Translations under genes and position numbers: made by a program
In this document: one piece after another, positions 1 to 57,901 of the stretch
Layout of the letters: every line of letters begins with the position of its first letter
Position numbering within the stretch: the first letter of the stretch is position 1
Virus record (IMG/VR): IMGVR_UViG_3300025294_000236
Coordinates: 1 to 57,901 of that record
DNA: 57,901 nucleotides
Direction: 5' to 3' (one strand)
Origin: a virus
The notes under the pieces: generated by a model
Databases searched by the model: none
Seen by the model: only the letters and a program-made list of their open reading frames with translations
What the model was told of the DNA's origin: nothing

Positions 1-417
1 ATGTCTGAGGTTCATTCGACTCCAGATGCGGAGAAGCTGGTCGCGGAGCTGCGGGAGCATGCTCGTAAAACGCCGTTCCCGAATGACGGGGATCGGAGCA
101 ACCGCGCCGCCGCCCTCATCGAATCCCAGCGCGCCACCATCGAGAGGGTCGAGCGAGAGGCGGCGGAGAACGCAAGCCGAGAATTCATGTGGCGCGACCA
201 GTTGCGCGTCGCAGAAGCCCGCGTCACCGCCCTGGAGGCGGATAAGGCGGGGTTGCTGTGGGAACTGGAGATCGCGCGTAACCCTTGTCAGTCCTGCGGC
301 GGGAAGCTGACCGAGGAATGCCCCCGCGCGCTCGCCAAACCCTGCTGGCGGGAATTTCATGGCGGCTCCCGCCGACCCCGCGCCTCCCTCTCCAGCACGG
401 AGAAGACCTATGTCTGA
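1..417 (+). CDS. Hypothetical coiled-coil protein, possibly 5'-truncated
   Basis: This 138-residue reading frame opens exactly at the window edge, so the true start may lie further left. Residues about 35-90 are rich in Glu, Arg and Ala and look like a coiled coil (ERVEREAAENAS). The C-terminal third has a cysteine group (CQSCGGKLTEEC then C) that could bind one zinc. I do not recognise the family. The stop overlaps the next gene by 8 bases, which suggests coupled translation in a rightward operon. Confidence 0.6.
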   Translation: MSEVHSTPDAEKLVAELREHARKTPFPNDGDRSNRAAALIESQRATIERVEREAAENASREFMWRDQLRVAEARVTALEADKAGLLWELEIARNPCQSCGGKLTEECPRALAKPCWREFHGGSRRPRASLSSTEKTYV

Positions 418-634
418 GATCATCAATCGAGAAGCCGACCCTACCGAGAAGGTTGCGTTCGCTATCCAAGCCCTGACCTACGGCGAAATGATCGCCATGG
501 CGGCCGCCATTCGCGACATCCTCGGGGATCGCATCAGCGACGGAGAAGAGGCGTCGAACTCCCGGACAATCGCTGATGTCCTGCATTCGTGGGCAGAAGG
601 CCAACTCTACGAGGAGAACGCCGCCAATGGCTGA
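410..634 (+). CDS. Small hypothetical protein
   Basis: A 74-residue acidic, helical protein starting MSEIINREAD. I chose the ATG at 410 over the frame opening at 359 because GGAGAAG lies just upstream and the gene then overlaps its neighbour by only 8 bases. It overlaps the following gene by 8 bases as well. There are no recognisable motifs, cysteines or membrane segments. It is probably a cytoplasmic accessory early protein. Confidence 0.65.
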   Translation: MSEIINREADPTEKVAFAIQALTYGEMIAMAAAIRDILGDRISDGEEASNSRTIADVLHSWAEGQLYEENAANG

Positions 635-1331
635 TGTGGTGGAGAGCGCGACGCCTGAGATGATCGCAGCAGCTTGGGAGACTTGGCACGATCGGCACGG
701 TGGGAAGCTCGGCCCCGGTCCGGCTTTCGTCGAAGCGATCAATGTAGCCCTCCGCGCCCGCCTCTCGCAGGCCGGTGCGGGCGGGGTGGTGGTTCGCGCG
801 CTGGAGTGGCGGGAGGCGTTGCCGGGCCGCTGGCGTGCTTCTGTCGCGTTCGGAGGGCTGTACGATATCTACGAGGCCTCTGACGGAAACGGCTTTCGTA
901 TTCAGTTTTCGTGGTCACAGGCTTTGTGGGATTTGGATCGTCCGACACTCGACGACGCCAAAGCCGCCGCCCAATCCGACTACGAGGCGCGCATCAGGTC
1001 CGCCCTTGCGTCCAGCCCGCGCGCGGGGGAGCCGGTGGCTTGGCGGTATCGCTACAACGGACAATGGCTGGTTTGCGACAACGAGGCTTTCGCTCGGCAG
1101 GGCTTTGATGTGACTCCCCTCTACGCCACCCCTCCCGCGACGCCCGTCCAGCCGACCGCGAGCGCGAGCGTGGAGGCGGACAAGCTAGCGCGAATTGCGC
1201 TCGAAAAGGTCGTTCGCATCCACTCTGTGGACGATGCTCGCCGGGTGGCCGCTGAAGCACTGAACGCGCTCGCCTCCCTCACCCCGGCCCCGACGCAAGG
1301 GGATGGAGCGCATGTGAAGCCGACTAGCTGA
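627..1331 (+). CDS. Conserved-type phage hypothetical protein with three modules
   Basis: A 234-residue protein. The ATG at 627 follows GAGGAGAA and fits the overlap pattern. The N-terminus (AAWETWHDRHGGKLGPG), the middle (LEWREALPGRWRAS to AKAAAQSDYEARIRSAL) and the C-terminal EPVAWRYR...TPLYATPP stretch resemble modules that recur in phage proteins of unknown function. No enzymatic motif is visible. It probably acts in the cytoplasm early in infection, but function is unknown. Confidence 0.7.
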   Translation: MADVVESATPEMIAAAWETWHDRHGGKLGPGPAFVEAINVALRARLSQAGAGGVVVRALEWREALPGRWRASVAFGGLYDIYEASDGNGFRIQFSWSQALWDLDRPTLDDAKAAAQSDYEARIRSALASSPRAGEPVAWRYRYNGQWLVCDNEAFARQGFDVTPLYATPPATPVQPTASASVEADKLARIALEKVVRIHSVDDARRVAAEALNALASLTPAPTQGDGAHVKPTS

Positions 1332-1414
1332 AGGACATTAAGTTGCAGCGGTTTCCTGCTGGCGCGCCGCTGTATTCAAATTCAGCGCCGGCCTTCTCTT
1401 GGAGCTAGAACCCA

Positions 1415-1546
1415 ATGGAAAACGAAGTGAAAAGCCTGATCCGCAAGGCAGAGCAGGCCGGTAAATCGGACGATGCCCTGAAGTTCTCGCAAGCGGCAGT
1501 GAATGCGGCAAATGCGTTAAACGCGCTTGCTAGCAGCAAGAAGTAG
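1415..1546 (+). CDS. 43-residue hypothetical protein
   Basis: A short helical protein beginning MENEVKSLIRKAEQAGKSDD and ending LASSKK. It has a GGAG ribosome site at 1401-1404 and sits directly before a strong terminator. The lysine and alanine-rich pattern with DALKFSQAAVNAANAL is of a type common in phage genomes as an unnamed short protein. No function can be assigned. Confidence 0.65.
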   Translation: MENEVKSLIRKAEQAGKSDDALKFSQAAVNAANALNALASSKK

Positions 1547-1551
1547 CCTTC

Positions 1552-1587
1552 AAGCCCGGCTCACCCGAATATTTGAGCCGGGCTTTT
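1552..1587 (+). terminator. Rho-independent terminator
   Basis: The arms AAGCCCGGCTCA (1552-1563) and TGAGCCGGGCTT (1574-1585) form a perfect 12-base stem with a 10-base loop, ending in TTTT. It ends the transcript of the first small genes. The next gene starts only 19 bases downstream, so read-through probably supplies that gene. Confidence 0.85.
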
Positions 1588-1605
1588 ACCGCCATGAGGT
1601 CTGGA

Positions 1606-2721
1606 ATGGATATCAACTCAACTAACGCGGCGGAAATGACCGAACGGTTGATAGACGCCGCGATCTATTACGAGCAGTGCGGTTTACCCTATCGGGACGG
1701 TGCTCGGAAAGAGTTAAATGAAGCAAGAGCGGCAATCGAGATCGCCCTCGCCACCCCCTCGCCAGCGCCCGTGTCTGCTTCTTCGCCTGCGGGCGGGGTA
1801 AGGGAGGCGTTGGAGATCGCAAGGAAGCTGGAGGACATCGCGGACGCCAGTATGCGGATCGACGGAACTGACATCCCGTTGGGTGAGACGGTTCGCGAGG
1901 CGGCCCGTGAGATCGAATGGCTGGTGAAGGATCTGGCTAGAGCGCGAACCTGCATGGATCGTCGTGCCGATCGCATCTTTGATCTGAGCGACCGCCTAAA
2001 CTCGGCCCGAGAGGCAGCCTCATTGCTGACGGAGATTGCTGACGAGTTCGGTGGCTCAATCCAGCAGTACGACAAGATCGGACCTGATTGGACCCACAAG
2101 GACGGGACCGAAGTCTTCAATGTCAGCGCCCTCTTGGATCGCCGCGAGTTGATCTACAGAGCCCGAGCGTTAGCTGCCACTCTGTCCTCTCCCGCGACAC
2201 CCGAGCCGAAGAACTGGCGCATGGGCGAACCCGTGAACCCGAAGCACCTCACGAACATGAAGTGGGTGCCTTACGAGGAGGCTCTACGCTATCTGCACGT
2301 AAACACCTTCCTCGGTCGCTGGCGAGAATACGACGAGCAGGGTCAGGAGCGTGCCGACCGCGACCGGATTGCCTTCTGCTGCCAAGACGATCACGGCGAC
2401 GTGCTGTCCCTCGGATCGGACGGCGGTGAACTCTCATCGCCATCGTGGCGGGGGGTGGATGCCCCCGACGAAATCCTCGTCGCGACACCCGACCCGGTAT
2501 CTGCTCCCGCGAATGGGGAGGTGGTGGAGCGGGCTGAGATCAAGCGCATCAGCGATTGGCTGCTCGAACGCAATCACGACCATCTTCTGGCGGCGCAGGA
2601 AAACCGCATCACGATGATGCGGGTCCGCTCCGACACAGAGATGTTCCTCGACGCGGCGATTTTGTTGTCGAAACTCGCCATCCTCTCCAACCCCGCCCCC
2701 GGCCATGGGGAGGGTGAATAA
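1606..2721 (+). CDS. Hypothetical protein, 371 residues
   Basis: I chose the ATG at 1606 because GAGG lies 7 bases upstream. Longer versions would begin inside the terminator hairpin or lack a ribosome site. The protein is helical with a probable coiled coil near residues 105-150 (EIEWLVKDLARARTCMDRRA), a central Trp/Tyr-rich part around KNWRMGEPVNPKHLTNMKWV, and a helical tail. Proline/alanine linkers suggest modular construction. I do not recognise a family. Its stop overlaps the ATG of the PTH2-like gene (TAATG), so the two are coupled. Confidence 0.65.
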   Translation: MDINSTNAAEMTERLIDAAIYYEQCGLPYRDGARKELNEARAAIEIALATPSPAPVSASSPAGGVREALEIARKLEDIADASMRIDGTDIPLGETVREAAREIEWLVKDLARARTCMDRRADRIFDLSDRLNSAREAASLLTEIADEFGGSIQQYDKIGPDWTHKDGTEVFNVSALLDRRELIYRARALAATLSSPATPEPKNWRMGEPVNPKHLTNMKWVPYEEALRYLHVNTFLGRWREYDEQGQERADRDRIAFCCQDDHGDVLSLGSDGGELSSPSWRGVDAPDEILVATPDPVSAPANGEVVERAEIKRISDWLLERNHDHLLAAQENRITMMRVRSDTEMFLDAAILLSKLAILSNPAPGHGEGE

Positions 2722-3185
2722 TGAGTGGTGGCATCCGCGAGGATCGTGAGCTTCGTCTCTGGCTCGCCGTGCGAGTCGATCTCGGCATGTCAGTCGGCAA
2801 GATCGCCGCTCAGGCTATGCACGCCGCGTTCGGGCTCCATGACTATCTGATCGACAGGAAGCCGGAAGTTCTCCGTGCTTATGAAGATGGCGCCCACACA
2901 AAAATATGCGTCAAAGTCAATTCGCTGGCCGATTTGGAGCGCGTTGAGCGTGAGGCAGAAATCGCCAACATCCCCTGTCACGTGGTCAGCGATGCCGGCC
3001 GCTCGGAAATCGACCCAGGCACGAAAACGGTGTGCCTATTCGGGCCGGCGTATCGGGATGAACTGCCGCCCTTCTTGAGGCGCCTACAGGTCATGAAGGG
3101 TGAGAGCTTGGAAGGCTCTGGCCGGACCCTAGCGGATGCCACTCCAAAAGCCCTTCGCACCAGCGACGGAGGCAAGGATGCGTAA
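2721..3185 (+). CDS. Peptidyl-tRNA hydrolase, PTH2 family
   Basis: This enzyme would cleave peptidyl-tRNA released from stalled ribosomes, recycling tRNA in the cytoplasm. Over residues 12-116 it matches the PTH2 (Bit1) pattern: LAVRVDLGMSVGKIAAQAMH with Asp20 and Lys27, then VKVNSLADLERVEREAE, then DAGRSEIDPGTKTV with Asp91 and Thr103, then FGPA. The Lys, Asp and Thr correspond to residues described as essential in the family. Residues 117-154 are an extra tail. PTH2 is mainly archaeal and eukaryotic, whereas bacteria normally use the unrelated PTH1. The gene is coupled to its neighbours at both ends. Family assignment is by eye but the motif order is specific. Confidence 0.85.
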   Translation: MSGGIREDRELRLWLAVRVDLGMSVGKIAAQAMHAAFGLHDYLIDRKPEVLRAYEDGAHTKICVKVNSLADLERVEREAEIANIPCHVVSDAGRSEIDPGTKTVCLFGPAYRDELPPFLRRLQVMKGESLEGSGRTLADATPKALRTSDGGKDA

Positions 3186-3402
3186 GAAGCTGACACCCGC
3201 AGAAGAGATCGCGCTGAAGACGATCGGCGGCGTCATAAGGCGGACGCTGAACGGGCACGATGCCGCGTCGCTGTCGCTGAAGGGCTTCGCGCAGTCTCGA
3301 GACTGCGTTGGCTTTGAACTGACGGTCAAGGGCCAGCGCAGGCTCGCCGCACTAAACGAGGCCCGCGATGCAGACATCCAGGAGTCTCGCAATGATCGAT
3401 GA
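3178..3402 (+). CDS. Small hypothetical protein
   Basis: A 74-residue protein starting MRKKLTPAEEIALKTIGG. The ATG at 3178 follows GGAGG and overlaps the PTH2 stop by 8 bases. It is mixed-charge with a possible small alpha/beta fold (SLKGFAQSRDCVGFELTVKG). No known motif is visible. The coupling suggests co-production with PTH2, but no functional link can be shown. Confidence 0.65.
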   Translation: MRKKLTPAEEIALKTIGGVIRRTLNGHDAASLSLKGFAQSRDCVGFELTVKGQRRLAALNEARDADIQESRNDR

Positions 3403-3724
3403 GAAGGCGCTGGTGCGAGCCGTGAAACGCGCCATGGAAAACGCCGGGACGCTGCCGGCAAAAGAAGCGGTGAAGCTCGTCCCCGCAGACTGGCATCGGA
3501 TCTGCGCTTTCGCCCTCGGCTCAGCAGTCGAATCCGCCAAGCCGAAGGAGGCGGAGGGGCTGAAGGAACTGGCGGCAGCGTGCCCGACTATCGTCAAGGC
3601 CGGCGCAAAGCTGGCAGCAGGCCGAGTAAGCGGCAAGGTGGTTGTCGGCTGCTATGGCGACGTGCCCGCTGCGGAGTTCAAGCGCTTGGCCGCCATGCTC
3701 TCAGCGGCGGGAGACGGACGATGA
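3392..3724 (+). CDS. Hypothetical protein, 110 residues
   Basis: It starts at the ATG at 3392 after an AGGAG site and overlaps both neighbours. The sequence is Ala/Lys-rich and mostly helical (MIDEKALVRAVKRAMENAG, then VPADWHRICAFALGSAVESA). It has no signal peptide, zinc motif or recognised catalytic motif. Function is unknown. Confidence 0.6.
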   Translation: MIDEKALVRAVKRAMENAGTLPAKEAVKLVPADWHRICAFALGSAVESAKPKEAEGLKELAAACPTIVKAGAKLAAGRVSGKVVVGCYGDVPAAEFKRLAAMLSAAGDGR

Positions 3725-3978
3725 GCCTGTTCGATCGTCTCGTTGAACTGCCGCGCAAGACGCAGTGGCAACGGGCAGCGCTGGAGAAGCGCGACCGTCA
3801 CATGAAGGCGAAACGCAAGCACAAGAAGCGGCACTCCGAGAACAAGGAACGCTCCTACTCCGAGGCACGGAAAGCCAAACTGCTCGCCCTTGCCAAGTCT
3901 CGCCAATCCAGCGAGCGCGCCGATTTCCTTGCCCGAGCCCGAGCGTATTGGGCTGGCCTCGCGGAGGAACACCCATGA
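3721..3978 (+). CDS. Small very basic protein
   Basis: An 85-residue protein with a strongly basic centre (KRDRHMKAKRKHKKRHSENK), starting MSLFDRLVEL. The start ATG overlaps the upstream stop as ATGA. The charge suggests nucleic-acid binding, but no fold is recognised. A longer upstream extension would overlap the previous gene almost entirely and has no ribosome site, so I rejected it. Confidence 0.65.
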   Translation: MSLFDRLVELPRKTQWQRAALEKRDRHMKAKRKHKKRHSENKERSYSEARKAKLLALAKSRQSSERADFLARARAYWAGLAEEHP

Positions 3979-4556
3979 CCGCCAGCCCTGATCCACACGT
4001 TGGGCTGCCGAGCGAGGAGGAGATCGCGCGGGCTCTGGCGGAAGCGCTGAGGCAAAAGCGCATCCCCGACGAAATCTGGAGCCAAATGGTCGCCAGCTTC
4101 CGCAAATTGGAAGGGAAGTTCCCGGATTATGCCGAGGGCTTTTCAGGCTCCACGGACGCCTTTCGCGGAGCCCGCGCGATCCTCTCCCTCCTTCGCCCAG
4201 CGTTCGAGGCGAAGGATCAGCGCATCCGCGAATTGGTGATGCTGCTCGACAAGCAGATGGGCACGCCCTGCGAGCAGATCCGGCATCAGCAGGAGGTCGA
4301 GGCGTTGCGAGAGCAGGCGCACTACGCAAATGGCGTGGCAGAGCTTGCCATGAAGCACCGTGACGAGGCCGAAGCCAAGCTCGCGCAGGCGGTGGAGGCG
4401 CTGCAACCCTTTGCATGGCCGCCGCTGTACGTGTTCGACAAGGATCAGGCGTTCGTGCCCACGACAAAGCCCGATGATTGGGAAGGCGGCGGCTATTTCA
4501 CGACTGAGGACTTCCGCCGCGCCCGCGTGGCAGCCGCTTTCGGAGGGAAGAAATGA
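3975..4556 (+). CDS. Hypothetical coiled-coil protein, 193 residues
   Basis: The start MTASPDPHVG overlaps the upstream stop as ATGA. Residues about 65-145 are helical and likely coiled coil (AKDQRIRELVMLLDKQMG, then VEALREQAHYANGVAELAMK). The C-terminus has aromatic residues (PFAWPPLYVFDKDQ, DWEGGGYFTTEDFRRAR). It resembles small phage scaffold-like or accessory proteins only in composition. Function is unknown. Confidence 0.65.
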   Translation: MTASPDPHVGLPSEEEIARALAEALRQKRIPDEIWSQMVASFRKLEGKFPDYAEGFSGSTDAFRGARAILSLLRPAFEAKDQRIRELVMLLDKQMGTPCEQIRHQQEVEALREQAHYANGVAELAMKHRDEAEAKLAQAVEALQPFAWPPLYVFDKDQAFVPTTKPDDWEGGGYFTTEDFRRARVAAAFGGKK

Positions 4557-4846
4557 AGCCACACCTCATCATGTGCACGCTTCCTAGCTGCCAAACGACA
4601 GCGGGATGCCAGTGCCAACCCATGACTGTCGTGCCGGTCGCGACGATGAATGGTCTCGGCATCACCACGATGCCGCAAGATCGCTTCGCCGGCGGCCGCC
4701 TAGCCGGGATCAGAGAGGCGGCGGAGGTGGCGAAGAAGCCGACGACAATCGGTGGCCCCTCGGTCGATTTCGTCAACGGCTATATCGAGGCGCAGGATCG
4801 CATCCATGCCTCGCTTCTCGCGCTCGCAGAGGGGAAAGAGGGATGA
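4553..4846 (+). CDS. Small cysteine-containing hypothetical protein
   Basis: A 97-residue protein with an N-terminal Cys cluster (MCTLPSCQTTAGCQCQP) that could bind a metal or form disulfides. The rest contains DRFAGGRLAGIREAAEVA and a helical tail. Its ATG overlaps the upstream stop and its stop overlaps the next ATG. No family is recognised. Confidence 0.65.
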   Translation: MKPHLIMCTLPSCQTTAGCQCQPMTVVPVATMNGLGITTMPQDRFAGGRLAGIREAAEVAKKPTTIGGPSVDFVNGYIEAQDRIHASLLALAEGKEG

Positions 4847-5052
4847 TCCAGAAAACTGTCGGGGAATTCGAGCTCGAAATCAGCGGTCCCTATCCATGTC
4901 GCGTCACGATCAAACGAGGCGAGGCACAACTGTCGCTGCGCCACGACGATCTGCGAGATTTGGAGTACGTCGTCGCGACAGCTATTCGGGCCGCCAATGC
5001 CTTGCTTGGACCTCGGAATAGCGTTGACGGACAAGTGCATCCCCGAGGCTGA
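4843..5052 (+). CDS. Small hypothetical protein
   Basis: A 69-residue protein starting MIQKTVGEFELEISGPYPCR, with alternating hydrophobic and charged residues suggesting a beta sheet followed by a helix (RDLEYVVATAIRAANALLG). It is ATGA-coupled to the gene upstream. No known domain. Confidence 0.6.
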   Translation: MIQKTVGEFELEISGPYPCRVTIKRGEAQLSLRHDDLRDLEYVVATAIRAANALLGPRNSVDGQVHPRG

Positions 5053-5099
5053 CCACCCTCGCCTCCGTCAAGGAGACGCCATAGACTGGAGGGATGACG

Positions 5100-5198
5100 A
5101 TGCTCACTCGCTCTCGGATAGAACTGGCCTGCGTGGTCGTCCTCGTCGCGGCGTTGCTCGCCTTTGCGGCTCTGACGTTCTCAAAGATCAAGTTCTAA
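5100..5198 (+). CDS. 32-residue single-membrane-segment peptide
   Basis: It reads MLTRSRIELACVVVLVAALL and onward, one hydrophobic segment of about 20 residues with basic residues before it, so it should insert in the inner membrane. The ribosome site GGAGGG (5087-5093) is 6 bases from the ATG at 5100; an in-frame ATG at 5094 is too close to it. The size and position recall tiny membrane peptides of phage early regions. Function unknown. Confidence 0.6.
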   Translation: MLTRSRIELACVVVLVAALLAFAALTFSKIKF

Positions 5199-5239
5199 AG
5201 ATCCTCGCGCCCAACGAGGACAATCCATAAGTAGGAGGG

Positions 5240-5467
5240 ATGCAGCTAGCGCTCCCGCTCACGATCAAGCCCTACCGCGGCGTCCTAGGCGAGATCACGG
5301 CCTACATCATCAGGGACAGGCTAGGACGATCTATCCAGATCCACTGTGACGAGGACCAGTTACGGCGAGGCGTTGCAAAGCTCTGGTCTCCAGAGGAAGC
5401 CGAAGCCATCGCCAAGCGGATAGCTCGAATGCTGACCGATGAGGAAGAGAGGAAGCAAAGTGAATAA
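5240..5467 (+). CDS. Small hypothetical protein
   Basis: A 75-residue protein starting MQLALPLTIKPYRG, with TAGGAGGG directly upstream. A beta-rich N-terminal half (GEITAYIIRDRLGRSIQI) is followed by an acidic helical tail. It has no cysteine motif or membrane segment. Its stop overlaps the GTG start of the next gene by 8 bases. Confidence 0.65.
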   Translation: MQLALPLTIKPYRGVLGEITAYIIRDRLGRSIQIHCDEDQLRRGVAKLWSPEEAEAIAKRIARMLTDEEERKQSE

Positions 5468-5750
5468 GCTCCCTACATTGGTGCTGCTCGCGATGTCTGC
5501 CACCTTCTTCGCCGGGTGGAGCGTCGGCTATTTGTGGCCCAAAGAACAGCAGGAGCAGGTTGCGCACCAGCCCGGACCTCCTCCCGATGCTCTCACCGAG
5601 CTCGAGCAGCTGACTTGGCGTTACGCGCAACGGCGCGCCCTATCACCCTGCTCGAACCCAGCTATGCGAGGGTTCTGCATTGGGCAGGAAATGGGCTTTT
5701 GGGAACTGCGCGATAAGATCCTGCTGAACCAGAACAAGCAGCCCACTTGA
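5460..5750 (+). CDS. Membrane-anchored small protein
   Basis: A 96-residue protein. I chose the GTG at 5460 because AGAGG lies 6-7 bases upstream. The start MNKLPTLVLLAMSATFFAGW is a signal anchor or uncleaved signal peptide. The rest would be periplasmic and has two cysteines (SPCSNPAMRGFC) that may form a disulfide. It is the last plus-strand gene before convergent late transcription. Function unknown. Confidence 0.65.
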   Translation: MNKLPTLVLLAMSATFFAGWSVGYLWPKEQQEQVAHQPGPPPDALTELEQLTWRYAQRRALSPCSNPAMRGFCIGQEMGFWELRDKILLNQNKQPT

Positions 5751-5755
5751 AATGC

Positions 5756-5791
5756 AAAAAGGCCGCTGCCCCCCTTTCGGAGACAGCGGCC
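5756..5791 (-). terminator. Rho-independent terminator ending the late operon
   Basis: GGCCGCTG (5761-5768) pairs with CAGCGGCC (5784-5791). On the minus strand the hairpin is followed by five T residues (5760-5756). It lies between the convergent gene ends at 5750 and 5858, so it stops leftward late transcription. There is no T tract for plus-strand transcription. Confidence 0.85.
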
Positions 5792-5857
5792 AGTACAACA
5801 GGGAGGCATTCAAACCGAGAGCCAGGAGCCCTCGGATATCCAGACGGGAGCCTGGAT

Positions 5858-6523
5858 CTAGGAGGGGCGACCGCGCTTCAGCTCATCGATCTCGCGACGC
5901 ATCTGAAGTAGCGCATCCCTCAAGCTGAACGTGTCGCCATATTGCTTTTTCTGCTCGTCGATCTGGCGCTGGAGGTTCGCGTCGCCTTGCTCGATTGACC
6001 GGCGCAGGTTCGTTTCCTGCGCACCCATGTCGGTATTGAGGCGAACGATATCGGCCTGTGTCCTGCCGCCTCTGGCGTCGATCTCGCGGATGGTGACGTA
6101 CTTGTCCCCGATCTCCTTGAAGCCTAGAGCGGCCTGCGCGGCCAGAGCCGCGATCGCCTTGCTGGCGTCAACCTGGGCCGCCTTTAGGTCTGTCTGGTTC
6201 TCGCGAATTGGGGCGTAGGCAAGCCAGCCCACCGAACTGACGACAGCCAGCCCGAGCAGCCCGAGCGAGATCAGCAGCGCGTATTGAGGGCGCGACCGCT
6301 CCTCGATCTTGGTGGCCAGCCCAGCGAACAGCGTCTCTACGCGTTGAGCGAGATTCGACAGGCCGTCCGCCAAACTCCGTTGGTTACCCTCAAGCCCGTA
6401 AATCTTCTGCTGGAGCGCCCCGATGTTGATGCTCGCCTCTTCGGACATCATTCGGCCAGAACCGTGAGCCATCTCGTTAACCTCATCGCGTTGCCGCGCT
6501 TGCGCAGACTTAGGCGTCGTCAT
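5858..6523 (-). CDS. Membrane protein with flanking coiled coils
   Basis: A 221-residue protein with a cytoplasmic N-terminal part (residues 1-80, coiled coil around NQRSLADGLSNLAQRVETL), one strong membrane segment at about 81-104 (YALLISLGLLGLAVVSSVGW) and a long C-terminal coiled coil (residues about 110-215). It is the last gene of the lysis end of the late block, downstream of the spanins. It could influence lysis or superinfection, but I recognise no family. Confidence 0.7.
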   Translation of the reverse strand: MTTPKSAQARQRDEVNEMAHGSGRMMSEEASINIGALQQKIYGLEGNQRSLADGLSNLAQRVETLFAGLATKIEERSRPQYALLISLGLLGLAVVSSVGWLAYAPIRENQTDLKAAQVDASKAIAALAAQAALGFKEIGDKYVTIREIDARGGRTQADIVRLNTDMGAQETNLRRSIEQGDANLQRQIDEQKKQYGDTFSLRDALLQMRREIDELKRGRPS

Positions 6524-6569
6524 CTCGTCTTCCGATCCTCAACGGCCTCTTATCCAGGCATTGGGGCTA

Positions 6570-6604
6570 GGCACGGGGCGGTGTTGCAAGCGCCGCCTCG
6601 TGCC
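6570..6604. other. Twelve-base hairpin without T tract
   Basis: GGCACGGGGCGG (6570-6581) and CCGCCTCGTGCC (6593-6604) form a 12-base stem with one G-T pair and an 11-base loop, just beyond the spanin stop at 6611. No T run follows on either strand. It could be a weak terminator or an mRNA-end stabiliser. Function is inferred only from position. Confidence 0.45.
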
Positions 6605-6610
6605 GCTTCA

Positions 6611-6811
6611 TCAAGGCTTCCAGCCGCAGGCTCCGATGCCGCGCGCGTTGTGTTGGTCGACTTGGTCGCGTGTCTTCGGCGTGTCGTTCTTCGAGCCGTA
6701 GATCGGCCGGAAGATCGTGCAGCCGTCAGTCGTCACGATCGAAGGCGCGCACGCCGCCATCATCGCCGCGATCAAGGCGACGCAACTCAGTGTCAGCGCG
6801 CTTTTCAGCAT
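6611..6811 (-). CDS. Outer-membrane spanin lipoprotein (Rz1-like)
   Basis: A 66-residue protein with a lipoprotein signal (MLKSALTLSCVALIAAMMAAC) and candidate lipobox MAAC. The mature part has CTIFRPIYGS and ARGIGACGW, a pattern seen in small phage o-spanins. Spanins fuse inner and outer membranes in the final step of Gram-negative lysis. The first 86 bases lie inside the 3' end of the i-spanin gene in another frame, the classic Rz/Rz1 arrangement. It has a GAGAAGGGA ribosome site. Confidence 0.8.
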   Translation of the reverse strand: MLKSALTLSCVALIAAMMAACAPSIVTTDGCTIFRPIYGSKNDTPKTRDQVDQHNARGIGACGWKP

Positions 6812-6968
6812 CGCGCGTTCCCTTCTCGATCTGTTGGATAGTTTCGGTCTTGCCGCGGTCGTAGGCGGCGTCGGTCGCGCGCCAGTACCAGAGCGCGACC
6901 GCGACGATGGCGGCGAGGATCAGCCACACCTTGGCCGGTACGAGCCTGAGCAGCGCAAGGAGCGGCAT
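6726..6968 (-). CDS. Inner-membrane spanin (Rz-like)
   Basis: An 80-residue protein with an N-terminal membrane anchor (VWLILAAIVAVALWYWRA) followed by a charged helical periplasmic part (RGKTETIQQIEKGTRDAEKR). The ATG at 6968 overlaps the endolysin stop (TGATG) and follows GGAGGAG. It should pair with the o-spanin across the periplasm. It is short compared with lambda Rz (about 150 residues), as is common in this type. Confidence 0.78.
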   Translation of the reverse strand: MPLLALLRLVPAKVWLILAAIVAVALWYWRATDAAYDRGKTETIQQIEKGTRDAEKRADTELRRLDRGDDGGVRAFDRDD

Positions 6969-7450
6969 CACAACTCCTCCAGGCACATCGCCTGCTCCTG
7001 TTGCCGGCGGCGCGTCAGCCCGGGCATCCGGATGCCCGCGGCCTTGTCCCATTTCAAGAAGGCACCGCAGGCGGCGCGGGTCTGGCCAGCGTTCTGCAGG
7101 CGCGCCACGCTCGACTTGCAATATGCTCCTGTACCGATGTTGTAGGCGAGCGAGAGGTGGGCGACGTAGCGTGGCGCCGGCATCTCCTTGGCGGAAGGGA
7201 CGCAGCGCTCGACGCCATCGGCAAACTCGTCTGCCCGGCTGATCAGCATTGCCTTGCACTGGTCGAGGCTGAAGCGCATCCCCGGCCGGATCGGAGCGCC
7301 TGTCTCGGTTCGCGTCTCGCCGTAGCAGACCGTCCAGGGATATCCCTTGGTCGCCGGATCGGGATAGGCGACCTGCCGCAGGCCTTCAAAGCCGCCCAGC
7401 GTCGCCGCGGCCAATGCGGCGATGGCAGCGCTCTTCCTGACGCGGCTCAT
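6968..7450 (-). CDS. Endolysin, lysozyme-type (GH24) with SAR-like N-terminus
   Basis: A 160-residue muramidase that would cut peptidoglycan glycan strands in the periplasm. The weakly hydrophobic N-terminus (AAIAALAAATLGG) looks like a signal-anchor-release domain. It is followed by FEGLRQVAYPD with catalytic Glu22, and CYGETRTETG, the order expected for T4/P21-type lysozymes. Several cysteines may control activation by disulfide exchange, as in P1 or P21 endolysins. It is ATGA-coupled to the holin upstream. Confidence 0.88.
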   Translation of the reverse strand: MSRVRKSAAIAALAAATLGGFEGLRQVAYPDPATKGYPWTVCYGETRTETGAPIRPGMRFSLDQCKAMLISRADEFADGVERCVPSAKEMPAPRYVAHLSLAYNIGTGAYCKSSVARLQNAGQTRAACGAFLKWDKAAGIRMPGLTRRRQQEQAMCLEEL

Positions 7451-7671
7451 TGCTCGCCTCCAGAAACCGACTGCTGCGCGATCAGCCGCGCAATGAAGGC
7501 CCCGGCCGTCGCCGCGAAGGACAGGCCGGCGAACAGGCCCCGTGGCACGTCGACGAGATCGCGGGTCAGCGGCAGAGCGATCTCCGCTCCTGAGAGCAGT
7601 CCCGCCAAGACGACTAGGCGGATCGACCAGGCATGGCGCAGCACGCGCCGCCAGTTGCTGACGAGGTCCAT
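7447..7671 (-). CDS. Holin
   Basis: A 74-residue protein starting MDLVSNWRRVLRHAWSIR, with two hydrophobic segments (about 17-35 and 47-66) separated by a short loop with LTRDLVDVP. I chose the ATG at 7671 because GGAG lies 5 bases upstream. A longer frame to 7743 would be read through a terminator hairpin. It lies directly before the endolysin, which supports the role of making the inner-membrane lesion that triggers lysis. Confidence 0.78.
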   Translation of the reverse strand: MDLVSNWRRVLRHAWSIRLVVLAGLLSGAEIALPLTRDLVDVPRGLFAGLSFAATAGAFIARLIAQQSVSGGEQ

Positions 7672-7688
7672 GGAAGCTCCAGAAATGG

Positions 7689-7708
7689 AAAAGCCGCCCG
7701 AAGGCGGC
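7689..7708 (-). terminator. Rho-independent terminator upstream of holin
   Basis: GCCGCC (7693-7698) and GGCGGC (7703-7708) enclose CGAA, which reads as a TTCG tetraloop on the minus strand, followed by TTTT. It would limit leftward read-through into the lysis genes. Lysis timing may therefore depend on antitermination or on a local promoter. Confidence 0.8.
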
Positions 7709-7750
7709 GAATGACCGGTATCTCTAAAGGATGCAGTAGCCATGATGCGC

Positions 7751-7789
7751 CACGCTCAAGTTGCAAAGAGCGTGCTCAAGGATTAATCA
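7751..7789 (+). promoter_or_regulatory. Candidate promoter with inverted repeat for the 7812 gene
   Basis: TTGCAA (7761-7766) and TAATCA (7784-7789) are 17 bases apart and could be -35 and -10 elements. An inverted repeat CACGCTC (7751-7757) and GAGCGTG (7768-7774) surrounds the -35 box and could be an operator. Match to consensus is moderate; this is inference. Confidence 0.4.
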
Positions 7790-7811
7790 CATCGACGGCA
7801 TTGGAGGGCGA

Positions 7812-8087
7812 ATGTCACCTCAGTGGGAAGGAGCGGTACTGGTTCGGTTGGCGCGCGGCCTTATCTTGGCCGCGACGGCGCTGATCCTGTTCCAGCTACA
7901 AACCTATCTGACGATCTCGGGCTGGTCGCTTGCCATGGCGTTCGGGATGCTCGGTACGATGCATTCGACCGAGCGCGTTGCTCGCCTTGGGCTCAGCATC
8001 CTGATCGTTCTGGTATTGATGCCACCTAGTTTCATGGACGGCGTCGCCCGCTGGCTTTCGGCTATCCGGAGCGGGTCTGCGCTCTAG
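7812..8087 (+). CDS. Plus-strand membrane protein inside the late region (moron candidate)
   Basis: A 91-residue protein starting MSPQWEGAVLVRLARGLILA, with GGAGGG upstream of the ATG at 7812. It has two or three hydrophobic segments (ALILFQLQTYLTISGWSLAM, LGLSILIVLVLMPP). It is transcribed against all adjacent late genes and is bordered by a minus-strand terminator, typical of a gene expressed from a prophage. It may alter the host envelope or exclude other phages; no family is recognised. Its TAG stop shares the palindrome CTAG with the stop of the opposing gene. Confidence 0.68.
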   Translation: MSPQWEGAVLVRLARGLILAATALILFQLQTYLTISGWSLAMAFGMLGTMHSTERVARLGLSILIVLVLMPPSFMDGVARWLSAIRSGSAL

Positions 8088-8650
8088 GGCATCGCTCCCC
8101 ATGCCTGCACATGCAGATTGACGCCAACAGCCGGCACGCTCGGGTAGGGCCCGACATTCGGATTCGGCGACCAGCAGACCTCAAAGGCGCCGTCGACAAG
8201 GGGAACGTAGGTCGAGTAGGTCGACCGCGTGCCGCCGCTCGCCGCCGTCGCTGCGGCTTGTCCGTTGTAGCGCCCGGTCGTGTCGCAGTTCCCGGTTTCG
8301 ATGTCACCGACGCGGCGAACGCCAACCATCAGGTTCGCGGTCATCGACGTATCGCCGTTGTGCGTGATGATCAGGATGCCGCTGAGAAATGCCCAAGGCG
8401 AGTTCGCCGGCACGCCCCAAGGTTTGAGATCTACTCGGTGCCAGGTGTTCGGGGGGTAGGACTGGTAGGTGTCAGGGTAGGTGTTGTTGAAGAACACCGC
8501 AGAATTCTTCATGACCTGCTGGCGCACCACGACTTCGGGTGCAATTGCCTGCGTCAGGGCCGGCGATGAAGGGGGATATCCCTGAGCGTTCGCATCTCCG
8601 CATAGGAATGCGAGCACGCCAGCGACCAGAAGCCGCGTGAGCTGGTGCAT
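8084..8650 (-). CDS. Secreted or virion-associated protein with signal peptide
   Basis: A 188-residue protein starting MHQLTRLLVAGVLAFLCGDA, a cleavable signal peptide probably cut after ANA. The mature part is beta-rich (SPWAFLSGILIITHNGDTSM, NLMVGVRRVGDIETGNCDTT) and resembles a small jelly-roll. It sits downstream of the tail-collar fibre, so it may be a fibre accessory or a periplasmic factor. The signal peptide is odd for a virion part. Function is unknown. Confidence 0.65.
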   Translation of the reverse strand: MHQLTRLLVAGVLAFLCGDANAQGYPPSSPALTQAIAPEVVVRQQVMKNSAVFFNNTYPDTYQSYPPNTWHRVDLKPWGVPANSPWAFLSGILIITHNGDTSMTANLMVGVRRVGDIETGNCDTTGRYNGQAAATAASGGTRSTYSTYVPLVDGAFEVCWSPNPNVGPYPSVPAVGVNLHVQAWGAMP

Positions 8651-8912
8651 GGGGTGGCTCTCTGAAACGGCTTCTGACAGCCGCGCCGGCATCGGGCCGG
8701 CAGCCGGGGGGTCAGAACACGCAGAGACGTGTCGAGCGCTTTTAGGCTTTCGCCCTGGACAGCACGCCCGACCCCGGCCATTGGCCCGGAAATTCGCGAT
8801 GACGCGAAGCAGCGACCGCCAAGCCAGCCGGCCCGACGATCGCCTACTCTCTGCTGGGTTCTGACACCCGAGGTGGAAACTAACACTACCCTACGGTTGC
8901 GCTCAACTGCTC
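8651..8912. other. Non-coding gap of 262 bases
   Basis: No convincing gene is visible on either strand. The only structure I see is a short inverted repeat GCCGGC at 8685-8690 and 8696-8701 without a T tract. Short open frames here lack ribosome sites. Confidence 0.5.
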
Positions 8913-9872
8913 TCAGCGCTTGATCATCGAGGTAACCATGGCTACCGGCGGCATGTTGTTGTGGAACGCGCCACCCGATGGGTTCACCTGCACGTTGGTG
9001 TCGGTCGTGCCGGCCAACGCAGTCGTCAGGCCGCCGGCATTGGGCGACAGCGCACCACCGTTCGCGTAAGCGAGAAAGTTCCCCGAAACGTTGAGCATCA
9101 GCTGGTAGCCAGAGGGCGCAAAGACCGTGGTCGATGATACCGCGGAGTTAGGAATGAACGCGGGCAACTCACTCGACGTCAGAGTGATGTTCTGCACGCC
9201 GCCGGAGCCGCCCAGCGTTTGCGATGTGATGCCAGAGCCGGCAAACGTGATACGCCCCGCAGCGCTCCCACCGAGATTGTCGAGCGTGGCCTTCAGGCGC
9301 CCGCGCAGATCGGGCACGTTGAAAGTGGTCGAGCCGTCGCCGGCGCCCCATGTCGTGCCGATCACCGCGAAGAGTGCTGCATCGGTCGTTCTCGACAACG
9401 CCTGACCAGAGCAAAGCGCGAAACCTGGAGGGGCAGTCGAACCACCAAAATCGAGAATTGTCCCCGTCGGGACCGTGGTAAAATCGTTCGCGGTCTTGAT
9501 GTTCGTCCCGTCAGAATACAGCAGGTAGCGAGACCCCTGCGTCAGGCGAATACCGCTCGAGCCGCCGGCCGTCGTGAAGACGCTGACCGTGAAGTTGCCG
9601 GTCGTCTGGTTGTCGACGATGAAGAAGCCACCAACTTGCGGGTAGAGCAGCGAGACGTTCGCGAGCAGTGTGCCGCTCAAAGCGAAGATCAGGTTCTGAG
9701 CCTGCGTCGAGTTCAACGTGACGTTGGACGAGCTCATCGATACCGCGAGCGACGCCGACAGGTTCTTGTCGATCAGCGTGAAATCGGCGTTCAGGGGCGG
9801 CCCCCACGCGTCGACATTGTCGCCGGTTCCCTGCAGTTCGTAACCGCGGTTCGGCGTGTAAGTGCTGACCAT
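8913..9872 (-). CDS. Tail fibre protein with tail-collar domain
   Basis: A 319-residue receptor-binding or fibre protein. Residues about 1-35 (TPNRGYELQGTGDNVDAWGP) look like a virion attachment segment. Residues about 135-195 carry a typical tail-collar domain: PTGTILDFGGSTAPPGFALC, then TTWGAGDGSTTFNVPDLRGR. The C-terminus ends with HNNMPPVAMVTSMIKR, usual for collar-domain fibres. It is separate from the other fibre gene at 21185, so the virion may have two fibre types. Confidence 0.88.
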   Translation of the reverse strand: MVSTYTPNRGYELQGTGDNVDAWGPPLNADFTLIDKNLSASLAVSMSSSNVTLNSTQAQNLIFALSGTLLANVSLLYPQVGGFFIVDNQTTGNFTVSVFTTAGGSSGIRLTQGSRYLLYSDGTNIKTANDFTTVPTGTILDFGGSTAPPGFALCSGQALSRTTDAALFAVIGTTWGAGDGSTTFNVPDLRGRLKATLDNLGGSAAGRITFAGSGITSQTLGGSGGVQNITLTSSELPAFIPNSAVSSTTVFAPSGYQLMLNVSGNFLAYANGGALSPNAGGLTTALAGTTDTNVQVNPSGGAFHNNMPPVAMVTSMIKR

Positions 9873-9888
9873 CTGGGCTCACCCAAAG

Positions 9889-9912
9889 AAAAAAGCCGCC
9901 CCGGAGGACGGC
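9889..9912 (-). terminator. Rho-independent terminator
   Basis: GCCGCCC (9895-9901) pairs with GGACGGC (9906-9912, one G-T pair) around a 4-base loop. On the minus strand it is followed by six T residues (9894-9889). It lies upstream of the collar fibre gene and would stop leftward transcripts leaving the ejection-protein genes, or reduce them. Confidence 0.8.
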
Positions 9913-10011
9913 CTGCTGGCAGGTTGAAGGCGTGGCGCTCGGCTCTTCGCCGGCGAGATCATCGACTAGACTTTGCGCGCCGGACGTGTACCGATGCGGC
10001 GGGGGATCGCT

Positions 10012-10476
10012 ATGAAATCAGCCACTATTTTCGTCGCCGCAGCACTGGTCAGCGGCTGCGCTGGGACCGAGGTCACTCGGACCTCTCAGAACACGATGAT
10101 CATCGAAGCCGGGGCCGCTCCAGTTTGCGGCGCGAGAGGTGCGGCTCGCGTTGCAGCGAAGAGTGCGGCGATCGAAACCATCAGAGCCGGCTACGACCGC
10201 TACCTGATCGGCGGCGCACAGTCGCAGAACAACGTATCCGTCAGCCAGATGCCCGGGACCTTCCACACGCAGGGCAGCTACGGCGGCGGGGGCTATCTAG
10301 CCACAACAACCTACACTCCCGGGCCGACGATCGTCGCAGGCACACACGACCGGCAATTGGCGGTCATGATGTTCAAGAACGGTGAACCCGGCTCTGAGCA
10401 GGCGCTCGATGCGCGTGAACAACTCGGTCCCGATTGGAAGGACATCGCTGAACGGCGCATCATCACCTGTCTGTAG
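10012..10476 (+). CDS. Plus-strand lipoprotein (lysogenic-conversion candidate)
   Basis: A 154-residue protein starting MKSATIFVAAALVSGCAGTE, a lipoprotein signal with lipobox VSGC. I chose the ATG at 10012 because GGGGGA lies upstream and the signal peptide begins there. The mature protein has NTMIIEAGAAPVCG, AKSAAIETIRAGYDRYLIGG and a Gly/Tyr-rich stretch, a pattern I associate with a small envelope lipoprotein family of Rhizobiales chromosomes. It is transcribed against the late genes, so it is probably a moron expressed in lysogens. Confidence 0.72.
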   Translation: MKSATIFVAAALVSGCAGTEVTRTSQNTMIIEAGAAPVCGARGAARVAAKSAAIETIRAGYDRYLIGGAQSQNNVSVSQMPGTFHTQGSYGGGGYLATTTYTPGPTIVAGTHDRQLAVMMFKNGEPGSEQALDAREQLGPDWKDIAERRIITCL

Positions 10477-10486
10477 GAGTCGCGGC

Positions 10487-13400
10487 TCATCGCCGGCGCG
10501 CCTGGTAGGCGATCGGCTTCAAGGCACCATCACCTGCAAGCCACGCCTTCAGAGCGGCGATCGACAGGGGGACGATGGCGCCGATGCGTTTGATCCCGCT
10601 CCCGTCGGAGAACCCAGCACAATAGGTCGTCTTGGCGTGTCCGCGGTTGCGGAACCCCAGAAGGATCTTGTGCTCGTCGAAGTCACCGGTGGCAGGATCG
10701 ATCTGGTCGACCACGAACGCCACCGGCGCATCTTCGATCGGCCCGATATAGGCGTCAGCGTGGTCGCCGTCGGCTCCTTCGGTCCTGCGGATATAGCCGT
10801 AGTCAGCGGGCAGCTTCACCGACCATTTCTTGCCGTTCAACGCGCGACCGCTTCTCGTCTCGCCCTTCTTGGTCTCGATCGAGATAGGGAGACCTTGGAA
10901 CGACACGCGCTCCTTGGGGTAGTTGCCCGCGGCCTTCTGCGCTTCCGTCGGTTGGACGCGACCGCCGGTCTTGCGCTCCAGTCGCTCTGAGGCCGCCCCC
11001 TCGGCACCGAACGTACCAAGTCGACCGAGTTGACGACCGAGCTCGAGCCACGGACCACGATCCATCTTGGCCGGTGCCTCCTTCAGCAGGGTTCGGGCAA
11101 GCGCCGGGTCGAGCAGCGCCTCTTTGACGAGGTCTTGAACCTTGTTCAAGCCGACCTGCCGCGCCGAATTCAGCCAGCCAGCGCCAGCGCCAGCGACCGC
11201 CCCCGGGATGCCACCGATGAGCCAGCCGGCAGCAGCCCCGGCGCCAGCACTTTCGGACTGCTTCAAGCGGAGGATGCGCGAGAGCAACGATTCGCCGCCC
11301 TTCGAGGCCTGCGCGAGCAGGTCTTGCGGCGTATTCGACCCACCAGGCAGCTTCACCGCCGTGATTGATCGGTTCGCGCGTGTGAGGTCCTGCGCGATCC
11401 GATCCATCATCTCGACCTCTTGCGCCGTGAAGACTTGGCGCAGCGTGTCCCGGTTCTGCTTGACGAAGTTCTGGAAGGCATTGGCGCTGATGAGGTTCGT
11501 CCCGGAGGTTGCCGCCTCGGCATTGGTCATCAGCTTCGTATTGATGTGCTCCGCAACAGCCTTCCGGAGACCCGCGATGCCTTCAGGGGTGGAGCGTGCA
11601 CGAGCCGCGAGGTCGCGCATCTCCTGGACCGCGTTCTGCCGACCGAAGATGCCGCCCACGGTCTTGACGACGTCTTGCGGGTCGGACACGCCGATGAGCT
11701 TACCGACGGTGCCTGTCTGAGCAGCGTCAAGAGCCTCCCGGCGAAGCGCCGCCGCCGTGGCCATCGCTTCACTCGCGCGAGCAGCCGTGGCGAATTGGTC
11801 GCGTAAACCGGGGACGGCGCCCAAGGCCGGCGCATGAGCCTGCTGCCAAGCTGAGAACCGAGCCGGGTCGAGCGTCCCATCTGGACGGAAGGCGCGCGAC
11901 TGGCGCAAAGAAGCAGCCGCAGCTTGCGTGAGATCGGCATTGGCGCGCGCTGCGTCACCGACCGCCTCTCGATAGAGGTTCGCCCTTTCCGCCCCTTCGG
12001 CGCCGGCACGGAAGAACTTGCCCGGCACGGAGCTATCCAGCGAGCGGAAGTCACCGGCCATGCCGTTCGTCTTGAGGGTTTCGCCGACCGGGCCCTGGTT
12101 GAACGTCGCCTTGCGCTCGCGCGTGGCAGCGCTTGCCGCCCTCAGTCGTTCTGCGGCTGCTTCATCGAGATTGGCTGTGAGAGGGACATCTGGCGATATG
12201 CCTTGATTTCCCGAAGGACTGCCAGATCGCCCTCTGCTCGAGATTTCTGTTCCAGATGTTGAAGGAATAGAGGACGCTCGTGCGGGTCCAATTCCTCCAG
12301 TACCCGAAAGAGCGATAGCCCCGGAATCTCGTTCGGCTTTCCAGCGCTGGGCCTGTGCACGGAGATTTGCCTCAAGCGTGTCTTCAGCGCGCATCGCGCC
12401 GGTCGCAACGGCTTCAGCCTCCTGGGCGACGCGCCGTTCGACAGCGGAATCTATAGTCCTTTCGATCTGGCCGCGCAAATTGGCGAGGCGCGCGTAGGAT
12501 GGCGTTTCCCCCGCGGCGCGCATTTCCTCGCGCATCGCCGTCGAAACCCGCGAGCGGAGGTCCGTGAGCTCCTTGAAGGGGATGACAGGCTGGTAGGAGG
12601 AGACCGCATCAAGGATCGCTCGCTCTTCGCCGCCGATAGGCTTGGCCGAACGCCCCACGGCTTCCTCGATGCCCCTCGCCGCGGTGCGCAGGGGGCTCAC
12701 GTCCAACGCCAGCGCGCCATCCGGGTCGACAGCGTTCCACAGCGCGCGCTCCTGTGCCTTCAGGGTGGCGTTGCGTGCCGCCAGAGCCGAACGCATGGCC
12801 TCGCCGACATCTTCCGCCCCCGGCGCCGGGATAGCATGGGCGGCATCCTGCACTTGACGGCCGATGCGGTCCGCAATCGCTTGGCTCTGGTCGTCGACAT
12901 GCTGGAGTTGCTGCCGAAGAAGTGCGGAGACGTCAGCGGGGGAGCCCTGCGGCTGCACACCCTCCAGAGCGCCGACGCGCGCCGCGTTCTGTTCGGCGCG
13001 GCGCGTCATGAAATCCGCAGGGTTCTCGGTCGCAACCTTCCGTTCGAGCGAGCCGATGCCCATGTCGCCGGTGCGCTGGAAGGTCGTCGGGATTGAACCG
13101 GGGATCAGCTCTCCGGCCTGAGCGCCCGGGTACATGGTCGCCGGATCTTCCAGAGCGGCACGAAGCGCCGTCGGGTTCTCGGCATTCTCCAGCAATTCGC
13201 GAGCGGCAAGATCGCGGCGCCCCTGCTCCCGGAGTGGAGCGGTCGCGGATCGGACGGCGTCCTTGACCTTGGCGGTACCTCGTTCAACGGCGGCGGGCGC
13301 GGCGCCCCCTGTGATGCCGCCCGCGATCGCTCCGACGGGCTTTGCATAAGGCTCGAACCACGTGCCCTTGGTCAGGTCATGCAGGCCTTCCGAGCCGACG

Positions 13401-13933
13401 CCGGCGCCAATGGCAGACAGACCGCGCTCGACCAGGCTGCCACCGCCCATGACCATGCCGGGGGCCATTTCGGCCACGGCGCCAGCATAACGGCCGGCGT
13501 CAGTCTTCGGCTTGTAGAGCGGCCCGGTCGCAACCTCGATCGCTGACTGGATATTCTCCGGCGTCATGACGTCGCCGGCGGACGGGACGTAGAACATCGA
13601 GTTCTTGCGGCGGTCCTCCTCGACCTTCTTGCGGAGAGCGGCACTCTCCTCGGGCGACGTGCCGGTCACCTTGTCGAGCAAATAATCCGGGATCGACTTG
13701 AGCAGCCCTGGGATACCAGCGACGCCAGCAGCACCGCGCGCGAGACCACTCGGGATCGATTTGGCGATATCCTCCCAACTGTTGGTCTCGGCGACAGGTT
13801 CACGCTGCTCGCGCGTCGCGAAGCCCATGTTGGGCGAAGCCTTTGCGGGCTTGGCAAGCGGCGCCTCATCCCACCAGTTCGTCTTGGCCGGCTGCTCGGA
13901 AGCAAGAGGCGCGTCGGTCCACCATTCGGTCAT
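10487..13933 (-). CDS. Giant internal virion protein with C-terminal pyrophosphatase-like domain
   Basis: A 1148-residue protein, probably packed in the capsid and ejected with DNA. Residues 4-28 contain a repeated motif (WWTDAPLA, WWDEAPLA), as in other phage injection proteins. The middle is long, Ala-rich and helical, with a Gly/Ala hydrophobic patch near residue 920 (AAGWLIGGIPGAVAGAGAGW). Residues about 1018-1130 (LPADYGYIRRTEGADGDHAD, then GDFDEHKILLGF) match the pyrophosphatase-like domain (InPase) described in phage polyvalent proteins. Asp/Glu positions are retained, so metal-dependent hydrolysis is possible. The gene is ATGA-coupled to the other giant gene. Confidence 0.75.
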   Translation of the reverse strand: MTEWWTDAPLASEQPAKTNWWDEAPLAKPAKASPNMGFATREQREPVAETNSWEDIAKSIPSGLARGAAGVAGIPGLLKSIPDYLLDKVTGTSPEESAALRKKVEEDRRKNSMFYVPSAGDVMTPENIQSAIEVATGPLYKPKTDAGRYAGAVAEMAPGMVMGGGSLVERGLSAIGAGVGSEGLHDLTKGTWFEPYAKPVGAIAGGITGGAAPAAVERGTAKVKDAVRSATAPLREQGRRDLAARELLENAENPTALRAALEDPATMYPGAQAGELIPGSIPTTFQRTGDMGIGSLERKVATENPADFMTRRAEQNAARVGALEGVQPQGSPADVSALLRQQLQHVDDQSQAIADRIGRQVQDAAHAIPAPGAEDVGEAMRSALAARNATLKAQERALWNAVDPDGALALDVSPLRTAARGIEEAVGRSAKPIGGEERAILDAVSSYQPVIPFKELTDLRSRVSTAMREEMRAAGETPSYARLANLRGQIERTIDSAVERRVAQEAEAVATGAMRAEDTLEANLRAQAQRWKAERDSGAIALSGTGGIGPARASSIPSTSGTEISSRGRSGSPSGNQGISPDVPLTANLDEAAAERLRAASAATRERKATFNQGPVGETLKTNGMAGDFRSLDSSVPGKFFRAGAEGAERANLYREAVGDAARANADLTQAAAASLRQSRAFRPDGTLDPARFSAWQQAHAPALGAVPGLRDQFATAARASEAMATAAALRREALDAAQTGTVGKLIGVSDPQDVVKTVGGIFGRQNAVQEMRDLAARARSTPEGIAGLRKAVAEHINTKLMTNAEAATSGTNLISANAFQNFVKQNRDTLRQVFTAQEVEMMDRIAQDLTRANRSITAVKLPGGSNTPQDLLAQASKGGESLLSRILRLKQSESAGAGAAAGWLIGGIPGAVAGAGAGWLNSARQVGLNKVQDLVKEALLDPALARTLLKEAPAKMDRGPWLELGRQLGRLGTFGAEGAASERLERKTGGRVQPTEAQKAAGNYPKERVSFQGLPISIETKKGETRSGRALNGKKWSVKLPADYGYIRRTEGADGDHADAYIGPIEDAPVAFVVDQIDPATGDFDEHKILLGFRNRGHAKTTYCAGFSDGSGIKRIGAIVPLSIAALKAWLAGDGALKPIAYQARRR

Positions 13934-16900
13934 GGCTTGACCCTCTCAAGCCCGTCAGGGCCCGTGAAATGTGTACCTGAGGGCAGCTTGTCGAACTCAG
14001 CCTTGCTGGTGATCTGCTTGGCTGGTGCAGCGACATACTTCTGCCAGTTGCCGAGGTTTTGGCGGTTGAGCGCGAGCTTGCCGTCCTTGTCCGCCTGAAC
14101 TACCGGGTTGTCGTTCACATAGCGATCCCAGGCTTCATCCGCGCCGGTGAGCGACTTGTTGCGAGCTCGCCACGTCTGGAAGAAGCGCTGGCGCTCGATC
14201 GCGCGCTCGGCAACACCTTCATAGGTCGCGAGCGTCTGGTTCGCCGCATCGTCCGACATCCCGAGGCCCGGCGTCGCGGACGAAAGCATGGCCTGTTCCT
14301 TGTCCGAGATCGCGCCTTTCAGTTTCGTCGAGAGGTCGAGCTTGAAGTTGGTCGCGGCGGATTCGAGCGCCTGACCACCGCCATAGCCGAAGAAGCCAGC
14401 TGCTTTGGACAGCGGGCCAGCCATAGGCACTCCTTCATAGCTGACGCCTTTGCGCAGCTCGCGCAGGTTGGCGACGCTCTGGCGAACCCCGCGCGCGCCC
14501 TCCGCCGCTTCATCAATGCCCTTGAGCCGCTCGAATTCAGCCTTGCGGGTGAGATCGGCTTCGGGGTCGCGCGGCTTGGCGCCCGTGACGATGCCGGGCT
14601 GGAATTCCATGCTGCCGGTTTTCTTGTCGACCTTGTAGGTGCCGGCGACGGTGTTGCCCTCGGCATCAGCACCGTGACCAGGCATGAACTGATAGTTTCC
14701 CGACTCCTCGTCGACCTTGTTCTTGCGCTCAGTCTCTGCGGTCTGTCGCTTGGCGAGGTCCACGCGTTCCTTCTCGTAGCCGAGGCGCTCACGCGCTTCC
14801 TGCGCGCGCTGCAACAGGCTCTTGTCGGCGACATCGGCGGAACGGGAACGCAGACCGTAGTCGCGGTCTTCCGTGAGAATTTTGCGCTGACGGTCGCGCT
14901 CGTCGGCGGCTGTCTTCGCCTTCGCCTGCTGCGAGTTGAGGTAGAACTGCAGGCCAGCGAGACCGCCCTCCCCGATCTGTTGGCCCGCGCTACGGCCGCG
15001 CGAGCCCATCATGCCGAGGCCCGCGGCAATCAACGCCATCTGGACGTCCTTCGACAGATAGCCCAGCCCGAAGCCCTTGTTCGGGTCGACGGGGGCTTCT
15101 GCTGCAGGCACAGCGGCACGGTCATTGAGCGGCAGCACGCCAGTCGGCTTGACCGCATCGAAAGCCGTGGTCCGAACGGCAGGTTCTTCCTCGGGAGCAT
15201 AGGCAGTCGCAGAGGCCTGCGGGTTGTCGAGACCGCGCATGACACCGTCGAGTTCGCCGGCTACCTTGGCCACATTCCCGAAGCCACCACGGGCCTGCGG
15301 CCGCGTCGACGCAATCATTGTGGGCGAATCGCCGAAGTTGTTCCGACCCTGCACCGGTCCTTGCCAGTTCGGGTCCACCTCCAGATGCCACGGTTCTGAT
15401 CCGACGGTCTGGCGCAGGCCCCATGCCGGCGCGACCTTGTCGATGAACGACACAGCGTCATCCCGCTCAGGAGATCCGGGGCGCCCGGCCAAGGCGATGT
15501 CGACCGCATTCCCGCTCTCATGCTTGGAGAAGCCCGGCGCCGCAGCAACCGGGCCCTCCCCGCGCAGGTAGCGGTCACGGAGTGCGGCCTGTTCCTCGCT
15601 CGACCGGAAGCCCGAGCGCACACCCGGCAGGTTGCCGTCGGATGCGCCGACCAATGCGCTCACACGGGCAGCGAGGTCAGGGTCAACATTGCGGAGCCCC
15701 GAAACCGGCACCACCGGCTTGCTTTCGACATACCCATAGTCGCGGCCGAAGAATGTCGGCTTGCGCGGCTCATCCGTCACCATGCCGAGCTCGCGTTCGA
15801 GCCGTGCCGCGTCCTCGTCGGTTTCCGCATACGGGACGTCGCCGCCCATGGCGCGCGGCACGCGGAACACGCCGTCGGGTCCTTCCTCCATATCCGGAAC
15901 GACGCCGCCGGCGGCGTAGGTGGTGCCGAAGCCGCCCAGGTCGCCGGAGAATGCGTTGGAAACTGAACCCACCCCTGAGGACGCAAAACCGACCGGGCTG
16001 ATGTTCATTGCGCCGCTCGACCCGAAGCCCTTGAACAGGCCACCGAGCTGACTGCCCATCTTGCCGTAGTCGGTCTTATCGCTGCCGCTGTCGCCCTTGA
16101 ACCCGGGCATCGCTGCCGCCTGCAAACCTCGAGCGCCCTTGATCGGCGAGAGGTCGGGGATGCGGCTCTTGACACGGCCGGAGTATGGAATGACGCCGCC
16201 CTCCGCGTAGGCTGGGCGCGCGGCATCGTCCGTGGCCTTCTCGTAGTCGACCATCTTGACGCCGCCGAAGTGCCCCACAGCCTCCGGGTGAACGTCCTCG
16301 ACGTCCTGAGCCATCAAGCCGATCTGTGTCTTCGGAGAGCCGCGGAACTTGTACCGATAGATCGGCTGGCCATCGAAGGTCTCGCCGATCTGCTCGATAT
16401 CGTCCTTCAAGCGCTCGTCCGAGAACAAGGCAGAAGCTAGCGAGATGCCAGCGCCAAGGTAGGAGCCTGCATTGCTGCCGCCCTTTTCCTTGGTTGTGCC
16501 CGTAGAGGTCGACCCAGCCGCAGAGCCGATGCCGGTGAGCATGTTCGCGAGCCAGCTCTGGTTCGCATACGGGGATGCCTGCTCCTCCAACCACTTCTGA
16601 TAGTCGGCATCCATCTGGCCCTGATTGGCCTTCTGGCGCACGGAGCCGGCCTGGATCTGGGCGTAAGCATCCTTCAGCGCCGAATCCTGCGCCGCCTGCC
16701 CGAGGTTCATATACTGCGAGCCGGCGTTTGCCTGGCGCTGGGCATCGTTCTGTCGCGCCCCGAGGTCGACGCCCTGCTGCTGCTGAAAGGTCTGAAGCGC
16801 CTGGCTGAAGTTCTGCGAGTTGAGGCCGGCAATCGTCTGGTCACCGGCGAGCTTCTGCTGCCGCGCGAGCTCCGCCTTGGCCACGCCGGCACGATCGCCG

Positions 16901-17310
16901 CCCCACGCGCCGGCCATGATCGCGTTGCCGGTCAAATCCTGCTGCTGGCGTCGGTCGTTCTCCGCCGTCTGAGCAAGCGTCGAGTCGATGACGTCCTGCT
17001 GATACGGGTTCATGTACTGCTGGAGCGCTTCTCGCGAATATGCCGTCGGCGAGATCGTCTGTGCGCTCTGGTCAAGATAGCCGGAGGCCTTCCCATAGTA
17101 GGGGTCGGCCTTCCCCGCTGCAGCCGTTGTGGCCGCGATCCCGGCTTCCTGCTCCGGCGTCAATCCGGCATAAGTCTGGCCATCATACGCCTTGTAGCCC
17201 TGGTTGGCGGTGCTCTGAGCCTGCGAAACGAGTTTCTCGTACGCTTCGGACAGGTAGCTCGGGGGGCTCGTGGTCGAGGACGATTGCTGCGTCTTGCTCT
17301 TGCCACCCAT
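13930..17310 (-). CDS. Giant virion protein with S74 and M15 peptidase domains
   Basis: A 1126-residue, probably ejected or tail-associated protein. The N-terminus (1-290) is Gln/Ala-rich and helical. At about 297 begins an S74-type segment (SDERLKDDIEQIGETF, IYRYKFRG, IGLMAQDVEDVHPEAV); in this family the Ser and Lys allow self-cleavage before the Ser. At about 545-646 lies an M15 D-Ala-D-Ala peptidase-like domain: RSGFRSSEEQ, KHESGNAVDIAL and EPWHLEVD, with ligands His597, Asp604 and His642, likely for local cell-wall digestion during DNA entry. The C-terminus is coiled coil. I used the ATG at 17310 (GAGAGGT upstream) rather than a GTG at 17352. Confidence 0.8.
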   Translation of the reverse strand: MGGKSKTQQSSSTTSPPSYLSEAYEKLVSQAQSTANQGYKAYDGQTYAGLTPEQEAGIAATTAAAGKADPYYGKASGYLDQSAQTISPTAYSREALQQYMNPYQQDVIDSTLAQTAENDRRQQQDLTGNAIMAGAWGGDRAGVAKAELARQQKLAGDQTIAGLNSQNFSQALQTFQQQQGVDLGARQNDAQRQANAGSQYMNLGQAAQDSALKDAYAQIQAGSVRQKANQGQMDADYQKWLEEQASPYANQSWLANMLTGIGSAAGSTSTGTTKEKGGSNAGSYLGAGISLASALFSDERLKDDIEQIGETFDGQPIYRYKFRGSPKTQIGLMAQDVEDVHPEAVGHFGGVKMVDYEKATDDAARPAYAEGGVIPYSGRVKSRIPDLSPIKGARGLQAAAMPGFKGDSGSDKTDYGKMGSQLGGLFKGFGSSGAMNISPVGFASSGVGSVSNAFSGDLGGFGTTYAAGGVVPDMEEGPDGVFRVPRAMGGDVPYAETDEDAARLERELGMVTDEPRKPTFFGRDYGYVESKPVVPVSGLRNVDPDLAARVSALVGASDGNLPGVRSGFRSSEEQAALRDRYLRGEGPVAAAPGFSKHESGNAVDIALAGRPGSPERDDAVSFIDKVAPAWGLRQTVGSEPWHLEVDPNWQGPVQGRNNFGDSPTMIASTRPQARGGFGNVAKVAGELDGVMRGLDNPQASATAYAPEEEPAVRTTAFDAVKPTGVLPLNDRAAVPAAEAPVDPNKGFGLGYLSKDVQMALIAAGLGMMGSRGRSAGQQIGEGGLAGLQFYLNSQQAKAKTAADERDRQRKILTEDRDYGLRSRSADVADKSLLQRAQEARERLGYEKERVDLAKRQTAETERKNKVDEESGNYQFMPGHGADAEGNTVAGTYKVDKKTGSMEFQPGIVTGAKPRDPEADLTRKAEFERLKGIDEAAEGARGVRQSVANLRELRKGVSYEGVPMAGPLSKAAGFFGYGGGQALESAATNFKLDLSTKLKGAISDKEQAMLSSATPGLGMSDDAANQTLATYEGVAERAIERQRFFQTWRARNKSLTGADEAWDRYVNDNPVVQADKDGKLALNRQNLGNWQKYVAAPAKQITSKAEFDKLPSGTHFTGPDGLERVKP

Positions 17311-17311
17311 T

Positions 17312-17788
17312 TCAGTGGACCTCTCGCGATCCGTCGTGGAGGAAATAGGCACCCGCCTTGGCTCCGAAGACGCGCTCGTAGAGCTTCACCTTCGCCTCGG
17401 TCTTGTGGTTCGACAGCACGCCGATCAGGAGCGGTATCTCCATCCGGTCGGCGCACTCGCGGGCATAGTTGATCAGGCGCTTGGCGTGCGTGGTGCGGCG
17501 GTGGTCGGGGTGCACGAAGATGAAGCACTCCTGCAGCATCCAGGTATCCGAGTACCAAGGCTGGTCGATCGTCAGCAGGCTCACAGCCTCGATCCGCTTG
17601 GGTCCACAAATCACGGCGCAGATTGCGAAATTGTGGTCCAAGCCGCGGCGCACCTCGGTACGCACCTTCTCGTCGCTCATCGGGAACTGGCCGTTCTCCT
17701 CATGGAGCATCCGGCAGAGCTCCATGATGGCCTCCTCGTCCGCACGGGTCGCCATGCGGATATCGGTCTGCTCGCTTTCGTGCGTCAT
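17312..17788 (-). CDS. GNAT-family acetyltransferase
   Basis: A 158-residue protein with the GNAT order: N-terminal DIRMATRADEEAIMELCRML, a beta bulge (WMLQECFIFVHPDHRR), the acetyl-CoA loop region TTHAKRLINYARECADR and a C-terminal LYERVFGAKAGAYFLHDG. The usual Gly of the RxxGxG/A loop is replaced by Thr/His, so cofactor binding is atypical. It lies between virion genes and is ATGA-coupled to the one upstream. It might modify a virion or host protein. Target unknown. Confidence 0.78.
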   Translation of the reverse strand: MTHESEQTDIRMATRADEEAIMELCRMLHEENGQFPMSDEKVRTEVRRGLDHNFAICAVICGPKRIEAVSLLTIDQPWYSDTWMLQECFIFVHPDHRRTTHAKRLINYARECADRMEIPLLIGVLSNHKTEAKVKLYERVFGAKAGAYFLHDGSREVH

Positions 17789-18231
17789 CGTGCCGGCCCC
17801 GGCAGTTTCTGAAGGGTCTTGACCAGTTCCTTGCGGACGCCCTTGACGAAGCGATCGAGCTCATCGTGGCCCGCTTCCATGTCGCCGCGCCCGAGCTCAA
17901 GAACCTGCGCAGGCGTCACGACAAACTCGCCGCCTGCCGCAATGATCTGGATTGGCGGCCGTTCGTCGGCGCCGACCTCTGGCTCTCCGAAGAGCTCGTC
18001 CAGCACCTTGACCCCGGCGAGAGTGTTGCCCTCCCCAAGGGCGGAAACGATGTCGGCTGGCAGCACATAGGAGTCCGCGGGGACGCTGATCTCCATGAGG
18101 TCCGTTCGGCCCGGCACTTGCGTGAGCAGCCCCCCGACCATGATCGGGTCACGGCCGCCCCTTGCTTCAGCGTCAGGCAACGCTCCGCTGTCGCCGGCGC
18201 CCTGCAGCGCAGCGGTCATCATCTCGTCCAA
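17785..18231 (-). CDS. Virion-module hypothetical protein
   Basis: A 148-residue acidic protein. The centre (ISVPADSYVLPADIVSALGE, then GVKVLDELFG) and IIAAGGEFVVTPAQVLELG look like a compact alpha/beta domain. The C-terminus is helical and basic (KGVRKELVKTLQKLPGP). Its neighbours are connector and ejection genes, so a head-completion role is likely. Function not recognised. Confidence 0.65.
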   Translation of the reverse strand: MDEMMTAALQGAGDSGALPDAEARGGRDPIMVGGLLTQVPGRTDLMEISVPADSYVLPADIVSALGEGNTLAGVKVLDELFGEPEVGADERPPIQIIAAGGEFVVTPAQVLELGRGDMEAGHDELDRFVKGVRKELVKTLQKLPGPAR

Positions 18232-18241
18232 GGCAGCCTCG

Positions 18242-18460
18242 TCAGGAGTTGTAGTAGGCGATCTTGGCCGGTTGGCCGTTCGGCAACGTGATCGTCAGGT
18301 ATCCGGCGGGCGGTGACGGCAGCGCACTCGCAGCACCGCTGGTCGCGCTGGTCGTCGTCCCGGTTGATTGCGGGAACACGGCCCGAATCGCCGCTGTCTG
18401 CTCGTTGGTCGCGACGACGAGGTTCTTGAGCGCGGTGAGGAGGTCGGTCAGCGGGTCCAT
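18242..18460 (-). CDS. Small virion-module protein
   Basis: A 72-residue protein with a helical start (MDPLTDLLTALKNLVVATNE), a Thr/Ser/Ala-rich linker and a beta-like end (GYLTITLPNGQPAKIAYYNS). It lies 3 bases downstream of the stabilisation-protein gene. It could be a small capsid or tail accessory protein; no family is recognised. Confidence 0.6.
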   Translation of the reverse strand: MDPLTDLLTALKNLVVATNEQTAAIRAVFPQSTGTTTSATSGAASALPSPPAGYLTITLPNGQPAKIAYYNS

Positions 18461-18463
18461 GGC

Positions 18464-20476
18464 CTATCGCCTCCCATCCTGAGCAACGCGGAACCGGATA
18501 TTGCCGATGCGCCAGAACGATCCGAGATCGCGACTTTCGACCTGGATCGAGATGAGTCGCCCCCGGAACCGCGTGTTGATGTAGTTGATCGCCTTCGACG
18601 CCGTGTACGGCCCATATTGGCGCGGCGCCTCATTTGGGTAATCCCGGACGAAGAACGTGATCAGCGGAACCGCAGTCTCGGTGCCGCCGTAATACCCGTA
18701 CTTGAAATCCGGGAGCACCCAATCGACGAAGGACAGATCCTCGCCCTCGGACAGCACGAATTCACCGGTCCGGAAGACCGGCAGCAGCGGATTGCCGGCG
18801 GCGTCCGGCGAGACCTCATGCTGGTAGATGTAGCCGTTCGACGTGGCGCCGATCGGGGAGCCAAGAACCGACTGGTCGATCCAAGCCGTACGATCGAGCG
18901 AGCCGTAGTCCCAGACCTTCTGAGCGGTGTTGAACTTGACGTAGGAGTCCACCTCGCCGTTCCCGGCGAGCGACGGGTAGTACCAGATCACCTCATTGAA
19001 CTGGCTGTTCGCGCCGGCCCGGATCTTTTGGGCGTTGGCCGTGTCGAGGTTCTGGAACACGACATCCCAAACGGTGCAGGGCACCTCGCGGACGCCGCCC
19101 TGCATCACGAAGAATGCCTTCTGGCTCATCCAGTAGGTCGCCTGCCCGATGTTCACCGCGGCGTGCTGCGCGATCAGCCCACAGCCGGTCGCGATCTCGT
19201 TGAACGCGAAGACAAGCTGCGCGCCGGAATACTGCATCGACCAGAGGCCGAGGTCGGTCCAGAGCAAGCCCTGCTGTGGCCCCTGCAGGCCGCCGATGAT
19301 CATGCTGCCGCGGGGAATGCGGTAGGAGCCGGCCTGGTTGATCGCTTGCGCAGTCCAGACAGTGAAATCAGCGACCGTGCACCAGCGCACCAGCAGCGGG
19401 TCGAGCACACCGAGGGTCGACGCCCCGTAGGCCACCATGATCTGCTGCGGCATCGAGATGAAGATGCCGGTATTGGCAGTCGGTCCTTCCGTGATGATCT
19501 GCGCCGTGCGGAAGCCGGCGTCCGGCGACCAGACGTAGATTGGGCCGCCCTTCGGGCATGCGGCCAGTATCTGACCCCAGTTGTCCATGGTCCAATCGAC
19601 CGCCGTGATCGGCGTGCCAGGATTGACGGGGCTGGGCGTCCCGGTGCCATAGCCGCCCATGCCGTAGCCGAGGATGCCGTAGCCCGAGCCAGGCGGAGGC
19701 GGCCCGAGCGCGATGTAGTAGACGATCTGGACGTTGCCGCCGTTCATTGAGGCGGTCGCCGTGGCCGTGGCAGTCGTCGGCGTGTTGATCGTGTACTTGC
19801 TCGAGCTCGCGACCGCGGTGACGGTGTAGAGCCCCAGAATGGTGATGCCGCCCAGCGTGGTCGGGATCAGGTAGCTCGCGGTATCCCCGACTGAGTAGCC
19901 ATGGTTTGGGAGCGTCACCTCGACCGTGAACTGGTCGATCGTCGTATCGAAGATCGGGACGACACCACCATTGGAGACCGTTGCCGTGGCATCGTCCGCA
20001 GCCGTGATGGTGTAGGTATTGGCGCCGCTTGGCGTGGTGATCCGATATGGGCCCGACAGGACAATGCCGCCGACCGAGACAGGCGTCGTCAAGATGATCG
20101 AATCATAGCGCGAGACGTTCGACCCGGTGTCATCGATCGTGACGACGGGGCTGCCATTGGTGGTGTCGAAGGCCGGGGCGATGTTTCGCGTCCGCGTCTG
20201 CGGCGTGATGGTGTTCTGGAGACCGTTCGAGATGACAGACAGTGACGCCTCAGCTCCGACCCCGAGATAGGCGCCTTCGTTTAGATCGAGCCACGCATGG
20301 AGGTCGCGGACCGGTGAGCCTATCTGTCCGGCGAAGTACTGTGACCAGCCTCCGAGCTTCTCGACCAAGCCGTCCCTGAAGCGGATCAAGTTGCTCGACA
20401 CGATACCGGCTTGGTTCAATGCCGGCGTTGCCTCGGCATTGACGCCGGGGATCAGCTTGATCGGAACGTGCGGCAT
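18464..20476 (-). CDS. Packaged-DNA stabilisation or tail-hub protein (P22 gp10-like)
   Basis: A 670-residue beta-rich protein. The start (VPIKLIPGVNAEATPALNQA, SSNLIRFRDGLVEKLGGW) is the signature of phage tail-hub proteins related to P22 gp10. These close the portal channel after packaging and hold the tail. Residues about 105-260 contain Ig-like repeats. The C-terminus is the beta-propeller-like part typical of this group. Order next to connector genes fits. Assignment is by pattern, not alignment. Confidence 0.7.
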   Translation of the reverse strand: MPHVPIKLIPGVNAEATPALNQAGIVSSNLIRFRDGLVEKLGGWSQYFAGQIGSPVRDLHAWLDLNEGAYLGVGAEASLSVISNGLQNTITPQTRTRNIAPAFDTTNGSPVVTIDDTGSNVSRYDSIILTTPVSVGGIVLSGPYRITTPSGANTYTITAADDATATVSNGGVVPIFDTTIDQFTVEVTLPNHGYSVGDTASYLIPTTLGGITILGLYTVTAVASSSKYTINTPTTATATATASMNGGNVQIVYYIALGPPPPGSGYGILGYGMGGYGTGTPSPVNPGTPITAVDWTMDNWGQILAACPKGGPIYVWSPDAGFRTAQIITEGPTANTGIFISMPQQIMVAYGASTLGVLDPLLVRWCTVADFTVWTAQAINQAGSYRIPRGSMIIGGLQGPQQGLLWTDLGLWSMQYSGAQLVFAFNEIATGCGLIAQHAAVNIGQATYWMSQKAFFVMQGGVREVPCTVWDVVFQNLDTANAQKIRAGANSQFNEVIWYYPSLAGNGEVDSYVKFNTAQKVWDYGSLDRTAWIDQSVLGSPIGATSNGYIYQHEVSPDAAGNPLLPVFRTGEFVLSEGEDLSFVDWVLPDFKYGYYGGTETAVPLITFFVRDYPNEAPRQYGPYTASKAINYINTRFRGRLISIQVESRDLGSFWRIGNIRFRVAQDGRR

Positions 20477-20479
20477 TGA

Positions 20480-21175
20480 TCAGGTGCGCGGCGAAGCGAG
20501 TGGCGTTGGTGACATCGAGGCCCAGCCGGGGCCGTTGAATTTCTTGCGCATCTCCTCGACGTTCGCCGACGCCAGCAGCTTTCCGTACTGGTCCTCCCAT
20601 GATGCCGACATGCGTGGGTCATCGGCCTGCGAGCCGAAGTTGCGCATGTAGCCCGAGGCGAAAACCATCGACGCCGCGAGGAAGAGATCCGGCAGGTAGA
20701 GCGTGAGGAACGTCTGGGGATTGCCGGTGCCGAGGGGCGCCGGCCGTGTCGTCCCGACCACCTCGACCGTGTAGGTCGCATCGGGCCAAGGCCCCACGAT
20801 GATCGTCTGATCCGTCAACATGGCGAACGACTTGGGCACCGAGGCGCCGGCGAGCGACGGCCAGACGTAGTCGAGATATTCCTTGCTGACGGGCGTCAAC
20901 GAGACGCGCGTGCCGGACGCTGGCGGCTGCCCCGCCGGGGTGATCACGTTGATCTGCTGCGTCGTGACGAAATGCTGCGGGAAAGTGAAGCTGCGGGTCA
21001 GTGTCGTGAACGCTGCAGTCGCATCGCGGGTCACGGTCGAGAGCAGGTCGAGCTCGCGGTAGATGCGCTGCTCGGCATAGTCGATGATGTCGGGCAGGAT
21101 CGCATTGAAGCTGACGTCGTCGGGCTGCACGACCATCTCGGTCGTCAGCGCCGTGATGTAGCTGGTGTAATCCAA
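20480..21175 (-). CDS. Phage adaptor protein (head-tail connector)
   Basis: A 231-residue protein starting MDYTSYITALTTEMVVQPDD. Features such as FNAILPDIIDYAEQRIYREL, PQHFVTTQQINV and KEYLDYVWPSLAG are characteristic of phage adaptor proteins that sit between portal and tail hub. The C-terminal part (PDLFLAASMVFASGYMRNFG) is helical. Position between fibre and hub genes supports a connector role. Confidence 0.68.
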   Translation of the reverse strand: MDYTSYITALTTEMVVQPDDVSFNAILPDIIDYAEQRIYRELDLLSTVTRDATAAFTTLTRSFTFPQHFVTTQQINVITPAGQPPASGTRVSLTPVSKEYLDYVWPSLAGASVPKSFAMLTDQTIIVGPWPDATYTVEVVGTTRPAPLGTGNPQTFLTLYLPDLFLAASMVFASGYMRNFGSQADDPRMSASWEDQYGKLLASANVEEMRKKFNGPGWASMSPTPLASPRT

Positions 21176-21184
21176 GCGAGCCTC

Positions 21185-23137
21185 CTACCGCCGGCGCCGG
21201 GCGCAAATCTGGCCGTAGGCGGAGCAGGTGCTGGTCCCGAAGGTCGACTGAGCCACGAAGTAGACCGTCGTCGTGCCCGACAGGCTGAAGCGCGACTGAC
21301 CGACACAGAGGTCGAGATTGGTCGATGCGAACGGTGACTGCCCGTTGTGGAAGCTGGACGCGATGCGCCCGGGGCTGGTGTCGAGCGTTGCCGAAGTTGT
21401 GCTGATGCTTCCGGTGAGCGTCGTGACCGTGGTCGTGGCGCCGCCGGTATAGCGCGCGTTCACCCAGACATCCCAATCACCGGCCGTCAGGGAAATGCTG
21501 CCGATGTTGGCAGCCGTGCCGGTCGTCAGCGCGACGGCTGAACCCGAGACAACGGTAGTCGAAACGAATTCGCCTTCGTTGCCTGCGGTCGCGTTGTCAT
21601 TGGTCGTCGTGCCTGGGTACTGGCCCGCGGACAGCGTGACCCCGGAAACCGCCAGCGCTTTCATGCTCGGGAGGGCGCCGGCGCCGTTGCTGCCGAGATA
21701 CTGGCCTGAGGTGCCGACGCTCGCGATGCTCTGGAATGCGCCAGTCGACGTCGTGCCGCCACACAAGACGGCATAGGCAGTCGCGCTGGTCGCGCCCGTG
21801 CCGCCATTGTCGACGGCAAGCGTACCGCTGATATGGGTAGTGAGGCCGATCTTGCCCCAAGACGGCGCGACACCAACGCCGCCCGAGATCAGCGCATTGC
21901 CGGTCGCCACATCGGCCAGACGCGCAAGAGCCGTCGTGCTGCTGGCGTAGATGATGTCGCCGACGACGTAGGTCGCGAGCCCGGTGCCTCCGTTCGTGGC
22001 CGGGAGAGTGCCGGTGATCGCCGCGGCCGTGGACAGGCTCAGGGCGCCGAAGCCGATCGACGTGCCCGAGCGCCGCAGAACCTCGCCATCATTGGCCGCC
22101 GTGATCGCCGATGTGTTGGCAGTTGCGTTCGTCGAGTTGCCGACGACCGACAAGCCCGCGATCTGCTGGAACTTGCTGAAGGTGACAGCATTGGCCGCGA
22201 TCGTCGTGACGAAGCTATTCGCCGACCAGGTGACGTCGCCGGTTCCCGCGCCGGTCTGCAGCGCACTCCCGGTGAAGCCGAGCGTTGCACCGATCGAGAT
22301 CGAGGTGGCCGCAGCAGGAGCACCGGTCGGGTTGCCGACCAGCGAACTCGCCGCGACCGAGCCGATCGAGCCGGGGGTGATAGCGGCCGTACTGGCCGCG
22401 GTGACACGGCCTTTCGCGTCAGTGGTGATGATTGGGACAGCCGACGCGCTGCCGTAGGTTCCGGCCGTGCCGATGTCGGGCAGGTCCGCAGTCACCAGCG
22501 AACGGAAGGTCGGGGCAGCATCGGCGCCGGTCGTCGGGCCGGCCCAAACCCGGTTCGCGACCTGCGTCTGGAGGACTGCAGTCAGCGTGCCTGTCGTCGT
22601 GATCGGCGAGACGGTGACGTTGAGGATCGATGAAGGAAGCGACAGCCCAACGCTCGTCACGGCAGTCGCGGGCGTCAGGCCAAGGCCCCGCTGCGTGTAC
22701 CAGTTGTAGTCATCGCCAACGGCCAGCAGAACGCCCTGGTTCTGCACCAGAACGAGGCTCGAGGCCCCATCGATCGTCGATGACCCGGCAGGGACGAGCG
22801 TGACAGCACCAGCGCCGCGGTTCTCGACCTGGACGAACCATGCAATGTTGGCATCGGCTGGAGTGACACCGGTTGCTGGCAGGTTCCCGGTGATGGGCGC
22901 AGCATTCGAGAAGGTGACGAGCTTCGAACGGTCATCCAGCGCGAATTGGTAGGTGGTCACCGTCTGCCGGTTGACCATCACACTTGCCGAGGCCGCGAGC
23001 TGGGCGATAGCCGCCGTGGTCGTGCGCTTCGTCGTGTAGGTGCCGGGCGGGTTCGCGTTCGGCTGGTCGACGGGCACGACTTCGGTCCCGGTCAGCGCAA
23101 TCGCTGTCGGGAGCTGCGTGAAGAGTGTATCGGCCAT
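21185..23137 (-). CDS. Tail fibre or spike protein with repeats
   Basis: A 650-residue Thr/Ala/Gly-rich beta protein. The start MADTLFTQLPTAIALTGTEV is typical of phage fibre attachment domains. Residues about 60-150 form a head domain. Residues about 185-480 contain fibre repeats such as NRVWAGPTTGADAAPTFRSL and two copies of the GTL(P/A)xxNGGTG motif. The C-terminal 150 residues resemble a jelly-roll receptor-binding tip. It would contact the host surface. Confidence 0.8.
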   Translation of the reverse strand: MADTLFTQLPTAIALTGTEVVPVDQPNANPPGTYTTKRTTTAAIAQLAASASVMVNRQTVTTYQFALDDRSKLVTFSNAAPITGNLPATGVTPADANIAWFVQVENRGAGAVTLVPAGSSTIDGASSLVLVQNQGVLLAVGDDYNWYTQRGLGLTPATAVTSVGLSLPSSILNVTVSPITTTGTLTAVLQTQVANRVWAGPTTGADAAPTFRSLVTADLPDIGTAGTYGSASAVPIITTDAKGRVTAASTAAITPGSIGSVAASSLVGNPTGAPAAATSISIGATLGFTGSALQTGAGTGDVTWSANSFVTTIAANAVTFSKFQQIAGLSVVGNSTNATANTSAITAANDGEVLRRSGTSIGFGALSLSTAAAITGTLPATNGGTGLATYVVGDIIYASSTTALARLADVATGNALISGGVGVAPSWGKIGLTTHISGTLAVDNGGTGATSATAYAVLCGGTTSTGAFQSIASVGTSGQYLGSNGAGALPSMKALAVSGVTLSAGQYPGTTTNDNATAGNEGEFVSTTVVSGSAVALTTGTAANIGSISLTAGDWDVWVNARYTGGATTTVTTLTGSISTTSATLDTSPGRIASSFHNGQSPFASTNLDLCVGQSRFSLSGTTTVYFVAQSTFGTSTCSAYGQICARRRR

Positions 23138-23138
23138 G

Positions 23139-23495
23139 TCAGGAGTCGGGGTTAACCGCCTGCGTGATCAGGCGAATGCCTGATTGTGTGGTGAGGATGT
23201 TGCGAGACTGCGTGACGAGCCAATTGGTCTCATCGATCGCGTAATATTCGGGACGCGCGTTGAAGACCGGACGCGGGTCGGGCGGTAGCGTCAGCGAGCG
23301 AAGCTGAGGCTGCGGATCGTCGTAGCAGGTGTCGCAGACGAGGATGCCCAGATTGATGAGCTGGGTCCCTGCCCACTGATCCTGCCATCGTAGATCGCGC
23401 AGATTGTAGGTGAAATAGCAGCGGTCACAGACGCCCCAGGCGGACGGGTTGCTCGCATTGACGCGGGCTCTTCCATGCGGCCGCCAAGGGCTCAT
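23139..23495 (-). CDS. Zinc-ribbon-like virion-module protein
   Basis: A 118-residue protein with two CxxC pairs (CDRCYFTYNLRDLRWQ and CDTCYDDPQPQL) that could bind one zinc. The C-terminus has YYAIDETNWLVTQSRNILTT. It overlaps the connector gene upstream by 4 bases. Genes like this appear in head-tail joining regions, but the role is unknown. Confidence 0.65.
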   Translation of the reverse strand: MSPWRPHGRARVNASNPSAWGVCDRCYFTYNLRDLRWQDQWAGTQLINLGILVCDTCYDDPQPQLRSLTLPPDPRPVFNARPEYYAIDETNWLVTQSRNILTTQSGIRLITQAVNPDS

Positions 23496-24184
23496 CGATA
23501 GTAGCCGCCCAAGCCCGGAGTGAAGTAGACCAAGGCGTTCTCGGTGTCCTGTTCCGCGGCCGACGCGTAGAGCGCATCGGAGTCAGCGGTCAGCATCGCC
23601 ACCTTGTCCGGCTGGTAGGTCCGAGCAAGCCATGCGGCCAGCCCGACCGCAAAGGCAGGCAGGAAGCGATACGGCACCTCGACATTCTGGCCGGAGGTAA
23701 AGTCCGCATCCTGCACCTGCCGGAAGCGATAGTACTGGAGCTCGTAGGACTGCGTGTCGTCCGGCGCCTGCCAGAGGGTGATCGTCGGGGCGACAAGCCG
23801 GTCGAACCAGTAGACCGTCGGGCATCCCTGCGAGGTCTTGTTCGGGAACGACGCATAATCCGAGCGCGAGACCGGCGTGATCGGCCGGTCGATCGGCCCC
23901 CCCGGATCGCTCATCGTCCGGATGTAGGCATCCAGGATCATGACGGTCGAGCCCGGGACGCTGTAGGTCGCCTGCCCGGCCACCAGTGGCACGGTCTGGA
24001 GGTCTACCGTCCAGAGGTTGGGCCCCTTGTTCGCCCAATGCGCGAGCATCAGGTTCGCGGCCACCCGCGCGTCGACCATGTGCTCTTGCAGGATGGCCGT
24101 ACGCCGGACGCCGGCGAGGCCAAATGCGTAGAGCACGAGTTCGCCCATGCCCGGGTTGAATTGGTAGAGACCACTCGTACTCAT
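23492..24184 (-). CDS. Head-tail connector or tail accessory protein
   Basis: A 230-residue protein. I chose MSTSGLYQFNPGMGELVLYA at 24184, since longer versions run inside the endonuclease gene. The motifs SRSDYASFPNKTSQGCPTVY, TITLWQAPDD and VEVPYRFLPAFAVGLAAWLA recur in podovirus tail accessory factors (P22 gp4-like role). Its ATG overlaps the stop of the homing endonuclease, so translation may now depend on that gene. Confidence 0.72.
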   Translation of the reverse strand: MSTSGLYQFNPGMGELVLYAFGLAGVRRTAILQEHMVDARVAANLMLAHWANKGPNLWTVDLQTVPLVAGQATYSVPGSTVMILDAYIRTMSDPGGPIDRPITPVSRSDYASFPNKTSQGCPTVYWFDRLVAPTITLWQAPDDTQSYELQYYRFRQVQDADFTSGQNVEVPYRFLPAFAVGLAAWLARTYQPDKVAMLTADSDALYASAAEQDTENALVYFTPGLGGYYR

Positions 24185-24984
24185 GGCGCGGCCTCGATGT
24201 AGACGAACCGTTTTCCGTAGGCCGAATTCCTGCGCCCAGTCGCCACAGCTGAGATGGTCGCCTTCGAAAGACCGTAGTAGTCCCCGGCCTCCGTGGCGCT
24301 GTTGAACATCCTCAGGTCGTCGACGCACATGATGGGGCGGCGTCTATTCCTTGCCGCTCGCCTCATGTTTTCGACGAAAATTGCGATTGCTGAGTTCGAG
24401 GGCTTGGAACGAGCAACCCCTGTTTTGGACGCCCGGATTTTCGCTTTCGTCTCTTCCGTTCTCGGCTTACCAAGCCAATAGCGCGAGGGGTTTTCTCGGG
24501 CACGTGCAGACATTTTGGCCACAGTATCGGGTGAGCGGGGTTTGCCGCGCATCGGACTTACGCGCCCCGTCGCAGCCGCACGCATTCTTTCGATTGATTC
24601 GCTCGTGTGCTTGCGCCCGAGGAAGCTCCCCGGCTTGCCACAGTTGGCTTTCCTCAACCGTTCGATCACCGCCGGCGCGAGCGGAGCTACACGGCCTTCG
24701 CCGCCAGCTGTCACGTTGTATTCCGGCTTCAGATCTCGGATAATCTCGACTTCGCGCTGCAGCGCTTCTTCATACGAAGCGCACTTCTCCATCTCCGAAA
24801 ATTCGAAGCTTTGCTCTCCGTATTTTCGAATGGCAGCATGAAGACGCCAGCCGCGCCCCCGCCTTGCTTCGCTGAGGTGACGTGCCTTCCGTTGCTGAAG
24901 CGTGAGCCTCGTGACGCCGACGTAGCGACCGCCGTTGGCAGCATTCACCACGAGGTAAACGATCGCAGTGCCGGGCATAGTCAT
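24181..24984 (-). CDS. GIY-YIG homing endonuclease
   Basis: A 267-residue free-standing endonuclease. Residues about 7-95 hold the nuclease: IVYLVVNAANGGRYVGVTR, RHLSEARRGRG and PEYNVTAGGEG. Residues about 115-190 have repeated NUMOD3-type DNA-contact motifs (FLGRKHTSESIERMRA, MRGKPRSPDTVAKM, WLGKPRTEETKAKIRA). The C-terminus (CVDDLRMFNSATEAGDYYGL to KRFVYIE) is a NUMOD1-like helix-turn-helix. It lies between two virion genes and probably cuts related phages lacking it, spreading by repair. No intron boundary is evident. Confidence 0.88.
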   Translation of the reverse strand: MTMPGTAIVYLVVNAANGGRYVGVTRLTLQQRKARHLSEARRGRGWRLHAAIRKYGEQSFEFSEMEKCASYEEALQREVEIIRDLKPEYNVTAGGEGRVAPLAPAVIERLRKANCGKPGSFLGRKHTSESIERMRAAATGRVSPMRGKPRSPDTVAKMSARARENPSRYWLGKPRTEETKAKIRASKTGVARSKPSNSAIAIFVENMRRAARNRRRPIMCVDDLRMFNSATEAGDYYGLSKATISAVATGRRNSAYGKRFVYIEAAP

Positions 24985-24999
24985 CGCGATCAGCCCGGC

Positions 25000-25662
25000 T
25001 CAGGCGTTGACGTTGCCGGACTGGGCGAAGGTCGCGGTCACCGATCCCGAACCACTGTTGAGCAGCACCCGGGCGAAGACCGGGACATAGGCGAAGTAGC
25101 TCATCTTGGTGGCGGTGGCACCGACAACAGCCGTGTCGCCAGAATCGATCCAGGTCACCGCCGTGAGGGCGACAGGGTCAGTCGGGCTGTTCGGATCGTC
25201 GAGCGTCTGCTGGACCGTGTAGTTGACCGTGCCGGTGACCGTGCACTGGATCGTGGTCGCCGGGATGGGCCATTGGTCGAGGCGTACCCAAGCACTTCCG
25301 GCGACACCATTGGTGCCGACCGTCACCGCCGCGGTCCATCCGCCCCCAGCGGGCACGAGAGAGGTCACCGTGGCGTAGTCGAGCACGGTGGCAACCGTGG
25401 CCCCGGCGCCGGAAGGAACGGCAAGCGTCTCGCTCTGCAGCTGCCCCGTGCGCCCTGTCCCGGTGACGACCAGTGTGCGGGCGCTCCCCTCGTTGCCGAA
25501 GGTGAGCAGCACACGGCGCGGCGTATCGAGGACGGCGACGCCATTGCTCACCAGCGTGCCATTGAGCGTGAGCGCGGTTCCCGAGGTCGGGGTCTGGCTC
25601 TGGGCGATGTTGTTGGCCGATGCAGCCACCAGCGGGCCCACCGAAACGACGATTGGACGCAT
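25000..25662 (-). CDS. Virion structural protein
   Basis: A 220-residue beta-rich protein, Thr/Val/Ala-rich and without cysteine motifs (one Cys), starting MRPIVVSVGPLVAASANNIA. The pattern (GTALTLNGTLVSNGVAVLDT, FARVLLNSGSGSVTATFAQS) resembles small head-decoration or head-closure proteins. It lies downstream of a terminator and upstream of the endonuclease. Role inferred from composition and position. Confidence 0.6.
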   Translation of the reverse strand: MRPIVVSVGPLVAASANNIAQSQTPTSGTALTLNGTLVSNGVAVLDTPRRVLLTFGNEGSARTLVVTGTGRTGQLQSETLAVPSGAGATVATVLDYATVTSLVPAGGGWTAAVTVGTNGVAGSAWVRLDQWPIPATTIQCTVTGTVNYTVQQTLDDPNSPTDPVALTAVTWIDSGDTAVVGATATKMSYFAYVPVFARVLLNSGSGSVTATFAQSGNVNA

Positions 25663-25680
25663 GCCGCGCTCCCGCGAAAG

Positions 25681-25711
25681 AAAAAGGGGCGGCCCTGTTC
25701 AGGACCGCCCC
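25681..25711 (-). terminator. Strong Rho-independent terminator after capsid genes
   Basis: A 12-base stem, GGGGCGGCCCTG (25686-25697) with CAGGACCGCCCC (25700-25711, one G-T pair), has a 2-base centre and on the minus strand is followed by TTTTT (25685-25681). It separates the abundant capsid genes from the connector and tail genes, so it likely sets their expression ratio. Confidence 0.88.
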
Positions 25712-25742
25712 ATGGGTGGAACCGCACTCCGCAGAGCGCCGG

Positions 25743-26027
25743 TCAGTCGTCGAGGTTGAGATCGCTCGGCTTGCTGAGCCTCGCCGCGCTGGACAGCGGA
25801 GCGGAGTCGGCGCCGATTCGGCCGCCGGTCTTTCGACCCGGGCGATCGAGCCGCATCTTCAACATCTTGCCGTCCGGGGCGCAGTCCTTGACGGCACCGC
25901 CGCGCTTGCGCTTCAGCGCCGCCTTGACGACGTTCGAACCACCGCCCGCATAGACCTCGCGCGGGGGCGCATCGGACGGCACCACGCCGGGCCCATTCGC
26001 CGCGGCGTTCGACTTCCTTCCTTTCAT
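25743..26027 (-). CDS. Small basic Gly-rich protein
   Basis: A 94-residue protein starting MKGRKSNAAANGPGVVPSDA, with GAGGAG upstream of the ATG at 26027. The middle (KRKRGGAVKDC, RPGRKTGGRIG) is basic and low in complexity. It resembles the C-terminal style of the 30624 gene, suggesting a disordered capsid-associated or DNA-contacting protein. It is the last gene before the terminator. Confidence 0.6.
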   Translation of the reverse strand: MKGRKSNAAANGPGVVPSDAPPREVYAGGGSNVVKAALKRKRGGAVKDCAPDGKMLKMRLDRPGRKTGGRIGADSAPLSSAARLSKPSDLNLDD

Positions 26028-26038
26028 GGTGGTTCTCC

Positions 26039-26749
26039 TCACCGCTGCTTGGCTGCGAAAATGTAGTCGATCGACATCGTCTTCGCGCCGGCGGAGCCGT
26101 TCTGGATGCCGAAGCTGATGGTCAGATCCTCGTCATCCGGGAGGTTCGTCACCGGCAGCGTGCCGGCGCGGACATCGTTGGCGAAGACCTGAACCGACTG
26201 CTCGCCGTCGTAGTAGAAGCCCACGGCGACATAGGTGTCGTCCGCCAGCGTGGCGGCTGTCGCGAGGGTCGAGCTCGTCGAGTTCTTCGTGACCAGGCAC
26301 TGCAGCGAGGTCGAGCCATCGGCCTTGAGGAAATAGACACCGTCGGTCACCGCGAGCGGCGACGTGTCGGTGATCTGGAGCCCCATCACGATGTCGGACT
26401 GGGTAGCGTCGGACACCTTGAAGCGCGCCTTGAACCAGAGCTTCTTGCCAGCCTGGAACCGGAAGCTCTCGATCACTGCACCGGCGCCACCGGCCCACTG
26501 CAGGAAGTCGTTGTCGTCGTCGGCGTCGTCGTTGGTCAGGACGAGGATGCCGCCATCCGCGCTGATCAGCGCCTCGCCGGCATTGCCCGCTCCCGCCTCC
26601 GTGGTCGTGATGACCCAGTCGCCGGCGGCATAGCTGTCGAAATCGTCGAACCAGACATGGGCCGACGACGGGTCCGGCATGATGAACGAGCCGAGAGCAG
26701 CGCCCTCGGCCACGTTCGTGACGCCGTCGATGAAGTTGGTGCTGGTCAT
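26039..26749 (-). CDS. Jelly-roll capsid-associated protein
   Basis: A 236-residue protein with a lectin-like beta sandwich pattern: HVWFDDFDSYAAGDWVITTT, FRFQAGKKLWFKARFKVSDA, DTYVAVGFYYDGEQSVQVFA. Such domains occur on phage heads as decoration proteins or in tails as carbohydrate-binding units. It is next to the major capsid gene, so a head decoration role is likely. Confidence 0.65.
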   Translation of the reverse strand: MTSTNFIDGVTNVAEGAALGSFIMPDPSSAHVWFDDFDSYAAGDWVITTTEAGAGNAGEALISADGGILVLTNDDADDDNDFLQWAGGAGAVIESFRFQAGKKLWFKARFKVSDATQSDIVMGLQITDTSPLAVTDGVYFLKADGSTSLQCLVTKNSTSSTLATAATLADDTYVAVGFYYDGEQSVQVFANDVRAGTLPVTNLPDDEDLTISFGIQNGSAGAKTMSIDYIFAAKQR

Positions 26750-26764
26750 CTGGGCGCCCTCCCG

Positions 26765-27679
26765 TCAGCTTGTCGGGAAGGAGCCGTAGATCGACCGCCA
26801 GTCATAGTAGCCGAATGAATATCTTTCGTATCCCTTGACCAGCAGGTTGTCCGTGGTGAAGTCGACCTGCATATCGGTCTCGAACGGGACGCGCTCCATG
26901 AAGACCAGACCCGGGATGTCCGTCAGCAGGAACCATGCGAAGGACGAGGTCAGGTAGTCGTAGACCATGTAGCCGTTGCGCAGGCCACCAGCCGTCGACA
27001 GGATCGCGTTGACGTCATTGTTCGCCGTCCCGGGCCGGAGCTCGGTCTTGGTCAGGCGAATGGCGACGGGCTCGAGCTGCGGCGGCACGACGAGCTTCTC
27101 GCCGCGAGCCTGCATCTTGAGACCGGCCTGGTCGCGCCACGTCGACCGAATGGCGATCATGGCGTTGAGCAGGCTCGACTCGTTCAGGTCGACATCGACC
27201 GTCGGACGGTTGGCGATGGCGTTGCCGTCGATCGGATGGTCGGTCGCGCAGAGTGCCTTGCCGTCGCCGCCGACCGTCGCATTGTAGGTCGAGGCTGTGT
27301 TCAGCACGTTGGCGCCGTAGACTTCCTTGGTCTGGGCGAACGAGCGCTGAAGACCGAGGTTCGACGGCTTGAACTGGGTCTTGTAGAGGTTGTCGTCGAT
27401 CGCCTTGCGGGTGATCGCGTACCCCAGACCGAATTCGATGTGCTCCTGGTTGTAGACGTAGCGCTCGCCGGCGTTGTTGTCGAAAGCGGTCTGGCCACCC
27501 TCGGTCTTCAACTGGGCGTAGGCGAGGAACCGCATCTGCGCGGTGCGCTCGAGCGCCATCTTGGATTCGGTCTTCTCGAAGACCTGCGACCACTGGGTCG
27601 GGATCTGCCGGTATTCCCCCTGAACGCCACGCAGGCCCGGGAGCAGCAGATCGCGGATTTGAGCGAGATTGACGGGCAT
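26765..27679 (-). CDS. Major capsid protein
   Basis: A 304-residue coat protein of probable HK97 fold. Typical parts are the N-terminal arm (FEKTESKMALERTAQMRFLA), GERYVYNQEHIEFGLGYAIT, RSFAQTKEVYGANVLNTAST and the peptidase-like C-terminal domain ending ERYSFGYYDWRSIYGS. It has no N-terminal protease-cleaved delta domain; a separate scaffold gene lies upstream at 28988. Gene order portal, scaffold, coat agrees. Confidence 0.88.
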   Translation of the reverse strand: MPVNLAQIRDLLLPGLRGVQGEYRQIPTQWSQVFEKTESKMALERTAQMRFLAYAQLKTEGGQTAFDNNAGERYVYNQEHIEFGLGYAITRKAIDDNLYKTQFKPSNLGLQRSFAQTKEVYGANVLNTASTYNATVGGDGKALCATDHPIDGNAIANRPTVDVDLNESSLLNAMIAIRSTWRDQAGLKMQARGEKLVVPPQLEPVAIRLTKTELRPGTANNDVNAILSTAGGLRNGYMVYDYLTSSFAWFLLTDIPGLVFMERVPFETDMQVDFTTDNLLVKGYERYSFGYYDWRSIYGSFPTS

Positions 27680-27694
27680 CTGTCAGACCTCCCC

Positions 27695-28291
27695 TTACGC
27701 GATGCCGGTCAACGTCTTGGTATCGACGTTGTTGAACCGGACGAGGATGACGTTGTTGGCGGAGGTCACGTCGCGGCCGTTGATGCCGGGCGGCGTGGTG
27801 ACAGGCGCGACGACCTTGAAGGGAAGCGTCGCGGTCGTGTTGAGCGAGGAAAAGGTAACGCTCGCGCCCGACTGCCCCGTCGAGGTGTTGCCGGTGCCGA
27901 GCGTGAACTGGATGTTCTCGCCGACATTGGCCTGTGCCACCGGCGACGCACCGGTCGACTGGACGAGCCAGACCGCGTTCGGGTCGTTGACGTAGAAGCC
28001 GAGCACGGTACCGGAGATGGCATCGGCACCCGGCCAATAGGTCGCCCACACGGTCTGGCCGTTGCGGGACACCGACGAATACTTGCACTGCACAAAGATG
28101 CCGGCGATGGGCGCCGTGCCTGCCGTGGCCTGCACAAGGTTGCCGGTCGTGGGATCGATCGACACCGGGTCACCGGAGTAGATCTTGGTCGTGTTGTCGT
28201 AGGCGATCGGGCCGGAGACCTGCTCGTACGTGGGCGTCGAGCCGGTGCCGGACCATTGCTGGAAGCCGAAGGGGGCGGAAGTGTTCGCCAT
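27695..28291 (-). CDS. Head decoration-type structural protein
   Basis: A 198-residue beta-rich protein starting MANTSAPFGFQQWSGTGSTP. The elements YEQVSGPIAYDNTTKIYSGD, AGIFVQCKYSSVSRNGQTVW and GTGNTSTGQSGASVTF are a familiar pattern next to coat genes in podoviruses. It probably binds the capsid exterior or stabilises it. It lies 15 bases upstream of the coat gene. Confidence 0.7.
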   Translation of the reverse strand: MANTSAPFGFQQWSGTGSTPTYEQVSGPIAYDNTTKIYSGDPVSIDPTTGNLVQATAGTAPIAGIFVQCKYSSVSRNGQTVWATYWPGADAISGTVLGFYVNDPNAVWLVQSTGASPVAQANVGENIQFTLGTGNTSTGQSGASVTFSSLNTTATLPFKVVAPVTTPPGINGRDVTSANNVILVRFNNVDTKTLTGIA

Positions 28292-28354
28292 CTCGGTCCT
28301 CTCCTCTGGTGCGTGCGCGCGAAGTCAGGCTCTGACGAAGCGAGCGGGATGAAA

Positions 28355-28373
28355 CCGGAGCGGCTCGCTCCGG
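28355..28373 (-). terminator. Weak hairpin before the capsid genes
   Basis: CCGGAGCG (28355-28362) and CGCTCCGG (28366-28373) form a perfect 8-base stem with a 3-base loop, but only TTTC follows on the minus strand. It may be an attenuator or mRNA-processing site between the scaffold-side genes and the abundant capsid genes. Confidence 0.35.
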
Positions 28374-28404
28374 CGGTTGGGAACTGTCTGCGGTGGGCGG
28401 AGGG

Positions 28405-28953
28405 TCACTCCGGGATCGCCATCGCCTCGTGACGGGTGCTGATGCGCGCCCGAGTCCGCGGGTCGGCATCGCGAGAAAGCGTGCCTTCCGGGGTCTGCAT
28501 GACGCGCTTGGCTTGCGAGCGGACGCGTTCGGCCGCGGCTTCGTCGTCTTCGGCGCGTGCCTCATCGGTGAGGTATTTCGGGCGCTCCATCAGCATGAGG
28601 CCCTCGCGCACGATCGAGCCTTCGGAACTGCCGGCCATGAGCTCGGGGTGGCGAGAGGCCGGCACCGGCGTCCAGTGGTTGGCGGCGAGGTCCTGCTCGT
28701 AAAACGGGTCGCTCTGCCCCAGGCACGAGACGCGCTTGTATTCGTACGACACGTCGGCTGGGATCTTGCCCGGGTCGACGTAGAACTTGTCGGTGTGCTG
28801 CGTGCGCTGCCGCACCAGCCGCTCGCCGGGCGCCGGTTCCTGGCGCGGGTCGGAGCGGGTAGCGGAACGAAGCGGCGCGGCATTGCGGGCGCGGCTGGGA
28901 ATGGCGGGCGCAGGTTCCCCTTCGCCGCCCTGCAAGAGGTCGTCGTTGTTCAT
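28405..28953 (-). CDS. Conserved-type structural module protein
   Basis: A 182-residue protein. The ATG at 28953 (MNNDDLLQGGEGEP) has AAGGA upstream. The region VDPGKIPADVSYEYKRVSCL to NHWTPVPASRHPELMAG is a block I associate with proteins located between scaffold and coat genes. The rest is charged. It may be a minor capsid or assembly factor. Confidence 0.65.
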   Translation of the reverse strand: MNNDDLLQGGEGEPAPAIPSRARNAAPLRSATRSDPRQEPAPGERLVRQRTQHTDKFYVDPGKIPADVSYEYKRVSCLGQSDPFYEQDLAANHWTPVPASRHPELMAGSSEGSIVREGLMLMERPKYLTDEARAEDDEAAAERVRSQAKRVMQTPEGTLSRDADPRTRARISTRHEAMAIPE

Positions 28954-28987
28954 GACGGATTGTCCTTGAAGGTCTGTCTGGGCCGGC

Positions 28988-29977
28988 TCAGTTGGCGGCG
29001 TAGCGGTCGCGGTTGAACGCGCCCTCACGGTCAAGATCGACGAGGTTGCGGGCGTACTGCTCGACCGACAGCCCGGCGATTTGAGCAGCTTCGACCTGAG
29101 CGGCCGTGAGGCGAACGGAGTTGCTCGAGATGCGGGCGCCCCCGGCGACACTGTCGCGAGCGACTGGGGCGGCCACGGCTGCGCCGGCCGGCCGCCGCGT
29201 CTCGGTCTGCGCAGCGGCCGCTGGCGGCTGCCTCAGTCCGAGGCGTTCCTCCAGGAACTGGAAGTACTCGGGCGTGTCGAACCCGATGTCCTCGGCATCG
29301 GCCGCAGTGTGAGCGGCGACGACGCGCTTCAACTGTTTCGGGTCGGTGAAGTAAGCCGGGTGCTGCCGGGCCCATGCCTGCGATGCGGGGGTGAGCTTCG
29401 AAACGTAGGCCTCGAACTGGTTGGCCGGCTCCTGCGGCGTTGCGGCTGGCTGCCGGTCGACGCGCCCCTCGTGGCTGGTCGGGCGACCGCGGGCGCTCTC
29501 GATGCTGGCCTTGGCTTCCTGCAGCCGCACGCGCTTGGCGGTGGCCTCCGAAATCGCGACCTGCGCTGTCGAGGCGGCGTCGTAGTCACCGGACTCCATG
29601 GCGGCGCGATAAGCCCCCCGAGCCTGCTCGATTTCGAGCCCGACCCTCTCGATCGCACCGTCGACGACCTGAGCCTGACGGGTGGCCGCGTCGTTCTGGC
29701 TGCGGGTGGCGGCCTCGCGGGCTTCGTGTGCCTCGCGCTCGGCTTCGGTTCGGGCCCGGCGCTCGGCATCTGCGGTCTCGCGCGCGGCCTTCAGCTGGGC
29801 GGCGAGGTCTTCCTTCCCCTGCTCTGCGGTCTGCGGGCGGTCGTTCTCCGGGGCTGCGGCGCCCACGGCTTCGACCTTCGGTTCGGCGGCGACGTCGGGC
29901 TTCGACGTCTCCACCTTCACTTCGGTGGTCGGCTCGTCGAGCGTGACGACGACCTCCTTGCTGTCTTCGTCTGCCAT
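28988..29977 (-). CDS. Scaffolding protein
   Basis: A 329-residue acidic, Ala/Glu-rich, highly helical protein. Residues about 50-165 form a long coiled coil (ERRARTEAEREAHEAREAAT). The C-terminal part is helical with LSVEQYARNLVDLDREGAFN. Composition and position between portal and coat genes fit an assembly scaffold that guides coat polymerisation and leaves before packaging. Confidence 0.78.
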   Translation of the reverse strand: MADEDSKEVVVTLDEPTTEVKVETSKPDVAAEPKVEAVGAAAPENDRPQTAEQGKEDLAAQLKAARETADAERRARTEAEREAHEAREAATRSQNDAATRQAQVVDGAIERVGLEIEQARGAYRAAMESGDYDAASTAQVAISEATAKRVRLQEAKASIESARGRPTSHEGRVDRQPAATPQEPANQFEAYVSKLTPASQAWARQHPAYFTDPKQLKRVVAAHTAADAEDIGFDTPEYFQFLEERLGLRQPPAAAAQTETRRPAGAAVAAPVARDSVAGGARISSNSVRLTAAQVEAAQIAGLSVEQYARNLVDLDREGAFNRDRYAAN

Positions 29978-30009
29978 GAGGGCTCCTCGTTGGCGGTGAA
30001 CGGCCGGGC

Positions 30010-30414
30010 TCAGTAGATCCGGTCGGGATTGTCGATGCGGGCGCGGACGTGGCTGTCCTCGATCACGCGGCAGTGCGTGCCGTTGACGTTGAGCGCCCAG
30101 CCGTCGGAGTGCCGATAGGCGACCCAGTCACCGACCTCGACGTTCTGGCCGTGGAAGGAGATGGAACGGTCGTCCACGAAGGCCATCGGGCCCTTCTTGA
30201 GCACGAGTCCGACCTTGCCCTGGTATTCGTCCTCCTTGCGGGTGCCGTCCGTGAGGAAGATGCCGCCCGCGGTCTTCTCGGGGCGCTTGTAGGTCGCGAC
30301 CAGCACCTGGTTGTGGAAGAGCTCGACACCGGACAGGTCGCCGACTGCATCGTTCAGCGCGGCCCTTGGGTCAGCGTCGTGGCTCATCCTCATCACATTG
30401 GAGGCGGCATTCAT
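30010..30414 (-). CDS. GroES-like co-chaperonin
   Basis: A 134-residue protein matching the 10-kDa co-chaperonin fold: LFHNQVLVATYKRPEKTAGG, then FLTDGTRKEDEYQGKVGLVL, and VGDWVAYRHSDGWALNVNGT with the end HVRARIDNPDRIY. The stretch before DEYQGK would be the mobile loop that contacts GroEL. Phage T4 gp31 is a known case where such a protein lets GroEL fold the coat. Location in the capsid module supports that. The first 25 residues are an extra tail. Confidence 0.78.
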   Translation of the reverse strand: MNAASNVMRMSHDADPRAALNDAVGDLSGVELFHNQVLVATYKRPEKTAGGIFLTDGTRKEDEYQGKVGLVLKKGPMAFVDDRSISFHGQNVEVGDWVAYRHSDGWALNVNGTHCRVIEDSHVRARIDNPDRIY

Positions 30415-30617
30415 CAGCGTCGTATCCTTTCTTCGACGTGCTTCGTGACTTCGGTGATCAGGTCGATCACGGACCGGAGACCGTCAGCCCGGCCAACGGT
30501 CCGCTGGTAGTCGTCGAAGGACTGCGCGCTCCCGCCGACCAGATTGGTGGCAAGACCGTCGAGTTCCTTCTCGATCCGGGCGATCAATTCGGACCTGAAC
30601 TCAGCGTGGGCGCTCAC
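30414..30617 (-). CDS. Small helical protein
   Basis: A 67-residue protein, all helical (MSAHAEFRSELIARIEKELD; SAQSFDDYQRTVGRADGLRS). It overlaps the GroES-like gene by one base (TGATG). Similar short proteins with FDDYQ...VGR...L patterns appear near phage portal genes, but function is unknown. Confidence 0.65.
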   Translation of the reverse strand: MSAHAEFRSELIARIEKELDGLATNLVGGSAQSFDDYQRTVGRADGLRSVIDLITEVTKHVEERIRR

Positions 30618-30623
30618 GACCGA

Positions 30624-31256
30624 TCAGCGCACCGGGCCGGCGTTCTTGCCGTACTTGCGCTCTTTCTCCAGGCGCCCCTCGCCGCTGCCGGCGCCGGCGT
30701 CCATCTTCACCGCACCGCCGGTCTTGTAGGCGCGGCCGCCGCGCTTGAAGTTGCCGGAACTGTTGCCGCCATTGCCGGCGCCGAAGTCGACCGGGGGCGG
30801 ACCACCGCCGCCCTGCAGCTGGGGCATCGGGCCACCGCCACCACCCCCAAGCATCGGAGCAGGACCGCCACCACCGCCGCCCGGAGGCGTGATCATGGGC
30901 GGGGCACCATCAGAGCCCGGAGGCGGCATCGAAGGCGGCGAGCCGAAGGCCGGGAGTGACGGGCGCTGGTAGTTGGCGCCCTCCTCCGGGAAGGTCGCGG
31001 GCTGGCCGTTTGGCAGCATGATGTTGATGTTGGTCTTGCCGCGCCGCGCTCGATCCAGGCGCTGGGTCGTCTCATCGCCCTCGACCACGCCGCCTGTCGC
31101 GAAACCCTTGCGCTTCACCGTGGCCTTGTCGCCGGTCGGGAGCATCTTGGGCAGCTTCTCGGAGCCGTAGAGGCCGTTCTCGGTCTCGCCGTCGATGCCC
31201 ATGCGCTTCAGCTTCGCGCTGTTCATCGACTTCGCTTCGTCCTTGTAGCTCTTCAT
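30624..31256 (-). CDS. Low-complexity Gly/Pro-rich protein
   Basis: A 210-residue protein. Residues 1-45 are basic and helical (MKSYKDEAKSMNSAKLKRMG). The middle has KTNINIMLPNGQPAT, a motif that also partly appears in the 18242 gene (LPNGQPAKI). Residues about 105-165 are Gly/Pro tracts. The end has RGGRAYKTGGAVKMDAG. It is likely disordered and perhaps a portal-associated or capsid-internal protein. Confidence 0.65.
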   Translation of the reverse strand: MKSYKDEAKSMNSAKLKRMGIDGETENGLYGSEKLPKMLPTGDKATVKRKGFATGGVVEGDETTQRLDRARRGKTNINIMLPNGQPATFPEEGANYQRPSLPAFGSPPSMPPPGSDGAPPMITPPGGGGGGPAPMLGGGGGGPMPQLQGGGGPPPVDFGAGNGGNSSGNFKRGGRAYKTGGAVKMDAGAGSGEGRLEKERKYGKNAGPVR

Positions 31257-31271
31257 GTCGGTCGCCCTCGA

Positions 31272-33464
31272 TCACCCGGGGATGGCTGCTGGCGACGCCG
31301 GGACGACGCTGCGCCCCTGCTCGTCGATGAATGCGTCGACCACCGGCTCGGCAGTCGGGTTCTGCGCGATATCTGCGGCGGTCCGCATGATCTCGATCTT
31401 CTCTTTCGAACGGATGCCGGCCATGTCGGTCGCCTGCTTGACGTCGACCTTGCGCGCCTCGACCGCGACCTTCTCGCGCTGAACGGCCACGCCGGCGACC
31501 TTGGCCTCGGCTTCCTTGACGGCTGCCTGCCCCATGAGCATTGCGCCCTGCCCCGCAAGATCGGGCTGCTGCGGCGGCGTGGCCTGCTGCTTGGCGAACA
31601 GCGCCTCTGGGTTGTTGATGCCGAGCGTGCCGAGCGTGCGGATGTAGATCTCGCGTTTGTCGAAGAACTGCGGGTCGGCGGCGGCCATCTGGTAGACGGC
31701 CTGCGCCTTCATGATCCGCATGACGTGCGAGGAGGTATTCGGGTCGGCGGCCGGCACCAGATCGGTGTTCTCAAGCGCGGCCTGAAAGCGCGCGACGTCC
31801 CACGGCTGCGCCTTCTTGCGGCGCCGGTTGAAGCGCCAGAAGGACTCGGGGTCCTCCTCGAATTTCTCCTTGAGCAGCCCGAATTCTTCGGCCTGCGCCT
31901 GGTGCAGCCGCTTGTGGACGGCGTCTAGCACCTTGGTCGCCTGCTCGATCATCGCGATCGTCGTGCCGACCGGTGCGTCCTGGCGCCCCTCCCCGACCGG
32001 AAGCTCTGCCGTGCCGCCAACGCGCTGTCCGGTCTCGGCAATGTCTTTGGTCAGTGCCAGCAGGCCCGGGCCCGGTTCCTTGTACGGGAACGGCATCACC
32101 ATGCCGGTGATCGGCTTGCCGTTGGTCTGCACCGGGACGAAGGAACCCGGACCTGCACGGAACTCGTTGGTGTTCTGGCGGACCGCGTCCTTGTCGATCA
32201 GGCCCCCGGGGAAGTTGGCGAACATGCCGGCGTCGAGCGCCTCGCGCCACGCAGCAGTGACCGCAGTCGTGGTGTTCCCGAGGATGTGCAGCAGGCCGAT
32301 GTCGTAGAAGCCGAGGCCCGGGACGAAGGGGTACTTCACGAAGGTCCGCTTGGCCTCGTAAAGCTCGTCGCCTTCCTTCCAGTTGCGCCGAAGCTCAAGG
32401 ATGCGCCGGCTGTCCTTGTCGATGGTGACCTTGAACGGGAGCGGGAGACCGGTCGGCTTCCCGTTCTCCTCGTGCTCGTAGCCGGGCACGTCGATCTCGC
32501 AATAGCTCTCGTAGAGCGTGCGCGGTTGATCTGCCTCGCGGTAGCTTGCCTGCGGGGTTGTGCCCTGGATGTCGTCGATCATCTGCTCGACCGGGCTCTG
32601 CTGCAGCAACGGGGCCGAGCCGAGCTCCGTCTCGCGATAGGCGCCCATGATCTGCATGCGCTTGAGCACGCTCGGGCGCATCGTGATCTGATGCGTGACC
32701 CGAGCAGCGTTCCGCATGTCGGTCGCGCCGTGCGAGACGATCAGGTCCGCAGCGTCCACCGACTCGGAGACCGGGCGCCGGCGCAGCGGGCAGTGGTAGA
32801 CCTTCTTGAAGCCGCAGCCGCCGAACCCGACCATCAGGAGCATGCGGTCGGTGTCGGGATAGTACTCGCTGGCCGTGGTGGTCAGGTAATAGTTGAAGTC
32901 GGTTTCGAGCTGCTGCGCCTGCTTATCTTCCTCACGCTCGGCATCGGGCGTCGGAGCGCCGGACACGTCGTCCACCCTGATCTTGACGGGGCCATCGGCC
33001 GGCAGCAGCTCGCCGCGGGCGTTGGCCTGGAACCGCAGTACCGCCTCAAGCAGAAGCGGATGCCGGACGGTGGACATCGCCTCCAGCGGAGCCGAGGAGC
33101 CGGCCGTGTCTGGCTTCGGGCTGTCGAGCTTCAGGCCAAGCAGCTCAAGCCCGTCTGCGCGCTGCTGGAGCCATTCCTGCCGCGACTGGATGTCCGCCTC
33201 GATCCCCTGCATGAGGTCTTCGGCGATGATGGAGAGAACCGCTTCGCCAAGCTTCTCCGCAAGGTTCTCGTCGTGGCCATCGGACGGCTCGACCTGCCCG
33301 ATCTTGCCGAAATGGACGATGACGCCGCCGTCCTCGGTCGGGATCTCAACCGACGGCTTCGTGTCGTCCGGAACGATGGCGCCAAGGTCGATCGTCAGGT
33401 CGTCGCCCAGCGGCGCGGGTTCCGGCGCCGGCTGACGCAGGTGGTGGACGCTGGACGGGACCAT
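31272..33464 (-). CDS. Portal protein (P22 gp1-like)
   Basis: A 730-residue portal that forms the twelve-fold channel for DNA packaging. The core (NYYLTTTASEYYPDTDRMLL, VGFGGCGFKKVYHCP, YCEIDVPGYEH, PFPYKEPGPGLLALTKDIAE, RVGGTAELPVGEGRQDAPVG) matches the portals of P22-type podoviruses. Residues about 640-710 are a coiled coil, the barrel typical of large portals (KEAEAKVAGVAVQREKVAVE). The N-terminal 100 residues are extra. Confidence 0.88.
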   Translation of the reverse strand: MVPSSVHHLRQPAPEPAPLGDDLTIDLGAIVPDDTKPSVEIPTEDGGVIVHFGKIGQVEPSDGHDENLAEKLGEAVLSIIAEDLMQGIEADIQSRQEWLQQRADGLELLGLKLDSPKPDTAGSSAPLEAMSTVRHPLLLEAVLRFQANARGELLPADGPVKIRVDDVSGAPTPDAEREEDKQAQQLETDFNYYLTTTASEYYPDTDRMLLMVGFGGCGFKKVYHCPLRRRPVSESVDAADLIVSHGATDMRNAARVTHQITMRPSVLKRMQIMGAYRETELGSAPLLQQSPVEQMIDDIQGTTPQASYREADQPRTLYESYCEIDVPGYEHEENGKPTGLPLPFKVTIDKDSRRILELRRNWKEGDELYEAKRTFVKYPFVPGLGFYDIGLLHILGNTTTAVTAAWREALDAGMFANFPGGLIDKDAVRQNTNEFRAGPGSFVPVQTNGKPITGMVMPFPYKEPGPGLLALTKDIAETGQRVGGTAELPVGEGRQDAPVGTTIAMIEQATKVLDAVHKRLHQAQAEEFGLLKEKFEEDPESFWRFNRRRKKAQPWDVARFQAALENTDLVPAADPNTSSHVMRIMKAQAVYQMAAADPQFFDKREIYIRTLGTLGINNPEALFAKQQATPPQQPDLAGQGAMLMGQAAVKEAEAKVAGVAVQREKVAVEARKVDVKQATDMAGIRSKEKIEIMRTAADIAQNPTAEPVVDAFIDEQGRSVVPASPAAIPG

Positions 33465-33475
33465 GGCGTGTCAGG

Positions 33476-33886
33476 TCAGCCCTTGGCCATCTCTTCGATA
33501 ACGCGGAGAACCTCGCTCTCGATCGCATTGGAGTGCTGCTGCGCGGCGAGCTTGGAGCGCTCTTCAAGGTCGGCCGCGTCCTGCGCCTCGCGCTTCAGGC
33601 GATCGGCCTCGTAGGCGGCGAAACCATCGCTGGCGACGGCGAGGGCCTTGGCGATGCCGTCCAGCCGCTTGCCGAGCTCCAGCGTCCAGATGGCGACCCA
33701 TGGGGCGATCCCGGCCGGGTCACGGATGATGTCGGATCGACCGTCCGTACCCGTCACGGCGCCCTCGAAAACATCCGTGTCGTAGTAGGCCGTCCGCACG
33801 CCCTCGGGCGCAGTCTCGACCGCAAAGGTCACGGGATGCCCGTCGACCACGATCACGCGGTCCGGCACGTTCACGGAGATGCGCAT
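33476..33886 (-). CDS. Hypothetical protein upstream of portal
   Basis: A 136-residue protein. The beta-rich N-terminus (MRISVNVPDRVIVVDGHPVT; GVRTAYYDTDVFEG) resembles a small domain seen in tail-fibre-assembly-like phage proteins. The C-terminal half is a charged helix (EADRLKREAQDAADLEERSK). It has GAGG before the ATG. Role unknown. Confidence 0.6.
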   Translation of the reverse strand: MRISVNVPDRVIVVDGHPVTFAVETAPEGVRTAYYDTDVFEGAVTGTDGRSDIIRDPAGIAPWVAIWTLELGKRLDGIAKALAVASDGFAAYEADRLKREAQDAADLEERSKLAAQQHSNAIESEVLRVIEEMAKG

Positions 33887-33893
33887 GTGATCC

Positions 33894-34106
33894 TCAATGA
33901 TAGGTCGCTACGGCGAAGTCGCTCAGGTCGACGACGATCCAGAGGTCGTCACGGGCGTGCACGACAGCCACGAGCGCATCGGGCGCCTCGCATTCCTCGC
34001 CATCGTCACCGAGCCATGTGGCGACCATCGCCTGGTTCCCGTCGCTCAACACCGCGACGCCGCGGCTCCGGCTGATCGCGATCACGTCGAGCGCGCGGGT
34101 GGTCAT
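33894..34106 (-). CDS. Small hypothetical protein
   Basis: A 70-residue protein starting MTTRALDVIAISRSRGVAVL. The ATG overlaps the upstream stop as ATGA, which decides the start. The sequence looks like a small beta domain (VVHARDDLWIVVDLSDFAVA). No known motif. Confidence 0.6.
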   Translation of the reverse strand: MTTRALDVIAISRSRGVAVLSDGNQAMVATWLGDDGEECEAPDALVAVVHARDDLWIVVDLSDFAVATYH

Positions 34107-34285
34107 CGGCTCGGGTCGAGCTCGTACTTCGCCACGGTCGCGCCCTTGTCGTTCATGACGAAGACGCGGCCGGTCGTGATCGGCATCTGGTCCGCGAACA
34201 CCGTGTTGCGCGCCTTGTCGAACACCACGCGCTCCACCCCGAAGGTCGTCTCCCCCTCGGGCGTGATGTGCTTGACCGTGAGCAT
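34103..34285 (-). CDS. Small hypothetical protein
   Basis: A 60-residue protein starting MLTVKHITPEGETTFGVERV, beta-rich (TGRVFVMNDKGATVAKYELD). It is coupled to the following gene and separated by 2 bases from the previous. Unknown role. Confidence 0.6.
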   Translation of the reverse strand: MLTVKHITPEGETTFGVERVVFDKARNTVFADQMPITTGRVFVMNDKGATVAKYELDPSR

Positions 34286-34287
34286 CG

Positions 34288-34614
34288 TCAGCCCACGAGC
34301 CCCTCAAGCCGCCGCAGCTCCTCCTCGATGGAAGAGAGAACCGACGACATCGACGTGTTCGTCTCGTTGAGCTGGCCGATGTGGCCCATTGCTGGGAGAC
34401 TCTTGCCCTCCGCGCTGTCAGTGGCGGGGGTTGAGCCTCCAACAGCGTCATTGAGCGCGATCAGGCGCCCCAGCAGCCTCGACGCGTGCCCGAGGTTCTC
34501 TCTGGCGCCCATGATCGCAGCGGAGAGCCCTGAAGCGGGCTTCGCCACTGCGGTGTTGGAGGCGTCATTCTGATACCGGCGCGCGACATCGGCGCCCTTG
34601 GAGAGGCCCATCAT
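34288..34614 (-). CDS. Small helical protein
   Basis: A 108-residue protein starting MMGLSKGADVARRYQNDASN. The start at 34614 is preferred because AAGGA lies upstream and longer versions would cross the terminator at 34639. It is helical with a Glu-rich end (SSVLSSIEEELRRLEGLVG). Function unknown. Confidence 0.6.
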   Translation of the reverse strand: MMGLSKGADVARRYQNDASNTAVAKPASGLSAAIMGARENLGHASRLLGRLIALNDAVGGSTPATDSAEGKSLPAMGHIGQLNETNTSMSSVLSSIEEELRRLEGLVG

Positions 34615-34638
34615 CTTCTTCGTCCTTCGTGCTGAAAG

Positions 34639-34663
34639 AAAAACCCCGCCGGTTAGGGCGGGG
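34639..34663 (-). terminator. Rho-independent terminator downstream of terminase genes
   Basis: CCCCGCC (34644-34650) and GGCGGGG (34657-34663) form a perfect 7-base stem with a 6-base loop, and on the minus strand TTTTT follows (34643-34639). It separates the terminase cluster from portal and capsid genes, perhaps keeping terminase levels low relative to structural proteins or requiring antitermination. Confidence 0.82.
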
Positions 34664-34811
34664 CTGAGAACTTCATGCGGGCCGGTAGATTTTCCCACTG
34701 AAGGGCAGACGCTTCCGGCGCTTGACGCCCCTGCCGGCCGAAGCCGCCGCATGAACTGAACGACGAGGCCGGCTAGGAACATCCCCCGGCCCTGTGCCTC
34801 GTCGAACCCTA

Positions 34812-34873
34812 CCCCAGCGACAAGAATGCGCCTGACATCAAATGCCATGTAGTCAGACGCGCATTCGCTGGGG
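34812..34873. repeat. Long imperfect inverted repeat
   Basis: The left arm at 34812-34836 and right arm at 34852-34873 both begin, read from outside, CCCCAGCGA, and both contain ATGCGC and TGAC. A 4-base insertion (CAAG) in the left arm breaks the pairing. The loop is 15 bases. No T tract follows. It lies just downstream of the 34877 gene and upstream of a terminator, and could be an RNase III site or a protein-binding site. Confidence 0.6.
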
Positions 34874-34876
34874 AAT

Positions 34877-35089
34877 CTAGCCTTTGGCACCGATGATGCT
34901 TGGCAAGGAACCGCGATCAAGCCGCTGCTTCTCGCGGACCGCGGTGGCATCCATGCCGAACGCATAGACCTCGTCCACGCGCCAGAATCCGTCGCCGATC
35001 AGCTCGACGCTGGCTCCAGGCTTCGCGCCGCGCTCGTCGATCCAGAGCACCGTCTTTCGGTCGCCCTGAGAAAGCGCGCATTGCTGCAT
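34877..35089 (-). CDS. Small conserved-type phage protein
   Basis: A 70-residue protein starting MQQCALSQGDRKTVLWIDER. I chose the ATG at 35089, 6 bases after GAGGGG, over a GTG at 35095. The pattern KTVLWIDERGAKPGASVELI to FWRVDEVYAFG and REKQRLDR recurs in short proteins near phage terminase and portal genes. It may be a small head or packaging factor; unproven. Confidence 0.65.
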   Translation of the reverse strand: MQQCALSQGDRKTVLWIDERGAKPGASVELIGDGFWRVDEVYAFGMDATAVREKQRLDRGSLPSIIGAKG

Positions 35090-35091
35090 GG

Positions 35092-35265
35092 TCACCCCTC
35101 GAACTCAGGCCAGCCGTTCGCCTTGGCGTTGGCCTTGACGTAGGCCTCCAGCGCGGCGAGGCGGTCCTCGACCTTGCTGGCTTTGGGCTCGGGCTGCACC
35201 TCCACCTTCCCGGTGATCAGTTCCCTCGCCACATCGGCCTCGGTCTTCTTCGGTTCCTTCGCCAT
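35092..35265 (-). CDS. 57-residue hypothetical protein
   Basis: It starts MAKEPKKTEADVARELITGK and ends NGWPEFEG. It is charged and helical (KVEDRLAALEAYVKANAKAN). It fits exactly between its neighbours: the gap to the previous stop is 1 base, and its TGA overlaps the alternative GTG of the next gene. AAGGAGACGTG precedes the ATG. Confidence 0.62.
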   Translation of the reverse strand: MAKEPKKTEADVARELITGKVEVQPEPKASKVEDRLAALEAYVKANAKANGWPEFEG

Positions 35266-35266
35266 C

Positions 35267-35485
35267 TCACGTCTCCTTCGTGTTTGGCCGCGCGTTGCGG
35301 GCGCGCCGCTGGGCGGATGGGCTGCGCTGGACGGCTTCGCGGTAGGCGGAGGCTCGGGGAGAATTCATGACGGGGTGGTTGCGCGTCGCTTCGTCGAGAT
35401 AGCGGCGCTGCTGCAACTCCCGAACGGCCGCCTCCTGAGCGCGTCGCGACTGGTCATCAAGGACCGGGTGGAACTCGATGCCCAT
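35267..35485 (-). CDS. Small basic protein downstream of TerL
   Basis: A 72-residue basic protein starting MGIEFHPVLDDQSRRAQEAA, with AAGGAGG before the ATG. It is Arg-rich throughout (QRRYLDEATRNHP, SAQRRARNARP) and could contact DNA. It lies 15 bases after the large terminase. Role unknown. Confidence 0.62.
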   Translation of the reverse strand: MGIEFHPVLDDQSRRAQEAAVRELQQRRYLDEATRNHPVMNSPRASAYREAVQRSPSAQRRARNARPNTKET

Positions 35486-35500
35486 CTTCGTCCTCCTTGA

Positions 35501-37105
35501 TCAGGGCCGGCGCATGCCGGGGTAGAGCGGCTTCGGGCCGGCGCCGCGGTGCATGGACGCCTCATGGAGCGCGGCCTGATGCTCATCCGTGCGGACGAGG
35601 AAGCCGCGGTCGCGGAGCCAGCGCAGCGCCTGCGTCACGGTGTCGACCAGGTCGTCGTGCTTGCCGCGCGGGAACTGCTCGCACTCGGTGATGACCATGT
35701 CCGCCCATGAGCGTTCGGGGGCGAACACCGTCTCGTTCTCGAAGATCGGCTGGACCGCATAGGCCCGCGCCACCTTGTCCTGTCCCTTGGGGTCGATCAG
35801 CTCGACCGAGTAGCCATAGTTCGAGTATAGCCGGGTCAGCTCCTGCCCGACCGAGATCCCCGTGGCCTTCGACTCGATCAGCAGCCGATCGACCTTGAAG
35901 CGCTTGCAGGTCGCGTGCGTCTTCTCGACCAGGGGATGGAAATCGAGGCGCTCGCGCCATGCCGTGATCAGCATCACGCGCGGCACATCGTGCTTGTCGC
36001 GGAACACGCCCCAGAGCGTCATGGCGCAGGGGTCGTTCTGCTCCTTCTCGGTGTAGGCGGAGTCCAGCGAGCCGACGATGAGGTCGAACGCCGGGAAGAC
36101 ACGGAACGCCGGATCATCAAGATCGTCCGGGTTGCCCCAGAGCTCCCACATGTCCCGCTTGATGATGCCGCCGCCCTTCGGCGCCGGGCGCTGCTGGAAC
36201 TGCCCTGCCGACGCGTAGGCGCCCAGCAGAACCTTGTCGCGCTCGACCACCTCGCGGGGGAAGCGCTCGGGGAACATCAGCTCCCCGTCCTTCTTTCTCG
36301 GGTCGACCCAGCCGATGGACGTCACGCACCGGCGCTCCGGCTCGAACTCCATCGGGATCATCAGGTGCTCGTAGCCGAAATCCTTCGACAGGATCAGGCC
36401 GGAGACGTCGTCCTCATGCAGGCGCTGCATCACGACGATGATCGCGCTGTCCTTCGGGTTGTTGAGGCGCGTCGGGAGTGATTCCCGGAACGTCGTGTTG
36501 ACGTTGTCGCGCTCGACCTCCGAATTGGCGTCATCGACCGAAAGGGGGTCGTCCAGGATCACGCGGTCGCCGCGAGAGCCGGTCAGCGATGTGAACGGCA
36601 TGGCCTCGCGAAAGCCTCCGCTCAGGTTCTCGAACCTCCCCTTCGCGTTCTGATCTCGCGCCAGCGCCATCGGCCAGCGCGATTGATACCAGTCGGATTC
36701 GACCAGGCGCCGGCAGCGCAGGTTGTCGCGGATCGCAAGCCGCTCAGAGTGCGACGTTCCGAGGTAGCGATAATGCGCCAGCCCGATCGCCCATTCCCAG
36801 CACGGCCACATCACGCCGACGATGGTCGATTTCGACGAGCCCGGCGGGACGTTGATCAGCAGTCTCGTAATGTCGCCGGCCGTCACCGCCTCGAGGTGCT
36901 CGCACATGGCATCGATATGCCAGTTCGGCACATACGGGTTGCCCGGCTCGATGACGTGCCAGGCCGCCCTCACGAAGCTCGCAAGCGACGCGCCGCTCTG
37001 GGCGATCTCCTGCTCAAGCGCCTTCTGCGCTGCTCGCCTCTGGATCTCCGCTTGTACTTCCGCGAGCGTCGGTATCCGCACCGATGAGAGCCGCGAGAGC
37101 AGCAA
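35501..37105 (-). CDS. Terminase large subunit
   Basis: A protein of up to 534 residues that powers DNA packaging and cuts concatemers. The ATPase has VPPGSSKST (Walker A) and VILDDPLS (Walker B). The C-terminal nuclease has GSLDSAYTEK, LIESKATG and KHDDLVDTV, with acidic metal ligands. The start is uncertain: no ATG precedes residue 67; a TTG at 37105 or a GTG at 37081 are options, both overlapping the small subunit gene. The ATPase to nuclease layout is complete. Confidence 0.93.
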   Translation of the reverse strand: MLLSRLSSVRIPTLAEVQAEIQRRAAQKALEQEIAQSGASLASFVRAAWHVIEPGNPYVPNWHIDAMCEHLEAVTAGDITRLLINVPPGSSKSTIVGVMWPCWEWAIGLAHYRYLGTSHSERLAIRDNLRCRRLVESDWYQSRWPMALARDQNAKGRFENLSGGFREAMPFTSLTGSRGDRVILDDPLSVDDANSEVERDNVNTTFRESLPTRLNNPKDSAIIVVMQRLHEDDVSGLILSKDFGYEHLMIPMEFEPERRCVTSIGWVDPRKKDGELMFPERFPREVVERDKVLLGAYASAGQFQQRPAPKGGGIIKRDMWELWGNPDDLDDPAFRVFPAFDLIVGSLDSAYTEKEQNDPCAMTLWGVFRDKHDVPRVMLITAWRERLDFHPLVEKTHATCKRFKVDRLLIESKATGISVGQELTRLYSNYGYSVELIDPKGQDKVARAYAVQPIFENETVFAPERSWADMVITECEQFPRGKHDDLVDTVTQALRWLRDRGFLVRTDEHQAALHEASMHRGAGPKPLYPGMRRP

Positions 37106-37505
37106 GTCTCTCGTCGCTGTAATGGCTCAGCTCCTGCGTCCTGATCGGGCCGCCATTGGCGCCCGTGAGCTCGTGGTGCGTGCGGTCGCCGTACTTCTTC
37201 GGCTTCAACTTCGCCGCGCGCCATTTGTAGGCGTCGATCTTCACGCGGTCAGAGGCGGCGGTCGCCGGCGTGCTGGCCTCAGCCGTGTCGAGCACCAGAG
37301 CATCCATGTAGTCGCCCTGGATGTCGCGTGCGCGCGCGTACTTGTGCGCGAAAGCTACGTCGGCATCGAGCCACCGCATGATCGTCGCCACGTCGGGCAT
37401 GTGGTCGGATGCTGCGATTTTGCGGATGCTTTCACCGTTGGCGATGCGGTCGCAAATCTCTTCGCCCAGCGCCTCGGTGAATTTGGTTTGCCCCTTGGCG
37501 GGCAT
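37014..37505 (-). CDS. Terminase small subunit
   Basis: A 163-residue DNA-recognition subunit. The helix-turn-helix part is ICDRIANGESIRKIAA, MPDVATIMRWLDAD and FAHKYARARDIQGDYMD. It is followed by RVKIDAYKWRAAKLKPKKYG, a strong feature of phage small terminases. I chose the ATG at 37505, with AGAGG upstream. It is the first gene of the late block and overlaps the large subunit by about 90 bases. Confidence 0.88.
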   Translation of the reverse strand: MPAKGQTKFTEALGEEICDRIANGESIRKIAASDHMPDVATIMRWLDADVAFAHKYARARDIQGDYMDALVLDTAEASTPATAASDRVKIDAYKWRAAKLKPKKYGDRTHHELTGANGGPIRTQELSHYSDERLAALAALIGADTDARGSTSGDPEASSAEGA

Positions 37506-37870
37506 GAGCACCTCTGCGCTTCGCGGCGTCGCGAAAAATCGAAAATTGCGCCTTTTAGACTCTCACCGGAGGAGGCGCGTGAACCTCCGGAAGAAGACCG
37601 GCGATGGGAAGGATTCTGAGCTTTCCGAATCTAGCCTCGAAATTTCCGAGGCCGCATGTCGTAGAGCTCTATCCTGAATCGTTGGCGGCCAGAGAGACCG
37701 GGTGAGCGGTGGTGGGCGTGTCGCCCTGAACCGTTACTGGTAGCGCGCCTGCCGGCGCTACCGAGCGCCCTTCGGACTATAGGTAGTGGTTCCGAGAGGG
37801 CTGCTTCGCGATGTTTGCCCTGATTTTTCGTCTGGGCGCAAGTGGTTCGTCGCGATGGGCCGATCGAAGT

Positions 37871-37909
37871 GCTACCTCGTCATAGAGGTGGTAGCCGCAT
37901 GCGAAATTG
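37871..37909. repeat. Late-region direct repeat, copy A
   Basis: This 39-base element matches copy B at 38061-38099 at 29 positions. Shared blocks are GCTAC, GTCAT, GAGG, GGTAG and AAATTG in the same order and spacing. In copy A, GCTACC (37871-37876) and GGTAGC (37890-37895) also form a dyad. It is a candidate binding site or phage-type promoter for late genes. Confidence 0.55.
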
Positions 37910-38060
37910 TGGCTGTTGAAACCACGGGCCGAGGGGTGAGTTCTCGCTTGACAGGTTCGGGGAGGAATGACCTGCGGGCGACACTTTCGCGACGATGTCG
38001 ACGTGATGGGGTGAAAACGGGGGTTGGGCAACAGCGAATTATTGTTGCGGGAAGTGGAAC

Positions 38061-38099
38061 GCTACGGGGTCATTGAGGGGGTAGTCGTATCGCAAATTG
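38061..38099. repeat. Late-region direct repeat, copy B
   Basis: This is the second copy, 190 bases from copy A, with the same block order and equal length. Several differences fall in groups (positions 6-8 and 31-33), which suggests spacer positions rather than decay. The terminator of the early operon begins 19 bases further right. Confidence 0.55.
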
Positions 38100-38117
38100 C
38101 AACAATGACCGAGCATG

Positions 38118-38138
38118 AAAAAGGCGCCCGGAGGCGCC
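38118..38138 (-). terminator. Rho-independent terminator ending the early leftward operon
   Basis: GGCGCC (38123-38128) and GGCGCC (38133-38138) enclose CGGA and on the minus strand are followed by TTTTT (38122-38118). It lies 6 bases past the stop of the 38144 gene and separates early from late leftward transcription. Confidence 0.85.
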
Positions 38139-38143
38139 CTGTA

Positions 38144-38371
38144 TCAACCGAACCGGCAAGGTATGGGGGTCGCCTCAAGGAAGCCTTCTATGTGGCAGAT
38201 GCTGCCTTCGGCATCCACGATGGCTACTCGGTCCCAACACTCGCGATGGCGGATGCTAGCCAAGCCCTTCGCGACGTCGAGGGACTCGATGCCTTGGCGA
38301 TATGGGGTGAACGGCGAGACTTCGACAGGCCACTTTTGGTTCGACCGCATGAGAGTGAAGGGAGCCTTCAT
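38144..38371 (-). CDS. Small hypothetical protein
   Basis: A 75-residue protein starting MKAPFTLMRSNQKWPVEVSP, with AAGGAG 8 bases upstream. It contains RVAIVDAEGSICHIEGFLEA, a possible beta-hairpin domain. It is the last gene of the early leftward operon. Role unknown. A long plus-strand frame opposite it is a shadow. Confidence 0.65.
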   Translation of the reverse strand: MKAPFTLMRSNQKWPVEVSPFTPYRQGIESLDVAKGLASIRHRECWDRVAIVDAEGSICHIEGFLEATPIPCRFG

Positions 38372-38374
38372 GCT

Positions 38375-38605
38375 TCAGGTCTCCTTGATGGTGGGAGGTG
38401 GCTGGGTCGCGACCTTGCCGCAGCGAACACAAATGTCGTGGATGTAGGTCGAGGGCCGGCAGGCTTGGACGATCTCCGCGGCGTCCGAGAGATAGTGCTC
38501 GATTTTGCCGAGTTTAGAGATGTCCGGTTCTCCGACGTCATAACGAGGCTCGAACCGACATCCCCCGAACCATTTGCCTTTCCGACTGCATCCTTGCGCG
38601 TCCAT
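38375..38605 (-). CDS. Small protein with zinc-knuckle-like cysteines
   Basis: A 76-residue protein with CSRKGKWFGGC near the start and CVRCGK near the end; four cysteines could bind zinc. It has AAGGA upstream and only 3 bases separate it from its neighbour. No family recognised. Confidence 0.62.
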   Translation of the reverse strand: MDAQGCSRKGKWFGGCRFEPRYDVGEPDISKLGKIEHYLSDAAEIVQACRPSTYIHDICVRCGKVATQPPPTIKET

Positions 38606-38607
38606 GG

Positions 38608-38877
38608 TCAGTCCTTGGGTTTCGAGAGGAGCGTGAACTGGTCACCAGGGCTGCCGACCGCGCCACCGGAGAGGTTGTGGAAATTCGCGGCAGAGAAATC
38701 GACCGACTCTCCGCCTTTCGACTGCTTCAGCCCTTCGCGAAGACCGTCCGCGTACGCCTCGCGGATGGCGGTGGCGATGAGGGCTCTCTGACGAGCGCTC
38801 GTAATGACATCGTTGGATGTCGTCGCTTCGAGCGCGAAGATCAGTTCCCGCGCTCGTTCCTCTGGGGATAGGGTCAT
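38608..38877 (-). CDS. Small hypothetical protein
   Basis: An 89-residue protein starting MTLSPEERARELIFALEATT, helical with TSARQRALIATAIREAYADG. The ATG at 38877 overlaps the upstream stop as ATGA, which fixes the start. The N-terminal half recalls short helical phage proteins near replication genes. Unknown role. Confidence 0.62.
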   Translation of the reverse strand: MTLSPEERARELIFALEATTSNDVITSARQRALIATAIREAYADGLREGLKQSKGGESVDFSAANFHNLSGGAVGSPGDQFTLLSKPKD

Positions 38878-39089
38878 GGGCGGGGGTCCTCGTCCCATGG
38901 ACTGACCGGCCCGAGATCGCGCACAGGCATCACGTAGCGCCCGTCCTTGATCTCGACCCCGCGCATCTTGCAGGGGCACAGGGGCTGTCCGTTCTGAGGA
39001 CCGATACAGCCGCAGGCGTGCTGGTGCTCGCCGCCTTTCGTCATCTGAGACTGCAAGGTCTTCTGCCAGTCGATGGAGCTAAGCCTCAT
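38874..39089 (-). CDS. Small cysteine-rich protein
   Basis: A 71-residue protein with H and C residues in HQHACGCIGPQNGQPLCPC, a likely metal-binding cluster. The end is VRDLGPVSPWDEDPRP. It overlaps both neighbours slightly. No family recognised. Confidence 0.62.
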   Translation of the reverse strand: MRLSSIDWQKTLQSQMTKGGEHQHACGCIGPQNGQPLCPCKMRGVEIKDGRYVMPVRDLGPVSPWDEDPRP

Positions 39090-39354
39090 CCTTGCTCTCC
39101 TCTGTGTGGGTGGGCTCGATCACGACGGGGACGTCGCGCCATTCGAGGCGCTGGTCGACGAAGTAGGAGTCGGCAAAAGTCCGGACGCTGAACTCCTGCT
39201 GCAGGTGCAGGACGTACTCCATCCGGCCCGCGAGCCTTGTTGAGGGCTGGAGACGCTGCACGTGCCGCAGATTGCCCGTCGGGCTGGCGTACTCGTTGCG
39301 CGGGGCGCCTGCTCCGATCTCCGGGAGCGGCGCGGTCGGCACGGGGCTGCTCAT
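39079..39354 (-). CDS. Hypothetical protein, 91 residues
   Basis: It starts MSSPVPTAPLPEIGAGAPRN; the ATG overlaps the upstream stop (TAATG). The later part, MEYVLHLQQEFSVRTFADSY to WRDVPVVIEP, is a beta-like domain. It overlaps the next gene by 11 bases. Unknown function. Confidence 0.62.
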   Translation of the reverse strand: MSSPVPTAPLPEIGAGAPRNEYASPTGNLRHVQRLQPSTRLAGRMEYVLHLQQEFSVRTFADSYFVDQRLEWRDVPVVIEPTHTEESKDEA

Positions 39355-39641
39355 TACGGCTCCTCCCCCTTGGGCTGGTCGATCGGCAGCCACTCGGTGC
39401 CGCTCCACTGCTCGTGGCGGGTGACGGAGACGACCTCGGTTGCCGGGATCATCTGCGAATAGCCTTGGCCGTTGCTGCTCCAGGTCGCGTAACGCGGCAC
39501 AATGGCCGTCTCGTAGTGGCTGTGAACCGCCCTCACCTGCCCGACGAAGAACTCGGGCTCGGGCTGCTGCTCCTTCGCCGTGGCGACCGCGACCGGGGCG
39601 CCGGCGAGGAAGCCGAAGATGCCTCTGCGGGTGGGGGTCAT
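39354..39641 (-). CDS. Small protein with Tat-type signal peptide
   Basis: A 95-residue protein starting MTPTRRGIFGFLAGAPVAVA. The paired arginines followed by GIF, a hydrophobic core and an Ala-containing cleavage region fit a twin-arginine signal, implying export of a folded protein. The mature part has FVGQVRAVHSHYETAIVPRY. Export from within an early replication operon is unusual. Function unknown. Confidence 0.62.
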   Translation of the reverse strand: MTPTRRGIFGFLAGAPVAVATAKEQQPEPEFFVGQVRAVHSHYETAIVPRYATWSSNGQGYSQMIPATEVVSVTRHEQWSGTEWLPIDQPKGEEP

Positions 39642-40102
39642 GGCTTGCCCTCCTCCGCGTGGAACCTTTTGACCGCCTCAGCCATTTTGCGGTCGTGTTC
39701 GGCTTGCGCTTCTGGCATAAGGCGAAACAGCAGCGGCGCGCGACTCGATGGATAGACGTCACTGTCGTCGAAGGTCATCCACATGCCGTTGGGCCATGTG
39801 CCATCGTATCGGCAGCGGAAGACGCCAGTCGAGCCGGCCTCGATGACCTCGAACTCGCTGCCGTCCTTCGGGCAGTAGACCGCTTCGCGCCAGCCGAAAT
39901 CTTTCAATCGGTGGAATGCCCGGGACAGTTCGTTGAGAGCGGATTTCTCCGTTGGCATGTCAGCCTCGGTCTTGGCCCGAGCGGCTTCGCAGGCCTCAAA
40001 CAGCGCCTTCGCCTCATCAGCGGAGAGAGCGACTCGCGATCCGTCTGTCTTCGTCGCCCAGCCGCAGAATTCGCCGGCAGACCCTTCGGTTGCTTCAGCC
40101 AT
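39638..40102 (-). CDS. Conserved-type phage hypothetical protein
   Basis: A 154-residue protein starting MAEATEGSAGEFCGWATKTD; AAGGAGG precedes the ATG at 40102 (an alternative GTG lies at 40117). The region WREAVYCPKDGSEFEVIEAG, RCRYDGTWPNGMWMTFDDSD and SRAPLLFRLMP is a block I recognise from many phage hypothetical proteins. The C-terminus is a helix. No function known to me. Confidence 0.68.
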   Translation of the reverse strand: MAEATEGSAGEFCGWATKTDGSRVALSADEAKALFEACEAARAKTEADMPTEKSALNELSRAFHRLKDFGWREAVYCPKDGSEFEVIEAGSTGVFRCRYDGTWPNGMWMTFDDSDVYPSSRAPLLFRLMPEAQAEHDRKMAEAVKRFHAEEGKP

Positions 40103-40113
40103 CTCCTCCTCCT

Positions 40114-40944
40114 TCACCTGACGGCCACGCCGGCGCGGCGGAGCCTGGTTGCGACGATCTGCATGGCCTGCTTGCGCAGGTAGTCGAGGGTCGAGCGGGC
40201 CATGACGCGGTTGGGGAGCGCGGTCTTGGGGCTGACCTTGGTCGGATGGCAGTGGAACGCCTTGCAGGCGGCGTTGAAGCGCTGCTGCGCCTCATGGCGG
40301 ATGTCGACGTGCTCGGAGCGGGGTGAGACAGCCATGGCGCTGTTGGCCCAGGACACGACCTCCGAACTCAGGATCGATCGCAGCTCCTGCCGCCACTGCT
40401 CATTGATCGGGCGCGTGTCTCCCGGGTGCGGCCGCGCATTGGCCCGGCGCTCCATCTCTGCGGCAATGGCCAGAGCCCGGCGCTTCCTCAGGTGCAGCAG
40501 CCGGGAAATGTCGAAGTCGTGCGCCTTGGCATAGGTCCAGAGCATCAGCGCATCGGCTTTCAGCACCTCGCCATCGAGGAAGCGCCGCGGCCAGCCTAGA
40601 GCCTCGTTCATGCGGGAGATGGCCTCGGACGACGGCCGGCTGCGGCTCGAGCTCCGTTCGGCCGCATGGTTCTTCTGCGCGTCCGGGTCCACGAGGTCCG
40701 CGAACTCGCGCATCATCTCTGGCCAGCCATTGCCGAACGCTTTGGGCCCGACATGCCCGCAGCTGACCCGCAGCGTATCGTAGGCCTCGATCATGCGGGC
40801 GCCGACATGCTCGGGCGTCCACTCAAGCGGAACGTCGCCCTCGCCTATCGCGTCGATCCGCTCCTGGAGGTCGGTAACCCAGCCTTCGAAGCCAGCGATC
40901 GGGGTGGTGACGAAGCCCGTGTCGTCCATGTCATCGCCCTTCAT
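40114..40944 (-). CDS. Hypothetical protein linked to replication genes
   Basis: A 276-residue protein whose ATG overlaps the helicase stop (TGATG). Features include VGARMIEAYDTLRVSCGHVG, NGWPEMMREFADLVDP, SEAISRMNEALGWPRRFLDG and RKRRALAIAAEMERRANARP, mostly helical with possible helix-turn-helix parts. Such proteins often sit next to phage helicase genes. It may load or regulate the helicase, but that is inference. An internal ATG at 40929 with AAGGGCG upstream is an alternative start. Confidence 0.65.
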   Translation of the reverse strand: MKGDDMDDTGFVTTPIAGFEGWVTDLQERIDAIGEGDVPLEWTPEHVGARMIEAYDTLRVSCGHVGPKAFGNGWPEMMREFADLVDPDAQKNHAAERSSSRSRPSSEAISRMNEALGWPRRFLDGEVLKADALMLWTYAKAHDFDISRLLHLRKRRALAIAAEMERRANARPHPGDTRPINEQWRQELRSILSSEVVSWANSAMAVSPRSEHVDIRHEAQQRFNAACKAFHCHPTKVSPKTALPNRVMARSTLDYLRKQAMQIVATRLRRAGVAVR

Positions 40945-42317
40945 CAGAATTGAAAGCCGTCAGGGAGTTCGGAAGTCGCCTTGGCGAAATCGGAATTCGC
41001 GGCCGCCTCTGCGGAATTCAGCGCGGTCGGTTCGGAATTATCCCGGTCTACATGGAGGACGCGCCGCTCCGTGCGCCACACCCACTTGTCGCCAACGCCG
41101 ATGATGCTGCGGTTCGACAGAGTGACCGATGCGGCGTCCCTCGCCTTCCGACACCGATCGCGGAACTTGGCGTCGTTCTTGTCGTCGCCGGGCATCACCC
41201 GGATCATCTCGTCGAGCCATTGCTGCATCGTCACGCCGCGGCGTCCGTGGGGCGCGCGGGCCTCGAACGGCACCGCCTGATCCTTCTCCTCGATCGCGGC
41301 CTGCAGCGCCTTCATCGCGATCGTCAGGTTCGGCCCCAGGATCACGCGGCCATCCGGCGTCATGCTCGCCTGCCGGGATTTGAGCTCGGATGCCGCGTCG
41401 TGCATCTCCGCGAGCTGCATGGACGGATCGGTGCCCAACGCGGTCACGACGCAGGAGGTAATCGCGTCGCCGTCCTCGTCCTCGCCAACCTCGCGTTGTC
41501 GCAAGCGGAATTCGTGCCGAGCGCCCGTCGGGCCGGCCTTCAGGCGCGTGATCTGCCACTGGTTCGGGCGACCATTGAAGGCTGGGGAGACGAACCACTG
41601 GCCGTCATTGTCGCCCTTGAGCGAACCGTGTCCTCGGGGGTCGAGCGAGCCCCCGGCCTTCGGTGTATGGTGGACGCCGGCCACCGCCGTCTCGCATTCG
41701 TCCTGGATCTTCTTGCAGTTGCGCAGGAAGGCCCCGACCACCTCCGACTTCACGTCGTCCCCACCGGCCAAGCTCTTGTTGACCGTGTCGACGAAGGCGA
41801 TCCCCACACCGACGCCGAACTCCGCCCGCATCATTTCGTCCGCTGTCTTGATGTCGGCGATCAGGTCTGTCGTCTGGTGCGCCTCCGAGCGCAGGTCGAT
41901 CGCGACCGGGACGAGAAGGAATGGCCACCGGAAATCTGATGGCAGGTCATGCTCCTGCAGCCACGCATGGATGCGGATGATGAAGTCGTCTTGCCCCTCG
42001 CCGGCAAGGTACACGATGCCGCATGGCTTGCACTTGCGGCCGAACCACTCGACTTCCTTCTCTCCCTTCGCCGCGGCCAGCGCCAACGTGCAGGCGAGAT
42101 CAAGAGTGAGGAAGGACTTGCCGCACCCAGGCTCCCCGATCACGAGGTGCATGGTGCGAGCGAGAAGAGCGCCCTTGACGATCCAGTCGCGCTTGGGCGG
42201 CTTGTTCCCGATCACGTCATGGACGAACGACGCGCGCAGCTTGAACGAGCGCAGCATCGCCATCGCCCGCGTCTCGAACGTCTCAAAGTCCTCGATCGGT
42301 GGTGGCGCGTGGATCAT
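40944..42317 (-). CDS. RepA-like replicative helicase (AAA_25 ATPase)
   Basis: A 457-residue RecA-fold ATPase. Residues about 45-260 carry LVIGEPGCGKSFLTLDLACT (Walker A), GIVYLAGEGQDDFIIRIHAW, GIAFVDTVNKSLAGGDD (Walker B) and GVHHTPKAGG (sensor). The layout is that of hexameric RepA-type helicases and related phage proteins. The C-terminal part (residues 330-430) contains a DNA-binding-like region with a basic stretch. It would unwind the origin with the adjacent primase. Confidence 0.83.
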   Translation of the reverse strand: MIHAPPPIEDFETFETRAMAMLRSFKLRASFVHDVIGNKPPKRDWIVKGALLARTMHLVIGEPGCGKSFLTLDLACTLALAAAKGEKEVEWFGRKCKPCGIVYLAGEGQDDFIIRIHAWLQEHDLPSDFRWPFLLVPVAIDLRSEAHQTTDLIADIKTADEMMRAEFGVGVGIAFVDTVNKSLAGGDDVKSEVVGAFLRNCKKIQDECETAVAGVHHTPKAGGSLDPRGHGSLKGDNDGQWFVSPAFNGRPNQWQITRLKAGPTGARHEFRLRQREVGEDEDGDAITSCVVTALGTDPSMQLAEMHDAASELKSRQASMTPDGRVILGPNLTIAMKALQAAIEEKDQAVPFEARAPHGRRGVTMQQWLDEMIRVMPGDDKNDAKFRDRCRKARDAASVTLSNRSIIGVGDKWVWRTERRVLHVDRDNSEPTALNSAEAAANSDFAKATSELPDGFQF

Positions 42318-43072
42318 GCTGCGGAGCCTCGTAGAGGCGCCAAGAGCGGGGCATCACCATCAATGCGAGCGCGTATGACAGGCACGAATGACTCATCGCC
42401 CTCGATCAGGATCGCATCCATGCCGTGGCGATTGGCGAGAACACCTGTCGTGCCGGAACCGGCGAACGGGTCGAGGACAGTGCCTCCCGGCGGGCAGGCG
42501 AAAAGCAGAAGAGGCTCAACGATAGCCAGTGGCTTTTGCGTCGGGTGCTCTGCCGATCCGTGCTCCGAGCGAGCAAAAATCACGCTACGCATCAGGCGGT
42601 CGCCGCCGTCATACGATTTGTACGAGCCGGGCTTTATCTCCCCCGCATGCGTTGGCCCGCGGCGCCTGACTACGGAGCGGAAGACCGCGTCTGGAGTGGT
42701 CTGGACGGCTTTGTAGACACCACCCCACGGAGCGTCATCGCGATAGAATTGCAGGGCCAGTTCATGGACACGCTTGAAACGATCCGCAGCGAAGCCTGAT
42801 CCGTTGTGCTTTTCCCAGACGACATCCTGCGCAAGGCGCCAACGAGCGAACTCGTCCGCCGTCTCCAGGAACATCCGCTGCGACCCAAAGACCCACATGC
42901 TGCCAGTCGGCTTGAGGACGCGTCGAACCAGACGCGGCCAGCCCGGGACGCGCTTGTCCCAGCGCAGGGAAGTTTCGCCATAGGGCGGATCGGTCACGAT
43001 GCAGTCGACACTTTCGTCAGGGATCGAGTCCACGGCGTCGCGCATGTCGGCGTTGATGATGCGAACCGTCAC
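42314..43072 (-). CDS. DNA adenine or cytosine-N4 methyltransferase, beta class
   Basis: A 252-residue enzyme with DPPYGETSLRW (motif IV) at about 27-37 and LDPFAGSGTTGVLANRHG (motif I) near residue 205; the order IV, target domain, I defines the beta class, which includes CcrM. The HPTQKPLAIVEPLL motif precedes motif I. It lacks the extra C-terminal domain of CcrM. I chose the GTG at 43072, which overlaps the upstream stop and follows AAGGTGG. No nuclease partner is present, so it is an orphan enzyme, perhaps for protection or regulation. Confidence 0.85.
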   Translation of the reverse strand: MTVRIINADMRDAVDSIPDESVDCIVTDPPYGETSLRWDKRVPGWPRLVRRVLKPTGSMWVFGSQRMFLETADEFARWRLAQDVVWEKHNGSGFAADRFKRVHELALQFYRDDAPWGGVYKAVQTTPDAVFRSVVRRRGPTHAGEIKPGSYKSYDGGDRLMRSVIFARSEHGSAEHPTQKPLAIVEPLLLFACPPGGTVLDPFAGSGTTGVLANRHGMDAILIEGDESFVPVIRARIDGDAPLLAPLRGSAA

Positions 43073-43482
43073 GACCAATCCACCTTGTAGACCGTGATGC
43101 CGAGCTTTTCGGCTTGGCGGCAGCAATCGCGGGTGCCGCGGGAGCCGGGGAACGCGATGACGGCGGACGGCTGTTCCTCCTTCAGCATCACGCCATTGCG
43201 TTTTGGTCCCGCGGCGTTGCCGAAAGCGGGCCAGTCCGCGACGTAGACCTTGAACGGAATATCCTTGCTCTCAGCCCACGCAGCAGCCAGAGCATCGGCG
43301 CCAGTGGCATCGCCGCAAGCCAGACGAGAAAGCTCGAGGCGCGCCACCGCAGCGTCCAGAACGGCCACAAGGCGACCGCGCTCGCGTTCCGCCGCGGCCT
43401 CATACTGCAGCCGCAGCCCATCAGGGATGTGGTCCGGCACCAGCCCATACGAACGGCCGCCGCAGACGACGATGGTGGTCAT
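43069..43482 (-). CDS. SLOG-domain protein (DUF2493-like)
   Basis: A 137-residue Rossmann-like protein. It begins MTTIVVCGGRSYG, then LACGDATGADALAAAWAESK, then VMLKEEQPSAVIAFPGSRGT and ITVYKVDWS, the pattern of DUF2493/YspA-type SLOG domains. These are thought to bind or sense nucleotide derivatives. It is ATGA-coupled between primase and methyltransferase. Confidence 0.8.
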   Translation of the reverse strand: MTTIVVCGGRSYGLVPDHIPDGLRLQYEAAAERERGRLVAVLDAAVARLELSRLACGDATGADALAAAWAESKDIPFKVYVADWPAFGNAAGPKRNGVMLKEEQPSAVIAFPGSRGTRDCCRQAEKLGITVYKVDWS

Positions 43483-44648
43483 GCCGCCCTCTTCGGTTCG
43501 CGCCCCAGGAGCAGGTCGTTGAAATCGAGACCGTTCGGCGCGAAGTGCACGAAGGGCGTGATGCCCTGCTGCCGGAAGCGCCGGGCGCCGGTGAGAAGCG
43601 CAGCGTGGGTCGCGTAAGTGTCGGAATCGCCGTCCCCGAGCAGGATGAGCTCCTTGACCTCGGACGGGAGCAGCAGGCCCGGACGCGCCATGTCGGGCGT
43701 CCCATTCATGATGGTCTTGATGTTGCCGTTCGGGCGCGGATGCGGGAGGCGCCCGGTAGGCTCGCCAGACAAATTGCCGAGCGACACGGCGCACCAGAGA
43801 CCGACGTCATCCGGGCCGGCATCCATCTGCCACCATGAGGCGCAGGTCTCGATGCCTTCTCCGCTCGCCATGCAGGCGCGCGCCGGCGACATGCGGATCG
43901 CGCCGCCCTTCCACTCGGCATAGACCTTCTTGGCCGCGTTCAGCCGTCGATCGCCGGGGGGCTCGAGCTTCTTCGGCTCGCGGGCGTCGAGGTAGGTCCG
44001 GTGGATTCCGATGATGGTGTCATCGAGCGCGCGGATGGCGGCAACGACGCAGGGGAATTCGCCCAGCAGCTTGAGCTTTTCCTCGCCTTCGACATTGCCC
44101 CAGTATTCGAGCGACGGCGCGAAGCGGATGTCGACGCACATATCCGCGGACATCGTGATCTTGCGCCGGCGGAAATAGGCGTCGCCGTCGGTGCCGAGCA
44201 GATACTGGCAACGGTCGAAGATGCGCGCGGCACGCTCGCGATCGGTCTCCTTGCGCTTCGTCTCCCGCTCTTCCCGAGCAAGGTCCCGGTCCTTCCGTTC
44301 CTCGCGCCGTTCCTTGACGATGGACGGATCGAGCGGAACGACGTTGGAGTCGCGCCCAGGCGGTGGTTCTCCATTGATGATCTCGCACGCCTCCATCAGG
44401 GAGACGCCGTCGAGGTGCATCACCATGTCGATCGCGCTGCCGCCCTCCGCGCCGCGGCAGTTGAAGACGCGCTCGCGCTCATTGACCGAGAAGCGGTCGG
44501 TGCCTCCGCAGACGGGGCATGGCCCCTGCCACTCCCCGCCTGAGCGCTTCAGCACCGCTCCACGCTCCTGAGCGAGAGACAGCAGGTCAGACGAACTGCG
44601 CGCCCTGTCGATCCATTCCTGAACGTCTGGATCGTAGGCGCCGCTCAT
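43479..44648 (-). CDS. DNA primase with zinc finger and Toprim domain
   Basis: A 389-residue primase. Residues about 40-70 form the zinc ribbon (GPCPVCGGTDRFSVNERERV, FNCRGAEGG). A charged linker (110-140) follows. Residues about 255-345 are the Toprim core: ACMASGEGIETCASWW with the catalytic Glu and LILLGDGDSDTYAT with the DxD. It makes RNA primers for the helicase encoded two genes downstream. It lacks a DnaB-type helicase domain. Confidence 0.86.
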   Translation of the reverse strand: MSGAYDPDVQEWIDRARSSSDLLSLAQERGAVLKRSGGEWQGPCPVCGGTDRFSVNERERVFNCRGAEGGSAIDMVMHLDGVSLMEACEIINGEPPPGRDSNVVPLDPSIVKERREERKDRDLAREERETKRKETDRERAARIFDRCQYLLGTDGDAYFRRRKITMSADMCVDIRFAPSLEYWGNVEGEEKLKLLGEFPCVVAAIRALDDTIIGIHRTYLDAREPKKLEPPGDRRLNAAKKVYAEWKGGAIRMSPARACMASGEGIETCASWWQMDAGPDDVGLWCAVSLGNLSGEPTGRLPHPRPNGNIKTIMNGTPDMARPGLLLPSEVKELILLGDGDSDTYATHAALLTGARRFRQQGITPFVHFAPNGLDFNDLLLGREPKRAA

Positions 44649-45034
44649 GGCTGCACCTGGAGCGTCTTGGCCTTGTTGTACTGCTTCGTCGGGGTGGAGA
44701 GCTTGCCGAGACGCTTGCGGGCGGCGTCGATCCCATCGTCGACCAGAAGCCGGACGGCATAGTCGACCATCACGGCAGGGCTGACCTTGGCCTCGTCAGC
44801 AAGCGTCTGGATGGTCCCGGCACGGCGCAGGCTGACATAAGCGGTGACGCGCCGGGAATTGTGCCGACTGAGCGGGATCGCATAACGCTCCGCGATCTTG
44901 CAGACACGCTGGCGATTGATGCCGATCACGCGCGCGATCTCGACCGGTGACTTGCCCTGATCGGCGAGCTCTCGGATTTGCTTCGCCCGGCGCTGACCGA
45001 CCGGAGTGATATACATGTGGCCCTTGAGGTACAT
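44645..45034 (-). CDS. Helix-turn-helix regulator
   Basis: A 129-residue basic protein starting MYLKGHMYITPVGQRRAKQI. GKSPVEIARVIGINRQRVCK is a typical helix-turn-helix. A second helical part (IQTLADEAKVSPAVMVDYAV) may also bind DNA or dimerise. It lies upstream of the primase and may regulate the early operon or recognise an origin. Confidence 0.7.
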   Translation of the reverse strand: MYLKGHMYITPVGQRRAKQIRELADQGKSPVEIARVIGINRQRVCKIAERYAIPLSRHNSRRVTAYVSLRRAGTIQTLADEAKVSPAVMVDYAVRLLVDDGIDAARKRLGKLSTPTKQYNKAKTLQVQP

Positions 45035-45348
45035 CACGCTCCCCTGTCGATTTGCTGGAAGGCACGTTTTCCGGCTGTCACCGCCTTGACCACGACGGCC
45101 GGAACCTGGCGCCCGAAAGCTGAGGCACCCTCGCCATCGGCCTTGAGCGTGGTCAGCATTTCCGCGCTCGCGGCGAGCAACGCGGCCTCGCGCAGGTGCT
45201 CCTTGTAGACGCCTTGGCCGCGCGCCTGAGCCGAACGCTCGCGCGCCCTGAGCGTCGCGCATTGCTGCTCGACCGCGTCGATGCATGCCGCCATAAACGC
45301 GCCGCCCGGAAGCGTCTGCAGGTCGGCGAATGGGTCGGGGGCGCTCAT
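45034..45348 (-). CDS. Small hypothetical protein
   Basis: A 104-residue protein starting MSAPDPFADLQTLPGGAFMA, mostly helical (ACIDAVEQQCATLRARERSA). The ATG overlaps the upstream stop and its own stop overlaps the next ATG. No motif is recognised. It may be a partner of the helix-turn-helix protein. Confidence 0.62.
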   Translation of the reverse strand: MSAPDPFADLQTLPGGAFMAACIDAVEQQCATLRARERSAQARGQGVYKEHLREAALLAASAEMLTTLKADGEGASAFGRQVPAVVVKAVTAGKRAFQQIDRGA

Positions 45349-45731
45349 GACAGCACCTCGCAAACCGGCCGGTTCGCCAGATCGATCAGCACGTCGGCAT
45401 GGCAGGGCGCTCCTGCCTTGCACCAGCAGGCGAGGTTCTTGCCGCGGAGCTTTGGCAACGCGGACCGGAAAGCTTCGGCTGTTTCACCCGAGGCCGTCAT
45501 CATCTCGCGGAAGCACTCGACAGCATCTTCCGCCGTTGGGACGCTGAAAGTCTGGTAGCCCGGCATGCCCCATGTTCGACCAGGCTCGTGGTGCGGGTGG
45601 ACCGAGAACGGATTGCCCCACGGGCCCGGCCGCGTGACCTTCACCGCCGGCAGGCCGTTCGTGGCCTGCGACAGCGCCTGCAGGTCGAAGCCCTTGCGGC
45701 GCGAGAGCTGGAGACGGACGGGTCCGGTCAT
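45345..45731 (-). CDS. DUF4326-family protein
   Basis: A 128-residue protein. KVTRPGPWGNPFSVHP, then DAVECFREMM, RSALPKLRGKNLACWCKAG and APCHADVLIDLAN match the DUF4326 pattern, with Cys and His that could bind metal. The family is common in phages and has no established activity that I know of. It overlaps its neighbours by 4 bases. Confidence 0.8.
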   Translation of the reverse strand: MTGPVRLQLSRRKGFDLQALSQATNGLPAVKVTRPGPWGNPFSVHPHHEPGRTWGMPGYQTFSVPTAEDAVECFREMMTASGETAEAFRSALPKLRGKNLACWCKAGAPCHADVLIDLANRPVCEVLS

Positions 45732-46324
45732 GGCCGCCCCTCCGCGAAGACGCCGGCCGGGGCCATGAGGGCCGCGACCTTCCGATGCTGCATGGGGGTG
45801 ACGATCTGCGCCTGGGACGGTGCGACCTGGATGCAGGACCATGACCAGAGAGCGGCCGCGTCTGCCTCGTCCGTGTTCTTCGGTGTCCACCCGAGCTCCA
45901 CGCACATCGCCTTGACGTGCTTCTTCGGGTTGGGCGGGTAGCCATGACCGACGAAGGTCTTCCGGACCGTCTGCACCTTTCCGGTTCGCCACCGAATCTT
46001 CTTCATCTCCGCAACGAACTCGACCACGCCGGTCATCTTCGCGAGCGTGATGGTGGTCTGCGGATTGCCCTTGGCTTTGACCCGCTTCTCCTCCGGGTCG
46101 TACTCGCCAGGGATGATGCCGAGCGCCGCCTCGTAATAGAGCCAGTCGGGCTTGGACACGCGGCAGAACTCAATCAGCCACGTCCCAAGCTTGGCCATGG
46201 CGGCGGCCGTCTCGATGTCCTTGCCGGGGAGAGACAGCAGCGTGGGGCGCTCGCCGGGACGTCCGAAAGCGACGCCGGTCATCGTCTTAGACAAGTCGAG
46301 CGCGAGGATGAGAGGCCCGCTCAT
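45728..46324 (-). CDS. RuvC-like Holliday junction resolvase
   Basis: A 198-residue nuclease of the RNase H fold. ILALDLSKTMTGVAFG holds the first Asp, DWLYYEAALGIIPG the Glu, and NTDEADAAALWSWS the final acidic pair. KHVKAMCVELGW precedes it. It would cut branched recombination or packaging intermediates, consistent with the YqaJ and RecT genes elsewhere in the window. The start at 46324 overlaps the upstream stop. Confidence 0.82.
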   Translation of the reverse strand: MSGPLILALDLSKTMTGVAFGRPGERPTLLSLPGKDIETAAAMAKLGTWLIEFCRVSKPDWLYYEAALGIIPGEYDPEEKRVKAKGNPQTTITLAKMTGVVEFVAEMKKIRWRTGKVQTVRKTFVGHGYPPNPKKHVKAMCVELGWTPKNTDEADAAALWSWSCIQVAPSQAQIVTPMQHRKVAALMAPAGVFAEGRP

Positions 46325-46410
46325 GGCCACACCCTCCGGACGAAGCTGCCGAGCAGCACCCAAAACGTCAGGCCGAACGGGATCGCGATGAGGATTCCGC
46401 GGAAGGGCAT
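46321..46410 (-). CDS. 29-residue membrane peptide
   Basis: It begins MPFRGILIAIPFGLTFWVLL and ends FVRRVWP, a single hydrophobic segment flanked by basic residues. The ATG overlaps the upstream stop (TGATG), its stop overlaps the next ATG, and GGGAG lies 8 bases upstream. Precise coupling supports real translation. Confidence 0.55.
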   Translation of the reverse strand: MPFRGILIAIPFGLTFWVLLGSFVRRVWP

Positions 46411-47345
46411 CAGGCTATCTCCCGCAGCCGGACGTTGATCTTGTCGGACCAGAGGTCGAGGCCGATCGAGGCGAGATTGGCGCGCTCGATGTTGAGCGCT
46501 TGGCGAACGACCTCTGCCGACTGGCACTTGGCGCGCTTCGCCACGATGTCGAAGCCGAAGAGATCGCCATGCTTCAGCACGTCAAGCGCGCGGGCGGCCG
46601 TCTCGCGCACGTAGACCATGCCGTCCGGCCCGTAGACGCGGTCGCCATCAACGGCGGCAAGCTTGTCGATCGCGGGCGCTGGCCGCTCTGGCGCTGGCTG
46701 GGCTGCCTCCGATGCGGGAGTGTCCGCCTTCTGTTCGGGCGTCGCCTCTTCCGCCGCTGCCTCCGGCGCGGAGGTCGGCGAACCCATCGGGCTGACAAGA
46801 CGATAATGGGACGGCTCCCGGCCGCCCCTGGCGCCTACGCGCTGCTTGCCGGGAACGGACTCAACCTTCAGCGCGACGCCAGCCTTCTTCAGGTCTCGGT
46901 TTAGGTCGATGACCTGCGCCTTCACCCCGTCCACCGTCGGCGCGACGCGGGCCCTCGCAAGCTCAGTCAGCGTCATCGGCTTGATGCGAAGGGTATTCAG
47001 CAACAGGGCGCGCCGCTCGGTTGTCCTGATGTCGACTCCGCCATAGCTGACGATGAAGGGCGGCCGCGCGCTCTCGCCATTCTTGCGTCGGTCGCGCTTG
47101 GTCTTGGGCGCCGGCTCCGCGTCGAAATCCATCTTCGGGACTGGCGGCGCTCCGCCGGGCGCTTCGACGATCGTCGCCCTGTCTGGCAACGGGCCGATGT
47201 CCCACATAGGATCTGGCGCGCTCTTGTCGAGCATGCCGGCGAGCATCAGGACGAGCCGCTCCGTCGCGCGGAACGAGGCCTGCTGAACCGCCTGCTGATC
47301 CTGGATCGCGCGGATGATGTCGTAGGGGGACGGAGCGATGGTCAT
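46410..47345 (-). CDS. Winged-helix-like protein, 311 residues
   Basis: The N-terminus is helical; residues about 96-185 (PFIVSYGGVDIRTTERRALL, MTLTELARARVAPTVDGVKA, GREPSHYRLVSP) look like a winged-helix DNA-binding domain. A low-complexity Ala/Glu linker follows, then a second domain (ARALDVLKHGDLFGFDIVAK). It may act in replication or transcription control. No firm family. Confidence 0.65.
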   Translation of the reverse strand: MTIAPSPYDIIRAIQDQQAVQQASFRATERLVLMLAGMLDKSAPDPMWDIGPLPDRATIVEAPGGAPPVPKMDFDAEPAPKTKRDRRKNGESARPPFIVSYGGVDIRTTERRALLLNTLRIKPMTLTELARARVAPTVDGVKAQVIDLNRDLKKAGVALKVESVPGKQRVGARGGREPSHYRLVSPMGSPTSAPEAAAEEATPEQKADTPASEAAQPAPERPAPAIDKLAAVDGDRVYGPDGMVYVRETAARALDVLKHGDLFGFDIVAKRAKCQSAEVVRQALNIERANLASIGLDLWSDKINVRLREIA

Positions 47346-47659
47346 GGCTGCGTCTCCGCTAAAGCGGCGTCCAGAACGGCTCCGGCCGCGCCCTGCGGGC
47401 TGCCGCTGTCATCACGCGGCATTGCCGCCGCCAGTTCGCCGAGTGTCGCGCCGTGCTGGAGGGCGATCGACGCCAGCGTCGCGATTTCTAGGCCGGCGAT
47501 GTGCGACTCGGTGGTGAGCTTGTTGCAGCCGATGAAGAGCTCTGCCGGCCGCTCGCCGCTGAAGCCGATCGTCACGTCGTAGGAGACACGCGAGCCCGGC
47601 ACCGGATGTGGGACATTGATCACGATGCCTTCGCGGCGGTTGGGAGGTCGCTGTCTCAT
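47342..47659 (-). CDS. TSCPD-like domain protein
   Basis: A 105-residue protein starting MRQRPPNRREGIVINVPHPV. The segment SYDVTIGFSGERPAELFIGC, LEIATLASIALQHGATLGEL and AMPRDDSGSPQGAAGAVLDA follows the TSCPD pattern seen at the end of B12-dependent ribonucleotide reductases and as stand-alone phage proteins. No reductase gene is present in the window. Role unknown; possibly nucleotide-linked. Confidence 0.7.
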   Translation of the reverse strand: MRQRPPNRREGIVINVPHPVPGSRVSYDVTIGFSGERPAELFIGCNKLTTESHIAGLEIATLASIALQHGATLGELAAAMPRDDSGSPQGAAGAVLDAALAETQP

Positions 47660-48219
47660 GGCAGCATCTCCTGACGAGCGAGCAGGCTGCGATAAGACGG
47701 CGTGGTCACGACCGGCAGGCAGTGCTCGCACCATGACGACGTTCCAACAGTGGGGAGGCCGCAGACGAGCTTCTCGGTAACCGGCAGGGCATCCCAGCCG
47801 GGCAGAGGCATCGCGCATTGGAGCGGACGTCTATCGAGGAAGAGGACACCCCGAACATCCGGCCTCTGTCTGGTCGACACTTGGTCGAACGTGCCGACCG
47901 TCACCAGATCGGGGACCAGCGTGAGGCCATCGCGCTCGCGCTCACGCTCTGCCGCCTTCTTGGCAATGCGTTTCGGGTTAAGCCCAAGTCGGCTTGTCCG
48001 GTCCTTAGAAGTGGCCGGCCGAGTGCCCTTCTCGGCTTTGTCGCGCGGCACCGGTGTCACCTTGGGCAATCCGAGACGAACGCTCTTGCCAATCACCGCG
48101 TTGCGGGGTGGTGCGCCGATCTCCCGCATGATCTCGCTAGCGGAAAAACCACGAGCCCGCAGGTCGCGCAGCGCTGTCACGCGCTCGTCAGTCCATTCCC
48201 ATTTCGCATGCATGTTCAT
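47656..48219 (-). CDS. GcrA-like cell-cycle regulator
   Basis: A 187-residue protein. Residues about 7-55 (KWEWTDERVTALRDLRARGF, SASEIMREIGAPPRNAVIGK, SVRLGLP) match the GcrA DNA-binding domain. The C-terminal end has ALPVTEKLVCGLPTVGTSSW and CEHCLPVVTTPSYRSLL, a cysteine layout like the GcrA sigma70-contacting domain. GcrA activates promoters with sigma70 and is linked to CcrM methylation in alphaproteobacteria. The phage form may redirect host transcription. A basic linker (85-105) joins the domains. Confidence 0.78.
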   Translation of the reverse strand: MNMHAKWEWTDERVTALRDLRARGFSASEIMREIGAPPRNAVIGKSVRLGLPKVTPVPRDKAEKGTRPATSKDRTSRLGLNPKRIAKKAAERERERDGLTLVPDLVTVGTFDQVSTRQRPDVRGVLFLDRRPLQCAMPLPGWDALPVTEKLVCGLPTVGTSSWCEHCLPVVTTPSYRSLLARQEMLP

Positions 48220-48245
48220 ACTGCCCCCACCTCGCCTGGTAGCGC

Positions 48246-48431
48246 CTATTCGGCCGCCTTCTGCTGGCGCTGATAGGAAACGACGGCGTCAGGCTCAGCG
48301 ACGGATAGGACGAGGCGCAGAAGCGTCTCCAGACCCTGCAGTTCCTGCTTGCGCGTCTCGATCGTCTGAGCGAGCAGATCGGCATAAGCGGTCGACTCGT
48401 TGTTGAGCCGCAGGACGTGATCGGTCCTCAT
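48246..48431 (-). CDS. Small coiled-coil protein
   Basis: A 61-residue protein starting MRTDHVLRLNNESTAYADLL. The ATG at 48431 has GGAGG 7 bases upstream and overlaps the upstream stop. It is a helical coil (QTIETRKQELQGLETLLRLV). Unknown role. Confidence 0.62.
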   Translation of the reverse strand: MRTDHVLRLNNESTAYADLLAQTIETRKQELQGLETLLRLVLSVAEPDAVVSYQRQQKAAE

Positions 48432-48529
48432 GGCAGCCTCCATGGCTTTCCGTTGATGATGAGCGTGGTCGCGACGCGCGGTCGGAAGAGAGAGCGGGCG
48501 CGGCGCACAAGGCGGCGCAGGGCGCTCAT
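48428..48529 (-). CDS. 33-residue basic peptide
   Basis: It begins MSALRRLVRRARSLFRPRVA and ends NGKPWRLP. The ATG overlaps the upstream stop (TGATG) and its TGA overlaps the next ATG, an exact fit in the coupled chain. Strongly basic, so RNA or DNA binding or membrane interaction is possible. Confidence 0.55.
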   Translation of the reverse strand: MSALRRLVRRARSLFRPRVATTLIINGKPWRLP

Positions 48530-48714
48530 CAGAACACCGTCAGGCGCGCGACATCCTCTGGGTCGGGCTTGGGCTTCGGCTCGAACTCGTCCCAGTCGTC
48601 ATGCGGGATGTCGTCGTCATCGCCGGCGCCGAAGATGGCGACCCAGCACAGGGCCACCACGCCGGCGAGGATTGCGATCAGGTATCCCGGATCAAATTCC
48701 GCACGAGGCTGCAT
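48529..48714 (-). CDS. Small single-pass membrane protein
   Basis: A 61-residue protein. Membrane segment YLIAILAGVVALCWVAIFGA is followed by a very acidic tail (GDDDDIPHDDWDEFEP). GGGAGGGGG precedes the ATG. The acidic cytoplasmic or periplasmic tail could mimic nucleic acid, but function is unknown. Confidence 0.62.
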   Translation of the reverse strand: MQPRAEFDPGYLIAILAGVVALCWVAIFGAGDDDDIPHDDWDEFEPKPKPDPEDVARLTVF

Positions 48715-48736
48715 ATCCCCCTCCCCGAGGTTGAGA

Positions 48737-49171
48737 TCAGTTCATTGCGCTGATGCCGGAGCGCAGCTTGGCGGCGTTCTCCGCGGCGGCGCGCTCGTCC
48801 TCGTCGGGCTCATCGCCCTCGGTCAGGCTGTCGATCGCCGCGCCACGGGCCAGCGTCGCCTCACCCAGCGGGAGGTCCGCGATCATGCCGAGGGCGAACT
48901 TGATCTGGTCGTAGGTCTCGGCTTGCTCCGGCTCCATGCCGCCGCGGAGCTGCTCGATCTTCTTGGTGAGATCGCGCTCCTTGATGACCGCCTTGAGCTC
49001 CTTCTTAGGGACTCCGTGGTCTTTGGCCCGGTCGTAGACGTCGGAGATCATCTCCTTGACCGACTGGACGCGCTGAGCGTGCTCGCCCTTGTAGGAAAGG
49101 ATCTGAGCGTTGTGCCGCTCGATCTCGCCGACGAAACGCTTCAGCACTTCGCCGTCATAGCCATTGCTCAT
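48737..49171 (-). CDS. GapR-like (DUF2312) nucleoid protein
   Basis: A 144-residue helical protein. Residues about 5-70 (GEVLKRFVGEIERHNAQILS, SVKEMISDVYDRAKDHGVPK, KELKAVIKERDL) follow the DUF2312/GapR pattern, whose host members clamp overtwisted DNA and help replication. The acidic C-terminal part (TEGDEPDEDERAAAENAA) is extra. It lies in the early operon, so it could protect or organise phage DNA or compete with host GapR. Confidence 0.75.
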   Translation of the reverse strand: MSNGYDGEVLKRFVGEIERHNAQILSYKGEHAQRVQSVKEMISDVYDRAKDHGVPKKELKAVIKERDLTKKIEQLRGGMEPEQAETYDQIKFALGMIADLPLGEATLARGAAIDSLTEGDEPDEDERAAAENAAKLRSGISAMN

Positions 49172-49326
49172 GGGTTACCCCCGTCACGGTTGTTGATCGA
49201 TCTCGACTGCCGGTCGCACCAATCGGCGCGCTGGCCCCAACGAACGGACTGGCGAAGGCGCCGCGCAGCGATGCGACGGCAGATCTCCCAGGCTCCGGCA
49301 AATACGATCGCGAGGAGACCCCGCAT
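49168..49326 (-). CDS. Small protein with hydrophobic start
   Basis: A 52-residue basic protein starting MRGLLAIVFAGAWEICRRIA. The ATG at 49326 follows GAGGGAGGAG. A short hydrophobic segment suggests weak membrane association. It overlaps the GapR-like gene by 4 bases. Unknown role. Confidence 0.58.
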   Translation of the reverse strand: MRGLLAIVFAGAWEICRRIAARRLRQSVRWGQRADWCDRQSRSINNRDGGNP

Positions 49327-49337
49327 CGGCTCCTCCC

Positions 49338-49688
49338 TCAGTTCTGCGGCTCGAGCGCCGCGAGTTGTTCTGCAATGCGCTGCTGTTCGGCCCGGAGCGC
49401 CGCCTGCTGCTCGCGGCGGTGCGCTTCGTCGAGCCACCGCGGCGCGTTCGGGTACACGGCCACCAGGAACGCGGGTCCGTAGGCGAAGATCAGACGCGAA
49501 AATGCGGTCCATGACGGCTTGGCCACGCCCTCCAGCCAACGCCGAACCGTTTGCGCCGGCACGCCGGTATCAGCGGCCACGCAATCAGCGGTCTTGACTG
49601 GGTAAAGGCGCCGCACGAACGCAACCGCACGCTCAGGGCAAGCATCGCCATCGATACGCCCAATCTTGAAAACGCGATTTTCAGACAT
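49338..49688 (-). CDS. Helix-turn-helix early regulator
   Basis: A 116-residue protein starting MSENRVFKIGRIDGDACPER. KTADCVAADTGVPAQTVRRW is a helix-turn-helix. The C-terminal region (RREQQAALRAEQQRIAEQLA) is a coiled coil for dimerisation. It is the second gene after the Cro-like gene, the place of CII-like or Cro-associated regulators. Its mRNA leader contains a hairpin at 49689-49734. Confidence 0.68.
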   Translation of the reverse strand: MSENRVFKIGRIDGDACPERAVAFVRRLYPVKTADCVAADTGVPAQTVRRWLEGVAKPSWTAFSRLIFAYGPAFLVAVYPNAPRWLDEAHRREQQAALRAEQQRIAEQLAALEPQN

Positions 49689-49734
49689 GAAAGCCGGGTC
49701 CTGCGAAGTTGGCTTCACAGACGAGGCGGCTTTC
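49689..49734 (-). other. Leader hairpin directly before the 49688 start
   Basis: GAAAGCCG (49689-49696) and CGGCTTTC (49727-49734) pair over 8 bases and the base after the stem is the start codon. The weak AGGA ribosome site lies inside the loop and stem, so folding could restrict translation. Inference from pairing only. Confidence 0.4.
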
Positions 49735-49835
49735 AGCGGGCGGCCTTCACGGGGAGAGCGGGCGGCAACCCGCACCCCACCGGATTTGGACAGGAGCAAC
49801 GATGGACGGGGATGCGAGAGGGCCACCATGACGAA

Positions 49836-50087
49836 CTACGAGGCCTCCGCGAGGGAGAGGTGCCCGGGAAGGCGCCCTTTGGCCTGCGCGTGGATAAGCG
49901 CGAGGCTCTCGTAGGTGATGTCATCGCGTCCGGCCGCTTTCGCAGCCTCAACAAGGGCCGCCCAGTACTCGGGCGGGATCGACTCTCGACGCTTCATCTC
50001 TGAGGCGGTCGAGCCGTTGACGGAGATCAGGCGGCTGACCGCAGCCGGGCCGCCTAAAGCGTCGAAGATGTCGGGTACGGATCGCAT
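49836..50087 (-). CDS. Cro-like helix-turn-helix protein
   Basis: An 83-residue protein starting MRSVPDIFDALGGPAAVSRL. The part ISVNGSTASEMKRRESIPPE and YWAALVEAAKAAGRDDITYE is typical of small Cro-like regulators that sit opposite S24 repressors. I chose the ATG at 50087. The likely transcription start is only a couple of bases away and there is no ribosome site, so the mRNA may be leaderless. It would oppose the repressor at the shared operator. Confidence 0.75.
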   Translation of the reverse strand: MRSVPDIFDALGGPAAVSRLISVNGSTASEMKRRESIPPEYWAALVEAAKAAGRDDITYESLALIHAQAKGRLPGHLSLAEAS

Positions 50088-50095
50088 GAGAGTGG

Positions 50096-50124
50096 ATTTA
50101 CACAAATCATGTCGATCATGTCAA
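50096..50124 (-). promoter_or_regulatory. Promoter of the cro-like gene
   Basis: On the minus strand TTGACA (50124-50119) is followed after 17 bases by GTAAAT (50101-50096), or TGTAAA at 16. The -35 box matches consensus and is embedded in the operator. The expected start near 50089 leaves almost no leader before the ATG at 50087. Confidence 0.65.
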
Positions 50125-50130
50125 CATGAT
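50115..50130. promoter_or_regulatory. Operator palindrome at the switch
   Basis: ATCATGT, 2 bases, ACATGAT form a perfect 7-base dyad. It shares WTCRTGTNNACAYGAW with the site at 51682. Three bases after it on the plus strand is TGTTCACACA (50134-50143), also shared. An added half site ATCATGT lies at 50106-50112. It is the probable binding site of the S24 repressor and the Cro-like protein. Confidence 0.75.
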
Positions 50131-50136
50131 ATCTGT

Positions 50137-50155
50137 TCACACAATCTGTGATAAT
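50137..50155 (+). promoter_or_regulatory. Repressor promoter -10 and second dyad
   Basis: GATAAT (50150-50155), preceded by TG at 50147-50148 as an extended -10 element, would start transcription close to the ATG at 50162. TCACA (50137-50141) and TGTGA (50147-50151) form a second small dyad over it. The spacing suggests a leaderless repressor transcript, as for lambda cI from its maintenance promoter. Confidence 0.5.
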
Positions 50156-50161
50156 GCGCCC

Positions 50162-50968
50162 ATGCAAGAGATGGGCATCAGATTGCGCCAGGCGCGTACC
50201 GCCGCCGGCTTCCGATCAGCACGCAGCGCCGCGATCCGGTTCAACTGGACGGTGTCGACTTACGGCGCCCACGAAAACGGGCAGAACGAGTTCGACGCCG
50301 CCGCCGCTGCGGAATACGGACGCGCATTCAAGGTCTCGGCAGCATGGCTTCTCACCGGCGAAGGACAGCCCCCGACGCCGCGAGGGCCTCAGCCGACAAT
50401 TGAGACGCCTCCCATTGAAACATTCGCGGAGTTCGAGCGAAGGGCCGAGGCTGTGATGCGCGGTGAGACCGCCTCGCCTCGGGCGTCTCGATCGCCCTAC
50501 GTCGCCGAACCTAATGCCGAGATTGAAGGCCCGGCCATGATGAAGTGGCCCTCCCCCGTCCGCGACGTCGAAGAGTTGGGCGCTGCAGTGGCGAGCGTTG
50601 ACGGCGACGATAGCGCGTTTGAGCTCAACGGCGAGGTCGTCGACCGCGTCATTCGGCCGCCTGGATTGGCTAACCGCCCAGGCGTCTTCGCGCTGCGCGT
50701 CGCGAACCATTCGATGTGGCCGATGTACCGCGACGGCGCCCGTGTTTACCTCGACACGAAGAAGCCCGTCGTAACCGACGGCATCGTTGTCGAGCTGAAG
50801 CCGACCGAGGAAGGCCGACCGGGTAAGGCCTACGTGAAGATGTTGGTCTCGATGGACTCCCGAAAGGTGGTCGTCGAACAGTTCAATCCACCGGGGCGGC
50901 TTGAGTTCGACCGCGACGAGATCTTGCGGATATTCCGCGTCATACCCAACGAAGAGCTGTGGGGATAA
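50162..50968 (+). CDS. CI-like repressor with S24 peptidase domain
   Basis: A 268-residue protein with an N-terminal XRE-type DNA-binding domain (residues 5-65; MGIRLRQARTAAGFRSARSA, TVSTYGAHENGQNEF) and a C-terminal LexA/CI-type domain. ANHSMWPMYRDGARVYLD holds the catalytic Ser and GKAYVKMLVS the Lys, so RecA-stimulated self-cleavage is likely. A Pro/Glu-rich linker joins them. I chose the ATG at 50162. It maintains lysogeny and probably binds the operators at 50115 and 51682. Confidence 0.88.
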   Translation: MQEMGIRLRQARTAAGFRSARSAAIRFNWTVSTYGAHENGQNEFDAAAAAEYGRAFKVSAAWLLTGEGQPPTPRGPQPTIETPPIETFAEFERRAEAVMRGETASPRASRSPYVAEPNAEIEGPAMMKWPSPVRDVEELGAAVASVDGDDSAFELNGEVVDRVIRPPGLANRPGVFALRVANHSMWPMYRDGARVYLDTKKPVVTDGIVVELKPTEEGRPGKAYVKMLVSMDSRKVVVEQFNPPGRLEFDRDEILRIFRVIPNEELWG

Positions 50969-50996
50969 CACTGCGCGCGGACTCTACGCGCGGTGT
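50968..50996. other. Hairpin after the repressor gene, no T tract
   Basis: ACACTGCGCG (50968-50977) and CGCGCGGTGT (50987-50996) pair over 10 bases with one T-G pair and a 9-base loop, directly overlapping the stop codon. No T run follows, so it may be a T-poor terminator or stabiliser. Confidence 0.45.
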
Positions 50997-51273
50997 GACG
51001 TGCACGCTCGGGCGACTTTCCGTAGTTCGCGCGCGGGGTATAGATAAAAACCTATATCCAGCGAGCACTCTGATCCTCTACGAGGCAGGACGATATCGAC
51101 CTTGATGAGAGGGTATCAATGCAGCGGTGAGCGCCTTAAGCGTCCCTACCCGAATGGGTCGCTGGCTACGATGAGGGAGTGTCGAGCCGGCTCCTGACGG
51201 GCCGGACGCTCCGTCGAGCCAGACTCCACGCTGGACGATGACCGTCTCACCCAGCCTCAACGGCTCCGGTTAG
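50997..51273. other. Non-coding gap after the repressor
   Basis: About 275 bases without a convincing gene. It has a locally AT-rich stretch near 51039-51060 (TATAGATAAAAACCTATATC) that looks promoter-like, and GC-rich inverted segments around 51180-51230. A small RNA is possible but not supported by a clear terminator. Confidence 0.4.
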
Positions 51274-51513
51274 CTAGAGCTCTACGCCGCGCGATACCTG
51301 CGAACGGACCTGATCAGGACGACGGAACACGGGGATCAGGGACAAGCGATCGCGCTCGCCGCACTCGATGCAGACTAGGCGCGACCGAACCTCATCGATC
51401 TGATGTATCCCCTTCTCGCACAAGCGTCCGAGAGCGCCCGAGTCGAGACGCTTCCCGCGTCCGCAGCCATCGCACCCAACCTCGATCGCCAGCATTTCGT
51501 CGAGCGTCGGCAT
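51274..51513 (-). CDS. Zinc-ribbon protein
   Basis: A 79-residue protein starting MPTLDEMLAIEVGCDGCGRG, with GGAGGG 6 bases before the ATG at 51513. Two pairs, CDGCG and CIECG, about 35 residues apart, should bind one zinc. It lies leftward and convergent with the repressor. Similar short ribbons sit near phage switches. Role unknown. Confidence 0.68.
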   Translation of the reverse strand: MPTLDEMLAIEVGCDGCGRGKRLDSGALGRLCEKGIHQIDEVRSRLVCIECGERDRLSLIPVFRRPDQVRSQVSRGVEL

Positions 51514-51681
51514 CGGCGCCCTCCGCTCAGACCAGGCCATACTCATCACGCGCCCCGTCAAGTTTGTTCTTCTTAGGTTCTCATTAACGACTCAGAATTT
51601 CGCAGGAGTCCAGAGCTGATTCGCGCCCCTTGGAGCGCGGCAACTCAGGTCCGGTTTTGCACACGATCCCTGTTTACAGAT

Positions 51682-51716
51682 TTCGTGTTGACACGAATTA
51701 TGTTCACACATATTGT
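51682..51716 (+). promoter_or_regulatory. Rightward early promoter with operator
   Basis: TTGACA (51688-51693), a 17-base spacer and TATTGT (51711-51716) form a near-consensus sigma70 promoter. The -35 box lies inside the palindrome TTCGTGT-TG-ACACGAA (51682-51697), the same place as in the operator at 50115. TGTTCACACA (51701-51710) follows after 3 bases, as at the other site. It drives the recombination operon starting at 51745 and is probably repressed in lysogens. Confidence 0.8.
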
Positions 51717-51744
51717 CCTCCTCGCGAGATCGGGGAGCACAGCA

Positions 51745-52182
51745 ATGCCCACCACCATCACCGAAACGGTCACGACCGCGGGTCGGCACTGGGACATCCG
51801 GACCACCTTCAGCGGCGCGGAGGTCGCGATCATTCGCCAGCGTGGCGCAGAGCGGGAAGCGCGGAACAGCGCCGCGGTCGCCGCCGCCGTCGCTAAGATC
51901 GAAGCCACTGCGGCCCGGACGGCCATCGAGGCGCCGAAGATGCGGGCTCGAGCCTTCCTGAAGCACCCGGGCAAGCTGAACGCACTCCGCTGGAACCTCG
52001 CGCAGGCCGAGCCGACCGAGGGCCTGCGGGTCGTCGAGCGCCTCTACGCGGACGAGCCGAAGGTCGCTCAGTTCCCGATCAACATCCCCCTCACCAACCT
52101 CGCCGGCGCGCGGATCGCCTTTCGTTTTCTGCGTCGCCACGAACGCGCGGCCGATCGCGCCGCCATGCTCGCTGCGGAGTGA
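51745..52182 (+). CDS. First gene of the recombination operon, hypothetical
   Basis: A 145-residue basic protein starting MPTTITETVTTAGRHWDIRT, with GGGGAG before the ATG at 51745. It has a beta-like start and a helical rest (VAIIRQRGAEREARNSAAVA; LRVVERLYADEPKVAQFPIN). No known family. As the immediate early gene it could be an anti-host or regulatory protein. Confidence 0.65.
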   Translation: MPTTITETVTTAGRHWDIRTTFSGAEVAIIRQRGAEREARNSAAVAAAVAKIEATAARTAIEAPKMRARAFLKHPGKLNALRWNLAQAEPTEGLRVVERLYADEPKVAQFPINIPLTNLAGARIAFRFLRRHERAADRAAMLAAE

Positions 52183-52185
52183 ACC

Positions 52186-52425
52186 ATGATCCACGCAAAG
52201 CCAGCCACCCGCGAGCGGCAGGAGCGCTTCCTCCGCAGCTTCGACGCCCACAAGAGCCCGCTCAAGACCGCCATTACCGCCATCAGCGAGCGGATCTATC
52301 GCGATGGTCTCGACTGGCTGACCGATGAGCAACTGACGGAGATCACGTCTGACGTCGTCGAGAATGCGTTGTCGGCGAACCGACGAATGGTCCGGAACCG
52401 CAACGTGCTTCGGAGGGCTTCGTGA
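52186..52425 (+). CDS. Small hypothetical protein
   Basis: A 79-residue basic helical protein starting MIHAKPATRERQERFLRSFD. It lies 3 bases after the previous gene and overlaps the next ATG. No motif is recognised. Confidence 0.62.
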   Translation: MIHAKPATRERQERFLRSFDAHKSPLKTAITAISERIYRDGLDWLTDEQLTEITSDVVENALSANRRMVRNRNVLRRAS

Positions 52426-52751
52426 TGGAAACCCGCATCCTCCACGTTGTGGCCGAGTCGAGCAGGGTAGCGCTCAGCGTCGCCCGGGCGATCACCAAGG
52501 GCCAGCTCCCGGCCTGCGGGCACTACGAGACCGAAGACCTCGCTCAGGCGTGGGCAGACCACTGCAACGGCATGTTGGGCGCTCGTCTCGTCTCCGTCTG
52601 GCCGGTGGCTGTCGAGGTCGAACCCGGCAAGCCGCCTCTCGTCACCGCATGGCCCACCGACAAGGTCGACGACGCCGCGGCCGCCTTCCTCATCACCGTC
52701 GTCGGGCCGCTCATGGTCGGCGTCGGCACTCTCATCGAATGGAGCGTCTGA
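52425..52751 (+). CDS. Hypothetical protein, 108 residues
   Basis: It starts METRILHVVAESSRVALSVA; GGAGGG is 7 bases before the ATG at 52425. A C-terminal hydrophobic stretch (AAFLITVVGPLMVGVGTLIE) could be a buried core or a weak membrane segment. TGATG overlaps occur at both ends. Function unknown. Confidence 0.6.
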   Translation: METRILHVVAESSRVALSVARAITKGQLPACGHYETEDLAQAWADHCNGMLGARLVSVWPVAVEVEPGKPPLVTAWPTDKVDDAAAAFLITVVGPLMVGVGTLIEWSV

Positions 52752-53152
52752 TGGGCGAAATTGCCGAAATGATGCTGAATGGCGACCTCGACGAGGAGAC
52801 CGGCGAGTATATCGGCCCCGGACAAGGGTTCCCAAGATCGCCGGCACGAGCCGCGCGGCATAGCGCATCGCGCCGCACGACCGCAGTCGAAATCCCGTAC
52901 CCCACCGCAGCAATGACCAGCCAGACGGATGGGAAGGTCGTTGCAGCAAAAGCGCTGAGGTGGCTATGGCTTGCAGCTCAACCCGGGAGCGGCGCGTATC
53001 CCGGTGTTCAATGGGATGCCGCCCCGGGTGTGTTCCAACGCCTGCAGCGGCGTGGGCTCGTCACAACGTTTGAGCCGCACAACGACGCTCACAAAACACG
53101 GGCAGTTGCGACAAGCGCGGGGATGTCCTTACTCCGACAGGTGCCGGCATGA
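52751..53152 (+). CDS. Hypothetical protein with remnant of a phage knuckle motif
   Basis: A 133-residue protein starting MGEIAEMMLNGDLDEETGEY. The first 35 residues (IGPGQGFPRS) resemble a short phage domain that normally carries CxxCG-type cysteines; here they are Glu/Thr/Ser, so metal binding is lost. The rest (LRWLWLAAQPGSGAYPGVQW; FQRLQRRGLVTTFE) looks like a small winged-helix. Coupled to both neighbours. Confidence 0.6.
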   Translation: MGEIAEMMLNGDLDEETGEYIGPGQGFPRSPARAARHSASRRTTAVEIPYPTAAMTSQTDGKVVAAKALRWLWLAAQPGSGAYPGVQWDAAPGVFQRLQRRGLVTTFEPHNDAHKTRAVATSAGMSLLRQVPA

Positions 53153-54180
53153 ACGCGCCCGTCACCTTACCGATGATGTCTCTGGAACTGGCCTCGCGCG
53201 AGCTGAAGCCGGCCGGCGTCGATCGCATTCCGATCAAGAGCCGAGACCAGTGGCTGCAGGAGCGCAAGGGCGACGTGACTGCCAGCGTGGCCGGGGCGAT
53301 CTTGGGTGTGCACGAGTACGTCACCCCTTACGGCCTGTACATGGAGAAGGCCGGCCTCGCGCCCGAGCAAGAACAGGTGACGCCGGTCATCGACGAGGAC
53401 AGCATCACGCTGCCTCCCCTTCTGCGCGGTACGCTATTTGAGCGCGCGGCGATCGACATGGTCCGGATGCTCCGGCCCGACTGGGAGGTCTCCCCGGCCA
53501 ACGACGCCTATTACCGGATGCCCGAGGCGCGCATCGGCGCAACGCCAGACGCCTTCGCCCGGCGCCCCGATATCAAGGGACTCGGCATTCTCCAGGTGAA
53601 GACGACCGACGGCCTGATCTTCCGCCAGAAGTGGCTCGACGAGGAGGGCAGCGTCCAGGTGCCGCTGTGGATCGCGGTCCAGGCACTCGTAGAGGCTCGC
53701 TTGACCGGCGCCTCATGGGCCTGCGTCGCCCTCCTCGTCGGCGGCATCAACACCAAGCTCCACCTGATCGACATCCCGCTTCACGAAGGTGTCTGGGCTC
53801 GCCTCGTCGAAGAGGTCCGCGAGTTCTGGCGCCGCATCGAAGAGAGCGACCCGCCGGCGCCGGACTATGGTCGCGATGGCGCGCTGATTGCGGGGCTCTA
53901 CGCGACCGACGACGGAACCGAGGTCGACCTGTCCAGCGACAACCGCATCGGCGAGATCCTCGACCAGCGCGCCGGCCTCAAGGCCACCGAGACCGCAGGC
54001 AAGGACGCGGAGAAGAGGCGCCGCGAGCTGGACAGCGAAATCCTCGCGAAGATGGGCGCCGCCGCCCGCGCGCGCCTCGCCGACGGACGCACCATCACGG
54101 CCAAGACCATCAAGCGCTCCGGCTACACCGTGCAGCCCGGCAGCTACCGCACCGTCAAAGTGAAAGGCGAAGCAGCATGA
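53149..54180 (+). CDS. YqaJ-family recombination exonuclease
   Basis: A 343-residue nuclease of the lambda exonuclease type that resects double-strand ends for annealing. RKGDVTASVAGAILG, RGTLFERAAIDM, ARIGATPDAFARRP and GLGILQVKTTDGLIFRQKW mark the active site. The usual Glu of the ExK motif is Gln here (QVK), which may alter activity. It works with RecT encoded two genes on, as in a Red-like system. The C-terminus is an extra basic helical part. Confidence 0.84.
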   Translation: MNAPVTLPMMSLELASRELKPAGVDRIPIKSRDQWLQERKGDVTASVAGAILGVHEYVTPYGLYMEKAGLAPEQEQVTPVIDEDSITLPPLLRGTLFERAAIDMVRMLRPDWEVSPANDAYYRMPEARIGATPDAFARRPDIKGLGILQVKTTDGLIFRQKWLDEEGSVQVPLWIAVQALVEARLTGASWACVALLVGGINTKLHLIDIPLHEGVWARLVEEVREFWRRIEESDPPAPDYGRDGALIAGLYATDDGTEVDLSSDNRIGEILDQRAGLKATETAGKDAEKRRRELDSEILAKMGAAARARLADGRTITAKTIKRSGYTVQPGSYRTVKVKGEAA

Positions 54181-55247
54181 ACGCGCCAGCAGCGGCCGTG
54201 ATCGGTCACAATTCCGCATCCTACCTGCAGATGGTCGAGGCCGATCCGGCGATCATCTACCGAGATGACGAAGCTCTGCCGGCGCTGGTCGACGAGCTCG
54301 ACGCGCTAATCGCCGCCGCCGTCGGCGACGTGACGACGAAAAAGGGACGCGAGGCAATCGCTTCGCTGGCTCACTCGATCTCCCGTCGCAAGACCCCGAT
54401 CCTGGATGCTGGCAAGAAGCTGACCGAGGACTGGCGCAAGAAGACCGGCGAGGTCAATGCGCGCAAGTCGATGGTCGAGCAATATCTCGACACGCTGCGA
54501 GACAAGGCTCGCGCGCCGCTCGATGCATGGGAAACGGCTGAGAAGAGCCGCGTCGTCCGCGTCGAGACCGCGATGAGCACCTTCCGGCAGGCCACATCGT
54601 ACCCGGCCAGCTACACGATCGCGAACTTCGACGAGGACATCGCGGCGATCGAGGCCATCTCAATCGACGGCGACTTCGGCGACCAGGCAGACGCGGCCGA
54701 GGACGCCAAGGTCGAGGCCATCGCGGCGCTCCGTGTCGGTCGTGCGAATCTGATCAAGGCCGAGCAGGAGCAGGCCGAATTGGCGCGCCTGCGGGCTGAG
54801 GCTGAGGAGCGCGATCGCGTTGCCCGGCAGGAAGAGGCACGACGGGCGGCGGAGGAAGCCGATCGCGACCGGATTGCGGCGGCAGAGCGACGAGCAGCGG
54901 CTGAGGCCGAAGCGCGCGTCAAGGCCGAGCAAGAGGCCGCGGCTGCCCAGGCGAAGGCGGAACAGGAAGCCGCTCTAGCCGAGGAGCGCCGCAAGGCCCG
55001 CGAGGCGGAGGAAGCGCTGGCCGCAGAGAAGCGTCGGCAGCGCGAAGAAGCGGAAGCCCGCGCCGTAGCCGAGGCGGCCGCCCAGCGCGAGCAGGAGCGC
55101 CGACAGGCCGACATCGCACACAAGAGCAAGATCATGGGCGAAGCCAAGGCCGCGATCATGACGTGCGGGGTCGATGAGCCGATCGCCAAGCAGATCGTGC
55201 TCGCCATCTGTGCCGGCTCCGTCCCCCACATCACCATTCGGTTCTGA
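54177..55247 (+). CDS. Coiled-coil protein of the recombination operon
   Basis: A 356-residue protein. The start at 54177 overlaps the exonuclease stop. Residues 1-185 form a globular helical domain (ALVDELDALIAAAVGDVTTK; RKTPILDAGKKLTEDWRKKT). Residues 190-315 are a long Ala/Glu/Arg coiled coil. The final part (KIMGEAKAAIMTCGVDEPIA, AICAGSVPHITIRF) is a conserved-looking end. Genes like this often accompany phage YqaJ and RecT; the function is not known to me. Confidence 0.7.
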   Translation: MNAPAAAVIGHNSASYLQMVEADPAIIYRDDEALPALVDELDALIAAAVGDVTTKKGREAIASLAHSISRRKTPILDAGKKLTEDWRKKTGEVNARKSMVEQYLDTLRDKARAPLDAWETAEKSRVVRVETAMSTFRQATSYPASYTIANFDEDIAAIEAISIDGDFGDQADAAEDAKVEAIAALRVGRANLIKAEQEQAELARLRAEAEERDRVARQEEARRAAEEADRDRIAAAERRAAAEAEARVKAEQEAAAAQAKAEQEAALAEERRKAREAEEALAAEKRRQREEAEARAVAEAAAQREQERRQADIAHKSKIMGEAKAAIMTCGVDEPIAKQIVLAICAGSVPHITIRF

Positions 55248-55258
55248 GGAGAAGCGGC

Positions 55259-56398
55259 ATGAACGCCGTCGTCGAAGCCAAGCCGGCCCAGCCCATCGTC
55301 AAGCTGCGCGAGCAGTTCGAGACGCGGGAGGATTCGTTCAAGTCGGCATTGCCGGCACATATCCCGGTCGAGCGCTTCCTTCGTGTCGTCATGACGGCCA
55401 CCCAGCGCAATCCCGATCTCGTCGCGGCCGACCGCCAGTCGCTGTTCAATTCGGCGTTGCTGGCGGCTCAGGACGGTCTTCTTCCCGATGGCCGCGAGGG
55501 CGCGCTGGTCATCTACAACACGAAGGTCAAGCAGGACGGCAAGGACGTCTGGGTGAAGGCCGTCCAATGGATGCCCATGATCGCCGGCATCCTCAAGAAG
55601 TGCCGTAATTCCGGGGAGCTCTCGTCGATCGAGGCCCATACCGTCCACGCCAACGACAAGTTCTCCTACCGCATCGGCATTGATGAGCAGCCCGTTCATG
55701 AGCCGGACTGGTTCGCGGATCGCGGGGCCGTCGTCGGCGTCTATGCGGTCGCCAGGCTGAAGGATGGCAGCCGCGTTTCCGAGATCATGAGCAGGGCTGA
55801 GGTCGAATCCGTACGCGCCATCAGCCGCGCCAAGGACTCGGGCCCTTGGGTTCAATGGTGGGGGGAGATGGCGCGAAAGACGGTTCTGCGGCGCCTGTCT
55901 AAGCGGCTCCCGATCTCCAGCGATCTCGACGACCTGATCCGGCGCGATGACGCTCTGTACGACCTAGAGGGAGCGCGTCAGGACGCTCAGCGTCATGCGC
56001 CTCGCTCTCTCGCGGCCAAGATGGATGCACTCGCTAGCGGCATGAGCAAGCCGCCGCAGATCGAGCAGGCCCCTGATACGCCCGCGGTCACCGACCAGCG
56101 CGCTGCGCCCGGTGCGAAGGCCATGGACCCATATCGCTCGGCTGATGAAGCTTCCGGTGCCGTAGCGGGCCAGGGGGAGGACGGCGGCGGCGCTCATGAT
56201 GAGGCCCCGTCGTCCGATACCGGCGACGAGCCGACACCGGCTCAGCTAGCATTCGAGCGCGGCGCCGAAGCCAAGCGCGACAACCTCGGCACCCGCGCCA
56301 TGCCCGGCGAATACCGCCAGGAGGGCCGCGAGCCCGAAATGCAGGCGTGGCTCGCCGGACACAAGTCCGTGCAGGTCGAGACGGTGGAGGGCAAGTGA
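55259..56398 (+). CDS. RecT-family single-strand annealing protein
   Basis: A 379-residue annealase. The core (residues about 35-260) carries IPVERFLRVVMTATQRNPDL, SLFNSALLAAQDGLLPDGRE, ALVIYNTKVKQ and MPMIAGILKKCRNSG, then WFADRGAVVGVYAVARLKDG and WVQWWGEMARKTVLRRLSK, all typical of RecT. The C-terminus is disordered and acidic. It pairs phage DNA ends made by the exonuclease. GAGGAGAAG precedes the ATG. Confidence 0.88.
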   Translation: MNAVVEAKPAQPIVKLREQFETREDSFKSALPAHIPVERFLRVVMTATQRNPDLVAADRQSLFNSALLAAQDGLLPDGREGALVIYNTKVKQDGKDVWVKAVQWMPMIAGILKKCRNSGELSSIEAHTVHANDKFSYRIGIDEQPVHEPDWFADRGAVVGVYAVARLKDGSRVSEIMSRAEVESVRAISRAKDSGPWVQWWGEMARKTVLRRLSKRLPISSDLDDLIRRDDALYDLEGARQDAQRHAPRSLAAKMDALASGMSKPPQIEQAPDTPAVTDQRAAPGAKAMDPYRSADEASGAVAGQGEDGGGAHDEAPSSDTGDEPTPAQLAFERGAEAKRDNLGTRAMPGEYRQEGREPEMQAWLAGHKSVQVETVEGK

Positions 56399-56883
56399 TG
56401 CGGGGGCGCCTCTATCTCGACCTCGACGGCGTAATGGCCGATTTCGATGCTCACTTTCCGGCGGTCTTCGGTTTGGATCACCGAAGCATGGCCGATGATG
56501 CCATGTGGGCAACGATCAATGCTCACCCCAGCTACTTCCTCGACATGCCCCCATGCCCGGGCGCGCTCGAATTTTTCGACGACATCGCGACGCTTGATCC
56601 GATCGTGCTGACGGCCTGCCCGCGCACCAACTACGCGAACGCTGCGATGCAGAAGCGAGAATGGGTTCGCCGGCACCTGTCGCCGCGCACAACCGTTCTG
56701 CCGGTGATGGGCGGTCGAAACAAGCCGCTGTTCATGCACGCGCTTGGCGACATCCTGATCGACGACTTTGAGAAGAACACTAGGTCTTGGTCTGAGGCCG
56801 GCGGCATCTCGATATTGCATCGGAACTTCGATGACACGCGTGTCCTCTTGAGGACGGCGCTGGCCATGAGGAGCGCTGCGTGA
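56398..56883 (+). CDS. HAD-family 5'-nucleotidase-like protein
   Basis: A 161-residue protein with LYLDLDGVMADFD (motif I with two Asp), IVLTACPRT (motif II) and DILIDDFEKN (motif IV), the order of small 5'(3')-deoxyribonucleotidases. It probably removes phosphate from deoxynucleotides, perhaps balancing pools. The start ATG overlaps the RecT stop. Confidence 0.78.
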   Translation: MRGRLYLDLDGVMADFDAHFPAVFGLDHRSMADDAMWATINAHPSYFLDMPPCPGALEFFDDIATLDPIVLTACPRTNYANAAMQKREWVRRHLSPRTTVLPVMGGRNKPLFMHALGDILIDDFEKNTRSWSEAGGISILHRNFDDTRVLLRTALAMRSAA

Positions 56884-57485
56884 TCCTCTTCTTCGACACC
56901 GAGACGACAGGGCTGCCGGACTACCGGTCCCCTTCGAACGCCCCGCACCAGCCGCACCTCGTGCAACTGGCTCATATCCTCTGCGAGGACGACGGGTCCG
57001 ATGTTGAACAGGCCAACGTCATCATCCGGCCGGACGGCTGGACGATCCCTGACGACGTCGCGGCCATCCACGGCATTACCACCGAGATCGCCATGGAGAA
57101 GGGAATCCCGATGGCGGAGGCCATGGATGCCTTTCTGACGGCCCGGCGTCGCGCCGAACTCCGTGTGGCCCACAATGTCAGCTTCGACGACCGGATCATG
57201 CGCATCGCCATGCTCAGGCACGGACTGGTGCGCGAGGATATCGAAACTCTGGAGGCCGGTCGGAAGTTCTGCACGGTCCAGGCGACCACAACGCTGGTGA
57301 ACCTGCCGCCGACTGAGAAGATGGTCGCGGCCGGCTTCAACAAGCCGAAGCCGCCGAAGCTGATCGAGTGCATCAAGCACTTCTTCGGCGAGGATCTGGA
57401 TGGCGCGCACGACGCGATGGTGGATGTCTCCGCCTGCCGCCGCGTCTACTTCCATCTTCAGACGCTTCAGGGCGCGCAGCCATGA
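56880..57485 (+). CDS. DnaQ-like 3'-5' exonuclease
   Basis: A 201-residue DEDDh exonuclease. LFFDTETTGLPD holds motif Exo I, LRVAHNVSFDDRIM Exo II, and GAHDAMVDVSACRRVY Exo III with the His before Asp. It starts at a GTG overlapping the upstream stop. It may proofread or trim ends in recombination, since no phage polymerase is visible. Confidence 0.84.
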   Translation: MILFFDTETTGLPDYRSPSNAPHQPHLVQLAHILCEDDGSDVEQANVIIRPDGWTIPDDVAAIHGITTEIAMEKGIPMAEAMDAFLTARRRAELRVAHNVSFDDRIMRIAMLRHGLVREDIETLEAGRKFCTVQATTTLVNLPPTEKMVAAGFNKPKPPKLIECIKHFFGEDLDGAHDAMVDVSACRRVYFHLQTLQGAQP

Positions 57486-57901
57486 CCTGGCCCTTCGGCG
57501 ACCTCAAGCGGGGGCATTATTCGGTGTGCCTCATCGATCCTCCGTGGGCTTGGAAAGGCGGCACGAAGAGCCGCCCGCAGCACTACGGTCGCTTGACGCT
57601 CGACCAGATCAAAGCGCTGCCAGTGCGCGACCTGCTGAAGCCAGAAGGCGGCCGCGTCGGGCTTTGGCTCACCGCACCTCTGATGCACCGCATGCCCGAG
57701 ATCGCGAAGGCATGGCGGCTCCGCTACTCGTCCATGATCCCGTGGATCAAGCTCTGGAACAACGAGGGCGGCATGTTCGTCTATGCGAACTCGGTCGCAC
57801 GCGGGACGGGTCTTGAGGTCGTCGGCAACGCCGAATACTGCGTGATCCTGAAGGCCGGTCGACCACACTCGATCCTTGGAAAGCCCTTCCCAGGAGTGCT
57901 G
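57482..57901 (+). CDS. MT-A70 adenine methyltransferase, cut at window edge
   Basis: At least 140 residues, with CLIDPPWAWKGG (the DPPW catalytic motif), KALPVRDLLKPEGGRVGLWL and IPWIKLWNN, the typical MT-A70 layout. The last 40-60 residues are missing to the right. It would add N6-methyl to adenine in DNA, perhaps to avoid host restriction. Its ATG overlaps the exonuclease stop. Confidence 0.85.
   Translation, partial: MTWPFGDLKRGHYSVCLIDPPWAWKGGTKSRPQHYGRLTLDQIKALPVRDLLKPEGGRVGLWLTAPLMHRMPEIAKAWRLRYSSMIPWIKLWNNEGGMFVYANSVARGTGLEVVGNAEYCVILKAGRPHSILGKPFPGVL

Follow-up and report, generated by a model that had tools for sequence, protein, structure and literature searches.

The early region of the 57.9 kb virus record IMGVR_UViG_3300025294_000236, the whole of which is the window analyzed here, encodes a GcrA-like protein, a GapR-like protein, and a β-class DNA methyltransferase, and raises the question of whether a phage carries its own version of the alphaproteobacterial cell-cycle circuit. 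The first-pass annotation took the three proteins for mimics of GcrA, GapR, and the host methyltransferase CcrM that act as a linked set. Below, the identity of each protein, its conservation among phages, and the distribution of GANTC sites are considered in turn.

Organization of the early operon

All three genes lie on the minus strand in a leftward run of mostly overlapping genes from about 50105 to 40114, which confirms the proposal that they share one early block. The run includes the GapR-like gene (48737–49171, −), the GcrA homologue (47656–48219, −), a RuvC-like resolvase (45728–46324, −; phrog_159, 1.2e-7), a CHC2-zinc/Toprim DNA primase (43479–44648, −; phrog_510, 1e-60), the methyltransferase (42314–43072, −), and an AAA_25 (RepA/helicase-type) ATPase of the replication module (40944–42317, −; PF13481, 2.8e-29). 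The longest methyltransferase reading frame extends to 43126, and the best start is a GTG at 43072, within a GTGA that also contains the stop codon of the preceding gene (43069–43482). Divergent from the block is a CI-type repressor with HTH and S24 peptidase domains (50126–50968, +; phrog_4, 1.1e-21). The block is best read as the early, replication-centered operon of a probably temperate phage of an alphaproteobacterium, and the three gene assignments are more than chance.

A record search found no near-identical phage records. The phage family to which the window belongs (L180–L183 and L002) keeps the order repressor, then GapR, RuvC, HTH, primase, and ATPase; primase and ATPase are both kept in L180–L183, in which the resolvase lies directly downstream of GapR. 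These closest relatives retain GapR and lack both GcrA and the Mox-type methyltransferase described below. L180–L183 also keep a YqaJ-type exonuclease and RecT pair, found in the rightward block of the window (53149–56398, +).

The GcrA homologue

The 187-residue protein encoded at 47656 had been called GcrA-like, and it is a real homologue. It scores 57.9 bits against the Pfam profile PF07750 (cut-off 26.9; 2e-15) and matches the solved Caulobacter GcrA at 3e-9 in a PDB sequence search. In the AlphaFold prediction, for which 41 phage GcrAs served as input (mean pLDDT 79.7), the DNA-binding domain (residues 8–51) aligns by Foldseek with 5yiv, a GcrA structure on methylated DNA, at 0.8 Å over 45 residues with a TM score of 0.94 of the target; the fit to 5yiv and 5yiu together is 0.7–0.8 Å, and the RNAVIGK motif is intact. 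The protein has the two-domain layout of Caulobacter crescentus GcrA (PF07750; PDB 5yiv, 5yix, and 7ye1) and is 56% identical to it over 45 residues of the DNA-binding domain, whereas its C-terminal domain, the σ70-interaction domain, is strongly diverged. Of the columns shared by 60% or more of the phage GcrAs, the window protein retains 26 of 34 in the N-terminal domain; its C-terminal domain retains 6 of 16, the lowest value of the 41. Within the C..C..C..H scaffold, C135, C153, and C164 are retained and a cysteine replaces the histidine of YCxxH at position 167, while the CRWP of phage GcrAs reads CAMP. The orthologue-level NCBIfam equivalog NF050816 is not reached (48.8 bits vs a cut-off of 280), and a single-sequence scan of viral contigs retrieves no close relatives, which are detected only with alignments. 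Judged by sequence, the protein is a member of the GcrA family and not an orthologue-level GcrA.

A phage-encoded member of this family has a precedent in gp222 of phiCbK, which was proposed to change the replicative state of the host (PMC3556154). phiCbK is a large 205 kb siphophage, whereas the window is a repressor-bearing 58 kb record whose early replication operon has GcrA next to GapR.

With only 6 of 16 C-terminal columns retained, the protein may no longer act as GcrA, and because the σ70-binding domain is so strongly diverged, both activation via σ70 and mere competition with host GcrA are possible. In the latter case, the protein would bind methylated GANTC without productive σ70 contact, thereby occupying GcrA sites and shutting off host cell-cycle promoters. 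The extreme divergence of the C-terminal domain, with its histidine-to-cysteine and CRWP-to-CAMP replacements, points in this direction, as do the GcrA-type DNA-binding domains that stand alone, with a GapR like that of the window as neighbor, in two other viral contigs (see below). On the other hand, the three scaffold cysteines remain and the C-terminal fold is modeled with confidence (pLDDT about 90), so the domain may still bind a σ factor or another partner. Such an antagonist, a special case of the explanation preferred below, is rather unlikely.

The GapR-like protein and its phage subfamily

The 144-residue protein encoded at 48737 was assigned to GapR in the first pass. Its own score does not carry that assignment (19.3 bits against PF10073, below the cut-off of 22.6), and as a single sequence it matches neither the solved GapRs nor any close relative in the viral contigs, for which alignments are required. 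Homology is established through relatives. The homologue in L002 clears the PF10073 cut-off at 24.8 bits. Seven viral-contig relatives (L177–L183) form with the window protein an eight-member phage subfamily, all eight members of which match PF10073 (best 2.6e-7). Profile–profile comparison by hhalign links the subfamily to phage GapRs (97.7%, E 2.5e-12), and a subfamily profile devoid of canonical GapRs retrieves the solved structures with E values of 2e-4 to 1e-3. A model of the monomer (pLDDT 80) returns no GapR among the fold matches listed, helical folds being poorly discriminating in such searches. Taken through its relatives, the sequence is that of a real, if diverged, GapR.

The AK..G..K.L...K.R core and the ALG ending are common to the window protein, GapR/UPF0335/DUF2312 (PDB 6cg8 and 6ozx), and the GapR of Erythrobacter phage R34L1 (PMC12185513). 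In the alignment, the first helix of the window protein contains an insertion of 11 residues and its last helix is preceded by one of 7 residues; both insertions and an acidic C-terminal tail set it and its phage subfamily apart from GapR/UPF0335/DUF2312.

Two members of the subfamily are accompanied by a short protein consisting of a GcrA-type DNA-binding domain without the C-terminal domain (L177:7573–7953 and L179:8539–8985). These short proteins are possible natural GcrA antagonists.

The methyltransferase is of the Mox type

The enzyme encoded at 42314 belongs, as first annotated, to the β class: it matches PF01555 with 128.7 bits (4e-37), and its DPPY motif precedes DPFAGSGTTG. This motif order and the N6_N4 methylase fold are shared with CcrM. 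In contrast to CcrM, the enzyme has 252 rather than about 358 residues, ends about 50 residues past motif I, has no RAMA domain or other Pfam match beyond the methylase domain, and matches the CcrM equivalog NF050803 only in two fragments (94.6 bits vs a cut-off of 830). Its closest characterized relative is instead Mox of Myxococcus phage Mx8, likewise an early phage gene, with 55% identity over 82% by tblastn and an overall range of 49–55% across the catalytic and recognition regions. The Mox-like recognition region (DRFRRVHE, T.DA.AR, and Y.SEDGGPRLM..S) is present in the alignment. The host of Mx8 belongs to a different class from that of the window phage. Mox acts on adenines within XhoI and PstI sites and is not known to modify GANTC. 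Viral relatives of the window enzyme reach 60–69% identity and prophage-like loci with relatives occur in Devosia, Bradyrhizobium, Rhodovulum, Xaviernesmea, and others, a distribution which shows that the family occurs mainly in Alphaproteobacteria.

Descent from CcrM is therefore rejected, and the first-pass reading of the methylation leg as a CcrM counterpart gives way to that of a predicted Mox-type orphan DNA adenine methyltransferase, which probably marks a sequence other than that of CcrM. Site counts in the window (17 CTCGAG vs 35 expected and 29 CTGCAG vs 18 expected) were uninformative as a clue to the target and were dropped. A second, putative adenine methylase of the same phage is suggested by an MT-A70-family sequence (57482–57901, +; PF05063, 2.6e-10) that directly follows a DnaQ-like exonuclease and is cut by the end of the window.

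A closed phage-borne circuit could still be attained by convergence if the enzyme methylated GANTC as CcrM does, the phage GcrA read these marks, and GapR supported replication. GANTC-specific phage methylases unrelated to CcrM do exist; PhiLM21_p027 and Phi2/3LM21_p21 are, like the window enzyme, found in replication modules of alphaproteobacterial phages, but these prophage enzymes carry NPPY/F/W motifs whereas that of the window is DPPY (PMC5537653). Moreover, in one phage locus (L009), GapR, GcrA, and a Mox-type methylase are immediate neighbors, in the order of the window. The kinship with Mox, including the conserved recognition region, speaks against convergence, as do the absence of GcrA and the methylase from the closest phages and the inconsistent occurrence of methylases in GcrA phages. 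A self-contained circuit of this kind is quite improbable.

GcrA and GapR recur together in phages

GcrA relatives are encoded in 147 viral-contig stretches. GapR is found in at least 494 (L264–L343), against a statement in PMC12185513 that the Erythrobacter phage R34L1 gene was the first GapR seen in a phage genome; published accounts appear to understate greatly how common GapR is in phages. After removal of near-duplicates, with loci picked by best match and neighborhoods of about 10 kb, GapR is present in 16 of 64 GcrA loci. Conversely, GcrA accompanies 16 of 77 GapR loci, compared with 1 of 105 control loci (Fisher p 4e-6, from counts that ignore phage kinship), the controls being Mox-type methylase loci without GapR that are themselves phage gene neighborhoods. 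The partners share a strand in 28 of 32 cases and lie within 2 kb of each other in 18, and the pairing is found across different phages with varying gene order. The co-occurrence of GcrA and GapR in alphaproteobacterial phages is recurrent and not accidental, and may be due in part to shared phage ancestry.

Methylases follow no such pattern. Among 50 GcrA-bearing phage records, PF01555 is found in 18 and PF05869 in 6, together 22 records, with neither family in the other 28; because many of these records are fragments, the counts are lower bounds. Some of those near GcrA in L190, L196, and L217 are of SPPY types that differ from CcrM. GapR lies near a Mox-type methylase in eight deduplicated loci, all among the closest relatives of the methylase. 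In L190 (6188–9308), L196, and L185, the GapR and GcrA genes flank or adjoin methylases of the SPPY type or of other types. A conserved "complete circuit" is rejected, given that the closest phages lack GcrA and the methylase and that the methylases of GcrA phages are of various types, with none found in some. What endures of the linked set first proposed is the pair of GcrA and GapR homologues and their recurrent association; a CcrM-like partner, and conservation of all three in the closest relatives, do not.

The same survey bears on whether the three genes are linked at all, or were gained independently by a permissive early operon and have no joint function. The relatives devoid of GcrA and methylase, the variable methylase types, and the sheer abundance of GapR in phages agree with unlinked gains. 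Set against these are a pairing frequency far above the control, mostly on the same strand, and its recurrence with different gene orders in different phages. Independent accessory genes are a less probable but serious alternative.

GANTC sites

The window contains 78 GANTC sites where about 236 are expected, a three-fold depletion equal to the level in other GcrA or GapR phages and, as expected, fitting a CcrM-bearing host. Depletion does not differ between phages with and without GcrA (p 0.14) and was rejected as a mark of phage GcrA.

Within this depleted genome, sites gather at 37558–37676 and 50980–51622, stretches without clear genes. The latter includes three sites within 34 bp (51589–51622) between divergent genes, upstream of a σ70-like promoter at 51688. 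Tests for clustering are not significant (p 0.08–0.2; p 0.2 for 51589–51622 alone), and the clusters are therefore set aside as evidence for GcrA promoters and not counted as support.

Proposed roles and significance

The simplest reading is that the phage GcrA reads host CcrM marks. With moderate confidence, we favor an overall explanation in which the phage GcrA responds to GANTC marks made by the host, GapR acts in the replication of phage DNA, and the methylase works apart from both, in protection or regulation. By analogy with GapR, the phage-adapted subfamily at the core of the early operon most likely associates with phage DNA during its replication, where it would help to relieve positive supercoils. 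The GcrA homologue would be an insertion next to GapR, with a DNA-binding domain that most likely recognizes GANTC methylated by the CcrM of the host; it could alter transcription from the small number of phage or host promoters that carry GANTC, and so tie transcription during infection to the host replication state. The Mox-type methyltransferase would be an independent accessory, probably methylating another site for restriction protection or phage gene regulation. The gene identities, the synteny, the recurrent GcrA–GapR pairing, and the missing RAMA domain are shown by the analysis, whereas every step of binding, timing, and phenotype, including the rewiring of transcription and chromosome replication put forward in the first pass, is inferred.

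More tentatively, GcrA and GapR may constitute a recurrent phage module of Alphaproteobacteria, in which a reader of CcrM methylation is paired with a DNA-topology factor such that early transcription and replication of the phage are timed to host S phase. With a truncated or C-terminally degenerate GcrA, such a module would instead block host GcrA promoters. GcrA had been reported from a phage in 2012 and GapR in 2025, each on its own, and no paper in the literature collection searched treats GapR, GcrA, and prophage together; the recurrent pairing is the most useful new point. If functional, it would make it easy to examine whether epigenetic marks inform phages of the host cell cycle, and would supply natural GcrA variants with altered σ70 domains.
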